From Tubulanus polymorphus (taxonomy: Eukaryota; Nemertea; Palaeonemertea; Tubulaniformes; Tubulanidae), in contig NC_134029.1 of NCBI RefSeq assembly GCF_964204645.1, forward strand, positions 22,462,450 through 22,526,449: a stretch of 64,000 bases of DNA, in the 5' to 3' direction. Below, piece after piece: positions 1 through 64,000 of the stretch; the first letter of the stretch is position 1, and each line of letters begins with the position of its first letter. The notes under the pieces were generated by a model, which had not been told where the DNA came from, searched no databases, and worked only from the letters and a program-made list of their open reading frames with translations. Position numbers and translations under genes: made by a program.

Positions 1-2482
1 GTACTCAGGACTCGCTGATGACTAAAGGTAGATTCAATAGTCTGGGATAAGCGGGTCGTACGGGGACCTGTTGAAGCAGCAGCAGCAGCAGCAGTGATGG
101 CGGCAGCTGATGAATCATACCTCTGCATTATTATTACAAGACGAAACCGACATCAGCGACGGCGGGACAGTCGCTGATTCGAGTTTATTGAAGGAAATAT
201 CAGAGGAGCATTAATTGGGTACTTGGAAGATAGCAATCTTTGAATGGGTAAAGTGGTGGAAAAAGGGACCAGTGGAATTCTCAACGACGGAATGAAAGCT
301 GAATTCGGCCGCGCTATGATGTTCTAATGAAACGAGCAAGAAGAAACCTGTTGCTTGATCATCGACTACTAAGCTGTGACTCAGACGGCGGATAATCTTG
401 ATTCAGGTTGACGTCTGACTGTTTTTAGTCGCACAGACAGGAGCAGACGGGGCGTTCTTCATGCACTAACACTACTGCATCTAATCTACTGCTATCATCA
501 ACACCATCTTCATCCAAACCATTTTTCCTTTTCTATCATCATCTCGGTGAAAATCTCTTCTTCACAAAATTTTTCATTTATTCACGAAATTTCTTTCTTT
601 TACATCCAAATATTGTCTCGATAATTCATTCACGCGTGACAGGGAGATATTCCTCGGGGAATGAAAATACTGCAAATCATTGAAATTCCGGTATATCTGC
701 GCGTGCACAAACGCGCCACCGCTGTCGAGGTTTTGCGTATTTTCATTCCCGAATAATTTTCATATGCGTAAAATCATAAGGAATTCGCCCCGAGTGGAAG
801 GATAGGCGTTGAACGCTATTACGTGTGGACTAAGTAACCAATCAGCTCGATGTGGCAAAGTACTTGTAATTTACAGTGGAACTTCATGATGGATAACAGA
901 AACATGTATTCAAATGAACGATGCGGTAAGGACGAATCGTGAGGACTTTTTAAGGTCCCGAAATGTTACTTATCTATACTCGCCTTTCGAATTATGTTAA
1001 ATGTGTTAATTAGGGCGCCAGTTCTAGAGTGGCTGCGTTAAAAGACTTTTTACTGCTTTCGCATTTATTTCTACTTCTTTCCGTCATTTGCATGTTGCAG
1101 CTCGGTATTTTAATGTATTTAGATTGGTTGTATATCGGTGACACGCGTCGCGGTTGTTGCTGTTTAATGAACTCGTTCAGTAAAGCAGAATTCTGCGCTA
1201 ATTGATTTATCCGAGATACGAGCCGGGTTTATTTTGTGACAGATTTTTAAGGCGGGGTAATTAATTTAATTATCTATAATTGATGAAGGTGGCAGTTTTT
1301 CTGCGGGAGACCGGCCGAGCAGCGTGGCGGCAATGAGTGTAGACAGCAAGAAAGCAGCATTACCTGCAAGATTTATTGATATTGGTCTGGGCCGGGGAGG
1401 TTTATGACTGTGATTCGCTGTCTAGAGTCAGACTCACTAATCACTGAACCTGTCTGACTATGTCTGGTCGCGCTGTGCTGATAAGACACGGCATTCTTTC
1501 ACCCGGTACGTGGGGACCTGCGCTGACTAATTAATGTGGCCTTCAAAACTTCCATGCGACTGGCACAGTTCGCGCGCGGCGCGTATTGCCGGCACGAATA
1601 AGCCATTTACACCCGGTAAAACATGAATAATTCGTGAAATCATGAATATATCTGTGACCGCACTTTTTTTCGCGTTCCCCGAAGAATCGGGTATCCGGTT
1701 ACTGGCGGGTTGATTCCCGATTCGTCATGTGATGAGTAAACGCCGCAATAAAATGATCAACTACGACATGTTCGGCGCCCACCGTGGCGAACGTGTCGGA
1801 TTTCACACCACCTTCAAACCCGCTATGACACTGATAATGTCATAGGGAATTTCACCGGAAAATCTCCGAGCGTTTCGAATTTCCGTGAAGCTCACTGATA
1901 TACAGTAGCGGAATTCGATAATATAGTGGTGTTTCGGTATTGGTGCTAATTGCAGTTTTCACGTGTCCAGCTGCCGTAAAAAGCCCCGTTTAGTCGCAGT
2001 GTGACATGAAGTAGCAGTAAACAGTGCCATTACTCAGAACCTATACGGTATTCAAGTGGTTGCAAAGTTAAGTGGTTTCTCGTGATTAGCCGTTGTATGC
2101 GGACATTCAACAAATGACACGGCATCGCTATGATACCAACAGGTCTCGAGGACAGTCTGTGATATCACCATCAGGACACAACTGCCGAGACTATTTCCAG
2201 TGCAAAACTATAGACAATCCCGCACTCAAATAGAAAAACGATTCCAAAAAGGTTTTATTTCATTAAAGATTTATTCTAAACGTTTCTGCTTTAAACGAAT
2301 CTTCAGGAATACAGATACAAAGCCGAAACACTAGAAATGAATCATTTACGAACGGAAACCTTTTCAGACCCGTTTTTCCTTTCTGAATGAGGAATTTACT
2401 ATATTATCTTTATCACGGACAGAGTGTTTCATCAACGGTTTACTGAATTCTGAGCCTTCTTTCGCTTGATTCGAATGCTGTA
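1..2482. other. Upstream non-coding DNA
   Basis: No exon or conserved reading frame could be supported here. It holds a short (GCA)6 run at 76-93 and otherwise unique-looking sequence. It may include the promoter and 5' UTR of the APBB gene, but no initiator or TATA context stands out. Confidence 0.5.
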
Positions 2483-2525
2483 ATGGTCAACATGAGGGAT
2501 TTTTTACTTCAAAGATCGAAGACAG
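2483..2525 (+). CDS. APBB: Candidate first coding exon of APBB/Fe65
   Basis: The exon beginning at 8176 has no in-frame ATG near its start and needs a preceding exon that ends with one base of a codon. Here an ATG (context gtaATGG) opens 14 codons (MVNMRDFLLQRSKT) plus one G, followed by a good donor, ACAG|GTACGA. The G joined to the AC at 8176 gives Asp, so the phase fits exactly. The peptide resembles nothing I recognise, and other phase-1 donors could exist in the preceding 8 kb. This is a phase-compatible candidate only. Confidence 0.33.
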
Positions 2526-5210
2526 GTACGATTTTAACAGAAATATTTACTCCTTTTCAGAACTATCTTACTATATAGAAGAATTCATTGTTTTGATTTA
2601 TAAAACTCGGTAGTCATTTAGACGTAGGATCGGGTGTATAGCGATAATGATTTGTGACGTTATTACATCGCCGAGGCATTGTTTATAGCGAGATCTAAGC
2701 TGTGGATTTGATGTCGGCGTTATTACAGTCTTAGTCGCGTTCCTGACCCGGTTACTAATCTCTCGCAGCGTGTCCCTGCGTCATCGTCGTCTCCGGTCGG
2801 CGTCCATTTTTCGTCGCCCGTTTAAATTTACGAAAACCCGTTTCGACCCGCACGATCTTTCACCGCGTCGTCGTTAAACATTATTTACATTTCATTCCGC
2901 CATCTTTTCGTCGAGTTCGCTAATGAGATTTCGCGCCGTTCACCGCGGAGTATGAAACGAAACTCGTGAAATTTGTTTCTCTCCGAGAGACGGCCGTTTC
3001 TTATCGCCTGTTTAGGAACATCGCCGCGCGTTAGGTTCTATGTTATCGTTCGGTGCAGATATGGATTTTCTTCATGTCCATCAAAAACGTTGTTTCGAAA
3101 TCTTTCGCGAATGAGGCGCGCAAAAATAAAGACTTATTACACATCGAAGGAAAGATTTATTGCGGCGATTTGTTGATTGATGATATCGAATTGTTCAGTT
3201 GAGAAAGTTTCAACTCATCGATCATTTTTCAGTCGGAAATACAGGTAAATTTTGATGAATCTAGTTTTCCCGTTTTCGGATAGCGGAAAAGCTCAATCAG
3301 ACGTCTGCTCAGGCTAATTCGAGCAATCGGAACAGAAATGAACAACGAACTTATTAAAAAAGACATTTTTCAAGTCTGCAAAATAGCTGATATACATAAT
3401 CTTTAGTTGATACTAGAAAATTTCATGACTATCAAAACTAGTCCATTTATCAATTGATAAAACTTATTTAACTGCAATATTTTGCTTAAATTTTTGGGTA
3501 ATTAATACCTCATTCAGGTCTTAACTTGACCCCAAAAACCACGAACACCTTGACTGAATATCCAATATTATACCAGTTCTGTATGGATTCGAACAATTGC
3601 CAAACAGTTCTAGTGTTCAACTTGAATAAAAAGATTTTATGCTAATTCTTCAAATCAGGAGATAACTTGTATGATATCAGATGATGTCTGCAATTTTCTT
3701 CTGGGTCAACTTAAAAACTAGATGAGATATGTACCCCGGAAATTAGAAAAAAAATCGTAGAAAAAACAAGTCTCACTGATTAACAAATGGTCTGTCGAAA
3801 GTAATTTGCATATGTTAATTAAGGCAAGCGCGGGCAATTTGGAGTTATTTAGTAATGTTCGATTATTACTGACGCCGGTTTCTGTATGGCTTGACGAGGG
3901 GAAATGTTGTGAAAAATTGATGCCGACATAATCAATGCGAACTGCGGCCGCGTTCTAGTGATATCCAGACTAACTATACTCGAAGGACCTCCGACTGGCT
4001 GCAACAGTTCAACAATGTGAGCCGCGACAATCGCCATAGTAACAGGTTGTTCTTGTTTCGTTTTTTTTTCAACGAAACTGCTCGAATCTGATTGGACGAT
4101 TCGTCCTATAATTACGCAAGATTAGAACGTTGAAGTATTGTTCGGAATCGGGTTTTTTAAAGCGCGACTGAGATTTTCACGGTAAAATGCGTGAGAAGGA
4201 TTTTCAGCGAACGAATGCTCGTCGAGGTAAGTTACGAATCGCGAGGTACATGTTCCCCGTGTTTTCTTTTTTCGAAGATAAACGATATTACGTGGATAAT
4301 GCATGAAACGCCGCGGTACGAAGGGCTTTGATTTATCAGTTTCTCGATTTGCGAGATTTGTTTTGATAATATACGACCTCTTTAAACACGGAATTGATGA
4401 CGATGTTTTATGTAAATTCTATATTTGATGAGTATTTCTCCTTCATTCTTCGTCGTCGATAGATTCGTATTTTCCGAGGAAATGAGGCGATTAATTATCA
4501 TGTCATTATCCTCTATTTATCATATTTTCACATGATATTCATTACCAGCAGTATAAATATTATTCTGATAAATCTTCTGTATCGTTACGATGAATGATGA
4601 TACAGTTTATTCTGACAGTATCGAAATCTATCTTCCGAGAAACGGAAATGAATGATATTTTTAAAAACGGAATGATTTCGTCGTATCATCAGCAGATCTG
4701 TCGTGTCATCAGCAACAAGTTTTTAACTATTCTGTATTGTTTTTATTGAGACCCATTTCATTCATAAGAGGTCATTTCTATTGATTATGATGGGATCACA
4801 TTTTTATTGGGATATTGACTGATTTTCTTAATGGTGCAGCTGTGATTGCGCTGTCTGTACCCACGCCCTCCAGACTATTACCATCCGTTTACAGAGCTGA
4901 TTGTCAAGACCGTCTCTACTCAAAAGGCATTTCTATTTGACGCAAATTTAAGTTTTAACCTGACTTCAGAGACATTAAATCACCAGATTAATCCCTGCTT
5001 GAGATTTTAGATTTGATAATTTCACAAATTAGAAGTTTTTTGGACAGTTGAAAAAACCTAGTCAACCACGTTGATAAAGGTACACGGAAAATTTGTGAAA
5101 GCTTTTTAAGACTTTTTTAGAAACTGAGACTTCTGACTTCTACATTAGCGTTTGAGATAAGATTGGTTCATTCACAATCATTCCAATTCTAGGGAGGAAT
5201 ATATCACCGG

Positions 5211-5610
5211 TGGAACTGACAATCCACCATTGAGGTGGAACTGACTATCCACCATTGAGGTGGAACTGACTATCCAATATTGAGTTGGAACTGACTATCC
5301 ACCCTTGAGTTGGAACTGACTATCCACCATTGAGTTGGAACTGACTATCCACCATTGAGTTGGAACTGACTATCCACCATTGAGTTGGAACTGACTATCC
5401 ACCATTAAGGTGGAACTGACTATCCACCATTAAGGTGGAACTGACTATCCACCATTGAGGTGGAACTGACTATCCACCATTGAGGTGGAACTGACTATCC
5501 ACCATTGAGGTGGAACTGACTGTCCACCATTGAGGTGGAACTGACTATCCACCATTGAGGTGGAACTGACTATCCACCATTGAGTTGGAACTGACTATCC
5601 ACCATTGATA
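5211..5610. repeat. 25-bp minisatellite, 16 copies
   Basis: Sixteen uninterrupted 25-bp units read tggaactgactatccaccat followed by tgagg. Variants are tgagt, ttaag, and aatcc or tgtcc for tatcc. Successive starts are spaced exactly 25 bp. Where units are joined by GG, each carries a GGTGGA..TCCACC inverted repeat able to form a 6-bp stem. Variant types are clustered: gttgg joins units in the middle block and again before the last unit, and ggtgg joins elsewhere. This pattern suggests expansion in blocks. Confidence 0.97.
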
Positions 5611-7835
5611 GAACAATACAAAAGCATTTTTCTCAGTTACTATATTATTGATACATGTATTGTGTATCGCGATCCTCGTCCTCCGTATTTATGCAAGTAT
5701 GATGATAAATACCATCACCGGATACATACACCACTCCGGTACAACAATTTGCATCGATGAAATCCCTGTTCTAGATACGAGACACCGTCCATAGAATGGG
5801 TTGAAAGGAGAGACGTCGACGCAACATTTGTCATCGTTCGTTTTCTAAAAACACACATGAGACGTCGCGGTTGTGCATCATTAACGTTAAGTATATTAGA
5901 TTTCACGGGTTTACGTCGCGGTGAGCTAACTTATAGCAAAGCCATCTATATTCACTATCTGCATTGTTAAATGGAATGGATTTAGATTTGATTAATGATC
6001 GCTATTTATTATGATCGGCTACCGAAGTATCTTCGGTTTATTTCACGCGAAAGTCATCGGAATCTTATAGATTGCCGCGTTGTTGACGCGATGACACTTT
6101 CGTAATTAGTTTTCACAAAACTTGTTGAAGCCGGAAACACAGAAACGCAACTTAGATTGATCGCGAAACATCGACTTAAAACATCGAGCTGTTTTAGATT
6201 TCCTCGATCGGATCGGATTATGAATTTGTATAGCGTCTTGTAAATTGCTGATTTATCAAAGTGCTCTCAGGAAACAGGTGATGACTTGAGCTGTCCTATG
6301 AATGCCGTGAAAGAGTCGGTATCATCGGCGAGGGGTTGGGTAGGGAATTCCACACGATAGGTGCAATGCAAACGACTCCAGACGATACGATCTAACCGAG
6401 GGAAGGTTGTCTGACTCGAAGAGGTTATGCATTATGATAATGTATTTCATAACTAACAGAAGAGTTTAGTTTTTTCTTTAGTTCGTAGTTTCAGTCTGAA
6501 GTCGTTGAGATAGCGCTGTATCGATGATGTACAAGTCGTATGCCAGACACGAAACAGAACCTGTCATCTTGTTGCGTTCGTCTTCCCGGATCCGATCTTT
6601 ACTTACTGTTCTAAACAAATTGTCTCGTGCTCGGCCCGTGTTTTTCCACTCGCTTCTACAACTAATAAATTAGATTTGCATCAATGATTAGTAGTTTTCC
6701 TCTGCTCGGTTACTGATGACTAGAATTCTAAGATTGGGAGTCTCTTCGGAAGGACTGTTGTCCGTAATTTTCCGCATTCTCATATCATCTCATTGCAGAG
6801 TTTTTCAACTGCTCGCGTTTCTGGTTGAGTGAAGGGTTTTATGCGATTTCCGAATCGCCAATCGAACCCGATTTAATATGATGGCAGTTTGCCGTGAAAG
6901 TGCACCGTCTCGATGTCGTATCGTCGGAGCCAACCGGTGTAGAAGATGTCCGAGTGTAATATTCTGGATCATGTCCACTATTCCGGCAGGACGGAGTGGC
7001 TCATAAATTCTGGCCATTAATAGCGCGCATACGAATTCTCATGACGGTTTTGTCAAATAATGCAATCATCTGCAAACCTAGCAGTCTCATAAATTACAGC
7101 TCGACAGACATTGCTGGGATGCACACTGATTTAAATAGCGCAGTCCTACCGGTAATGAGTATACATTCATCACAGCCGTTGTTAGCTGTCAGTTGATATG
7201 GTGCTCGCGGTCCAAGGATATTATATTTTTTTTTTCAGGAAAAAAGCGCCGTTTGATGGTTTATTTCGATAGTCTATGAATGAATGTCTCGACCATTTAT
7301 CTAAAATGCTTATTGATTCTCATTACCGACCATAAAAGCTTCGACGCTTCGCTTGTCGGAAGTAACACTTCCCGAAATTCCTCGTTATAATTATACGGCA
7401 ATCGGATTCCAACTATCGGATAAGTTATTCGTTGCACACACATGCGATTGCCTTATATTACTTCAACCCATATTTTCTTTCATACCTCGTCATAATTGCC
7501 CGCAATTTCATATATACCGCGCGCTGTAAGTAGAAATTATTACTGCAAGTAACATTTGCATAATTGGCCATGAAAATTCCAGTTGGACAGCGCTTACATG
7601 AAAAATAAAAGCTGTTATCAGTTTATCCATATGATGATTAGAATATTGGCTCGATAGGATTTAGGGTAGATACCGCGCAAATATTTCAGCCAGTCTGAGC
7701 TGTTTAAGAACATTATACCCCTCTATTGTGTTCATATGTGTTCATTTAAGTCCGGTGATTTCAAGTGTAATGGAGGGAGGTTAGTGTATAGTCTATCAAT
7801 ATATGTTCTGTTTGAGAGCCTTAATTAAATTTTTT

Positions 7836-7873
7836 GTGTTAAGCCCGAGCCTAATCCGGCTCGGGCTTAACAC
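7836..7873. repeat. Perfect 16-bp GC-rich hairpin
   Basis: The left arm gtgttaagcccgagcc (7836-7851) pairs perfectly with ggctcgggcttaacac (7858-7873) around a 6-nt loop. The flanking T and A runs extend it by about 8 bp with one mismatch. The next 100 bp repeat gccaaat/ggccga motifs, so this may be the end of a degraded foldback element. Confidence 0.8.
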
Positions 7874-8175
7874 TAAAAATTCAAACATTCACACTGGTGC
7901 CAAATGGGCCTTTGCCTGTTCGACGCAGGTCAAATTTGGCCGACCTAAACCAGGCCGGTGCCAAATTCAAGCACAGGTCAGATTATTGTGTGTGTGAATG
8001 TGAATAAGTTCTGGAAGTGACTCACTTCGCTTTGTCACAACATGTTTAGTATGGTCATGGATGTAAATACGTCCATGGTATGGTATACATGTAAATGTGC
8101 CCTCTCATTAGGACTCGCGCCAAATTTTATCCGGGCCAATTTGTTCTCACTGTTTTCGTTGTCTTGTATTTTCAG

Positions 8176-8920
8176 ACAACGAAACGTTCACCAGTTTCTC
8201 GAATCCGAACTACCAGTTGAACGAAGATGACGCCCTCAATTCGAACATCGCGTCCCCGATCACTCCAACATCCGTTCAGTATTACGAGGGACAGCTATAC
8301 GACGATATCAGTCCCGATATTCTATCCACAACTCGGACATCGTCGTCGACCACTTCGAACAACACTTCAAAACGTCGCCGAAATTATGCACAATTGGACA
8401 TTAAATCAATGGGAATAAACCTAACGGATCCCTCGTCACGACCGACGAACTGTAGCCGTACGAGATGCGGGGATCTGAAAACCCCAGATAGTGTGTGTTC
8501 CATAGATAGTCAGCGATCGGATGACGACTCATTACCATATGCGGATGATAGCTCATTAGCATATGCAGATGAGAGTGCCAGCGATCGCCAGACGGTTGAG
8601 TGTTCGAACAATCAGGAGACCGACGATGACCTCGATTGTAATAGTCTTACTCCATCCTATGCAGAAACGAAATCTGGGTTCTTGGGATATTACGCGAGTC
8701 TGGAAAAATCTCTGAAAGCCGCCGAGACGGAGCGCCATCGCGAGGCCGTTAGTACGGACGAATCGGAAGGTGAAGATGACGAAGACGTAGATGATGATGA
8801 TGATGAAGATGAGGTGGAAGAGCAAGAAAAAGAAGAGCGGGCTGATGAACGAACTCGATTGTTGCCTCCCGAAACAAACGTGAATCAGACAGATACGGAT
8901 AAATCCAATAATCCAGAAAG
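8176..8920 (+). CDS. APBB: APBB exon: N-terminal and acidic region
   Basis: The acceptor is ttttcag at 8175 and the donor AG|GTGGGC at 8920. The frame opens with two bases of a split codon and then NETFTSFSNPNYQLNEDDA. There is no ATG until KSMGINL (about 8407), so translation must begin upstream. The exon carries a basic KRRRNYAQLDIKSMG segment similar to APBB2, duplicated PYADDSSLAYADE acidic/aromatic motifs, the FLGYYASLE motif, and a long Asp/Glu stretch encoded partly by a GAT run. Confidence 0.9.
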
Positions 8921-11900
8921 GTGGGCATCAATTCACTTTTCAAAACAATTTCCTTATTATTTGAAATACTATGAATTAAAGTCTTGCCGAAATACAAAAA
9001 TTAACTATAAACAGAAAATAAATATTCAAGCAACATTAAGATGGGTTCACCAGTGAAACAAAGTCATCTCATTATCGTAGTGATAATTCTTACGCAACCT
9101 TAATAATGATAATGATAATGATAATGATGTAATTGTTAAATGAAAAACCTCGTTCCACCGCTTGCTTACTACCTTTATCATCATAGTCCATACCGGTTTC
9201 AGCTATTTTTCTATCATTACCTAGATTGTGATGCCTATTCTGTACTTCTGAGATATTGTAGATAGTTTTCCTTATAGCTTTCGCTTATTGGTGAATTCCA
9301 TGTTTGATGCTTTGATAGCAGTCTCGTGTATGTTGCTTAGCCGTATATCTGATGAGTTTATTAGATTGAACTAGGAGGCTTTGGTGGTTGTTTATTTTAT
9401 GCTTTTTGTAGAAGGTTATCAATTTCCACTCAATTAAACAAGTTATTGTATGAAATCCATGAACGGAAATTTCCAACTATGTACTTACTTTCGATTTCAA
9501 ACCCTCTGTAAGGGAAAGCAAATAAATAACTGTAGAAATGAATGAGGAATATTGACAGGTGCTGGCATCTTTCATTATTGATGAAAACTAATTACCAATT
9601 ACATCAATACACCACGGTGCAGTGTACTAGCAAAGTCCACAATGTTTACACAGCACTGAAAGGGTTAATATGATTATAGGTTATAGCTTAAAACCAAATG
9701 TCAGCTTTTTGATGAAATGTACTTTATTTTTGAGTGGAGATTGTACGGTTTCTATAATTTCTATACTCTACACAAACTTACACTGACACAAGCGCATATC
9801 ACTGTGTTCCTTGGTCGTCTCCAATAGCTACTGCTTCACTCTTGCATTGTTGCTCCACTTTTGGTGTTACAGTTTCTCGGACAAAACAAAGTGTATTAAT
9901 TCTCCCGACTCCAATGATAGTGGTATCCAGGCTGACCACCAGGGGGAGCAGCGCGAACTAAGCAGCCATGATCTCTACCAACTGTCGTTGAAGTCCGCAT
10001 CGACGGCCAAGGTGAAATTGCGCAACCCGGCGAAGACTGCGACCAACAACAGCAACAAAACAAGTCCAACTGAAGATAATAATTCTGCTGAGGTAAGATT
10101 CAAGTGTTTTGTATAATAATTAGCTCATTATTAGTCTGTCAGTACAAGACAATGATCTATCACTATCGTACATATCTGTTGATGATTTTCAAATTGAATA
10201 TTGAAATGACTTTTTAGATTAAATTTTCTAAATCGATATGTGTTGTTTATATTGCTCTGGTGAGGCAGCAGCAATAGAGGCTTTACGTGTGTGTATATCA
10301 GTCTTCCATCGGTATTCCTGATATTAATCGCAACTTCTTTGAAGATCAAAACATTTTGCACTGTTTACTATTGACAGTATTCTTTACATCCACAATGTTT
10401 TCTTACTCGATATTGGCATCGGTATGCGGATCATCGTGCTTTAGGAATTCCACTTGACTCTTTGATGCCACTTCGTCGGCTTGGCCAAGGTCATTCACCA
10501 TTTTTAATACATATTGAGCCCTTTTATAGGTGTACTCCATTAGAACCGTGGAATTTTAGTGGACATATCAATATTATACATTGTTCTGAGGGTTAGTAAC
10601 GAATTTACAAACTATCGAAGTCAATTCAAATGAATATTATTAAATTGATTTCACTTGGTTCATACAGACCAGGTATGATATGTTTATCTGGCGTATTCTA
10701 GGAATTTGTACAGATGTCTACGCATGTTCAGTCAAGTCGATGCTGATGAACACGTTTGGTTGAAATATAGGTTGTTTTTATCCCGACGTAGAGTAAGAGA
10801 GCTACTGATGCACTCTTGAGATACTAAAAGCCTCCCTGAATACGAAATGATCTCATGAATTGTGGTGCTGTAGGAAAAGTGACAGAAATTGATACAGAGA
10901 TTGAGAGTTGGTATATGTTTTGCTCTCTTGTAATAAGATGGTTTGGACAGTTTATGGATGTAGACAGTGTTTATCCATTGGAAGCATCCAGGACGTTAGC
11001 ACCTGAAATGGAAACCTTTTCACAATCTGATGGCAAATTGTGATGCATTTCTGTATTCAATGAAAGGAGGCTATCGGTTGCATGGCTTTGAATACGAATG
11101 AATCACGAACGAACCTGCGTTGGGTTCTGGATGCAAGACATCAAACGGAATAATCTAATCCAGCTAAATTGATCAGGACAGTGCAACAAGGTTCATAGAA
11201 CCCACAAATATTATTATGTTGAATATCATCATTTGATTCATCAGACTCAGTTAATACGGAAAGCCTCTCGGCTGCTAGGGTGTAATTACCACCAGTTGTA
11301 CAACTGTCTAGACTTTACACATAGTCTATAAATATTGAGATAACTCATCTTACAATGGAGCTTTACTGAATTATATTGAAGCGTTACTTCATGCTGAAAC
11401 AACCTTCTGCTATTTCATACTTCTTCAATAAACAGCACTGCCAGCTCTACATCTGAATGTGGGTTATCGTTATATTGGCCCATATGGTTCAATCGTCTTA
11501 ACTCTGGAGTTTTCTTATCCTGGTGGTTTCGGAATGTATTCACTATAGAGGCACTAGGAGTTCATAACATGGTTCTAATTTGTCAGCTGTAATTGTGCTG
11601 ATGAACGACAATTGATGGATAGATTTAGAAAGCGAATTGCTGACGCTCCGTATTTCAAGCGCGAAAGGATTTTTATTATGTATTTTTGTCGATGACTTAT
11701 TTGGTCGGGGATGAATTGGATACGTATCAGTTTTGCCGTTGTTCAGTATCAGTTCTGGTATCTGTGGTCTAGTATGAACCAATTGGATGATCACAGCGAA
11801 TGTTTAAATTACACTTGAGATTTGAGATAAGTATCTGTATGCAATATAAGCGATACATATCATGATGCTGCAACTATGAAGGAAAGCTGTTCTGGATTCA

Positions 11901-14900
11901 CATACGAATAAAGATATCTCTTTCTCCAGATCATAAAAACTCAATCTTTTTTCGTGCATATAACATTTGTATTTCGGAAAGATGTGGTTGCGTATCTTTG
12001 TTTTTATCATGGGATTATGAAATCATTACGAAAGTCAAAAATTAGGATGGGATTTCCAAAATATACTTACAAGGTATATAACATGTACACTATCGAATGC
12101 AGCTTATGTAGGCATTATAACCTACAGTTGTGTGTTTTTTATATTTTCAGCCTGAAGCAAAAGAAGAACTGCCCCCTGGATGGCAGAAACATGAAGGTAA
12201 GATTGTTCTACCAGGTTTTTATTTCTGTAAGGAAGATTTACCAATGATATTGCCTTCTCAACATGCTCATTAGAAATACCTTGCTTAATACTTATAAGAT
12301 TGTGGCCGTATTGCATTTATCAGTGAATAAGTTTCGTAACTTATTCAGAGATCAGTAATCTGTACCGTAACTTGAGTGTTTTAGTAGCGGTTTGTGGTTC
12401 ATATCCTCCCAGGAATGTATAAACAAAAGGGGAAGGCGAAGTAATTGCGGAATACCTAAGTACCCTGACAACTGACTTCGCAAATGTTCATGAAACTCTT
12501 CTGACGTAACAAACGTCTGCATTTCTTCTCACGTCGACTTAAAAATTTGTCGATGATGAGTGTTTCAGTATTTAGAAGATGGTACTGTTGTAGCTATTGC
12601 TGCGATACATAAACAGCTGGTTAATTTATGAAACTTGTCCAAACAGTAAGAAGTCTCTCTGCTTCTAAATTGATCTCACGGGTAGCAACAATGTAAATTC
12701 ACCTGTTGCTTGCTGTAAATCATGTATGAGGATTTACGGACAGTAGATTCAGGTAATTCATAAATGCGCTCGTGTGAGTCATAACTTTACTCGGATAGAA
12801 GTCAGAAATTGTGACGTTTTGAGGATTTTTGAAGTAAAGATCCATAGACGTCTCAGCTTCAGAGATGACTGAGGACCTGTTAGAAGTGGTGATGTCTTTG
12901 ATTATTTACCTATGTGTTCAATGCGTATATATTTTCAGATGAGAATGGTCCTTACTACTGGCATATCAAAAGCGGTACTATACAGAGGGATCCACCATCA
13001 AAACACCAGCGACCACTTTCCATAGCTAGTGATATTTCTATCGTAAGCATTTCTTTATCAATTCACTCGAAAAACACGTCTGCAGTTCATCAAAAAGTGG
13101 TAATCATCGATTCGTTTCTTTTTACAGAGTTCAACATTCAGTTCTTTGACATCTCCGACATTCCCCGAAACTCCAGGCAGTTGTACGTCTGGTCTTTCTG
13201 AAGATGAATCCGATCATCTCAATGCTTTAAAAGAACACGCTTTCAACTATATGTACGCGTCGGAATCATTGAGAAATCTGTAAGTATCTTCTCTTCATTC
13301 GCTGCCATCTTACGACGACTTCGTGAACCAATAACCATTACACCTCGGATATTATCTCTAGGTATACCCCATCAGATGATTCCGATGCAAGTTGCGGTTC
13401 GGACAAAAGCGAGAAGAACAAGTTTAAGATCAGATTCGCCGTACGTTCGCTCGGCTGGGTGAAGATTGCCGAAGAAGATTTAACTTCCGAACGTAGCAGT
13501 AAAGCAGTGAATAAATGTATCGTCGATCTGTCATTAGGACGTAATGACATCAATGATGTGGTCGGCAGATGGGGAGATGTAAGTCTTTGAAAACATTTTA
13601 GATTTAGACTACGTTCTCGATCTTGAAAAAAAACCCACCACAACTGCCAGAAACCGGAAATTGAAGCATAAAGTCGGATGAACAGACGAACTTACAGAAT
13701 GTTTTGCTTTAAATCGAAGAAGTAGATCATAGGAAATTTCAGTAGAATACTCTCTTAACTATTGATTAGACGAACTCGATTTGAATTCTCATTGTTTCAG
13801 GGTAAAGATCTCTACATGGATTTGGACAACTCATGTCTGACGTTGATTGATCCGCAAGACGAAACAGTTCTCAACAAACAAGTCATACAATCTATCAGAG
13901 TTTGGGGAGTTGGTCGAGACAATGGCAGGTCAGTTGAATTTATCAGATCACTCGCTTTCTGTGATTTGGGTTTTGTCTGCTATATGAAAACTTTGAGAAC
14001 TTCCGAGCGCGTGTGCGCAACTTCTCAATATTTTCATAGGCAGATGGGAAGTATTTGTGAGTGAAAAGTAGATACCTCGTGTTAGAACCATTGATAACTT
14101 TCTCGCTTCGGGAATCTGTGTGGATCATGCTCTTTGAATCATTCTGTTTCTTCTCTTCATGCTTTCATCTTAATAGAGAAAGGTAACGATTAAATACTAA
14201 TCATTTTTCATCGCTTTTTGTAGAACTTTTTCTATTCTTGTTGTCGTTATCGTTGTGTTGTTTATTCGTTAAGTCAAGATTTTCCTATCTATTCAAGTTT
14301 TTGTTGTTTATTGTCGTAAAATGGCGATCATCTCACTGAAAAACTACTTAACACATTTTACATTCTAGACAGCAGTTTTCTACGATGAATTACCGAATGA
14401 TTTTGTGTCCCGTGCAGTCGGGCGGTTTATTATTACGTAGCTGATGACCATTTCCTATGTAGATTCGCGAGATGTCTCGTTTGTATCGGCGCGAAACTGG
14501 ATAAAAGCACCAATTACCGTCTCGGGACAAATGGATACAAATAACCGCCCATTGTCCAGTTGATTGGGTATTGTTGTAATTGGTAAAGCTACGTCTAGAA
14601 TCAGCAATACTATTTCGCGACTAAGTTCGCTGATGGCCGTGCCCTAAATGGTGAAAGTTTTATAGACTTGCTCGCTAAATGAAGATTGATGATGTCTGGC
14701 TTTGCTCAGCATGTTGTTCCTGCTAGCATCGAGAATCGGCCAGACAGTGTTTCTTGACACTGAATCTATCAGCAATCTTCATTAACTACAAAAAGATATT
14801 TCAGCATCTACACAGTTGATACTGCATATTGTACAGTTGACATGATGTCGTATTTACCAATGATACGTTAAATTCATGCGCGTTATGATTACTGGATCAC

Positions 14901-17900
14901 TACCGCCATCTATCAGAATTACTGAAAAGTTATCGCTGCAGCTTTGAGTATCTGTAATGCGATATAACCGTTTCTACAAGAGCGTAAAGTGATCTTTACT
15001 TTTTCCCCATGTCATGAAAACGAAACTAATGCATTTTTGAATGAATAGCTTGTCTCGCGTTAATTCTTATCAGCTTACAGAATACGGGCTTTAAGCTTCC
15101 ATTTCGGAAACATATAGATTTCATGAAATGTCATCAAACGCGTGCAGCTAAATCACTATTTAATACACCGTATGTTTATCAATGTTTATTATCCTCTTAC
15201 CTGGTGTCGTGTGAGTGTGGGGGTAGATACTGCTGTCTGTTGTGGCTGCTCAGCAACATGCTCGTATAGACATATACATTTAGATGAATTTTGTCAGTTG
15301 CGGTAGCAGGAAACGCAAGCATTCTCTTCAGTTTACGGGTCGCTTCGTATCGACAGATTGTTCGATCATTAATCTATTTATTATTCACGGAACGATTGAT
15401 CCCGTGCCAATATTGATCGATCAAAAAGAGCGAACGTTTCATAAGAGACCTGATACGCGCTGAAATAAAGCGGATAATTAGAACAAAGAAAATATTAGAC
15501 ATCGTCTAGATTCGAAAGCACGATCGCCTTTGGTTAACGGTATAAAGACCTGTTTGAAAATCGACTGTTTTGAAATATTTGTAGGGATTTCGCGTACGTC
15601 GCTCGTGATAAGGTATCGAGGAAGCATATGTGTCACGTATTCCGATGCGACACGCCTGCCAGAGAAATCGCCAACACTCTACGAGATATCTGTAAGAAAC
15701 TGATGTACGAACGAAGTATGAGACACGGCGACCCGTTCGCGTCTGCTCAGCGCTCGTCAACGATACGTCCGAATAATCTACCGAATCTAGAGAAGAACAA
15801 CGAACCAAACGGACAGAGTTATACTTTCCAGAGTTTATACAAAAGTAAGTAGAATCTTTTCAATTCGCGATCGGTTCTAATTAAATGGTTTCATTCCAAT
15901 TACATGTTAGATTTAGATGTTGTGCATTTTGTTGAAACTTCCGTATCATGAGTATACGATGTTTGCTTGTGGTTCTCCTGTCAACCTGATCAAGTTATGC
16001 ATTATAATCTATAATTTGATATCGAAATATTCATAATGCTCTATATATTTTACTACATGAAATACATAATGATACTGGCAATCATGATAATAATCATAAT
16101 AATAATAATATGACATCGTTATTATTATTGATATTAGTATCGTAAAGTATTTCATCTATTAAGATTTATAAAGTGTTATGAATATTTCGACATTGAATTA
16201 TAGATTCATTCCATTATAATTCGTGCGACTCGATCAGGGTGACAGTTCTCTTGACGGATCGGTGAAAGTTTTCGAAACATGTCTGAGAACTGTTCTGCAA
16301 TTTCAATTCTCTTATCGTTCATGTTCACTGTTGCCGACACTGAACTAATTTAACGGATACGTTGATCTGTAATTAAGATTCAGACGAGTACGTCGCGCTC
16401 CGTCGCGATGTAAATCCCGTCATGCCGTCTGAGAGATCGTCATCAGTAATTATTCCGAGTCAAAGTCAAATGATTGCTCGGAATCAATTAGACTTGCATA
16501 TCTCGATATAGCCTTAAGTCGCGGCATTCTATCAGTAGAAATATCTTAATATTCTCATGAGTAAAGGCAGATTTGTGCATCCAAGGATAAGGTGCATACA
16601 GTACTTTGAATATCCTCAAGGTTGATTGTCTAAAACCTGTAAGATACGTATGATGTACAATCGATCATCAATGTGAGGTTTGACTTGTTCTCAGTCCCTA
16701 GGTATCGGTGAGATATTTCAAACTTTTTTCCAGAAACTGAATTATTCATGAATCTGCGTTGTTAGTGCTCTTATGAGGATGATTTTGTCGTCGGTCGTTT
16801 TGATCAATTCGGTGATTAGCTCCCTATGAGCTTTCTGGATCGTTTGAAACTACCTGAGCGTTTCGCATCTGGCTAAGATTGCGGCTCCGGTTCTGTCTGC
16901 ATAATTCATCATCGGAGTTGCCTCCTCCTCCGCCGCCGCCAAGCTGTCGTCTCAATCCCGCGTCCCTGAGTATAATGAGTCATCGCTATTTCAGGTGGTG
17001 ACTCCTCATTAACCGAAGCAATGAGTCACGAATCGCTGCAACAAGTGTCCCCTCCCCCCTGATAGACGGTCACATCGTTTATTTGACTGCACAAAAATCA
17101 CACTCGTGGATAGACTCATCGCGTTCTCTCTAAGTCAATATGTCAATGTCGATTGAATGAAGGAATAAAGACATGTACTGAATTGAATGATTACCGATTG
17201 AAAATGGATGCGAATTCTTTTTCGAGGAGACAAAAACAATCTATCCAACTCGATTCGGCGCGAGGCTCGGTCGCGAGAAGATAAAGCGCGAAGATTTCAC
17301 CGTCATTTATAACACGAAGTTAACGATGCTTTATGAATTTGAGAGAGAGCGAGAGAGAGGGCTGTAGATGATGTTCCGCGAAAAACAATGATGCGTGGAA
17401 AGTTAAAACAGATAGATCGCTTTTGAATGGGAACGATTTATGCGTGATCGGTCGATTTTCATAATAAAAGTGCAGAAAACTCATGAAACGACGTGACATT
17501 TTTTCGCTAACAGGAACATGCGAGTGGGCGTTTGTGTAGGTAATATCGTAGAAGTCATATGTCACAACTGAGTCGCAACTGATCGCATTAGAATCGGATT
17601 TCGTTGATTAATGTCAGAGACATCTCAAAAACGCCTGCGTGCGCGTATATACCGTCGCATGAGAAATCTCACAATAATTCAGCCAAAGATGTAGAAATTT
17701 CTAGAGTAATAGTTTTATATATTTGAGCAACATTTCAGCTAGAGATTATTAGTGGTGTGTCTGGCAAATATTGTTCAGTTGAAATGTTGCTCAAATATAT
17801 TAACCTTTTACTCAAGAACTTGATACATCATTGGCTGAATTATTGCGGCAATTTCTCTCGTATTCTTCGCCGATTTTGTGCGTCTTGTCGACTTATACCA

Positions 17901-20900
17901 CAGCAGTCCGCAATATATCGGTTATGCAAAAAGAATTAGATATTCAGTAGGCTTGTCGTCCAGTAGGCGGTCTGAGTGCGAATAAGACAACATCTTTAGT
18001 GGGACTAACAACACCGGCGGTATTGATCCCGGGAATGGTAACGTCTTCGTCGCCGCCGACAACTGGCGCTGTTTTGTGAATGATAGCCGAGCGTATGCCC
18101 AGATAAAAAATGATAAAATATTTCCAAAACCTGAAATATTTTGACGAGATCGATCTAGAAGGTAAATATCTCTATTGATTTATCACTCTGGAAATTTCTC
18201 AGTCGTGGCTCGTTCGTCTCGCAAGAAGACATCGATAAAAGGAGGGTTTTTATGTGTGCAAGTGTGAAAGCGGAAACCATCGGAAATGTTTGTATGTTCC
18301 CCGCCCGATGTTCCATTGTGAGTCTCCTAAAGCGAGAGGCTCAACGTGTCTGCTGATTTGAAATCAACAATACTGGAGGAGACATCGTGTCTGGTACTGC
18401 TGCAACTTACTGCAGCTGAGGGACATCAGTAACACACACTATATGTATCGATACTGGTGCAGATACTGGTGCATCATCGGGATGATGCTGATGAGGTTGA
18501 TGGAACTGTATTATCACGTATCAGTTGTCCTGGCAATTTTATAACAGCAAGCTGGTAAATGCGACACTTATTTTCGCGCTCGCGCACAGGAGTTACCATA
18601 CATACGCGATGTACGATGAACGCATGCGGACAAATCAGCACCGTTAAAAAACTTTGGCGCATCGGCGGCTAATTCTCAGTCAGTCCTAGAGGATCATGGA
18701 TTTATATCAGTTCCTACAGGCAACAAGCAGTGAGACGTTTTTCATACATTTATCTTTTTTTTTAATTTCACGAACACTCTATCGGGTATCAGCTAGATGC
18801 TTGCGTTTCACTGGCAGTATTTCAACGATTATTCAGTTTCAGTAGCTCTAGTGATGTTTTATTCAGTTACGCAACGATTATCTAAAAAATTTGCCTTACT
18901 TTAGATATGTATAAATTGCGTATATCGTGCTTTCTATTCATTTAGTAGAAAATCATGCGACAATTTCCCGATATTTGAATGAGGCACTTCACTATTATGC
19001 GCCATTCATTATAATTTCGCTATGATTGGAAAGCTTCCCCGTGCTCGGGATAATTTCTGTCTAATTAGGTTTCTTTATACCCTGGGAATACTGCAACTTC
19101 TCGCAGACTTGTCAATTATTTAGATGCATTTACAATTTTCAAATCCCTTCGGTGGCTGTAACATAAAACGTAGAGGATAACATCGAGAATGCTTTGGATT
19201 TGCAGTTAAATTTACTGAAAAAGTCAAGACTTATGATATATAACCTGCTGTCGCTGTACAAATTACAGAAAAAGATTCGAATTTGATAAACATCGTTTGT
19301 TGAGGTGACAAGTTATGCAAAATTGACGAAAACTGTTACCATAAGCGATGAATAATGATTTCCTGTTTTGAAAGCTGGTGCCTGGTATCAAAGTTAGCCC
19401 CTGTCTGTTTCGTAGGGTCCCGCATTCTAAATTACCATGATTGAAATTTTTCCGATGTCATTTCGGGAACGACGCTATAATACAGAAATCTCATTAAGCG
19501 ATGAGCTAAAAGGCGTAATAAAACATTACACGAAAATCCCATTATGATAAAAGCGTCAAGGTTGAGACCGGTTTCTATGAAACGCCTGCGTCCTCGTCTT
19601 CTAATCAGTTTTTCTGCAGCCGCTTCGTGCAAAACATTCTGGCTATCGGCTAATGTTCATCTTTGCTATCAGCTTTCCGTAAGTCTAGCATAGCAATCGC
19701 GACAGCCAGTCTACCGGGGCTTTGAATACATAGCCGCCAATATCGCTTTATGCTCCGCAGTCGTCTGATCGCGCTGCGCTTTCGTCGTACCTGAGAAAAT
19801 AGTCGGCGTCGCCACACGGAATAAATCTAGTCTCATTTCACTCAACAGGTATCAATTTTCAACAGTCTGAATGTAATATTTATCATGTTTGATTGTCGCC
19901 CTCAACCCACTGAGCGTCACATACGGCATTATTAGCGGGTTTGATGTTCATTTTTCCTAATCAAGAGGAGAGAAGAAGCTTTTGATGATTGTCACCAGTG
20001 TCAGGTACTGTTTTATTACAATCTGATGATATTCGTGATATTGAGGAGAAAATCATTTATTGGTGTGGTTCCAGTGCCTCGATGTAACATCAGTACGGAG
20101 GTTGATTTTATGATGCACATGATATGAATAACACTTAGTCATCGCATATAAACAGTTCTTTGTTTTGTTTCGCAATATCGTGAATCACTCAGGTAACAAA
20201 ACAATCAGTCTCACCTCGACAATTTCATTTACGATATGATCGCCTTCCAATAGTTCTTCTATTACATGTGTGGGCTTTTGAATCATTCCGTGACATTCAA
20301 ATCACTTGGACTTTTTCTGTCGAAAACGTTTTCAAACAATCTCAGATGCAGTCGGATGAACCTCGGAGTACTCTAAGGATGAACTGAGTGCTTAGATTTG
20401 TGTCGTCAATTCTGGTCGAGTGATCAACAGTCGGAACGAGAAGTGCCGTGAAGACATCCGTTCAGTGTCTATTTTCACCAGTGAGTAATTGGCTCGGATT
20501 AGGCGTCGTATCGACGACAGGAAATTGGTTTGCTCCGGGGAAAATGGATCGAACAGTTGTGACCGGTAGTTTATATGCGTATCCGTCAGGTTCGAACGGT
20601 TATTTATTCTGCCACGAAAATCTGGCGTGATGTCTGAGCATCACTGGGTGTCATAGTCATGTAGTCGACTTATTTCATGTTTGAAAAACCGACTTCGTAA
20701 AATCGTGTGAATTGATATATTTCTTCGGCTCAGTCGGGAATATCAGTTTCCACGCGTTGCTCTTGTTATGAATTTATCTTTTAAATTGTATCTTTTACTC
20801 GTCTAATGCTGTCGGTATTAATCTCTCATCCATCACGATGCGATCGAGCTCAGCGGCGGATTATCATCGGTTTTAACTCGGTCTTCGTGCGGCGGGATAA

Positions 20901-23900
20901 TTTTTTCCGGAAAGAATGTAAATCGTTCTCCGCGTTGGTAACGATTAAATGATTTCGGTTGTCACCGATCCAGACGGCTGTAACAAATTATGCATTAGCC
21001 GATGAAGCCGAGCCAGACTGGCGCTTTTCTGATTGATAATGATGTCAAATCATTTATATACCAAAGAAAACTTGGATAACTTATTCCACAGGCAGCGTTG
21101 GGCATATGTCTATATGTATTTTGTCGTTTTTCAGTTCAACTGATCGGAACTATGTCAATTTGATTGTCATATTTAATGTTTAACCAGTTTTTGTACTTCG
21201 ATAGTAGTCAAATAAATCAAATCAAATCAATCAAAGGCTTAATTGTGGTTGGCGTACCGATCATCGATATCGTACTAAAAACCTTCGATTTCATTCTCAT
21301 TTCAGAAACTTCATTCCCGACTCCGATGGAAGAACCGAAGAAAGTCATCCGTGCGCATTACGTCGGACAGATGCAGGTGTCCAAACCGACTGGAGTCGAT
21401 ATACTCAACGACGCGATGCAGTCACTTTACAACACAGTTCCACCCGAGGAGTGGGTCTTCGTTAACGTGGGAGTGGCACCTTCCACTTTGACCGTTACCG
21501 AAAATGCGGTAAGACCACTTCTAACTGATCCATACGATAAAATCCGGCAATATGGAAGAAAGACATATCAGAAAGGTTTCCTTGCTGTAGTTTAATTTTG
21601 ACGTTTCGACTATATCCTAAAAGACATCATCTTCATGAATACTAAGGTTACAACAAAACTACGAAATATACAATCCTAAACAACTTTGAGGCAACAAGTG
21701 AACTGTATACTATGATTATGTGTATATATTTCATAATCTTGTTGTAACCCTAGTATTCCTGAAGATGACTATCAGGATGTAACGGTAGAAAGATGGAATT
21801 AGTTGAACTGCAGCTCGAGGAAACATTTCAGACCGGTGAAAGTGGGATAAAACGAGACAAGAGACGGTTACCAGACAGAGTGTTTCATCAAGATTACTCG
21901 TAACCGAATTAGGACGAAGATGAATTTTTAATTCGTGCTACCATCGAGTTAATCATTTCTTTAATAATAAATACATCTCCGCCGGCGCTGTATAACATCC
22001 CGCCCGCGTTTTACAACCAACAAAGTTACCATCACCATGACAACCAGTTGAGTATGAAGCTACGGGGATCGATATCATCGCCGACTGCTAACGCAGATGA
22101 AGTCGCGTTGAATTCCCCTCCGCTTTAACCGCGGTCTGTTTTTAAGCGGGTCGTAAATTTTTTCTCCCCGCGCGAGTTCTATAAATCTGATAAACCTCTG
22201 CGAGCACCGATACATTAACCCTTTCACTGTGAAACGCGTCGTGAATGTATGATATATTACGCGGTTATTGATTCGAAAGATGTTGTATATTTTGTAGAAT
22301 CCTGATAACCAGATTTGCGAATGTCGTGTGCGATTCCTATCGTTCATGGGTATAGCCATGCAAAATGTGAAGTGCGTATCAATTTTTCGAATCTTCAAAT
22401 CTATCAAATTTTCGTGTTGGTTTCAAGTTTTCATTTGAGTCTAAAAAACACGACTTTTCAATTTCAGATTGTGTGCTTTCATCATGCACAGCGCTCAAGG
22501 ATCGTTTGTTGCTCATGTTTTCCATTGTGAGCCTTCAGCAGGTGCTTTATGCAAAACCATTGAAGCTGCTTGTAAGGTAAAGACCATTTGAAAAAAAATA
22601 CAGTCCACCCATCCTCACAGTTGTCTAGAAATTGAAATGCTCTTGGAAATGCATCACTACATTTCCCTCTATCCACCCCTGTCTTATCGTAGTAAGTTTA
22701 GCAACTTTAACCCTTTCAGTGCATCTACACTGCAGTGCGGTGTATAGATTGGTGATCGAATTTGCTTGTACACCGCATCGCAATGCATTTATGTTATCAG
22801 TAATTAGTTTTTATCTCTGTTGAAAGATGGCAGCACCTGTCAAACATAGTTAAATCGGTAACTAACGATACACCACACCATGGTGTAGCACACTGTCTTA
22901 AGCAGTATGCCCATTATTCCACAGCCTAGGGTGTTTTAGGGAATTTTTTTAAATCTTTGAATTATCCAGCACTTTTGGGTATTTATTAGTCGGTACTGGA
23001 AAAGGGTTGAGAATTTTAGTCCTCAGCCAGTTGTTCATGTCATTTCTAGAAGCTCTTCGCAACTAGACTCGAGAATTATTTCTTTATTTGCAGTTACGTT
23101 ATCAGAAATGTTTGGACTCGCATCCGACTACACCCGATATCAAACGACAACAAATGATGCAAAGCAAGGTAAAATCGAAATCATGTATTTTTCTAGATAT
23201 TGTGTTAGCATATCCCACAGTGGCTCATCTGTTATAAATAACAAAATGCCCGATTTTAGCTTCGATGTTGATTTAAATCCGTTCATTCAGAAATTCCTCT
23301 TTATTCAATTGAATAGCTTTAGTTCGTTAGTATATAGATGTTGTTCACGACAAATCATTTTTTCGAAATTTTGCAGCAACATTTTTTATTTTGAGATATT
23401 GTCACCGGTGTGAAATTTGTTTCGATAGCCACTGTTTTTGTGTAACCTTTTATTTGATTGCGTGGTTTTATTAACAATCGCAAATTGATTCATTTATTTC
23501 GAAGCATATTTCACGAGCAGATACCGAGAATTTGATTTAATCGATATAACATCTGCAACTTATATGTTTATCAGGAAATTTTAGACCAATATAAGTAAGA
23601 AAGATATTTCTATTTTTTTGCTATAAGCTGAAGGCAGCATTCGGCATGTTTCTATCATCCTAGATATACAGTATGTTCTCGAGTACAGAGCCTGAGTGGA
23701 TTGCTACTAATCCATCTGAATCTATTTCTGCTTCAAAAAGAAAGTTTGCCTAGAGCATCGGGCGACTAAATTCTTTGATTAAAATTGAAGAAACCTTACT
23801 ATCACCTTCACCAACACACCGCTGATAGCAGAAACTTTAGCATGGGAGCAATGTATTCAGTTTCTTCTAATGAAATCTGTCAATGGATACTGATTTTGAA

Positions 23901-24379
23901 ACTTACTTTCTATAATACGCCAGATTAAACTATTTTCACTGAGACTTGCTTGAATTCATTACTAGGCTGTATAAGTTCGATTCTCCGACTAAGCATTTAT
24001 ACGAAATTTGTTTCAATCTCAGAATCGACTGAAACGATGGAGAGAATTGTTGACGAAAGTTCCCGCATGTCGATGTCTTATTGTGCATATTTCTGTCCAC
24101 TACTTTTTCAGGCCGGTCTAAGGGCTAGTTTAAAAGCCGGCGTGCAGAACGTGTTCGGCATGTTCAAATCCCGAAAGACGGAAACATAACTGATCTGTGT
24201 ATAATAAACCTGACCAGGTAACAGCCATCGATGCGAAAACAAACTTCCGAATATGCATCATTGTTTTATAGATAAACTACTTTATTCATTCATTCATGTC
24301 TTAATTTCTTATCCCGTCATTAATTTTTATATAAGATTTTGTTCTCATCCGTAAAAAGAAAACTTACTCATTTTCTATT

Positions 24380-24458
<79 letters not shown>

Positions 24459-24940
24459 TTGTACCTTTTCGGTTATCGAAAAAAAAATCATAATCAAAAT
24501 GTCACATATTCTCCGAAGGGCTAAATTTAGTATCTAACCTTTAATGAACGTATATAGGGCGTCGTCATTGTAGCTGAACATACCTATCGGTACATGCATT
24601 GCATGTTAGCTTCCTTTGCGTTCATAAGAATATGCTTTACATAAGGAATGCGATATTGAGTTCTATCGAATTTGCTTATGATTTTCTATCAATGCTAGTT
24701 AAAACACTATCTATTTAGAAATGCCATCCATTCTGTTAAAAATCATATTTGCATGAATGGTGACAAGAGCTTTCGAAATAATCTGACCAAATTCTCATAA
24801 TTCTATGGCTCATTCACTGAATGTTCGGATGACACCTTTTTTTCGTATGGTTTTTTCAGGGTTTACGTAACAGCTTGAAGAAAAGTATGGCGACCGTTCT
24901 CGGACTGCGAACTCAACGCAACGGCGGTAAACAAAGTTAG
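8176..24940 (+). CDS. APBB: APBB (Fe65) family adaptor protein gene
   Basis: This is a spliced gene for an APBB/Fe65 adaptor, a family that binds the APP cytoplasmic tail through PTB2 and nuclear partners such as Tip60/KAT5 through PTB1. Exons: 8176-8920, 9873-10092, 12151-12196, 12939-13042, 13128-13279, 13362-13578, 13801-13928, optional 14177-14182, 15585-15844, 21306-21508, 22298-22371, 22468-22576, 23094-23168, then 24112-24189 or 24860-24940. Every junction is GT..AG and in phase, giving about 803 residues from 8176. Order: a Ser/Thr-rich N-terminus with an FLGYYASLEKS motif that also occurs in vertebrate APBB2, an acidic run (about residues 193-220), WW (about 327-360), PTB1 (about 440-570) and PTB2 (about 636-775). 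Family assignment is very secure. Whether to call it APBB1 or APBB2 is not meaningful for a probable single invertebrate copy. The true start codon is unresolved. Confidence 0.95.
9104..9129. repeat. Short (TAATGA)n microsatellite
   Basis: Four to five tandem aatgat units lie in the intron after the acidic exon. Confidence 0.8.
9553..9668 (-). mobile_element. Truncated TTAA-type MITE (copy 1)
   Basis: Read on the - strand, this matches the left half of the elements at 22707 and 37699. It begins with TTAA then CCCTTTCAGTGCTGTG (TTAA at 9665-9668), carries the paired tacaccgc-like motifs, and ends near gaaagatgccagcacctgtc. The other half is missing. Confidence 0.75.
9873..10092 (+). CDS. APBB: APBB exon: linker with CINSPDSNDSGIQ motif
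   Basis: Acceptor gttacag, donor GAG|GTAAGA. The first T completes Ser with AG from the previous exon. The sequence reads SFSDKTKCINSPDSNDSGIQ and then an Asn/Thr/Lys-rich linker, and ends in phase 0 just before the WW-encoding exons. Confidence 0.9.
10093..12150 (+). other. APBB intron, no further exon seen
   Basis: About 2.06 kb. Several short open frames are present but none has splice-flanked conserved coding sequence. No repeat is recognised. Confidence 0.6.
12151..12196 (+). CDS. APBB: APBB exon: start of WW domain
   Basis: A 46-nt exon between atattttcag and GAAG|GTAAGA. It encodes PEAKEELPPGWQKHE and supplies the first signature Trp of the WW domain. It ends with one base, which joins AT of the next exon to give Asp. 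Confidence 0.92.
12939..13042 (+). CDS. APBB: APBB exon: WW domain core
   Basis: Encodes DENGPYYWHIKSGTIQ then RDPP. The YYW core strand and the final Pro pair are present. The position of the second signature Trp (TQWEPP in vertebrate APBB1) is Arg (IQRDPP). The exon is bounded by attttcag and ATC|GTAAGC and ends in phase 0. Confidence 0.93.
13128..13279 (+). CDS. APBB: APBB exon: WW-PTB1 linker
   Basis: Bounded by tttacag and CT|GTAAGT. It encodes a Ser/Thr/Pro-rich stretch, then EDESDHLNALKEHAFNYMYA. The preceding intron is only 85 bp. Confidence 0.88.
13362..13578 (+). CDS. APBB: APBB exon: PTB1 first half
   Basis: Bounded by ctctag and GAT|GTAAGT. It encodes the opening strand FAVRSLGWVKI, then the SSKAVNKCI helix and GRWGD. 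These match the start of PTB1 in vertebrate APBB1 (FAVRSLGWVEM, AVNNCI, GGWGEG). Confidence 0.95.
13801..13928 (+). CDS. APBB: APBB exon: PTB1 middle
   Basis: Encodes GKDLYMDLDNSCLTLIDP then QSIRVWGVGRDNGR. It ends GGC AG|GTCAGT, leaving two bases that are completed either by G at 15585 (Arg) or by the microexon at 14177. IRVWGVGRD is a strong family signature. Confidence 0.95.
14177..14182 (+). CDS. APBB: Candidate 6-nt microexon (Arg-Glu) in PTB1
   Basis: AGAAAG lies between acceptor catcttaatag and donor GTAACG. Between the flanking exons it gives GGC AGA GAA AGG GAT, changing GRDF to GRERDF without shifting frame. Vertebrate APBB1 carries a neuron-enriched 6-nt microexon adding Arg-Glu at this same point (GRERDFAYVARD). 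The upstream intron ends in a long pyrimidine tract (14142-14175) with a TGC at 14160-14162, the motif expected for SRRM3/4-dependent microexons. Site, length, phase and residues all agree. Splicing itself is inferred. Confidence 0.8.
14183..15584 (+). other. APBB intron downstream of microexon
   Basis: About 1.4 kb with no recognised exon or repeat. It ends at tgaaatatttgtag. Confidence 0.6.
15585..15844 (+). CDS. APBB: APBB exon: PTB1 second half and inter-PTB linker
   Basis: The acceptor is atttgtag and the first G completes Arg. It encodes DFAYVARDK, then MCHVFRCDTPAREIANTLRD and ICKKLMYERS, the last strand and C-terminal helix of PTB1. A polar linker follows, ending SYTFQSLYK. The donor is AAAA|GTAAGT, leaving one base. 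Confidence 0.95.
15965..16255. mobile_element. Foldback/MITE-like element in APBB intron
   Basis: The left arm, about 15965-16071, is mirrored by the right arm, about 16147-16255. Shared segments include gaaatattcataatgc, ttatagatt and ctgatc/gatcag. The arms are imperfect and the centre contains ATA/ATT trinucleotide runs. No coding capacity. Boundaries are approximate. Confidence 0.7.
17661..17858. mobile_element. Foldback element with 21-bp perfect inner stem
   Basis: The arms run 17661-17737 and about 17778-17858. The inner pairing atatatttgagcaacatttc / gaaatgttgctcaaatatat is perfect, and the outer aataattcagcca / tggctgaattatt also pairs. No ORF; consistent with a non-autonomous transposon relic. 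Confidence 0.75.
21306..21508 (+). CDS. APBB: APBB exon: PTB2 start
   Basis: The acceptor is ctcatttcag. AA joined to the preceding A gives Lys. It encodes TSFPTPMEEPKKVIRAHYVG, then the pattern QMxVxKPTGVDILNDAM and VNVGVAPSTLTVTENA, the opening strand and first helix of PTB2. The donor is GCG|GTAAGA, phase 0. Confidence 0.95.
21614..21778. mobile_element. Foldback element with 43-bp arms
   Basis: The left arm is 21614-21656 (includes cttcatgaatactaaggtta) and the right arm 21739-21778 (includes taaccctagtattcctgaag), mirroring each other with few mismatches. A related single arm (attcctgaagatgaatac) occurs at about 46743-46766. It lies in the intron between the first two PTB2 exons. Confidence 0.7.
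22298..22371 (+). CDS. APBB: APBB exon: PTB2 ECRVRFLSFMG strand
   Basis: A 74-nt exon between ttttgtag and GAA|GTGCGT. It encodes NPDNQICECRVRFLSFMGIA then MQNV, matching vertebrate GECRVRFLSFLAVG. It is too short to appear as a long open frame and was found by phase and homology. It leaves two bases, completed by A at 22468 to give Lys. Confidence 0.92.
22468..22576 (+). CDS. APBB: APBB exon: PTB2 final strand and helix
   Basis: Bounded by atttcag and AAG|GTAAAG. It encodes LCAFIMHSAQGSFVAHVFHC then EPSAGALCKTIEAACK, matching vertebrate TFAFIM...FWCEPNA...AVQAAC. Ends in phase 0. Confidence 0.94.
22707..23010 (+). mobile_element. TTAA-type piggyBac-like MITE (copy 2)
   Basis: It starts TTAA then CCCTTTCAGTGCATCTACAC and ends aaagggTTGA, the right target copy being degenerate. 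It shares the block gaaagatggcagcacctgtc with the 37699 copy. Together with flanking sequence it fills most of the 517-bp intron between two PTB2 exons. Confidence 0.85.
23094..23168 (+). CDS. APBB: APBB exon: C-terminal helix of PTB2
   Basis: A 75-nt phase 0-0 exon between atttgcag and AAG|GTAAAA. It encodes LRYQKCLDSHP (vertebrate APBB1 has LRYQKCLDAR) and then PDIKRQQMMQSK. It is the common donor for both terminal exons. Confidence 0.95.
24112..24189 (+). CDS. APBB: APBB terminal exon, version A
   Basis: After acceptor ctttttcag it encodes 25 residues, AGLRASLKAGVQNVFGMFKS then RKTET and TAA. The GVQNVFGMFKSRK part resembles the vertebrate APBB1 tail (GVQSLWGSLKPKR). A poly(A) signal AATAAA lies 14 nt after the stop, supporting a genuine short last exon. 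Confidence 0.85.
   Translation, partial: AGLRASLKAGVQNVFGMFKSRKTET
24203..24208 (+). terminator. Poly(A) signal after terminal exon A
   Basis: Canonical AATAAA (in gtgtataataaacctg), 14 nt downstream of the TAA at 24187-24189. Confidence 0.7.
24385..24455. repeat. (TA)n microsatellite, about 71 bp
   Basis: An uninterrupted TA run in the 0.67-kb interval between the two alternative last exons. Array length may be compressed by assembly. Confidence 0.97.
24860..24940 (+). CDS. APBB: APBB terminal exon, version B
   Basis: After acceptor gttttttcag it encodes 26 residues, GLRNSLKKSMATVLGLRTQR then NGGKQS and TAG, in the same phase 0 as version A. GLRNSLK aligns with GLRASLK of version A, indicating tandem exon duplication followed by divergence. 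No AATAAA follows closely; the first obvious one is at 26674, so this isoform would have a longer 3' UTR. Confidence 0.82.
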   Translation, partial: GLRNSLKKSMATVLGLRTQRNGGKQS

Positions 24941-25783
24941 CAGACTCAACGCTCGGAGATCGCAATCTCTCCCTCTGTCTATATATCGACTCTTTCGTTC
25001 TGATGGTGCCATACTCAATTATTATTGTGAAGAAAAGACTATATCGCGGATGTTCATAAACCGAAAATCAGCCCCTGGAACTTTTGTTTACATTATACGA
25101 TTTATATGATATGTATATGTATGTATATGGGCAGATTATGTGAAGCTTTATGTCAATGAGATACTTTTGTCGAGAACGAGTGTGAATACGTACTTGTATT
25201 TATCGAGAATACACGAACGTGTATTCAAAAAAAACTTGAATGTAGTTTACTATCGAAAACTCCTAAACTGTGGGCAGTTTGTCGTATTATTTGGTGTATA
25301 TTTCCGATCGATGATGATGTGTCGGCGTCTTTACAAAAAAAAAAACCATACGTGTGGTAAACGAACTCCTGTATATAAGCCATTGATGTAAACGATGTTG
25401 TTGTCTCGTGTAAATGGACCGGCAGATATCTTCTTTCATAACGCTTTGAACGCATGAGATCGCTTAATTTCGTGCGCTGTGACTAACGCGGCGAGAAACG
25501 ATGTGCTGATACGATGTTTAATATGTCACTACTCGATGGATGGTTTTGATATTTCCTTCTTCGATAAGTTGATCGAATCGACAGTCTGAACATGAGAGGG
25601 CGTAACTATATATTATATCTACTAGTGTCTATTGTACAGATTGCGAAATATCAGTATTCAAACTTTGAAAGAAAGAAAAAACTAATGAATTTCGTGTGTA
25701 GGTGTATAATGAATTTCCCGGTTTAACTTTTTTCTTGTATACATTTAAAATGGTTGTCATCGTAGTACTGAAAACTGCCTGTA

Positions 25784-25948
<165 letters not shown>

Positions 25949-27341
25949 CGCGACTCTAATACATAGCAATGCATTGGAATTGATACGAATTGATGTAAAT
26001 ATTGGATAAAATATATAATTGTACGTAACATAGATGTTTTAGAAGCGAATCGAATGGACAAAGATTTCTCACGTTTTCAATTTTGCCGTGTCGTCAAATT
26101 TGCAACGCGAACGAGACGTGAATGGAGATATTTCGGACTCGTATCATCTTTGCCCGCGCGATAGTTTCTTCAGTTGCATATCATCGTCACATTTGAAGCA
26201 GTTCGTCGCAGAAGATTCTGAATTCACGCGTTGTATCTCTGAGCACTTCTTCGATTTTCGTCTTTTCCCTTTTTCTGAACGCTTCCACGCACCGGGGACA
26301 TCAGAACCGGGTTTTCTAATGCGTCTATCTCGTAGACGAAGAAGATTCACTTCTTCCTTAGAGATATTATTTCATCCATAGCGTTGTCCCTGACAACATA
26401 TCTGATAGAAATTTGAGAGAACGCCGTGGAAAATAATGGGGTGTGTCAGATTGTATTCAAATGTGAATTTAGTCATGTAACGTGCAATATTTATTGTGGA
26501 TAGTACTTCCAAGATACAACCACTTCTATATACGAAATATGAAGTTCATCAAAATCGATGTATACTGAAGTTAATTGTATGCGGTTTGTACTGGGTACGA
26601 TGTACATTGTTATGCGTGAGCTTTAACGGATTGATATTTGGAGAGACCGCTTTTTTCAAAATTGTGTGCGTGTAATAAAAATTGCGGCAAATTCTGCTGT
26701 AGCATCATCACATAGGCTGCTGAATATTTAAATATTGTGTAGTTTGATGAATAAAAGATTGGTTGCCTTCGTCTAAAACCTTTTAATACATGTCGGCTAC
26801 GATGAAAAGAATTTTAAAATTTTCAAACTCGCGGAACTGTTTACATCTAAAAAAAAAGGCAATCAATCTGAATAACTGATTTCAGAAAGGTGCAATAAAA
26901 CTGAATGCTTACAAATCTATTGATTCATCTTGGGGACATTTTTTCTTCGAAATAAGACTAATCATGGACTATTTTCGAGTCCATCGTCGAATCCATCTCC
27001 TTCCCACTCGGGGAATAACGTTTCAAAAAATCAAATTATAATGGTAAAAAGAGAAAATGTCGCCCGGTGTTTTCTAATGAATTTGTACAGTTTCACCAGC
27101 TCGGTATTGTCTGGGTTATTTTGTGAATGTTGAATTTATGCAATCGTGAATGACATCATCATGCGTGTAAATACCCATCATAACAGTGGCAGTGAAAGAG
27201 GCGTGTTGTCGTTGATGTTGGGAGGGGGTGGTGAAGCTTGCTCAGGTCGTCGTAATTGGGACCGTCGTTCATTATGTTGACTACTTTGTAAATTGAATTG
27301 GAATATAAATTATGACTCAAAAAATAGAGTTTAATGACGTG

Positions 27342-27665
27342 ATCAGCCGGGTTGGATCCAGGGGTAGTCTTCGACGGGAGCACGAAGAAATGGATAGGGC
27401 ATATATAGTGAAAAAGGGCAAGTAAAGAATCCACACAGCTATAACAAGGGTCTGAAAAATTATGAAACTTCAGCGCATTTTCATACTATTTCTAGGCACT
27501 TGAGGGGCATTTAAGGGAATAAAGGGTAAATCTTGGGCTGCAGATTATGAGGTGTGGGTGGAAAAAGTGCCCTGAAAGATATTGCCGTTGTATTTTTAAA
27601 AAGGGCGTGGGAAGATTACGATGGGAGCGCGTGCTCCTTGTGCTCCCATCTGGATCCGACCCTGA
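27342..27665. mobile_element. Inverted-repeat transposon relic with ggatcc termini
   Basis: The left end (atcagccgggttggatccag, then cgacgggagcac) and the right end (gtgctcccatctggatccga, then ccctgat) are inverted copies. The interior of about 250 bp has no coding frame. This looks like a non-autonomous DNA transposon; the superfamily is not assigned. Confidence 0.6.
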
Positions 27666-28599
27666 TTAGCCTATCTGAAGGCGACTTAAGCGAGTTTGAA
27701 TGTAGTTTTTCATAGATTCTAATATAAAACTAAATGCGTCTAGCGTGGCTGTGTGTGTTCTATTAGCTATATGTAGCACAAGATTAACTTAGCACTATTA
27801 GTGTGAACGAAACTGAACTATCTCGGTTTCGTCATCGTAAAATGTCGTCTGGTGATTGAAATTGTTCGTTTTTTGCTTCGTTTCTGTTTTGTGCCGTAAT
27901 AATTTCACGCGCCAGATGCGACATTGATTGATAAATAAATACGCACTAGCTTCGACGATTATGCGAAAACTACTTATCCGATAATACTTGCCAATTTAAA
28001 CATTCCTGTCATAATAATCAAATACATTGATACAAATGTTATATATATATAAATGTAGAAATTGTTCGCGCCCGTTATAAACCATTGAATAAAATTCTGT
28101 GCCGTAGAAATTTTATGGCTCTTCAAAAACAATACTAAAAAAATATTCTTTTCTTAATTGAGAAAAAAAGATGACAATGTTTCCTTTTTGACAGTGTTAG
28201 ACATCTATGTACATACGCCTAGAATGTATGAAGTTTAGAAGTTACATTTATGAAATGTTTTCTTTTTTGTGATTGCGGGATAAGCTCGTCTTTGTGCCGC
28301 CAAGTGGGGATTATCTATATGGGGATTATCAAGCCGCAGTTATCGAACCCTTGATAACTTCTTGACAAAACATTCAAATGAAGACTCGAATGAATTTAGA
28401 AATATTTGAAAATCCTGTTCGGGACAGTATATCCAGTATATCTTTCACCGGGTGATTTTTGCGAGGGTTTTTCTCATCAACTGCGGCTAAAACAAGAATG
28501 TCATGACAATTTTACTGTAAAAAAAAAACAAACATTATCGATAGACTCATAATAATCGTCATAATCTGCCATTTATTAAAACTATAATTATATCATGAC

Positions 28600-28648
28600 T
28601 ATTATTATTATTATTATTATTATTATTATCATTATTGTTGTTGTTGTT
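28600..28648. repeat. (ATT)n/(GTT)n microsatellite
   Basis: About ten ATT units, one CATT interruption, then four GTT units. Confidence 0.9.
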
Positions 28649-30246
28649 AAAAGCCAGAAAACTAGCGATAGAAAATAATAGAAAATAAGAAACTTCGTTG
28701 TACGTGTTTTTCAATTTGTTTTTCAATGAAATTAATGGATTACTCGAACGGCTTCTCAGCTCAAAATGCTTCAAATGAAATAATATATGTAGCCATAATT
28801 TGTATATAGACAGAGACACACACATATATGATTATATTGTAATATAGTTGATGACTTTATTTGCATGTAATGCATCCCGTTACAGACACATTTCTAAATC
28901 AGCACAACATCAGTAGTTTTCTATTTTGAAGGGCACGTATTATTTTCTATGTATTTCAAATTTGTGTTTAGTCGTTTATATAACGGAAAAAAGTACCATG
29001 ATTTCTTTCGTTCGATGACGATGACGTTCTTGATTACAAAATTGAAAATGATTTTTTTTCTGATCGGCATTTATCTAAAGCGAGCACGCTTATTTCGAAT
29101 CCAATCCTGGGTAAGAAGAGCTTTGATACCAATGCAATTTAATACGGCCAATGTTAGAAATAAAAACAAACTTTTTGCTGTTATGCAACTTTAAGGGCAG
29201 GTGACTTTATTCGTTTAAAACTGCAATAGTTTTTTTCTAAGACTCAGTTCTTGAATACATATAAAAATGTACATGTATATCATGATGATTTCTTCAAACA
29301 CTTTACACAGTTGTACTTACAATCTTACATGTGTAATTTACTATTTAGAGCAAACTAAATGAACTATATTAAATATGATTGTTTCAACCACTACTATACT
29401 ACTACCAACAAGAGTTTGCAAGTAGATTTGCTGATAGATCGCCATTTTTGTGGTGAATACTGACCATCGCAGAATATATTATGTTTGTTATTTGCAATAA
29501 ATGAATATGATGTCAAACAGCATTCTGCTCTCATTGTTCATTTGTCTTTTGTCTTCGAGGAATTATTAAGTAATTTGTGACGGTTTTGGAACATGATTTT
29601 AAGAAAATTGACCAAATGTATGGGTCCTTAAAACCCATTCGGTGGGGAATGAAAAAAATAAACTTCTATCGTCCAAAGAATCCCGCCACCTATCAGTGTT
29701 TGGGCATTTCAACGACTGTTAGACAGCCCTACTGCATGCCAGTAGTGCAGTTAGAGCAGCCATCTTCGACTAGTTCGCCATCTAGCGGGCAACTCGGTCA
29801 ATAATGGTCAGTCACGCCTGAGGTGACCACGACCATGCCTAAATATTTTCACCGACACGCCCAACGTGACCACGCCACCGAGTGGTTTTAAGATGGTGGA
29901 TGTGATACCATTACTATAGTTCCCAGCTACTGTGGTATATGTGTACATTAGCTATTTGCACAACTTCGCCATCTATTGGAATTTTTCTGAACTATCAAAT
30001 TCTTTTATCGCCAATAGCAAATAATCTCAATGAACGACATTTCACATACGCCATCTATCGAAGAATATGATTAATGCCTTTCATTTTGAATAAATGGGTA
30101 TGTCCCATGTTCGAATTTGGTCTATTGTTACTGATTCTGTGTAACCTGTATGGTGAATAAGGAATAAATATGGGTGTCCCAGGTACTGGTTCTGCCCTCA
30201 TGCTGAAGAGAGGATGCGTCAGGATCGAACAAATAAACAAAGAGTC

Positions 30247-31057
30247 TTAAGGCTGGCTGATGTCGACAAGCAACGCGACGCCTACCGACTCCTACCGACG
30301 CAACTGAGGGCAACCGCGATCGCAGCCCAGCTTATGTCGACTGCGCTCCGATTCGCAGCAACTGAGGCCGACTATCGGGATACGAGATCCTCCCAGTTGC
30401 TTTCCTGCTTATGTCGGTTACGATTACTGGCAACTGCAACGGCTCAGATGGTCACGTGATAAGCATTTTGAGAATAAATTTGATTTATTTTGAATTATTG
30501 GGAAATATATTTCTGTTAGAAAAGCTATTTCTTTAAGATCTTTATCTTTCTGATTCTGTTTTGAATACAATGTGCTAGCGACATCATATAAAGATGGCCG
30601 CTCACACCATAATTCTACCAATTTCGCTTCTAGATTTTCGGTCCAGTCATCTGCCGTGCTGAAAGTTTCGTTAACGTTTCGAAATACTTTAATTTGAAAA
30701 TTTATGACTAATTACGAATGACGCTAACTAGCGGTCATAATTTGTATTATGTATATGCGGTCTCTTATTGGCTGGAACCCTTGCGCTCAGTTCCGTCGCG
30801 TCGCAGATGAGCTTATGTCGGTTGCGATCGAAAGCAACTGTCCGCTTACCGTAGCCCGGAGTAGAACATGGGCAACTATCCGGATACGGCTTGCGACGAG
30901 TCGGTAGGCGTCGGGTTGCCGTCGCAAGCCGGCTTATGTCGAACCGATAGAGCAGCAACTGGCGGCCTCTCGTAGGCCGCTAGTTGCCGCTAATCGGCGA
31001 TAAACCGAGTTGCATCGGTAGGCATCGCGTTGCTTGTCGACATAAGCCAGCCTTTAA
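30247..31057. mobile_element. 811-bp foldback element B, copy 1
   Basis: It begins TTAA then ggctggctgatgtcgacaag and ends with the complement (cttgtcgacataagccagcc, then TTTAA). TIRs of at least 38 bp include aacgcgacgcctaccgac. Subterminal cttatgtcg and gcaactg motifs recur in both arms around an AT-rich core. No transposase frame; a non-autonomous, foldback-type element at a TTAA-like site. Confidence 0.8.
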
Positions 31058-31278
31058 AGGCGGGCGTAGGTCGGCCTTGCGACGCGACGCGATCGTCGCA
31101 AGTGGGCGCGTAAGTCGGTTGCGACGCGATTGTCAGCGACTGTGTGCGGCTAGTTGCTGGCAGTCGCAAGGTAGCGTAGGTCGGTGAGTCGTTGCGACGC
31201 GATCGTCGCTGGCGGTCGCAGTGAGTCGCGTCGCAGTGAGTCGCAAGCCGTCGCAAGGCCGACCTACGCCCGCCTTAA
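31054..31278. mobile_element. GC-rich TIR module A, copy 1
   Basis: Starts TTAAaggcgggcgtaggtcg and ends cgacctacgcccgccTTAA, inverted copies of each other. The interior is built of short gcgacgcgatcgtcgc and ggcagtcgcaa blocks. It abuts element B and shares its right TTAA. Confidence 0.8.
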
Positions 31279-31660
31279 GTGACCACGCCACCGAGTGGTT
31301 TTAAGATGGTGGATGTGATACCATTACTATACTTCCCAGCTACTGTGGTATATGTGTACATTAGCTATTTGCACAACTTCGCCATCTATTGGAATTTTTC
31401 TGAACTCACAAATTATTTTATCGCCAATAGCAAATAATCTCAATGAACGACATTTCACATACGCCATCTATCGAAGAATATGATTAATGCCTTTCATTTT
31501 GAATAAATGGGTATGTCCCATGTTCGAATTTGGTCTATTGTTACTGATTCTGTGTAACCTGTATGGTGAATAAGGAATAAACATGGGTGTCCCAGGTACT
31601 GGTTCTGACTCATATGCTGAAGAGAGGATGCGTCAGGATCGAACAAATAAACAAAGAGTC

Positions 31661-32471
31661 TTAAGGCTGGCTTATGTCGACAAGCAACGCGACGCCTACC
31701 GACTCCTACCGACGCAACTGAGAGCAACCGCGATCGCAGCCCAGCTTATGTCGACTGCGCTCCGATTTGCAGCAGCTGAGGCCGACTATCGGGAAACGAG
31801 ATCCTCCCAGTTGCTTTCCTGCTTATGTCGGTTACGATTACTGGCAACTGCAACGGCTCAGATGGTCACGTGATAAGCATTTTGAGAATAAATTTGATTT
31901 ATTTTGAATTATTGGGAAATACATTTCTGTTAGAAAAGCTATTTCTTTAAGATCTTTATCTTTCTGATTCTGTTTTGAATACAATGTGCTAGCGACATCA
32001 TATAAAGATGGCCGCTCACACCATAATTCTACTAATTTCGCTTCTAGATCTTCGGTCCAGTCATCTGCCGTGCTGAAAGTTTGGTTAACGTTTCGAAATA
32101 CTTTAATTTGAAAATTTATGACTAATTACGAATGACGCTAACTAGCGGTCATAATTTGTATTATGTATATGCGGTCTCTTATTGGCTGGAACCCTTGCGC
32201 TCAGTTCCGTCGCGTCGCAGATGAGCTTATGTCGGTTGCGATCGAAAGCAACTGTCCGCCTACCGTAGGCCGGAGTAGAACATGGGCAACTATCCGGATA
32301 CGGCTTGCGACGAGTCGGTAGGCGTCGGGTTTCCGTCGCAAGCCGGCTTATGTCGAACCGATAGAGCAGCAACTGGCGGCCTCTCGTAGGCCGCTAGTTG
32401 CCGCTAATCGGCGATAAACCGAGTTGCATCGGTAGGCATCGCGTTGCTTGTCGACATAAGCCAGCCTTTAA
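31661..32471. mobile_element. 811-bp foldback element B, copy 2
   Basis: Same length and ends as copy 1 (TTAA at 31661-31664; right end ccagccTTTAA). It is a product of the 1,413-bp duplication, not an independent insertion. Confidence 0.8.
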
Positions 32472-32797
32472 AGGCGGGCGTAGGTCGGCCTTGCGACGCG
32501 ACGCGATCGTCGCAAGTGGGCGCCGCGTAAGTCGGTTGTGACGCGATTGTCAGCGACTAGATTGTGTGCGACTAGTTGCTGGCAGTCGCAACAGCGCGCA
32601 GGTCGGTTGCAACGGGTGCGACGCGTCGCAGAAAGTAGAACATGTGCGACTTATTGCGCTGGCAGTCTCAACCCGTCGCTGGCAGTCGCAAGGTAGCGTA
32701 GGTCGGTGAGTCGTTGCCACGCGATCATCGCTGGCGGTCGCAGTCGCGTCGCAGTGAGTCGCAAGCCGTCGCAAGGCCGACCTACGCCCACATTTAA
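32468..32797. mobile_element. GC-rich TIR module A, copy 2 (expanded)
   Basis: Same left end as copy 1; the right end is cgacctacgcccacatTTAA. It has about 105 bp of extra gtcgca/agaaagtagaacatgtgcga blocks relative to copy 1. Confidence 0.75.
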
Positions 32798-33036
32798 GCC
32801 ACCTTGCGATACGTCGTGTGGCGTCGCAAGTGGGGGCTTAAGTCGGTTGCGACGGTTGCGTTGCGTCGCAGAAAGTAGAACGGTAGAACGAAAGTAGAAC
32901 GATCGCGTCTCAACGACTCACCGACCTACGCTACCTTGCGACTGCCAGCGACGGGTTGAGACTGCCAGCGACTGCCAGCGACGCCAGTCGCAATAAGTCG
33001 CACGTTCTACTTTCTGCGACGCGACGTGACCGTCGC
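32798..33036. repeat. Rearranged GC-rich module A fragments
   Basis: Blocks found in module A (gcgtcgcagaaagtagaac, accgacctacgctaccttgc, ctgccagcgacg) occur here in mixed orientation without clean termini. The segment looks like a scrambled or partly deleted copy. Confidence 0.65.
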
Positions 33037-33270
33037 GTCAAACATCTTCTGATCTCAACACGTCTGACGATGTCTTTTGGCGGAATATATTTCTCTCGGT
33101 TGTTTATAGATGATGTGAGCTGAATGTAACAGTGGCAGTCAAGGGATTCTACCTTCTGGCAATCGAGGATCTGAGAATATATCAGGATCTAACGTACAAT
33201 TCTTTATTGATTATTTGGAAAAAGATAGTTGTCCTCATTTAAACAATACATATAGAATAAGCTGAGGTGT

Positions 33271-33366
33271 ATCAGGTTCGACCCCGGTCCATTGACGCTG
33301 ATTCAGGAGTCTGCGTGTAGATCAGATGTCAAACAAGGATGTCCTGGGTTCGATTCCGGTTAATTG
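33271..33366 (+). repeat. Two tRNA B-box-like motifs, 72 bp apart
   Basis: ggttcgacccc (33275-33285) and ggttcgattcc (33347-33357) fit the Pol III B-box GGTTCGANTCC. Each is followed by a similar cggt..attga..c.gat sequence, so this is a tandem pair. I could not find a convincing A-box or cloverleaf. It may be a tRNA-derived SINE fragment. Confidence 0.35.
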
Positions 33367-33615
33367 ATACCGATGTGAGCGGTTTAGATGCTGAATAGAA
33401 GACACTAGGACCATTATCAATTTATCATCTATCTTCTGTAATCTTCACAAAGCGTCACTGCGATCTTTAGTTCAGGGAGACAGAGCTAGGGGGCTAGAAG
33501 TCAAACTATAGAAAATTGTTTTGAAGAAACGAAACGAAGGGTGATATTAAGATGCACCCATGACTTCATAACATATCAAATTACTTCTAAATGAGCTAAT
33601 TATGCATTATTCATC

Positions 33616-33937
33616 TAAAGCCGAGCGTAGGTCGACTTTGCGACGCGACGCGATCGTCGCGTTGCGTCACAAGTGGGGGCGCAAGTCGGTTGCGACGCGA
33701 TTTCCAGCGACTGTGTGCTACTAGTTGCTCCCAGTCGCAAGAGCGCGTAGGTCGGTTGCGACGGTCGCGTCTCGTCGCAGAAAGTAGAACATGTGCGACT
33801 CATTGCGACTGGCGTCGCTGGCAGTCGCAACTCGTCGCAAGGTGTAGCGTAGGTCGGTGTCGTTGCGACGCGATCGTCGCTGTGAATCGCGTCGCAGTGA
33901 GTCGCAAGCCGTCGCAAGGCCGACCTATGCCCGGCTA
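33616..33937. mobile_element. GC-rich TIR module A, dispersed copy
   Basis: The left end taaagccgagcgtaggtcga and the right end ccgacctatgcccggctaa form inverted termini around the same gtcgca/gtagaacatgtgcgac interior as in the 31-33 kb island. It stands alone, apart from element B. Confidence 0.8.
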
Positions 33938-34613
33938 ACGTCATTGAACTTCTGTGGAAACGACTGTCTTTTTCCTATTCGCTCATCTCCAAGGGATTTT
34001 ACCCCCTCTGGTAGCATTTCCGTGAACTAAACTCTTAAAGGTCTTCCTCGAGTAACAGCGACTGTAGAACAAATTCCGTCGTCGATATCAGTTCTTTTGT
34101 TTTCTCGTTTTTTGTCAGTAAAAAGAAACACGTAAACAAACTTGTAAACCATAAAAACGCTTTATTACAAGGAATAAAATTCAATCAAAAAGCGAAATTT
34201 CATAACATGAACTTTTAACGATTTACATGATATCACTAATTACGGGTACAGAATTTGATGTCAAACTCCACCGAAGTCGGATTTGACGTCGAGCTCATCC
34301 GATATACGAAGTATTTGCCATCTAACTCCGATAGTCAGACACATTTTCGTAATCCAAAATGATCCCCGACTTGAGCCAAGTCAATTGTAATGTTTGTTCA
34401 CGGGACGGAATTAATCGAGGATATTTACTGTCACTGATATCCGATCCTGAAATTGCCATGTCTCTGATTCGATCATTCGATGGCTGGAACGCTGTCAGTT
34501 TGTTTACTTGGCGAACAAACACAATTGTATAATCGGTATGACGTTCAATGTAGTGAGATCCGCTAAAACAGCCTGTTTAGAACGAGAGAGATAGAAAAAA
34601 AATACGTCGTAAG

Positions 34614-35550
34614 TTATTTTCTACAACAATAGAATCTTGCACAGAAATATCGACGGATTTCCCGTCCTAGTAAAAGATATATGTAAAAGTTGACCACATA
34701 ATTACACAATTGGAACTGAATGAATGCATCGTATAAAAATGCCTTTCGGGCAGGTAGGATTGGTAGGAATACAGTAACAGAGGAAGGTAGGGTGAAAATT
34801 GCAAACGCAAATGAAACTGTTACGAGCATTATTGTTGTACGTTTTGCTTTCGTAGTTGTCACATGGATGAAACCAATTTTGAGCCCCTGAATAACTGAAC
34901 TATTATAACAGAATTCGATATAAAAATCAATGTCAATGGTAGAAGATGAACGTATGAAACGTATATGAAAAAAAGTAAGCACATGTCGGATAACTCGTAG
35001 TAACATCCGTGATCGTTTGAGAATTGCATCATTACTGCCGGGTGAATACCTATCAGCGATGCATTTATTGTGAAAATGATTACAATCGCGCATCGGGCGA
35101 ATCTAGGCGTACATATGAAACGAGATGTGAACGGGTAGAGCACAACTGCCGAACGTTCTAGAGATATCGCTACTATTAACCAGCAACTATTGGCGCCCAA
35201 AGTATTCATCAGAGATTCGTAGATTTGACAACTGATGACGGAATTCATCAAGAATATCGCACCGCCAGTATTAACACGCAAGAACGGGCATCAGCGCAAA
35301 ACTAATACCGAACACAAAATCACATAAGGATAAAACGATCAGATCAGTTAGCGTAAGATAAACTGCGGAATCTGCGACTTATCATTATCAGGAAAGTGGC
35401 CGAATTTCCGAAGGTCCCCATCAAAAACAAAACCAGTAAAATCACGAATGAAATTATACGCTAGCTTCCAGACTTGTTCTCGACAGACATGATAGTGATG
35501 TGACTGGTGTAAGTCTGAGCGATTTGTATCGCAGTGTAATTCTTCATCAT
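34614..35550 (-). pseudogene. Intronless class A GPCR pseudogene
   Basis: Read leftward, ATG at 35550 opens an N-terminus with an NYT sequon. It hits an in-frame TAG (35461-35463) just before TM1 (FVILLVLFLMGTFGNS, with the GN motif). The frame changes near 35347 before TM2 (LIVLSLCDFVFGISF), near 35280 before TM3, and near 34862 in the third intracellular loop. TM3 ends SLERSAVVLYP in place of ERY/DRY. TM4, TM5, TM6 and a TM7 with NFYIYLLLGREIRRYF follow, and the frame ends at TAA (34614). CT.RFAR after TM3 recalls FMRFamide-type receptors, but that assignment is weak. Four lesions and no introns argue for a dead copy rather than an assembly slip. Confidence 0.82.
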
Positions 35551-36055
35551 TGTGTACATTTCATATTCATTATCGAGTTTCTTGTAAGCATTCAACTTTT
35601 ATTCACTTCTTTAAGCTTCACCGGAATTGACTGTAGCAAAAGAATCTTTATAAGTTATTATTCATCTATTTGAGATTGAATTGTCATTTCAACTTACAAT
35701 TTGTAAATTCGATTCCCGCAAAAAGATCAGATTTGTCAAATTTTTATCGCACAAAATTTAACTGAATAAGATGTAATTTCCGGAGAGAAAATAACAATAG
35801 ATACTAAAATATCTAGAGAACAGGTTGTAAATTTGATTAACGAATCACACAACTGCATGTTTATGGAGTCCTTGATACTGTGGGTTTAGGGAGTCCAAGG
35901 GCGGACCAGAAGCGGGGCAGTTGTGGGTTTAGGGAGTCCAAGGATGACAAGAAACGGGGCAGTTTCACAAACAGCTATTTCTTCCTAAACCGCAATGAAT
36001 ATCAATATCATTAAAACTGACCCGAGTCATAGATACAATAGAAACACATAACTAC
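35551..36055 (-). other. Region 3' of the last identified TBC1D19 exon
   Basis: The last TBC1D19 exon (about 24 residues) should follow on the - strand, but I could not identify it here or further left. Contains a 43-bp tandem duplication. A - strand AATAAA (tttatt at 35598-35603) is present but cannot be tied to a transcript. Confidence 0.4.
35879..35964. repeat. 43-bp tandem duplication
   Basis: tgggtttagggagtccaagg and a downstream cggggcagtt recur 43 bp apart (35881 and 35924), with a few substitutions between copies. Confidence 0.8.
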
Positions 36056-36126
36056 CTCTGCTGCTGCATACGACTGAACTTGAATCAGGTTGTTCTTCCG
36101 GAATGAGAAGATAGCGTAGGCCAACA
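36056..36126 (-). CDS. TBC1D19: TBC1D19 exon 15 (last identified)
   Basis: VLAYAIFSFRKNNLIQVQSY, then AAAE, ending GAG|GTAGTT in phase 0. Human continues for 24 residues; the matching exon was not found. Confidence 0.9.
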
Positions 36127-39100
36127 CTGAATAGTGAAAAACATAATTGAATTCATGAAAATCTATGAAAAAACAAAAACACACTTATATGAGGCTACTC
36201 TAAATGGATTCAATTTTTGTCACTGTTCATCGTCTAAAAGGAGTTTTGGAGGGTTTTGAGATGGTTCACTAACCGGGTAATAACTCCATACTGCCGTAGG
36301 CGAGAATTCTGTCCCATAATAGAAGAACCTGATCACTCGACAAATATCCCGAAAATGCTCTTATCAACCACTTGAACGCCATCTTCAGACTGAAATTGGA
36401 ACAATAAAGAAATTAGATCAGTCTCAGACTCTTCAGATTTTTCAGACTCTTCAGTTATACGGATTGAATACTGACGGCTGGGCTCCGACTGATTTCAGAT
36501 GCGCGAATAACTGAGGTTCATAACACTGTAACAACGACTCGAACAGTAGACACAAGCTTACTATACCCTGAAAATAATCACACTTACACGTCACCGAACA
36601 CTCGACTGCCTCAAGCGTCCTCAAAAAATTTTTTGGGGAAATTTTGATTAACGTCTGCCCCAGAAAATGCGTTGATCCGGTCAGTATTAATTCCGAACTG
36701 ATCCGTAATTTGGAATAAGTGTCATCAGGGTTCGTGTTAGGTTTTGTTAGGGATATGTTTCGGTTTAGGAATAGGGTTATTAAAGGATTAAGTTTATATC
36801 ATGATGAAAAGATTTGTACCCGAAAGGGCCTTGGCAATTCTATAATGCTGGGTTTTAGTTTTGAATCCAAATTTTCTTGAAATTCGCTTTAACACCACTT
36901 TGCGCACGCACAGAATGTTATTGGATTTTTAACAATAACCCGTCAGTCCCACGAGATCCGAGACTAGTGCATTCTATAATGCATATCCTTTTCAACTAGA
37001 TCAGTCAAAAATACGAACACCGCGTGTTTTGATATGAATTTTTCATTACCTGCGGATGCGATGAAATGCAGTGCAATCGACAGAAATATCGCGTGTACAT
37101 CTCTCGAAACACGTAATACAGTTTAACAACATCGTTGTATATGAAACACAGAGGTGCAACTGAAAATAGACAGCAGAACAAGGGTAGGGTAATTGACGAG
37201 TGATAGTCTATAGTCGTGTTCACACTATCGCTAGATAGTCCTTTCTAATTCGGAACGAAAAATTTAGAAAAAAATTTAGAACGAACTAAATTAATGCGGT
37301 GCATTCACCGCTATTTTTAAATCAGTGGTTATTACTAGTCCAGCTATATACAACCTACGAGCAATCATCTCAACTCTTGAGATAGTTATCTCAACTCTTG
37401 AGATAATCGCAACACTGAGATTGACAGCAGATTCTATTCACACTCGAGGAAATGGTAATGATCCATTCTGAAATTCACGTAAAAAATGGACCTACATCGG
37501 TCTTCTCGGTCGGCCTTAATTGTCCGTTCTAAAATGAAACCAATCTAAAATGGACTTTTCGCTAGTGCCTAGTGTGAACACGTCTTAGTCAGTTGTGAAA
37601 TTGGAATGGACTAAATTCAGAACGTTCTTGATAATGAACGTTTTTAATATCTTATGAACGCGGCAGCTGATGAAACAGATCTCCGCACAGTCGTCGAGTT
37701 AACCCTTTCAGTGCGTCTACACCGCAGTGCGGTGTACGAATCAGTGATGAATTTTGCTTGTACACCGCACTGCGGTGTATTGATTTAATTAGTAATTACA
37801 AATTATCTCTCTTGAAAGATGGCAGCACCTGTCAAACATAGTGAAATACTAGTAACTAACGATATACCGCACCAGGGGGTAGACGCACTATAGTGCTATT
37901 CCCTTTATTCAACACACAAGGGTCGAATTTTTCAGAATTTTCAAATTTCCTTCAGCACTATAGGGTATTGATTAGCCAGCAATGAAAGGGTTAATATTCG
38001 AAATACATAAGATTCTCTCAGCCGATCTATTAAACCGTTATACACTCACCATACATTGAGAATCCATGAAAAGGAATGACGCCATTAGGAGGATAATTAA
38101 CGGCGAATTCATTGATTCCCAGTTTGCCTCGGATGTAAGACTTTGCCGGCGTCGCGCTCAGATTCGCGAAATGTTCCAGAACGTGAGTGTCACGAGAAAA
38201 TGGCAGCAGAACCTGAGACACAATGAATTACGTAGTAAACGAAAACAATTTTTGCAACTTTGAAATAATCGCTTCCACGAAACCGCTTAATTCGAAGCCC
38301 TACCTGATAAATATAATCTTCAAACACAAAATACTGGTCGTCGTTTGAAGCGGTTAATTTCACATCCTGAAAAGTAATTTATCAGATCGAGTATTGATAA
38401 AAATTCAGCATTTTTTACTCACATTTGTTTTGAACACTACAGGCCAGACAGTATTGATGAATGGCTAATACGCAATCATTGATTCTCGTCAGAATTCAGT
38501 AACTGAAAGCTGTTGTTATCATTAGGAATAGAACAAAAAATATCGCGCGATCAATCATAGAGGTGTCAATGAACTTAAAATCTACGGCGGAAAAGAAACA
38601 ACATCAGGGATATTGTTTTCTTGTTCAGGTAAGCAAACTTTATGAGCGCTACAACTGTTCGGTGTATGTAATATACCTTGAATATAAGAGCATCGACTAA
38701 CAAATCATGTTGTAAAAAGTAGTGCTTCAGTTGTTCGTAGTACAGCCGATCCTGAAATGAAACAGTTACAAATCTATTTATTAGTTATTTTTTTCAAGCC
38801 TTTTCCGCTTTAGATACCACAGTACCACACGGGCACGCTCCTAACAAGGTTTTTATGTGATGCCTTGATTCAAGGTGATTATTAACCCCACATCATTGAG
38901 GAGTCAGCTAAGGAGTCTTAATAAATTGCCCATGGGCAAAGTGGTTTACCTTGAATAACTGGAGCTCATTTGCCTATGAGAAATCTTTTTAATTCTAGAG
39001 TTCTAAGGTCTTCTTTATACTGTACTTTTTCTGTCAAAGAAGGAGTCTTAAAAACTCTGATTTCACAGTGAATTCCAACCTACCAAAATCTGAACACTCT

Positions 39101-42100
39101 GATCAAAATCTGGCACTCCTGCCTCCTTTACTTTTACAAAAGACTGCACAGTTTCAGTGCTCCTATTTAGATAACATTGTGTTGCAAAAATTAAGAGAAA
39201 TATTCTTTCAAAAAATCGATCCCAGACAAAAATAGATAGACCAGGGATTAATTAATAAGCTAGAATTTCAGGGTGACTTTGATGACAGTACAAGCACATA
39301 CATGGCTTATATTATAGGGAAAACAGGAGACTTGGATTCAATCCCGAAATTGGTAGACAGACAAAATTGACAGACAACTGCTGTAGAGATGCATATCTGA
39401 AATGAACCAACTTGAAAGTCCGATAATCTCACTTTTCGCAGCTCGATAAAAGCAGAAAATGATGATGAAAATCTACGACATCGTGACAGCGATAGATCAC
39501 GACGACGACGGCGCTCATGAGCGATGATTTTTCAGATATTTTCGAGGCGCCCCCGACGACATACCGGAATGATTCATAGTTTTCCCAAATGTCAGAAACC
39601 GAAAAAATTGTTTTTACGGAATAGAACGAAGATAGCGCCAGATCAAACGCGGTTTCGATCGATATTTACGAGCCGCGTAAAACGACTTGATTACAGCTGG
39701 TTATTCAATAACAACACTATCAATCCGAGGGAACGCGTATTTTTAACCGTAAAAATGATATCACCCACTGACCGAGACGATGACACGAAAACAGAGCAAT
39801 CATTTTTTCACGGATGTAATCATAGCGAAAACATTCAGCAAATCATTTCTGGTTTTATGAAAGAATGAGAGAATTGTAGTTGGATATTATTACCCTGGGA
39901 CGCGGGTTAATCGGTGCACTATCCTTCGCACGATCAATTGATATTTCGCAACTTCAAATTCATCATTGCCGGTGATCGATCACGACTGTTAGTGATATGG
40001 GCTCGCCAACGGCAAAATAAGGTTTATGACTAGGGATTGGCCTGCAGCACATATAGACACAAAAGGAGACAAGCGATGGTTACGAGATGGTATAAATTTT
40101 ACACAACATTTAACAATTTCATCTATGAATAATGAATGAAAAGTATTCCTTCATTCGCCGAGTTTCTTCAGCCGGGATTTAAATACTCAATGAATACAAA
40201 GCGTTTTTTAAGCGAGATAAACTTCTGAAAGCCTTTCGCGGTTTGTTGTTTGAATAAAAAACCCTAACCGCGTCTAGTTTCGGCTTAGCTCAGCGAAAAA
40301 GATTTTTTTTCGGTTTCCGGCGAAGAGTAACGCAAATTTCTATCGACTGAAGCCGACAAGTTCACGCCGCGAATGTGACTAAATATTTCAGCTTCATTCG
40401 TGGACAAGGGTGATAAATTATTTCTGTTTTCATGCTGAAGTCGGTGTCTGAAATGAAATTTTTCTGAATTATAGAATTATAGAAACCGTTGCGTAGTGAA
40501 GAAAGCGCTAGCGTGAGAAATCGGGTTCTATTAAATAACGAAATTGGACAAGTAACCCGTGGTTGATAACCAGTTATTTAGTGGATTTCCAAGCAATAAC
40601 CGTTTCGACATTTCACCGTTAATGTACGTTTTACTTGACTAATGGCCGATTTAATAGAAATTCTGCATTTTAATTCACGCATTTCCTACGGCTACCCCGC
40701 AGTCTCCACAACGCCAGATTTACATATAAACTTCTGAAAAGTAATGATAATTCACGCGTGAAATAGTAAAACGCCTAAAGCGGCCCTGAAATCCGGCGCG
40801 AGCGTAGAGGTTCATTTCGATTGGGGGTAAGACAATTAGTTATGAAGAAAGATAAAAAGGATCGAATTATGACAAGTGGATGAGAGCGAGTTTAATGATA
40901 TCCACCTGTTCAATACCCGGTTAAACTAATCAATTATAAACAAGAGAATGAATATTATATATTCATACTAGATAAAGTTCGTCTGATCGTGACGAACTGC
41001 ATTTAATCTAATAATAACTAAACAAAGATGAGAATAACAGAACAAATGAAAACTAGCTTCAACCGAGACGGGAAACGTACCGGTATAGAGTTTTCGATCT
41101 GACACGCTCGAATTCAAACTGACAGAAAATGTCAACTCGAATTTGTCAGATCGTTACGAATAAACCGCGTCGATCAAAAGACGTATCGAACGGCGATCGA
41201 ATGAAGTCCGGTTTATATTCGTCGAGCTGATCGCGTGGCGCGGGCCGGATCTCCATCTATCCGATTTCCTATTCGAGGAGATGAGTGAAATAGAATGCGA
41301 CTGCCACGTATTCGATTATGACAATCTTATTTACTTGTTGCCGCGTCAACGAAATGGATTCAACGTCTGACGACGACGACAACAAAATTCACGAAATGAA
41401 ATAAACGTAAAAGCGGATTTCGATATCGCTGGCGAATGAGTCTGTCGAGACCCGGCGTGTGATCCGAGTGAAAACAATGCCGTAAGCGGAATCGACGAAG
41501 AATCAACAGCGAATCGACGATGAAATGCTTTTTCTCGAAGACATGGAATATTCATCAGACACATTCGTACCGACAAGTTTGTAACACCGCCTGCGAACTT
41601 GTTCGTCGATTTCTTACGATAAATCTATGCGGAACTAGCGGGCGTGAGAAGGTCAGACCTACGGCAATAAGGAACGAAAGTAATTTGGGCGTCATATTGA
41701 AAACTGAGTCTCGAGGTGCAGTCGTGGAAAAGCTATCCGCGAAGTATAGCCCTTTCGAAGATAATCCCTTCATCCGACGTTAGTCTCACCAGAAACGAGT
41801 CTCTTCGCATGATACAACAGTTTCATCATCAGACGGCATAAAAAACTCGTAAGGCCGAGTGTCAGCATTAAATCATTTGGAACAATTCCAGACCGACAAT
41901 GCAACCGGAGAAATGATCAATGACGATCCAGACGCAGCAGCCTGATCTGCGTCTGACATTTTGATAGATTGATTGACCAGCAACAAAACCTGATCAGTTC
42001 AATCTACCATAAAATGAGCCGATGATCACAAACGGTGGAACGGTTGATCAAGTATTTTCTCTACCTTTTGCAGACACCGGTGAAGATTTCGGTCGCAGTG

Positions 42101-45100
42101 CTTGGCATACAGGTGCGGATCTAAGAAATTTTGAAGGCCAGGGAGCGAAGATAAAGCATTTTCAGATAAAGCTGCCATTCCGTAATCGGGGTCCCACCCT
42201 CGGTATTAGGTATTTTCTAAGAAATAATCGGGATATTTGCAACTTCCTAAGGGGTTGAGTGTCAAACTTGCAGGGTTTTAATGATCTTTCTCTTGACGAA
42301 AAGGGCAACCTCAACGGGAAGGCAAGGTTCCGGAGCCCCTAAATCCGCGCCTGATATATCCTGTAACTCTGCGAAATTTAGCCCAGCGATCAAATTCATG
42401 CACTGGCAACTTGTTATTCGCATTACAAAGGGTAAATTGATCATAACAAGGTCAACAGAGCCTTAATTGCAGTGTTAATCATTAACGCCTGTTGTAAGGT
42501 GATAATCAGTGGATTTCATGTATACGGCATCTCACATTAGACATTAGAGAATATTCTTTATTTTATCAGAGAAATTTCCTTCTAATGAAAGCTCAAGACC
42601 TCAAACGGTCTGAGAACACATCAGCCGCAACGCCGGCGGGGCTTTATGCGAAAACTTGTCTGGTTTCTTTGTCGCGCGAAAAACAGCATCATCGCTAGTT
42701 TTTAAAATTCACGCGCAGTGAAGAATAAGAAAACCAAAAATCAAGTTCTAACGATCACAGGTCTAGAGGAAGCCGTAGTACTACGTTTGTGGGCTACGAT
42801 AAAAATCCGTATTAAGGATAATCTTTTTGGTGTATTTTCGTGGCTGCCGACATCAAATAATCGATTGAGGTTCGAATTTTCCAGTCGAGACCACCTCATC
42901 CGGATCGGTTGAATCCAAATGTTGCCGTAACGTGGGGATCATTCCCAATCTGTAATATGATCTTATTCCCAAATAAATAGGCTACCGTATATTTTAAGTA
43001 AATAGTAACGAAATATTCTCAGGGTGCATCAATTACCGTGAATATATTTCAAATAATACAACTCTAGTAATAACACCAGTATTATTTCTATGTAATTTTG
43101 GCTTCAGTTTATGTTAGTTACACTTAATCGTAACTGATTCATATTCGAGTTGTAAACCTGAAGAGGATGTAATGTGTGAACATCGAAATTGATTGTTACG
43201 TAAAATAAAGCATCGTCGTATATATTTATCAAAATTGATTGCTGCATTTTCATGGATCCTCAAATGCGCGCGAAATCTCCACTAAAAAGTGTATATTCTA
43301 ATTACCTGAGGCTCGAGTTTAGTAATGCATATTTATGAACACTTACGATTTCATCTACCGTAACACCGAGAATTTGACTCCATATTTCTGCTCGGTGCGA
43401 CGTGTTGCAGCCTTTCTTTGCGAATTCCTGCGCCACGGGTCCGTGGTTATGGGCAATAACTAGAAATGAAATTCGAATAAAAAATCAGATCGTTTATCAA
43501 ATACCGTTCATTCCGAGGCGAGTTCTTCGGCAAAGCTTTTTGTTTTTATACCTTTCTTTGCGAGCTTTGATCGTTCCGATTCGAACAATTCTTGCGGGAT
43601 AAACGAGCAATCATCAACCCCCGCCTGACATTGATTTATAGACATTTCGCTGTACTGCAGTCTCTGAAACAACAACAAGACGATCATTATTCAATAGATA
43701 TCGCCGAATTTAGTAAAGTGACCTCAGTTGATCCGATCAGGGAGGTGGGAGTGTGACCTCCCTGATCCGAAGGAGTACTCTAAAGATCTGGATATTGTAC
43801 GGGCGAATAATATGCATTTACAGAACTGGGACTAAGTGGATCGCATCAGATTTCGCTTATGTTCGTGACACGGAAAAAATCCCTCACTACGTTGACCAGA
43901 ATACCTGATCACTGTAGGAGTTTTCACCGAAAATCAGAGTCATTTTACATTAGAAATAGTAGTTTAATTGAAAATGAACTAGAAATCATTCTGATTTTGA
44001 GAGTATTTTTGGGAATGGTTGAAAGTTAAACTACTCTCTTAATTGAAAATGAACTAGAAATCATTCTGATTTTGAGAGTATTTTTGGGAATGGTTGAAAG
44101 TAAAACTACTCTCAAATAGTAGTTGTTGTCACGTCTGTTCAGGTGACGAGGAAAGGAGTAGAGAAAGGTACAGCTACATGATCAACAGTGAATCGAGCCG
44201 AGAACCACTGAATTCATGAATCTGAATGGATAAAATGCTCTCTGTTCCCACAGTTTTAATTGGAATTGATATGAAAATGAAACACGTCAGTCTAAACGGA
44301 TTACCGCACGGAAATCATGAACGAATTTTCATAGCAAAACAGACTCGTTAGTTTATATCCCTTCGATCCCTGCAGGCGACTTTAAACCGAGACGCTTCAT
44401 TCAGACGTCATCGATACAAAACTGATTTCATATTTCTATCGATGAGATTTGTTTATCACGTGGAGGAATATGTCCTTTAATACAACACGAGCTAATTCAA
44501 ATCCTGAATTATATGGCAAAATATGTGTGATCATGCGCATAGGCTTTTGCTTGAAAATTAAAATTGATGGGATTTGCTATCGTTTGAATTCTAGACCAAA
44601 ATATAAAGCCTAGTTCGAAAGAAATAACTATAAAGTCTTTGCAAATCTTACAGTATAAGAAATCTCAGTTGATTAAGCGAAAATTTCCGGGACTTCAGTT
44701 AATTGTTCGAAGTTTTCTATGGCTCTGCATTTGATCGCAACGAGGTTCTATTCCTAATCAGACTATACGTTTCAACCGGCGACCTTTCAAGGTCTTCTAC
44801 AAATTACTGCAATCGATAATAGAACGAATATCAGTCGGAGAGAACAACAAAACCGAGAAAAACAATTCCATAAGAAAATCAGAGCCATTTGAAAAGTTTT
44901 CCGACAATCGATTTAAAAAATTTTCTTTGTAATTAAGAATCTTAGATCTTCATCCGTCGACAAACAATTCATAGCTTGCGGCAGAGTAATCTATTTATAA
45001 AAATAAGATCGTTTAGAGTTCAGATCCGTTTGCATCACTTATCTTGAGACAGAACCTATACCAGCTACAAATACAATATATATATATATCACCGAAATAA

Positions 45101-47438
45101 GTGATTCACACCTGACGATGGTCTTTAGAAAGTTTCTAAAATGTTGTGTATTTTGGTTTTAATTTCTTGAATAATAAAACTTGATTTTAATCTTATAAAT
45201 TTTGTATATCGTGTGGGTTTTATACTTCGGATCTGTTCTCCACGTCAGAGTTTGATTATTCTACCGCAATGATCGATTTATTTTCTAATTTGAAAGGTCC
45301 GCGCAGTTTTTCGAAGCCCTCATCATAAAACCGTTATGCGACTAATATTTCAGTTCACCAATACTGAACAGATTTAGATACGGCGTTCATTTTCATAAAG
45401 CGACTCGAGATTTCAAATGAAAAAAAATCAAAACTACTCCAGAAACGACGATGATTCTCATTAAAGGTTGATTTCATATTCGCTTCGTCGAAAGCTTTTT
45501 TCTGTAGTTTTTATTGTTTTCTTTGGAGCTTCTGAGAAAACCGTCGGCTGTACGCGCGATTTAATATCGATTACATAGGGGAAATACACAGCCAGCTGAT
45601 TCTCAAATTTTATCAGAATAATTGAAAAATAGAATTTATTTTTATTGCCAATATCGTTACAGTTGATTCAACCGTATCACGTATCAGCTCGCGGCAGGGC
45701 ACGCATTGATTTCACTAATGATGATAGTTTGAATCGGAACCTTTAAAACCTGGATAATTACGCGTAGTAAGCCCAGGAAATACGCATGTTGTAAAAAACA
45801 TCGGAGACATAAACGACATTCCAGTTTCAGTGATTTCAAAGATTTTTCTTTGACCCGCGCATACTGGTTCAATGTACTTAGTTTGATCTTGTCCAAAATA
45901 TATTTGCAGTAAAAAAACGATACAATGCTGTGTAGTAAGAAAGACTAGTTTAGTAAAAGTAATTCTAAGAAACAAATTAACTGAACGTGTTTTATCATCA
46001 TTTAATGATGGTACCTGCTCTTCAACTGGTTTCGAGTGCCTTTAATTGTGGAAATTTAAAATCTGTATTATACGGGGTTATGCACTTAAATCATAGTTTT
46101 TTTTATGAATAATAGTTAATTTGTAGAACTACAGATTATCTGTTATCATATCCATAATTCGTTATCAATACTCTGCAAAATCATAAAAACATTTTCTACT
46201 CACAAGTTCATGAATGTTCTTTATTTTAAGCGGTACTTGAACCACACCCCAGAAATGCTGAAAACTAAGGGAACGAAATAACATTAATGAGAGCACATGA
46301 ATAATACTCTGACGTTGCGTAACATATTTTGCAGAAATACCTCGGTGCATCAGCAAATGTACAGTTAGGGTTTTTCACACCGGCTAAAACCTCTAGAAAG
46401 TCTTTCGGCGCGTACACTGGGCGAAACTTACTTAAATCCACTGAAAATAAATTCAACAGAAATGAAGAGAAATTGTGATAAAATTTCAGTGAATAGAGAT
46501 AACGGTGTTAGCACTTACCGGGCAATTCTTGGCCTAATTCAGTCCATCTACCTAACAAATCTCTTTGCTCCCTTTCAGGTCTCTATAACAAACATGTCAT
46601 TATAATGAGAGCTCATTATGCTACTATAATCATCCAACACGAGAATGAAGAATATAGTCTTGAAATGTGTCCTTTAGCTAGTTGTTTGCACATACTTGAT
46701 TAATGAATTAGTCTCTTTGCCCTTTATGATTTCATAATTCAGAATTCCTGAAGATGAATACTAGGATACAGAGGAAACGTTGCATGAACTACTAAACATT
46801 TCGGACCTTACTTTTCATTCTAATTGTGGGATTTTCATCGATGGTTGTCATCATGCTGTTTCTACTAGAAATCCTTTTCCACAATGCATGGACTAACTTA
46901 GTTACCTTTTTCGCTAATGGAATGTTTAATTCAGTACACATTGAATTGAGACTTTTCAGTATTCGTTTTTCCCAGTTCACTTGCGCTTTTCTCATGTACA
47001 CAAGCGGTTCTTTATAATGTTCAACCGGTATGAGAGGTTGAGGAATCGTCGCGTTTTTCTGCACGCATTTATAAACTTCATTTCGTAGTTTTTTCTCCCA
47101 ACCTGAATAAAAAACCGACGCAGGTGTCGCAGTGAGATGACCGTAACAAGTACAGCGGCGAGCTTTTTAGGATTTGATATTATTACCTGCATTGCTGAGA
47201 GCAGTCTTTACGCCCTGTTTCAGATCGTTCAATTTTAATGACGGTTTCGAGACTTCGAACTGGAAAAGCAAGAACCGCTTTCATTAGCAATTCTGTTTAA
47301 CACCTGTGAAATTCGCATATTCAGCGCGTTACTTACTCTGGCAGCTTTCTGTAATTGTGAATAAATCGGCAGTTTCTGTATATCCTGAACAATCTTTGAT
47401 ATAAGAAGAGTCAGATGTTCCTCGTTTGAAACACTCAT
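36056..47438 (-). CDS. TBC1D19: TBC1D19 orthologue (TBC-domain protein)
   Basis: Fifteen exons, all GT..AG and phase-consistent, give exactly 504 codons: 47438-47337, 47259-47187, 47102-46906, 46582-46519, 46440-46341, 46264-46204, 43663-43552, 43459-43347, 38751-38677, 38366-38304, 38212-38050, 37159-37050, 36567-36476, 36389-36274, 36126-36056. The order and sequence match human TBC1D19 along its length (KEPLVYMRKAQ, KRILKSLNSMCTEL, FRPVYAPKDFLEVL, KSYIRGKLG, NGVIPFHGFSMY, LLLWDRIL). TBC proteins are usually Rab GAPs. The arginine- and glutamine-finger motifs (IxxDxxR, YxQG) are not recognisable here, nor in the human protein as I recall it, so GAP activity is doubtful. Only the last ~24 residues are missing compared with the human protein. 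Confidence 0.95.
36274..36389 (-). CDS. TBC1D19: TBC1D19 exon 14
   Basis: LKMAFKWLIRAFSGYLSSDQ, then VLLLWDRILAYGSMELLP. This is the canonical late TBC helix block. Donor CCCG|GTTAGT. Confidence 0.95.
36476..36567 (-). CDS. TBC1D19: TBC1D19 exon 13
   Basis: GIVSLCLLFESLLQCYEPQL, then FAHLKSVGAQP, ending CC|GTCAGT. Confidence 0.94.
37050..37159 (-). CDS. TBC1D19: TBC1D19 exon 12
   Basis: VAPLCFIYNDVVKLYYVFRE, then MYTRYFCRLHCISSHPQ, after acceptor tattttcag; donor CAG|GTAATG. Human has FREMYVRFFFRLHSISSHP. Confidence 0.95.
37212..37587. mobile_element. Foldback/MITE with cgtgttcacac termini
   Basis: The left end agtcgtgttcacactatcgc and the right end gcctagtgtgaacacgtctt are inverted, with subterminal ctag and attctaa/ttctaaa motifs. 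It is an AT-rich, non-coding 376-bp element that begins 53 bp upstream of TBC1D19 exon 12. Confidence 0.7.
37699..37994 (+). mobile_element. TTAA-type piggyBac-like MITE (copy 3, complete)
   Basis: The clearest copy: TTAA then CCCTTTCAGTGCGTCTACAC at the left, and gcaatgaaagggTTAA at the right, with perfect TTAA duplications and short CCCTTTCA/TGAAAGGG TIRs. It carries the paired tacaccgcactgcggtgta palindromes. TTAA targets and CCC ends are typical of piggyBac elements; no transposase is present. Confidence 0.87.
38050..38212 (-). CDS. TBC1D19: TBC1D19 exon 11
   Basis: VLLPFSRDTHVLEHF, then PAKSYIRGKLGINEFAV and YPPNGVIPFHGFSMY. The PFHGFSMY stretch occupies the usual YxQG catalytic position. 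Donor TATG|GTGAGT. Confidence 0.95.
38304..38366 (-). CDS. TBC1D19: TBC1D19 exon 10
   Basis: A 21-codon exon, DVKLTASNDDQYFVFEDYIY then Q, nearly identical to human DVKLTASNDDYYFVFEDYLYQ. This is where an arginine-finger motif would be expected; none is seen. Confidence 0.95.
38677..38751 (-). CDS. TBC1D19: TBC1D19 exon 9
   Basis: DRLYYEQLKHYFLQHDLLVD then ALIFK, 25 codons, phase 0-0 (human VLYYEQLKTNVIQHDLLVDSLIYK). Confidence 0.94.
38752..43346 (-). other. TBC1D19 intron 8 (4.6 kb)
   Basis: Phases on both sides join directly, so no coding is missing. A 114-codon + strand frame at 39524-39868 has no recognisable similarity. No clear repeat was seen. Confidence 0.65.
43347..43459 (-). CDS. 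TBC1D19: TBC1D19 exon 8 (TBC start)
   Basis: Encodes VIAHNHGPVAQEFAKKGCNT then SHRAEIWSQILG, the RxxxW-like opening motif of a TBC domain. Donor ATC|GTAAGT. A 4.6-kb intron follows. Confidence 0.9.
43552..43663 (-). CDS. TBC1D19: TBC1D19 exon 7
   Basis: Encodes RLQYSEMSINQCQAGVDD then IPQELFESERSKLAKK (human IDDSTQVPPELFENEHVRI). Acceptor gtttcag, donor AAAG|GTATAA. Confidence 0.9.
43735..43767. repeat. 12-bp perfect hairpin
   Basis: gatcagggaggt (43735-43746) pairs with acctccctgatc (43756-43767) around a 9-nt loop, within TBC1D19 intron 6, just upstream of exon 7 on the transcript strand. Confidence 0.75.
43966..44112. repeat. 75-bp tandem duplication
   Basis: aattgaaaatgaactagaaa and the following sequence to ctactctc recur exactly 75 bp apart (43966 and 44041) with about one substitution, so the event is recent. 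Confidence 0.92.
46204..46264 (-). CDS. TBC1D19: TBC1D19 exon 6
   Basis: Two tandem acceptors exist. Using cccttag gives SFQHFWGVVQVPLKIKNIHE in frame, as in human SFRTHLGLIQVPLKVKDI. The next AG (ttttcag, 7 nt downstream) would run into a stop, so the first is chosen. Donor CTT|GTGAGT. Confidence 0.9.
46341..46440 (-). CDS. TBC1D19: TBC1D19 exon 5
   Basis: Encodes VDLSKFRPVYAPKDFLEVLA then GVKNPNCTFADAP. Ends AG|GTATTT, with Ser completed by exon 6. Confidence 0.94.
46519..46582 (-). CDS. TBC1D19: TBC1D19 exon 4
   Basis: A 64-nt exon, RPEREQRDLLGRWTELGQEL then P, after acceptor tgttatag; donor CCCG|GTAAGT. Human has RPVGEQKELLNKWNEMG. Confidence 0.92.
46906..47102 (-). CDS. TBC1D19: TBC1D19 exon 3
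   Basis: Encodes GWEKKLRNEVYKC, EHYKEPLVYMRKAQVNWEKR and ILKSLNSMCTELNIPLAKK, the most conserved N-terminal block. Acceptor ttattcag, donor AAG|GTAACT. Confidence 0.95.
47187..47259 (-). CDS. TBC1D19: TBC1D19 exon 2
   Basis: Acceptor cttttccag, donor GCAG|GTAATA. Encodes FEVSKPSLKLNDLKQGVKTA then LSNAG, leaving one base. Confidence 0.9.
47337..47438 (-). CDS. TBC1D19: TBC1D19 exon 1 (start codon)
   Basis: ATG at 47438 in context aacATGa. Encodes MSVSNEEHLTLLISKIVQDI then QKLPIYSQLQKAAR, matching human LIIAQIVQKL..LYSQLERQA. Donor AGA|GTAAGT, phase 0. Confidence 0.92.
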
Positions 47439-47698
47439 GTTTCTTAAACGACGTCGGCGAAACTGTTTAAGCGAACTATTAAAAAGAAACCAAAAGATAT
47501 AATTGAACAGGTTAGGTCTTTATCAAAGCAGATGTACAATACTAACTATCTGATAGGGTAGGAGAAACGTGAGAGACGTGTAGACTACTGTTGACCCTCT
47601 ACACTCTATACTGGCTACCCATCTTCTCGACATGGAGACTGCCACACAGAGGTACGAGACCGTGCAATGACTGACTGATTAGGATCCACTGATTGGTG

Positions 47699-47837
47699 GC
47701 ACAGGGACTCGTATCAGAGTTGTAGGTAATGTAAAAACGATAATCTGTTAATCCAATGTCTATATATATACTATATACATTGGATTAAATAGATTATCGT
47801 TTTTACATTACCTACAACTCTGATACGAGTCCCTGTG
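47699..47837. mobile_element. MITE with 60-bp near-perfect TIRs
   Basis: The arms, 47700-47759 and 47777-47837 (starting cacagggactcgtatcagag), match almost perfectly around a 17-nt TA-rich loop. The flanks gattggtg and gatcggtg could be a diverged 8-bp target duplication. The arms differ at only about two positions, so this is young or recently corrected. Confidence 0.85.
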
Positions 47838-48578
47838 ATCGGTGAGGTTTCTATATTAAAGCATCGTTGATGATAGCACAGTAGTGCGTCAGCAGAGATG
47901 TAGGCTTCTAACTTCTAGGCTAATAAACTAATCAAGGAATAATACCTAACCTAGGTCCTGTCCTATCCTAGGTAATATAAAAATGGGTTTCGACTTTTCT
48001 AAAATTCACACATCAAATTTACCTTCTTATCTTTCATCTGCAAATATAAACCTAAGATCAGGATCAGGGTTTGAACGGTTAAAGATTTCGAAAAAGCAAT
48101 CAAAGAATTTTGACATTTCTCGTTGTTTACTTCCTGCTCCACACGTCCTCTATCGCGCGACACACATTCACATACTTCCCGCCGTCCACTGTAAACCAAT
48201 CAGATTCACGACCACGCCCTGACTGAATTAATCCGATTGGTTTAGCTTTTCGCGGTAAGCCGCTGATTGGCTATTAGAATTTACAGAGATAAGGTTAGGG
48301 ATATTTCACAACCTCACCTTAACCGCAATGCGCTCTGTATCGGTTTCGAATCCCAATGATTGACCGTTCGATATGAGGCCGCCTTTCGCGTGAAATTTGG
48401 CGCGGGCGTATCCCATCTATTGTCAACCAAACAATGTTGTTTTTGCATTTTGTGGAAATACTTGCGAGAATACACTCTAATCCAAAATCAGGGGATCAGT
48501 ACACGCGGGGTGTAGTTATAGTTAGAACCGCCCGTAGCTCTGGCACTGAGGCATCTCATTTTGATTTGGGAACTCTTC

Positions 48579-48605
48579 AATTGTAATTGATTATCAATTA
48601 CAATT
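48579..48605. repeat. AT-rich palindrome, 12-bp stem
   Basis: aattgtaattga/tcaattacaatt pair perfectly around TTA. TAATTGA and TCAATTA resemble homeodomain core sites, but no function can be claimed. Confidence 0.7.
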
Positions 48606-49555
48606 AATTCTAGTTACCGAAAAGCCGGGCCTTCTCATCGAGACGTTTTTAAATTTGGCTCGAATTTGTCTAGTATTTCCCACTAGTGCGGCCGATTTAA
48701 TATCATTATTCTCCCCATATCGCGTTACCGCTCGTATTAACCCAGACCTCTCGTAATAATTGCCGCATAACTGTGTTTGTTGCATGAAATAAATCAGCTG
48801 TCAAATGAATAATGATCGTCCTCAAAAAATTGTTTCTAATTACACTACTAACATAGTAGGCCTCCTCATAGGCGCGCTCGCATCAACTCGATGTAAAATG
48901 ATACGGCTGGAACTCGGCAGTTGGTAAGTAAGTAGGCCTATATTGATTCCTCATATTGATGAATCGTGTACGAAAAATAATCGATAGATCAGCGATCAGG
49001 AATCCATCATCTAGAATATCATCTGTTTGACTCTGAAAGGGAGGAAAAAACGTAAGAAGACCTGGCGTTACCATTTTGTTACCGTCGACATGTAGATATT
49101 CCAATCAGTTGATGGGAAAAATGAACTTGATCGATTCGTTGAATGAGCATTCAGTCTCCGTGTCGGGTAATTCTTTCATGGGCCCATTCTGTTGTCACTT
49201 CTCACAATTTCTACATGCTATATATATGCCTATGTGGCAAATATCTGAAAAATGATACTGGGAAAATTTGCGGGCTACGTGCAGAGAAAAACATTTCACG
49301 TCAGACGCTCGTCGATGAAATGTTAATGTAATTTTTCGTGAACGCAACGTCAAGCGGGCCGTTAACGTAACATCGTTACTCGATTAGAGGTCCTGTCTTT
49401 AAATTCACGCATAATCAAACATCTGGCAGGTGCCCGTTTATGAACAAATCATTGACAATTTCGCAATATATCTTCTTGGAAAATTCTCTTTCGCGCCTCG
49501 CTAGGCGTCGGTGACAAAATCCAACCCTTACAGGGAAGAATAAAGCGTTCTGGGT

Positions 49556-49657
49556 CCAGTTCCACAGTTCTGAGTTAAGATTTGACCCCGGGTTAAAACA
49601 TTGAAAATGAACTAACTTTAACTGAGAGTTAACTCTAACTCACAACTGTGGAACTGG
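49556..49657. repeat. Short foldback, 102 bp
   Basis: ccagttccacagttctgagt at the left mirrors actcacaactgtggaactgg at the right, with an AT-rich centre. Confidence 0.65.
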
Positions 49658-50298
49658 TTCCTGGTCTTACTTGTCAAATTTCTTAAAACTCTACATAAAA
49701 AACTGTAAAACATTATAAATATTATTTTTCGATTTTCTGTACTTTTTAAGCACGATCAATTATAGATAACCACGTGGCTCTTATCGGCTTCGTTGATCTC
49801 GGACAGTCGAATAAAAGGCAGGTCTTACCAAATACGAAATGATTGATCAGATATAGAACGTAATACGCTGAACATCAATCATTTTAGCTTTTTTTAATCA
49901 GTTATTGTATACGTATCGCGCGTGCAAACTGAGTTCGGGATCGATTCTTTATTTATTATGCAACGCAACGTTAATTTTTAACAAAAAAAGAATCAACCGA
50001 CGTCACTTAGCTCGATTGAGCTACCAGGCCATTTTCAGAAAGAAAAACAATACTTGTTTACATGTAAGGTATATACACAATTTCAATTATCAATTGCACG
50101 GTTTAATGAAATGACAGGCAGCAGGAAGTGTTCCTATGGGAGATTACGTTTGATTTGTCATCGTTATTGGAGGTTTTTATTCCAGTGTGTTCCGAGCGAG
50201 GGACGCGACCAAAGTATGGTCGATGCAATATTCATCAGCAGTCTCTATCCAGACATTAAGCGTTTAGATTCACAATCGAGTGCGGTTTTTAAATTCTA

Positions 50299-50667
50299 AC
50301 TAAAGCCTAGCGCACATCGACACTGCGATCGGAGACAACTAGTTGCAAGGCAGTTTTCGGCGCATGAGAGGAACTGGCTGGATACGATCAGTTGCTTGAA
50401 TGTGTCGATGTGAGCGAGCTTACGATTGGTAAGCGTCGATCTATCTCCCAGTTCCAGCCAGTTGCCCATGTTCTACTTTTGAGCAACTGGTTGTACTCAA
50501 TCGCAGTCATATCCGTCGATGTGCGCGCTCTGGATCTCGACGATCGACACGCGCCATGCAGTTGCTGCAACTGACCGGTTGTAACTAGATTTCGATGTGC
50601 GCGGGGTAATCGTTCGGTAGCAACTAGTTGTCTCCAATCGCAGTGTCGATGTGCGCTAGGCTTTAGT
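50299..50667. mobile_element. 369-bp foldback element C with 48-bp TIRs
   Basis: The left TIR begins actaaagcctagcgcacatc and the right ends gatgtgcgctaggctttagt, 48 bp with one mismatch. The interior repeats gcaactg/cagttgc and catcgac motifs, as in elements A and B. No coding frame. Confidence 0.87.
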
Positions 50668-53600
50668 CTTACATATACCTATAGAGCGCACAGGGGCTCG
50701 TATTTGAAGTTTGGGTATAGAGTGGTTCGTGCAGTTGGTACATTGATTACGTGTTCTAGCAATAGGCATGGATCATTTGGTCAATAAAGGATATTTGAAC
50801 GCTTAGATCAATACGGCGATGTACATATTATTTCATAGGCTATATTTCAAGTTCTACCAGTACTTAATTCTTACGTTTACAAAAAGACAAAAGATACAAA
50901 TCATTCATGATGATATGTATACACTATATCTAACTTTATGGGGAACATATACTATCTTACGTTTATTGTCGAGCAGTAAGTGAAGTTACGCCGAAAGAAA
51001 TAGAATACTTATAGATAATTTACATCGCTCCATCACGCGTAGATAGGGACTCCACCATCTCCTAGGTTCAGTAAATTTTGAGATTATCTTGACTTCATTT
51101 ACACGTTGCGGTGGATTGTACTGAGGATAGTCGCTCGGCGAGTGACGTCGTTTTGCAGCGGCGTTCACTGCGCTATACCCCCACACGCGAGCACACTGCC
51201 GTGGAACTATTGCGGTAAGTCGAACTTTCAACAAGTCTTCGAACGAGCGTGATTTGAGTTAGATCATCCCCCAGAACATCGGGCTATCCTCATCATCTCT
51301 TCGAGGATCGATCAGCGGATTTATTGAATCTTGTACGGATGGACATAATCTGTAATATATGTATATATAAAGCTAAATATTGACGAAGCGAGACTTGATA
51401 AAAAATCACGAACACTAAAATCACCTTACGATGTTATACAATTAAGGATCTACTTGTGTTTATCCAAGCACGAGCTTTTTGATGTTCAAACACAACTGCG
51501 TAAAATCATTATTAAGGTAAGATTGATTGAATTCGTTAATTAAATGTGTACAATTTGTTTTCTTCGCGCCGTGGAAAGTATTCAGTGAAATCTCAATTAG
51601 TCAGAACTTCCATTCCAATCATAAAACCGTTCAATGGATTTCATACATGAGAAAAAAAAAAATTTTGTCATCTTGAAATAGGATATTGTTCGAATTATAT
51701 CGAAAAGTTAAAATTCATCTCCACACCCGGTCACAGACCTTGCCAATATAAATCGGAAGTTTTTCTCTCTGACAGGATATCGAATTTATCGAACCATGAA
51801 AACTAAATCATGGCTATAAATTAGAAAAACAAAGTGATTTTATTGTTTAACGATTAGACGTATATAACATTGGGAACATTAAAGCTGGTTGTCGCCAAAA
51901 ATCGTTTAACTGTAAAAGGCTGTTTAAATTATGTCATACGACTGTAGAATTTATAAAATATTATAGTTTTTTGTAGCAGTTTTTCTTCAACATTTGAAGC
52001 CTAATCATTTATCAACCCGTTTTGTTATGAATAAACCTAACAATCATTAGTAATGAAAATGATTAATTCACAAGAAGCAGTTTGTCAGTAACTAAGAAGC
52101 TGTGAGTTAGGAAAACTAAGAGTTGAATTTATAGATGCCTTGAAAAATGGTATTTCTTAATATTGTCGAGAATGACTAACTCAATAATAGAATAACAAGA
52201 AGAATTTAACGAATATGATTCCTTGACTCATCCCGCGCCTTCGGTACATTGCGTACCACTGTCATTCAGGTTTTGGAAGTATCGATAATTCAATTGGATT
52301 GCCCCAATATTGATTACGCAGTGCACATCGACATTAATGATATTATATGGAAAGATTCATGAAATTTAATTGATTAAAAAACAAACGCCGATATACACAA
52401 TCGTATACGTTATTTTGAAACGCCAATATTGATGACGTAGTGCGCATCGACTCGCACACCAGCCTTTACACAACGTCGAGTAGTTAGCGATGAATAAAAA
52501 AACGTATTCGTAATGGTTTTTATTTTAGTTTCTTCAATTATTAACTGTTTGAATATTTTCTCTAATCCAAATGAAAAACAACATAAACTGAATGAACAGA
52601 AGCCAGATAAATTGAAAAGCTATATGAATGTGATTACAGCGCGAAATGTCCGTCAGATTGGTGCTATTTGACTAAGGGAAGGGTAAACTTGTTGACACTC
52701 GTTAAATTTCCTATTTGACAAATACGTATAAACAGTCGACACGACAGTGGCATAACTATCGATGGTATACAATCCGGTAATCAAAACGACCATCGCGTTT
52801 AAAACTGCACGTGTAATGAAACTGACCGTTACAAACAGACAACAAAAATGTGTCTCGTCGGCACGAAACCGGTAGTTTGACGAGAAAATAAGTCCGATGT
52901 AGTCGAAAAACATAATTATCGAAAAACAAACTCTGATATGTTGTTTTTCGAGTTATTCCTTGACGAGAGTTTTAAGTTGAAAACCGAAAATTCGGATTAA
53001 AAAAATTCTAACGTTTCGCTATTTTAAGTTTTTCGACTTCGTGATTGTGGGACTTTTATTTTACTCGTCTCTCGCGACTCGTCAACATAGTTTGAATATA
53101 CGGCTTCCTGGAAAACTGTTTTTCCATATTTTCACACTTTCCGAATTTCTCATTTTTTCTACCGGTTCATAACGAATATATCATTTGATAATTGCTTTTG
53201 ATGAAACTCGATAGTTTTCCCCCGGATACTCATAAAGAGAATCGTTTTATATCCTCGTCAGCCACAATTGATAATTCAATAATAAATTACGGTCCATTAG
53301 CGAATGAGATCTGATGTGAAAATTACGAGTCTCGCTTCGGAAGACACTGTCAAGTCATCGTGTTACGTACATTTTAAGTTTATTGAAGTTCGTTCTGAAA
53401 TATCTTTCGATACAGGTTTGATCATCTACGATGTGAATCATTTAAACAGATTTCTCTAACTTAAAGATATTAGGCTAGCCTTAAAGGGGTCTATTTACAC
53501 CTTAGTTACTTAATGAAACTATGATTTCCTTGAGGAAGTGACGCACATGCGACGAATTTCCGTTCAGTTCAATCAGTGCCGTGCGCTAAACGTCCACCAT

Positions 53601-55457
53601 TTTTCTTAAATTCCAAATAAAAAATGATTCAAGAATTCTAATCACGTACACATCAAGCTGAAGATATGTTTGAGTTTGAATCAGGTGGATTAGAAAATCA
53701 TTACTACCATAATTGGAAACGGTAGTGAACGCACGTCTATAAAGACTAACATTTCAGTTATTATGAATTGCATCCTGTCTTCATACAGCTGTGTAATTTG
53801 AAAGGAATGATAATCTTTATTGATAGGTAATCAAACAGCTGTCGGATCAATAGTGTACGTTTTTTATTTACTGTCCCGCGTGTTTATCAACTGCCGACGT
53901 GTTGTTAAAATCTGAATACTTCTGAGAAACCACATGATGCTAATTCATCATCACAGCCGAACATCGCCGGCTCGGAGTCGCTTTTAATTTCGATGGGTTT
54001 ATTTTCGTCTGCTTTGCCGATGGGAATTTTACGTACGCGACGTAAGTTGTGTTTTGTCGGTAAACATTTTGATAATCTGTTTCCTTATTCCAGTTGATCC
54101 TAGAAAACCCCGCACTAGATTTACGAACACTATATTTCTTCCCGTTACTGGAGCTAGCGTTTAAATTGTTTTTGATTTGTTCTGCCTACGCTTAATAATA
54201 CACCCCAGGAGTGTTACTGTTCTCAAAAAAATATTTTGAATAATTCATTTCCTTTTTTGGTGTTGCATAATTCATGCCGAATGAATTAAGTTTTGAATCT
54301 TTCCGAGTAAAATGACCTCTGACTTGTTTAGTCAAAACACGCGAATTAGATCAAAAAGGCATTAAACGTAATTTACGACGGCGATATTGAATATGATTGA
54401 GTTCTTGAAGTATATGTAATCAGCTTGTTTGAACTATGTATTAACTTGCACGCTTTTATTTACCCAACGTCGCCAGATATGAGATAGAAGTCAACAGTAT
54501 TATTTGATAAAAAGATCATTATTTCGATGTCAAATTCAAATTACTTGACGGGAATACATTCTGGAATAAATTCTGCATTAAATGTGCGTTATGATTTTTA
54601 GATTGTATCTGAAGGTATCTGAAGCATCTCTTATTGACTTTCCGCTATGATTACAAAAATTCAGTTAACTATATAAATAAAGAGTTCTGTATCGAGAGAG
54701 ATTATAGTAACTATTTATTATGATATCTAGGTGGCATAGATAAAATGTTGGCTTTGGAATGATCTAGCTAACATCCAACAACCCCTTCAAATCTTCCTTG
54801 AAAATATCATATGTCAATTATCATACATTCGACTATCAACGGAATTCAAAATTGCGCTGCCTGTAAAGGTTTAACTGCAATTCGAAATTGAACGCTTAGT
54901 TTCATCTATATACGTGTGAAAATTAGCACTGTGGCCTTGATACGTTTGTTAATGGAGAGAAACTGCGGCTTACATAACGTGCAATTAACATAACAATAAT
55001 GACTTCAAAATTGATGGCGATAGACTTTAAATATCGAATATTTACGAGTTTCACTTCTCTTTGCGCTGCGGTTCCTAATAGTAACCTTACTCAATTCGAG
55101 TAATATTCAACCAATTACATTGATTTCTTCTGACAGGAATTCTCTAAATAATGCATAGCTGTTGAAACTCGCATTACGATGTGGCTCTTCTGAGGCATAT
55201 TTCACCGAACACAAACACAATTTAATATTCTTTAATATTTAATCGAAGTGTGTACGTTTTAAACGTGCGATTTGAAAGTGCTAATTTCGTATTTGGTTAC
55301 TTACACTGGATAAATCAATGGGTAACATGATATTTTCAATGGCGCGCAAGACCGCTAGATTTTGGTAGAATATTGGAATATCTATAGTTGGTGACTTTTA
55401 TTTCTAAATAACGTAATGACATGTATTTGTGATAATTTTTTGCCTTTACAATTTCAG

Positions 55458-55597
55458 TTCAAATGAAAAGGGGAGCGACGTGAATTGAGGCGATATTGTC
55501 TATTCACGATTTCATCCAAAATTGTTCGGATCTATGATTGTATCATGTTGACGCTTTTGGGAATTTAAACGATTGAAAAATCGTAAAGGAGTTAGAA
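55458..55597 (+). promoter_or_regulatory. 5' UTR of CCK-type receptor exon, with uORF
   Basis: A good 3' splice site (tttacaatttcag) ends at 55457, so the exon may start at 55458 after an upstream non-coding exon. A 7-codon upstream ORF (ATG 55463 to TGA 55483) precedes the main start and could damp translation. Both points are inferences from sequence alone. Confidence 0.4.
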
Positions 55598-55958
55598 ATG
55601 GCTGCGTTGTCTACTTCGAGTACTTTGATGCCTACGCTTTCAGACATAGTCGACGAGAAAGGAAATGTTTCCACTAACTTCACCCGGAAGCGGGTGCCGA
55701 TTTCGAATATCAGCGACGAATTACTGTTAACGTTCTATAGCCTGATATTCGTGTTGGCGGTCGTTGGAAATTCGTTAGTAATCGTGACATTAATACAAAA
55801 CAAAAGAATGCGTACGGTTACGAACGTTTTGCTGTTGAATTTGTCGATCAGCGATCTGTTGCTGGCAGTATTCTGCATGCCGTTCACATTAACCGGATAC
55901 TTACTGAGAAATTTCATCTTCGGTCCCGTCATTTGTCCGATGATTTTCTACTTACAAG
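55598..55958 (+). CDS. CCKR: Cholecystokinin/sulfakinin-type GPCR, first coding exon
   Basis: ATG at 55598 (aaATGg) opens 120 codons plus one base before the donor CAAG|GTAAGA. The N-terminus has sequons NVS, NFT and NIS. TM1 has the GNS motif (about residues 47-69). The first loop, NKRMRTVTNVLLLNL, is almost the CCK receptor sequence. TM2 carries SISDLLLAVFCMPF with the conserved Asp. FIFGPVICPMIFYLQ supplies Cys3.25 at the start of TM3. The family couples peptide ligands to G proteins at the plasma membrane. The remaining exons (ERY motif, TM4-7) are not in the window. CCK/sulfakinin type is strongly favoured; subtype is not determinable. Confidence 0.9.
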
Positions 55959-57228
55959 GTAAGACTTAACCTCTCAACCTGTTTATCTTATAAAGCCCCG
56001 TCTTAGTTCCCTAAGCTCCGTTTATAAGTGGAAAATGTCGATAATTACGACAAGCAACCGAGGCAAATTAGCACTTCGGTGTCTGATGTTTGGCATTGAA
56101 ATTACTTGTTGGTAATAGAAAAAACAATATATCAATCAATATTCGAATTTTTTTCGGGACTACCGTTAAAGCATACTCGGATGAGGAATTTGTAACATTT
56201 TTCCTATTTGGATTGAGGGCTTTTTTCCGTAAAATTGCGATGCTTTGATCGAAGAGTAAAGTAAACAAAATATAGATGAATATACTTTCAATTGGTAGAT
56301 AAAACTGAAAATGTTTGGATGGTTCGGCATCTCGGGGACCATGCGCGATGAAATATGTATGTGAAAATGATACTCTTGCCTGAAGAAAGGATCGATGAGT
56401 TTGTATTTCAAATCCCCCGAAGGATTTTACTTTTACTCAAACTTATAACGAAAAACACGTGAACTGTAAACGTCGGCGATCAGCGAGTCTGCTAGTATTA
56501 CCCCCAGACAGAGATTCAGCGATATCTGAAAATCGAGTTGGATTCGTAATTGTTGACGTACAAATCGTACACATAATCTATGTGTTATCGAGAAGTCTCC
56601 GAGCGATTGATGCGATCATTTTTCTATTCGCAGTTCAAAATTCGAATAAATCCCACTGAATAAAAATATCCTCATAGCCAGAAATTCGAGAATTTAAAGT
56701 TAGATTGTCATCATTTTGCAAGTAGAGAACACGATACATACAATAACGAATTACTTTTAGCGTCTATAGAAACGTTTTCGTACTTTTTATCATGTAGGTG
56801 CCGTATAGGTTTCCCTATGACGACTTATGGAATTGAAATATCTTAGATCTCCGCGCAAACTGAATAGCTCAAAATCGTTATAAATGCACACGTTCATATT
56901 TCACTAATAACGGCAAAGAACTATCGTCGTCTCGTTTCTTTCTCTCGATAAAACCTCTCGAAAACGTAAGAAAAGACTCTTGCCTTTTCAGCGACTGCCT
57001 TTCCGTCCTTGATATTGATTCGAGTAGAATATCATTTCCAATCCGCATTCTATTACACACGGCGCGGTGATCTGTCGTGTTTCTGTCTCGGGCAGGTTCG
57101 TTGCGAGCGCTGGGGGTTTTCTTTATCCCGTAGGCAGTTGTGTATCTGGCATTAATTCAGTGAATCGTTTTCCATACATGATTGTCGAATTATCAGAAGG
57201 TATGATTTTGTAATTTGGCGCGTTATTC

Positions 57229-57320
57229 TTAAGCCGGGCGTAGGTCGACCTTGCGACGCGACGCGATCGTCGCTGGCGGTCGCAGTGAGTCGCAAGCCGT
57301 CGCAAGGCCGACCTACGTTA
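57229..57320. mobile_element. GC-rich TIR module A, short copy
   Basis: TTAA then gccgggcgtaggtcgacctt at the left; ggccgacctacg then ttatatg at the right, so the outermost cccggc and right TTAA are lost. At about 92 bp it is little more than the two TIRs with a gcgatcgtcgctggcggtcg core. Confidence 0.8.
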
Positions 57321-58812
57321 TATGAGTTTGTCGCGACAACGGCTTCCCTGAGACAGGCGAATTGTTATCATTCCCGTTACATTAGATGTGTGAAAAATGT
57401 CCACAATAATTAGGTTAAAGTGCGATATTGCCGTGTCTGAGGACCATGAGACACTTCCTCCGTCGGTTAAGTGCTTACGCTGAATGGATTCTCCATTTTC
57501 TCACGGGAAGTACCTCGTCAATTACTGTCACGGTGAATTGTTTTTATCGATGCTGTAATTACCTGTTCACCTTACGAACAGGTAACCCCTACAAACTGGA
57601 TCCCCGAGGTATTGAGTAATGACGCCCCCGAGGTTCTACAATATTTGTTTATCCGTCAATATCGCTTGAAATCCTTTCTACTCGGTCCGACGTCGTCGAT
57701 CGCCATATTGGACCGTGGAGGAAAAAGATCATTAAGATCTGTCATCATCTTGCGAGATAAAAAGTTGAAGAAAATCCTGTCCAAGCCAAGCCAATATACA
57801 CGCACGTCGAGCAGACGCGATTCTTTATATATGCAATGGATCTAAATCCACCCAATTACGTTTTGCAATCAACTGGTGCGTGATTATGCAATTACTCCGA
57901 TCGATTGAAAGTATGTCTAGTTCCCTGATTTCACCGAGTCCCGCGAGGTTCATCTACATCGAAAACTTATTTCGACGAAACGGCGCGCGGTTTCCGTCGA
58001 TGCAGGTGATATGGACTGAAAAGGTCAATTCTCGCAGTCGATCTCTTTGCGTGCGATCGCGAATAACGCTATCTCGTTTTCGCTGTTCATTTGAGCGTAT
58101 ACACGTGAGACTCAGTAAATTTTTCATTAGCTTTTCCAGAATATTCAAAACCAACTCGTACTAATTGCGATGGTTTTGTAACGACTCTTAAAGAGCGCAA
58201 TGATGCAATACTCGGTGCATGGGAAACGACTGCTCGAGAAATGCACTACTGTAAATTGCCACGCGCGGAGAAAAGAATATTGTTAATGTTTATAACCTCT
58301 AAGAATACCTACTATTCCCGATTAACTGAAACGAACAGGTGGTCAACGAAACTAAAAACTTCTACTGAGATGTATCGGTTCGCTTGTTTTGTATCAATAA
58401 ACGACTGAACTTTCTCTGAGAGTTTCAAAGAATTTTTCTCACCCAACCGATATGCGCGACGACCTACAATTCATCTGAAATTTGTCCAAGGTCATAGATT
58501 CGAATTTGGTATCGTCTACTCAAATTATTCCCAGAATCTTTGTAATAGTCACGATAATCTAGAGCGATCCTTCGTATTCATGTAAATTAGCGCTAATGCG
58601 TGAAAATTAAGTTAACAGTTGTCGACTCGTTTGACCATCCTCCGGTATGTGTACTTTAACCAATCGCCTACATCGCGGGTTTTAAAAATCAACATGTTTT
58701 TCTTTTTCTAAATCTTTAGTATTCATCATTTCATCATTTCGTTTATTGTAACTTTGTACAAAGTACAGTATACAAATATCGTTCATGTAATACATAATAT
58801 AATATAGTGGCA

Positions 58813-59239
<427 letters not shown>

Positions 59240-62200
59240 GGATACATCATGGAGGTTCAAAGGCTGCTTTCAGAAACTTACATAATTTGACAAGAGTATA
59301 TTTTTTAAAATTTAGTATTTTGTAAAATCTCAAATAACAAACCATTTTCGAGCCGGTATATCTTTTTAAATGTTTGGAACTAGACTATAGTATTCTGTGT
59401 TTCATCCAATAAGAAGTAGGCAGTAAACATTTCAACGTGTTTAGAAAACAAAGCTTTCAATGCATATTATTCTTTTAAACGGTATACAATATATTGCTGA
59501 AAACGAACGTTTGATAAAAAAAAGAATTATCTATAGCTCGGATAACTCTTTGAACGCAGTATGAATATCAAACACGCCAGTTTTTATAACTGTGGTTACG
59601 AGATTCGATATAACTGCAATCATTCAGCATAAGCAAGGTAAGTCCAGCCACACGCAATATAACGCTGCGGTAATAATGGAAAAGAGTCTCGCCTGAGATC
59701 TCCTTCCGTCAAACAAACGCTTCAAGAAACCTACCCCGGAGCTTTTCGCTTCTTTCTTAAAATCAGCCGATGGAATGCGCGCATTTTCGTAAACTATATG
59801 TTATGCGATGATATACGTACAGCCGTATCCGGTCTCTAACTTCGAAGAAATCTACCAGAAATTGTGTATTATTTTTACGAAATATGATTACAACATTTCG
59901 CTTTTATATTTTCGCTCTTGCAGATTACAAATTCGTGTAGTCAGTTCTCTTTGGAGATTTCCCGTGACAATAAAGAATACTAGGAACGACGCTGTAATAA
60001 GCTAATTTGCATTATTATTTTAAGGTATGCTAATCCTACGACTAGACGAAATATAAAACTAAAATTCATATGCGACGACGCACGCTATAAACAACGTAGC
60101 CATCTTTGATTATTTCTTCATTTGCATATAACGTTCACACAAGCGGCGCTAACAGTCAAAAGACGTAGTGAAAATGAAATCTATTTATCTGTTCGTCTGA
60201 AAAGAGATACGTGACATGGACCAGTTCATCGTGCGAGTTCGCTTATTTCTTTTATCAGTTGCAACATCTATTTCATCCATATACTTTTCATATCATAAGC
60301 CAGTTGATGCTACCTTACCTTGTGTGAGCTGCAATATTTCATTTAATGCCTTAATGTTACACTTTTAAACGAGGGCGGACTTGTAAAAAGTCCTAAAACC
60401 GTGGTTGCAGTCGCTCACCAGGTGGCGAACATGTTGAAAATATGCTATAAGGAAGAAATAAACTTAAATCTAATTAAATGAAATGTCTAAATCAAATCCA
60501 ATTGAACTAATCGACTTAGTATTGCTTGGTATTATCTTAACTTCTATCAAGGACAATCAAAGCCTTGACTTAGATTTATCCGACTATATATTACACTTTC
60601 CAATATGGCAGCTTTTAGGCCGCCGGTCAACGAGAGTCATCATGATGTTCAGCCGTCGATACACATGCCATTCAGACCCATTACAACGCACCGATCTTCC
60701 ATCACAGCGTCCTCTCTTCATTCAATGGTCTCCCCCGACAAAAATTCAAAGCCACGACCAGGGGCCGTTCTCGATAGCGTTGCGTAGAGCTATCGGATTT
60801 ATATCGTGTTAAACGCATCCCGAGTGCTGCTGAGGGACGCCGTATTTACTGCGACCAGGAGGAAACAATCGTCGCCCAATTGATTTACGACGAATGAGGT
60901 CTGATGAAAAAGAGAGTGACGTATTGAATATACGATTCTGAGCACAGGCAACAGATTCCCTAAAACAATTGGCAGTTTCCTCGGTGCTCAATTAATCCTA
61001 TTGAAAGTACACGCAGAAAATCCAACTTCAACCGAACGAACGTCTTAATGTTTCAGCCATTCTTTTAAAGTTGAAAAGCTATAATGTATAAGTGAATGTA
61101 ACAGGTCGAAGGTATGATAAATACTTCGACACGAAGAAGTGATGTGTTCACAATCGTTTGCCAATTATGTCAATACATGTACTGTCTTTGCCGGCTAGAT
61201 ACAATTAGATGAGACAACATCAGAACCATTCATGCCTACACATAAATGAACAATCGCTCCTGGCGATGCGTCGTTATTTTACTGTTCTTATCAAAGGCGC
61301 GACGGTTACACAGAGTATCGAGCATTCTCGGAACGTTTCAAGTTTTACAACAACTGCAAAAACATTGGTTTGGTTATTTAACATGGATCCGAGAACGTGA
61401 GATGATTTTCAATTGTCGATATTGATCATGATAGGGGGTGCATTGGGAATATAAAGTCAGTCGTGTCTGGCAGCGAAGTTGTTTTTCTATATTAGGAAAA
61501 TATACCGACGACAAGTCACGACAAAACAAAGACATGTATTCCAATTAAATATGGCGTACATTTGTTACTGTTCGACGATATTCTCAGCGGTTGTGACGAA
61601 TGCCGTAAGTGGCCCTTTAATGTACCGTCTGACGTAGAAGTTGTTGTTGCCAGCGAAGCCGTTTTTAGAAGTATAGATCCGAAAATACGTTACTTGCAGA
61701 AAAAAAACTGTTATCTATGAAGCATTGTATTATACCTGAACAAACAACTGGACGGCGGCTACACAGGAAAATGTGTTATCCTTATTCCGCTTACCGAATG
61801 CTTGTAAATCGATATTCTCCACTTAACATTTGCTGCAGGGTCTGTTTGTTTACCGAAAAATATCGATGGATGTGTAATTATGAATGTCTTATCAGTTCTT
61901 ACTGTGTTAAGCATACGATGCGTTTCATCGCGTCGAAACACATTTAAATGTCTTTGTGTCCCTTTTGCTTGAATTTGCATGTATTGATTGTTCGTGAAAT
62001 GAACAATATTGTAATCCTCTTGCCCTCCCCGCAACCCTGGATCACTATCCAGACGCACTACCGAGCAAAATTGAATTTATAGACTGTGGAATATTTTAGC
62101 GCGCAGATTTCATCGCATTATCAGGCTAACTAAAAGGCTCTAACGATACTGCCCGATCCCACGGGTCGTCTTTTATCAAGTTAGGTATTCCGTCGTGTGA

Positions 62201-64000
62201 CCTTCGTGTCAGTGTCATTTAAAAGAAAAATAAACTGTCCCTGGTCGTGGCTTTAAATCTTTGTCGGGTAGACTATCGAAGAGAGGATTCTGTGTTGGAA
62301 GATTGTTGTGACGGAATGCGTTTGAATGGCATATGTATAACGTTCACCTCAGAGGCTGCAGCAAATCGAATAATGACAAATGATCGCGGGTGATTACGAA
62401 CGCACAGACTAAACGATTACTTCTCTTGTCGGCCCAAAGCTACGAGAGAGCTCATGGTCATATTTAGTATACAACTAAATATGAGCCTTTGCAGTTGATT
62501 CACTTGAAAAAATCTCCGAAACGATGTTCGGAAATGGTGCCAGTTTAGCGCTGGTCGGAATCAAAATATGGACTTAATGCGTAGTTTGTTTAAAAAAAAA
62601 GCTAATCACAAATTACTTCATCAAGTTTGGCTGTGATTCCTTTGTTATTCCTAAGCGTTTTTATTTTCGTCATTACTGAAAGCGACGGAACCGACGGAAT
62701 TACAATATTCTCCTGTACAAACACGTCATCTGTTATTCCAGCCTTTGTTGCGTTACGAAACTGATACCGCAAAATATGGACAGAGAAGAATATCGTGTTG
62801 AGATAGCGTATCGTCTAAAAACCGTTGATCTAAATATCGTATCGGAAAGAATTCTATCCAATAGATAAGAAAGAACTTGATGAAAAGAACACACGTGCGA
62901 AACCTGTAAGGGGAGAACTTATGTTTCTAGAATTACCGAGTTCGGCCGCGCAAACCATTCATAGGAGTGCAATTGATTCGAAATCTGTGAATGTTGTTAC
63001 TGAAAAATACACTTTAATTTAGATTAGTTCGTTGACATGTAAACAACCTGTCGTTTTGTAAACTGCGTTTGAAGTTTATCGTTTCTTCGCTTCGATAAAA
63101 CATATCATAGAACTTCGATACCTCGTTAAATCCCATTGATTATAATCGCTGAAATTATAACTATCTTTAAATCAGATTTTCATTAGATGGCGACAGTTTG
63201 GTCCGGAAAGGTCATGTTTTGCAGGAGGTTTAATTGCTTTGACAGGTAGAGATAAGTTATCGATATGGAACTGTGTCATCTGCGATGTGGGCTTCATCGC
63301 CTCCATTCGTTCGAAACTAAATTTCAAGGTTTTCAGAACAACCTTGAAAACTAGATTGAAATTCAAATATTTCGACGTGCCTTTTTAACCTTGAGCGATT
63401 ACTCACACGAGGAATTACTAGGATTAATTGAACTGGTTTAGAAGATGTTTCATCTCTGGAATGTCTCAATGTTAAATCACCTTGTCACATATCGGCGTGC
63501 ATCAGACGAGCATGGTGAGTGACAATAATCCCGCCAATATTTTCCGTTATATAAACAGGTTATAACCGGTTATGGCATTTTAATGGCATCATTTGTCAAG
63601 ACGTACCGCACATTTCTGTCGCTATTGTGACATTCCTGCAAAGGTTCGACATAGAACAAGAATAATTTGTATTTCTTCAGATGACGCACATTGTATCAGA
63701 TTGTCTCGAGATATAAGCCCGATGACAACAAAATCCTTAGCACGTTTGTATTTTTGAGTAAATCCTTTTTGGTGATTATTTCATCGAAATAAAACGTCCG
63801 AGTTTGCATTATGAAGCCAATTCGTGAATATTTTTAGATATTTTTCTTCACAATTTCAAGCGAGATTCATCGGCAGTGTCAAGGTCACGCAGTAGATGCA
63901 AATCAGCCAAATTTCCGCGCCGAGTACTCCAGGCGAAACGAAACGAGACTAGTAAAAATAAGTCTTCCGCTCATCCTTTGATATCTAAATGAACCACAGC

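Follow-up and report, generated by a model that had tools for sequence, protein, structure and literature searches.

A six-nucleotide microexon, AGAAAG, lies at 14177..14182 inside a PTB1 intron of an APBB/Fe65 gene in the window, i.e. the whole 64,000-nt stretch of DNA analysed here. Its existence as a flanked, in-frame site is confirmed by reading the bases. With a probability of about 0.83 it is a real, alternatively used and regulated cassette exon whose orthologues are the PTB1 microexons of APBB1, APBB2 and APBB3 in vertebrates. This reading draws on the sequence of the site, chance estimates, two open isoforms and an alignment to APBB1 PTB1 (PDB 3d8d). All features of the window given below are on the + strand.

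The microexon and its host gene

The host intron measures 1,656 nt in its microexon-skipped form (13929..15584). It is preceded by the PTB1 exon 13801..13928 (...VWGVGRDNG(R)), which ends in ...AATGGCAG at 13928 with the donor GTCAGT, and followed by the PTB1 exon 15585..15844 (DFAYVARDKVSRKHMCHVFRC...), which starts with GGATTTCGCG at 15585 behind the acceptor TTTGTAG. The first-pass annotation had described AGAAAG as flanked by TAATAG (5') and GTAACG (3'), as frame-keeping and as turning GRDF into GRERDF, all of which is read directly from the sequence. Inclusion joins AG, AGAAAG and G into AGA GAA AGG (R-E-R), the direct join gives AGG (R), and translation of the three PTB1 exons yields open frames of 203 aa with the microexon and 201 aa skipping it. 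The site thus combines a length of 6 nt, a maintained frame, AG/GT flanks, a junction before DFAYVARD and the added residues R-E, as in an APBB PTB1 microexon. Its donor (GTAACG, 14183..14188) matches GTRA, lacks a G at +5 and is not strong.

Profile searches on exons joined by hand before scoring recovered WW, PTB1 and PTB2 in that order, which upholds the proposed identity of the gene as APBB. The WW domain is split between two exons: its first half (LPPGWQKHE) lies at the end of one exon, 12156..12196, and its second half (DENGPYYWHIKSGTIQRDPP) in the exon 12939..13042. The joined halves reach 26.1 bits (E 8.8e-6), slightly below the cut-off of 26.9, and a profile search with the second-half exon alone gave no match. 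PTB1 opens at 13362..13578 (RFAVRSLGWVKIAEEDL...AVNKCIVDLS...RWGD) and scores 82.2 bits against PID. PTB2 scores 27.2 bits, likewise above the PID cut-off of 20.9, and is distributed over 21306..21508 (first half), 22313..22371 (CECRVRFLSFMG..., ends placed by eye and donor tentative), 22468..22576 (CAFIMHSAQGSFVAHVFHCEPSAG...) and 23094..23168 (LRYQKCLDS..., the end of PTB2, exon end tentative). The closest PDB match of PTB1 is APBB1 (3d8d, E 2.6e-39).

The included peptide aligns to APBB1 PTB1 (PDB 3d8d) with 137.1 bits and is ungapped at the microexon site, whereas the skipped peptide reaches 126.4 bits and shows a two-residue gap precisely there. Against the Pfam PID model the two forms differ by only 2.3 bits, with 82.2 for the included and 79.9 for the skipped one. 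The R-E-R of the microexon falls where human Fe65 has E462 and R463 (PMC8304848). The microexon had been proposed as the counterpart of the one in APBB1, and both position and residues are indeed common to the two. APBB1 is not the sole counterpart, though, as APBB2 and APBB3 each possess a 6-nt microexon at the paralogous PTB1 position as well (PMC4317164). Since all three vertebrate paralogues have it, the ancestral APBB gene is the proper point of comparison, and the present microexon is best read as orthologous to one that this ancestral gene already had; presence in all three vertebrate genes fits an origin preceding their duplication.

Elsewhere in the genome, a Hox cluster of 10 homeodomains (C6:5318228-5634747) has translations with Lox5-type LAKLNGPN and UbdA-type IKELN peptides. 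It includes homeodomains that we take, on characteristic signatures rather than a tree, to be Lox5, Lox4, Lox2 and Post2. On these signatures the cluster places the host among the lophotrochozoan protostomes, in agreement with the protostome host assumed beforehand. A profile search for PID lists 9 matches in the genome, the APBB locus and 8 others. The MYST acetyltransferase family, which includes KAT5, is represented by 14 matches at four loci, an assignment at family level in which KAT5 is not singled out.

Acceptor features and the eMIC domain

eMIC-dependent microexons are characterised by a long AG-free zone, a UGC by the acceptor and a UCUC in a long pyrimidine tract (PMC8797185); strong CUAAY branch points also belong to this class. 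The acceptor AG of the microexon (14175..14176) follows an AG-free zone of 89 nt, the preceding AG being at 14084-14085. Gaps of at least 89 nt between AGs account for 39 of 3,192 on the + strand of the window and for 240 of 20,361 in 400 kb of other genome sequence. The 30 nt ahead of the acceptor AG (14145..14174) contain 24 pyrimidines (80%), compared with 16-20 per 30 at the 7 other acceptors of the APBB gene, and include a TCTC at 14152-14155. A TGC at 14160..14162 is separated from the microexon by 14 nt; TGC alone is unspecific, because one of the 7 other acceptors (12939) also has it at -10 to -25. In AG-free zone, UGC and UCUC the acceptor thus agrees with the published eMIC features, and the suggestion of an SRRM3/4-type acceptor stands.

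Two neighbouring exons match the eMIC family PF15230 (C2:27844603-27844731, 23.2 bits; C2:27842320-27842358, 20.4 bits), each below the cut-off of 27. Joined at donor and acceptor, they score 54.3 bits against the same cut-off, and on this profile match the genome is taken to encode an eMIC domain. The family-level search in 14 control genomes produced a sub-cut-off match in one, a bacterium.

Inclusion of the tiny exon in neurons would be brought about at this acceptor, with its UCUC, UGC and AG-free zone, by U2AF, SF1 and the eMIC form of Srrm234; in non-neural tissue the outer splice sites would be joined directly and the microexon skipped. The loop joining two strands of PTB1 would gain Arg-Glu by inclusion (VWGVGRD-NGRER-DFAYVARD), and the included form may bind KAT5/Tip60 more tightly, by analogy with the mammal. 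Splicing of the microexon in vivo and its restriction to neural tissue are predicted, and the exon is probably neuron-regulated.

Chance, broad inclusion or parallel gain

The bare hexamer is not rare, with 47 matches on both strands of the window (38.3 expected), so that the evidential weight lies in its context. The 1,656-nt intron contains 6 AG-N6-GT candidates, close to the 5.1 expected from shuffles, and one of the 6 encodes R-E-R; the five others encode SEK, RQQ, SML, SFE and SVK. Both counts speak for AGAAAG having arisen by chance between an AG and a GT and never being spliced in. Against this, when the intron was shuffled 20,000 times with its dinucleotides preserved, only 0.36% of the shuffles had an R-E-R candidate, and such candidates become rarer once the context of the site is added: 0.05% with a GTRA donor, 0.035% if a TGC stands 10-25 nt upstream with no intervening AG, and 0.005% (1 of 20,000) if a TCTC is required as well, the TGC and TCTC criteria having been picked post hoc with the site already known. 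The genomic background, 20 other 10-kb stretches taken on both strands and unselected for introns (400 kb), contains a single R-E-R candidate, i.e. 0.004 per intron length, and this one has neither a GTRA donor, nor a TGC in range, nor an AG-free zone of at least 89 nt, and fewer than 24 pyrimidines in 30. Given the shuffle and background rates, a chance hexamer is very unlikely. The window has no Rfam match at gathering scores; in the viral contigs 5 stretches matched a pattern and none encoded a relative.

A real exon of the same origin might instead be included in most tissues, independent of any neuronal regulation. A functional acceptor and donor suffice for this, and tissue specificity is not measured by a genome sequence. 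However, the acceptor has eMIC-type features, the genome contains an eMIC domain, and exons as short as this are poorly recognised without help; we regard broad inclusion as improbable, if less so than chance. As unlikely as chance is a separate evolution of the microexon in the host lineage and in vertebrates at the same PTB1 loop. Tensin microexons do map to the same PTB beta-turn (PMC4317164), and recurrent exons at differing positions within orthologous genes have been described (PMC8797185), but an independent origin would have to match length, junction and residues, all three of which are identical. The regulated, orthologous microexon would accordingly descend from a single bilaterian exon rather than from parallel gain.

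Age of the microexon and comparison with known systems

The sequence suggests that the APBB PTB1 microexon, which vertebrate neurons splice in, predates the divergence of protostomes and vertebrates. Deep conservation has a low prior, because the fly and mouse programmes have only four exons at equivalent positions and conservation falls rapidly beyond vertebrates (PMC8797185; APBB is unnamed in its main text). According to a review (PMC8304848), arthropods are inferred to have lost Fe65, so that the fly programme would be unable to show an APBB microexon. On balance we favour an eMIC-controlled APBB microexon in the protostome-deuterostome ancestor, with length, frame and both residues kept since and its absence from the fly due to arthropod gene loss.

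If so, few known neuronal microexons under regulation would be as old. Finding in a lophotrochozoan a 6-nt exon that encodes the same residues would mean very long constraint on some microexon switches, and APBB would offer a case for testing why a PTB loop retains a two-residue change. Most single microexon deletions in zebrafish are reported to lack strong phenotypes (PMC12626424). The finding also illustrates that a scan of a single genome recovers an exon below the length needed for ordinary alignment. The APBB microexon of vertebrates is already known, and the lophotrochozoan one is a new, unusually old case of a known type; the literature matches listed, at the level of titles and abstract starts, include no report of an invertebrate APBB microexon, and an earlier report is possible. 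Among these matches is an Aplysia paper that mentions APBB once (PMC8840921).

Among known systems, the unc-13 microexon, 9 nt long in nematodes and flies and resembled by a 6-nt exon of Unc13c in mammals, is likewise neuronal and at one position across phyla (PMC12287369). It belongs to another gene and its length varies between phyla, whereas the APBB microexon is identical in length and residues. Neuronal microexons that depend on eMIC (Srrm234/SRRM3/SRRM4) in Drosophila and mammals share with the present one a long AG-free zone, UGC and UCUC, as well as an eMIC domain encoded in the same genome; for the APBB microexon here, eMIC dependence is predicted. Mini-exon 9 of vertebrate APBB1 (Fe65) and its APBB2/APBB3 paralogues are also 6 nt long, in-frame and located at the same PTB1 junction with E-R/R-E residues, in a comparison made on residues, junction and length. 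Reports on these vertebrate microexons cover their inclusion, their skipping and a tissue bias, whereas the lophotrochozoan one is known from its genome.

The putative APBB microexon and its host gene

The intron between 13928 and 15585 interrupts the coding region of the first PTB domain (PTB1) of the APBB gene and has a normal donor (CAG/GTCAGT) and acceptor (TTTGTAG/G). Inside it, AGAAAG at 14177-14182 is flanked by TAATAG on the left and GTAACG on the right. With AG left over from the upstream exon and G contributed by the one downstream, skipping reads AGG (R) and inclusion AGA GAA AGG (R-E-R); the frame is open across three PTB1 exons in both isoforms (201 aa skipped, 203 aa included). 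The window sequence and both open isoforms bear out the first-pass annotation of a frame-keeping hexamer with AG/GT flanks that would add Arg-Glu.

The WW domain of the gene is split over two exons, LPPGWQKHE and DENGPYYWHIKSGTIQRDPP, which when joined score 26.1 bits (E 8.8e-6), slightly below the Pfam cut-off of 26.9. PTB1 matches the Pfam PID profile with 82.2 bits included and 79.9 bits skipped, the second PTB domain (PTB2, exons joined) with 27.2 bits; the PTB2 exons were located by tblastn with a human sequence. At 22313-22576, PTB2 possesses a divergent loop at an exon junction, IAMQNVKLC opposite human VGRDVHTF; the donor placed there, GTGCGT, is non-consensus and tentative.

Among solved structures, PTB1 is closest to human APBB1 (3d8d). 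The included peptide aligns with 137.1 bits, VGRDNGRERDFAYVARDK (Tubulanus) to VGRDSGRERDFAYVARDK (3d8d), the skipped peptide with 126.4 bits and a two-residue gap opened exactly at E-R by a program that had no information on the microexon. VWGVG and DFAYVARD, which from their sequence are taken to be neighbouring strands, lie on either side of the Arg-Glu insert.

Elsewhere, the window contains open frames resembling rhodopsin-type GPCR exons by eye (55577-55969, + strand; 34614-35290, - strand; for example GNSLVIVTLIQNKRMRTVTNVLLLNLSISDLLLAVFCMPFT). Long I-Y repeats in several frames at 24355-24537, 25629-26076 and 58682-59325 are probably (AT)n microsatellites. At 30157-32125, two pairs of almost identical open frames, the members of each pair spaced by about 1.4 kb (30157-30459 with 31574-31873; 30424-30711 with 31838-32125), suggest a tandem duplication or repeat.

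Chance estimates and acceptor signals

The bare hexamer is unremarkable (47 in the window, 38.3 expected), and the intron holds six AG-N6-GT candidates against 5.1 expected, one of them an in-phase R-E-R. Among 20,000 dinucleotide-preserving intron shuffles, 0.36% contain any R-E-R candidate; the share is 0.05% if a GTRA donor is required, 0.035% if TGC must lie 10-25 nt upstream with no intervening AG, and 0.005% if TCTC is demanded in addition, TGC and TCTC being criteria chosen post hoc, once the site had been seen. A natural background of twenty 10-kb segments drawn from ten contigs (both strands, 400 kb, not selected for introns) yields a single R-E-R candidate, i.e. 0.004 per 1656 nt, and none of the further features of the microexon site accompanies it. 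Hidden trials are few, because the published vertebrate exon fixed position and residues beforehand.

In PMC8797185, eMIC-dependent exons are characterised by extended AG exclusion zones, a UGC close to the acceptor, longer UCUC-enriched pyrimidine tracts and strong branch points. The acceptor of the microexon matches this description in AG-free zone, UGC, UCUC and pyrimidine tract.

Its AG-free zone spans 89 nt (gaps as long occur 39 times in 3192 on the window + strand and 240 in 20361 in the 400-kb background), and 24 of 30 nucleotides are pyrimidines, with TGC and TCTC. At seven other acceptors placed in the gene, the tentative one at 22313 left out, the AG-free zone measures 18-75 nt and pyrimidines make up 16-20 of 30 nucleotides; one of the seven (12939) also has TGC in the same range. 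The acceptor type proposed earlier, an eMIC (SRRM3/4) one with pyrimidine tract and upstream TGC, is supported.

The eMIC domain and the host lineage

The 267.8-Mb genome (77 contigs) encodes an eMIC domain. PF15230 matches two neighbouring exons at C2:27842320-27844731 (contig C2; profile 9-55 and 55-67), each below cut-off, and the same search gives a sub-cut-off match in one of 14 control genomes. Joined at donor ACCAG/GTAAGA and acceptor TTTCTAG/T, the exons read ...SPSHLDKRRITSARKRPIPYYRPSPP... and reach 54.3 bits, well over the cut-off of 27. The intron cuts the eMIC core at RRIT/SARKRPIPYY. A plain genome domain search at cut-off would miss the domain, because each half scores below it.

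Ten Hox-type homeodomains, of 38 homeodomain matches genome-wide, lie on one strand within about 316 kb (C6:5318228-5634747). Named by signature peptides rather than by a tree, they read Post2, Lox2, Lox4, Antp, Lox5, Scr, Dfd, Hox3, pb, lab, the order expected for a lophotrochozoan cluster; the translations contain the UbdA-type IKELN (Lox2, Lox4) and LAKLNGPN (Lox5). Lox2, Lox4 and Lox5, so named, place the host in Lophotrochozoa, and the protostome-deuterostome comparison is therefore valid. Two ParaHox-like genes, presumably Cdx and Xlox, are located about 20 kb apart at C5:5588359-5608793.

Proposed regulation and comparison with known systems

According to parts of PMC8797185, the eMIC isoform of Srrm234 is neuron-restricted in non-vertebrate bilaterians. 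Most likely, judging from the sequence features, it would recruit early recognition factors to the microexon acceptor, so that Arg-Glu would be included in neurons while other cells would join the outer exons directly. By analogy with mammals, the extra charged residues would tune PTB1 binding; in excerpts of PMC8911335, inclusion strengthens KAT5/Tip60 binding, and APP binding less. Four loci of the genome match MYST acetyltransferases, at the level of the family that includes KAT5.

Position and residues in the 3d8d alignment are shared with the vertebrate APBB1 exon, as first annotated, but APBB1 is not the only counterpart: passages of PMC4317164 place 6-nt microexons at paralogous positions in three vertebrate genes, APBB1, APBB2 and APBB3, each of which has isoforms with and without the exon in mammals, chicken and fish. 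Its account of APBB microexons, in those passages, mentions no invertebrate, and literature searches gave no paper on an invertebrate APBB microexon among the matches listed; public gene sets of other invertebrates may already contain the R-E residues. Only four exons occupy equivalent positions in fly and mammal in the relevant part of PMC8797185, and the APBB exon could not turn up in the fly, because arthropods are inferred, in a section of PMC8304848, to have lost Fe65. Microexons in general, their control by eMIC and the APBB microexon itself are already known in vertebrates; the nemertean exon would be a further, very old case of this known kind.
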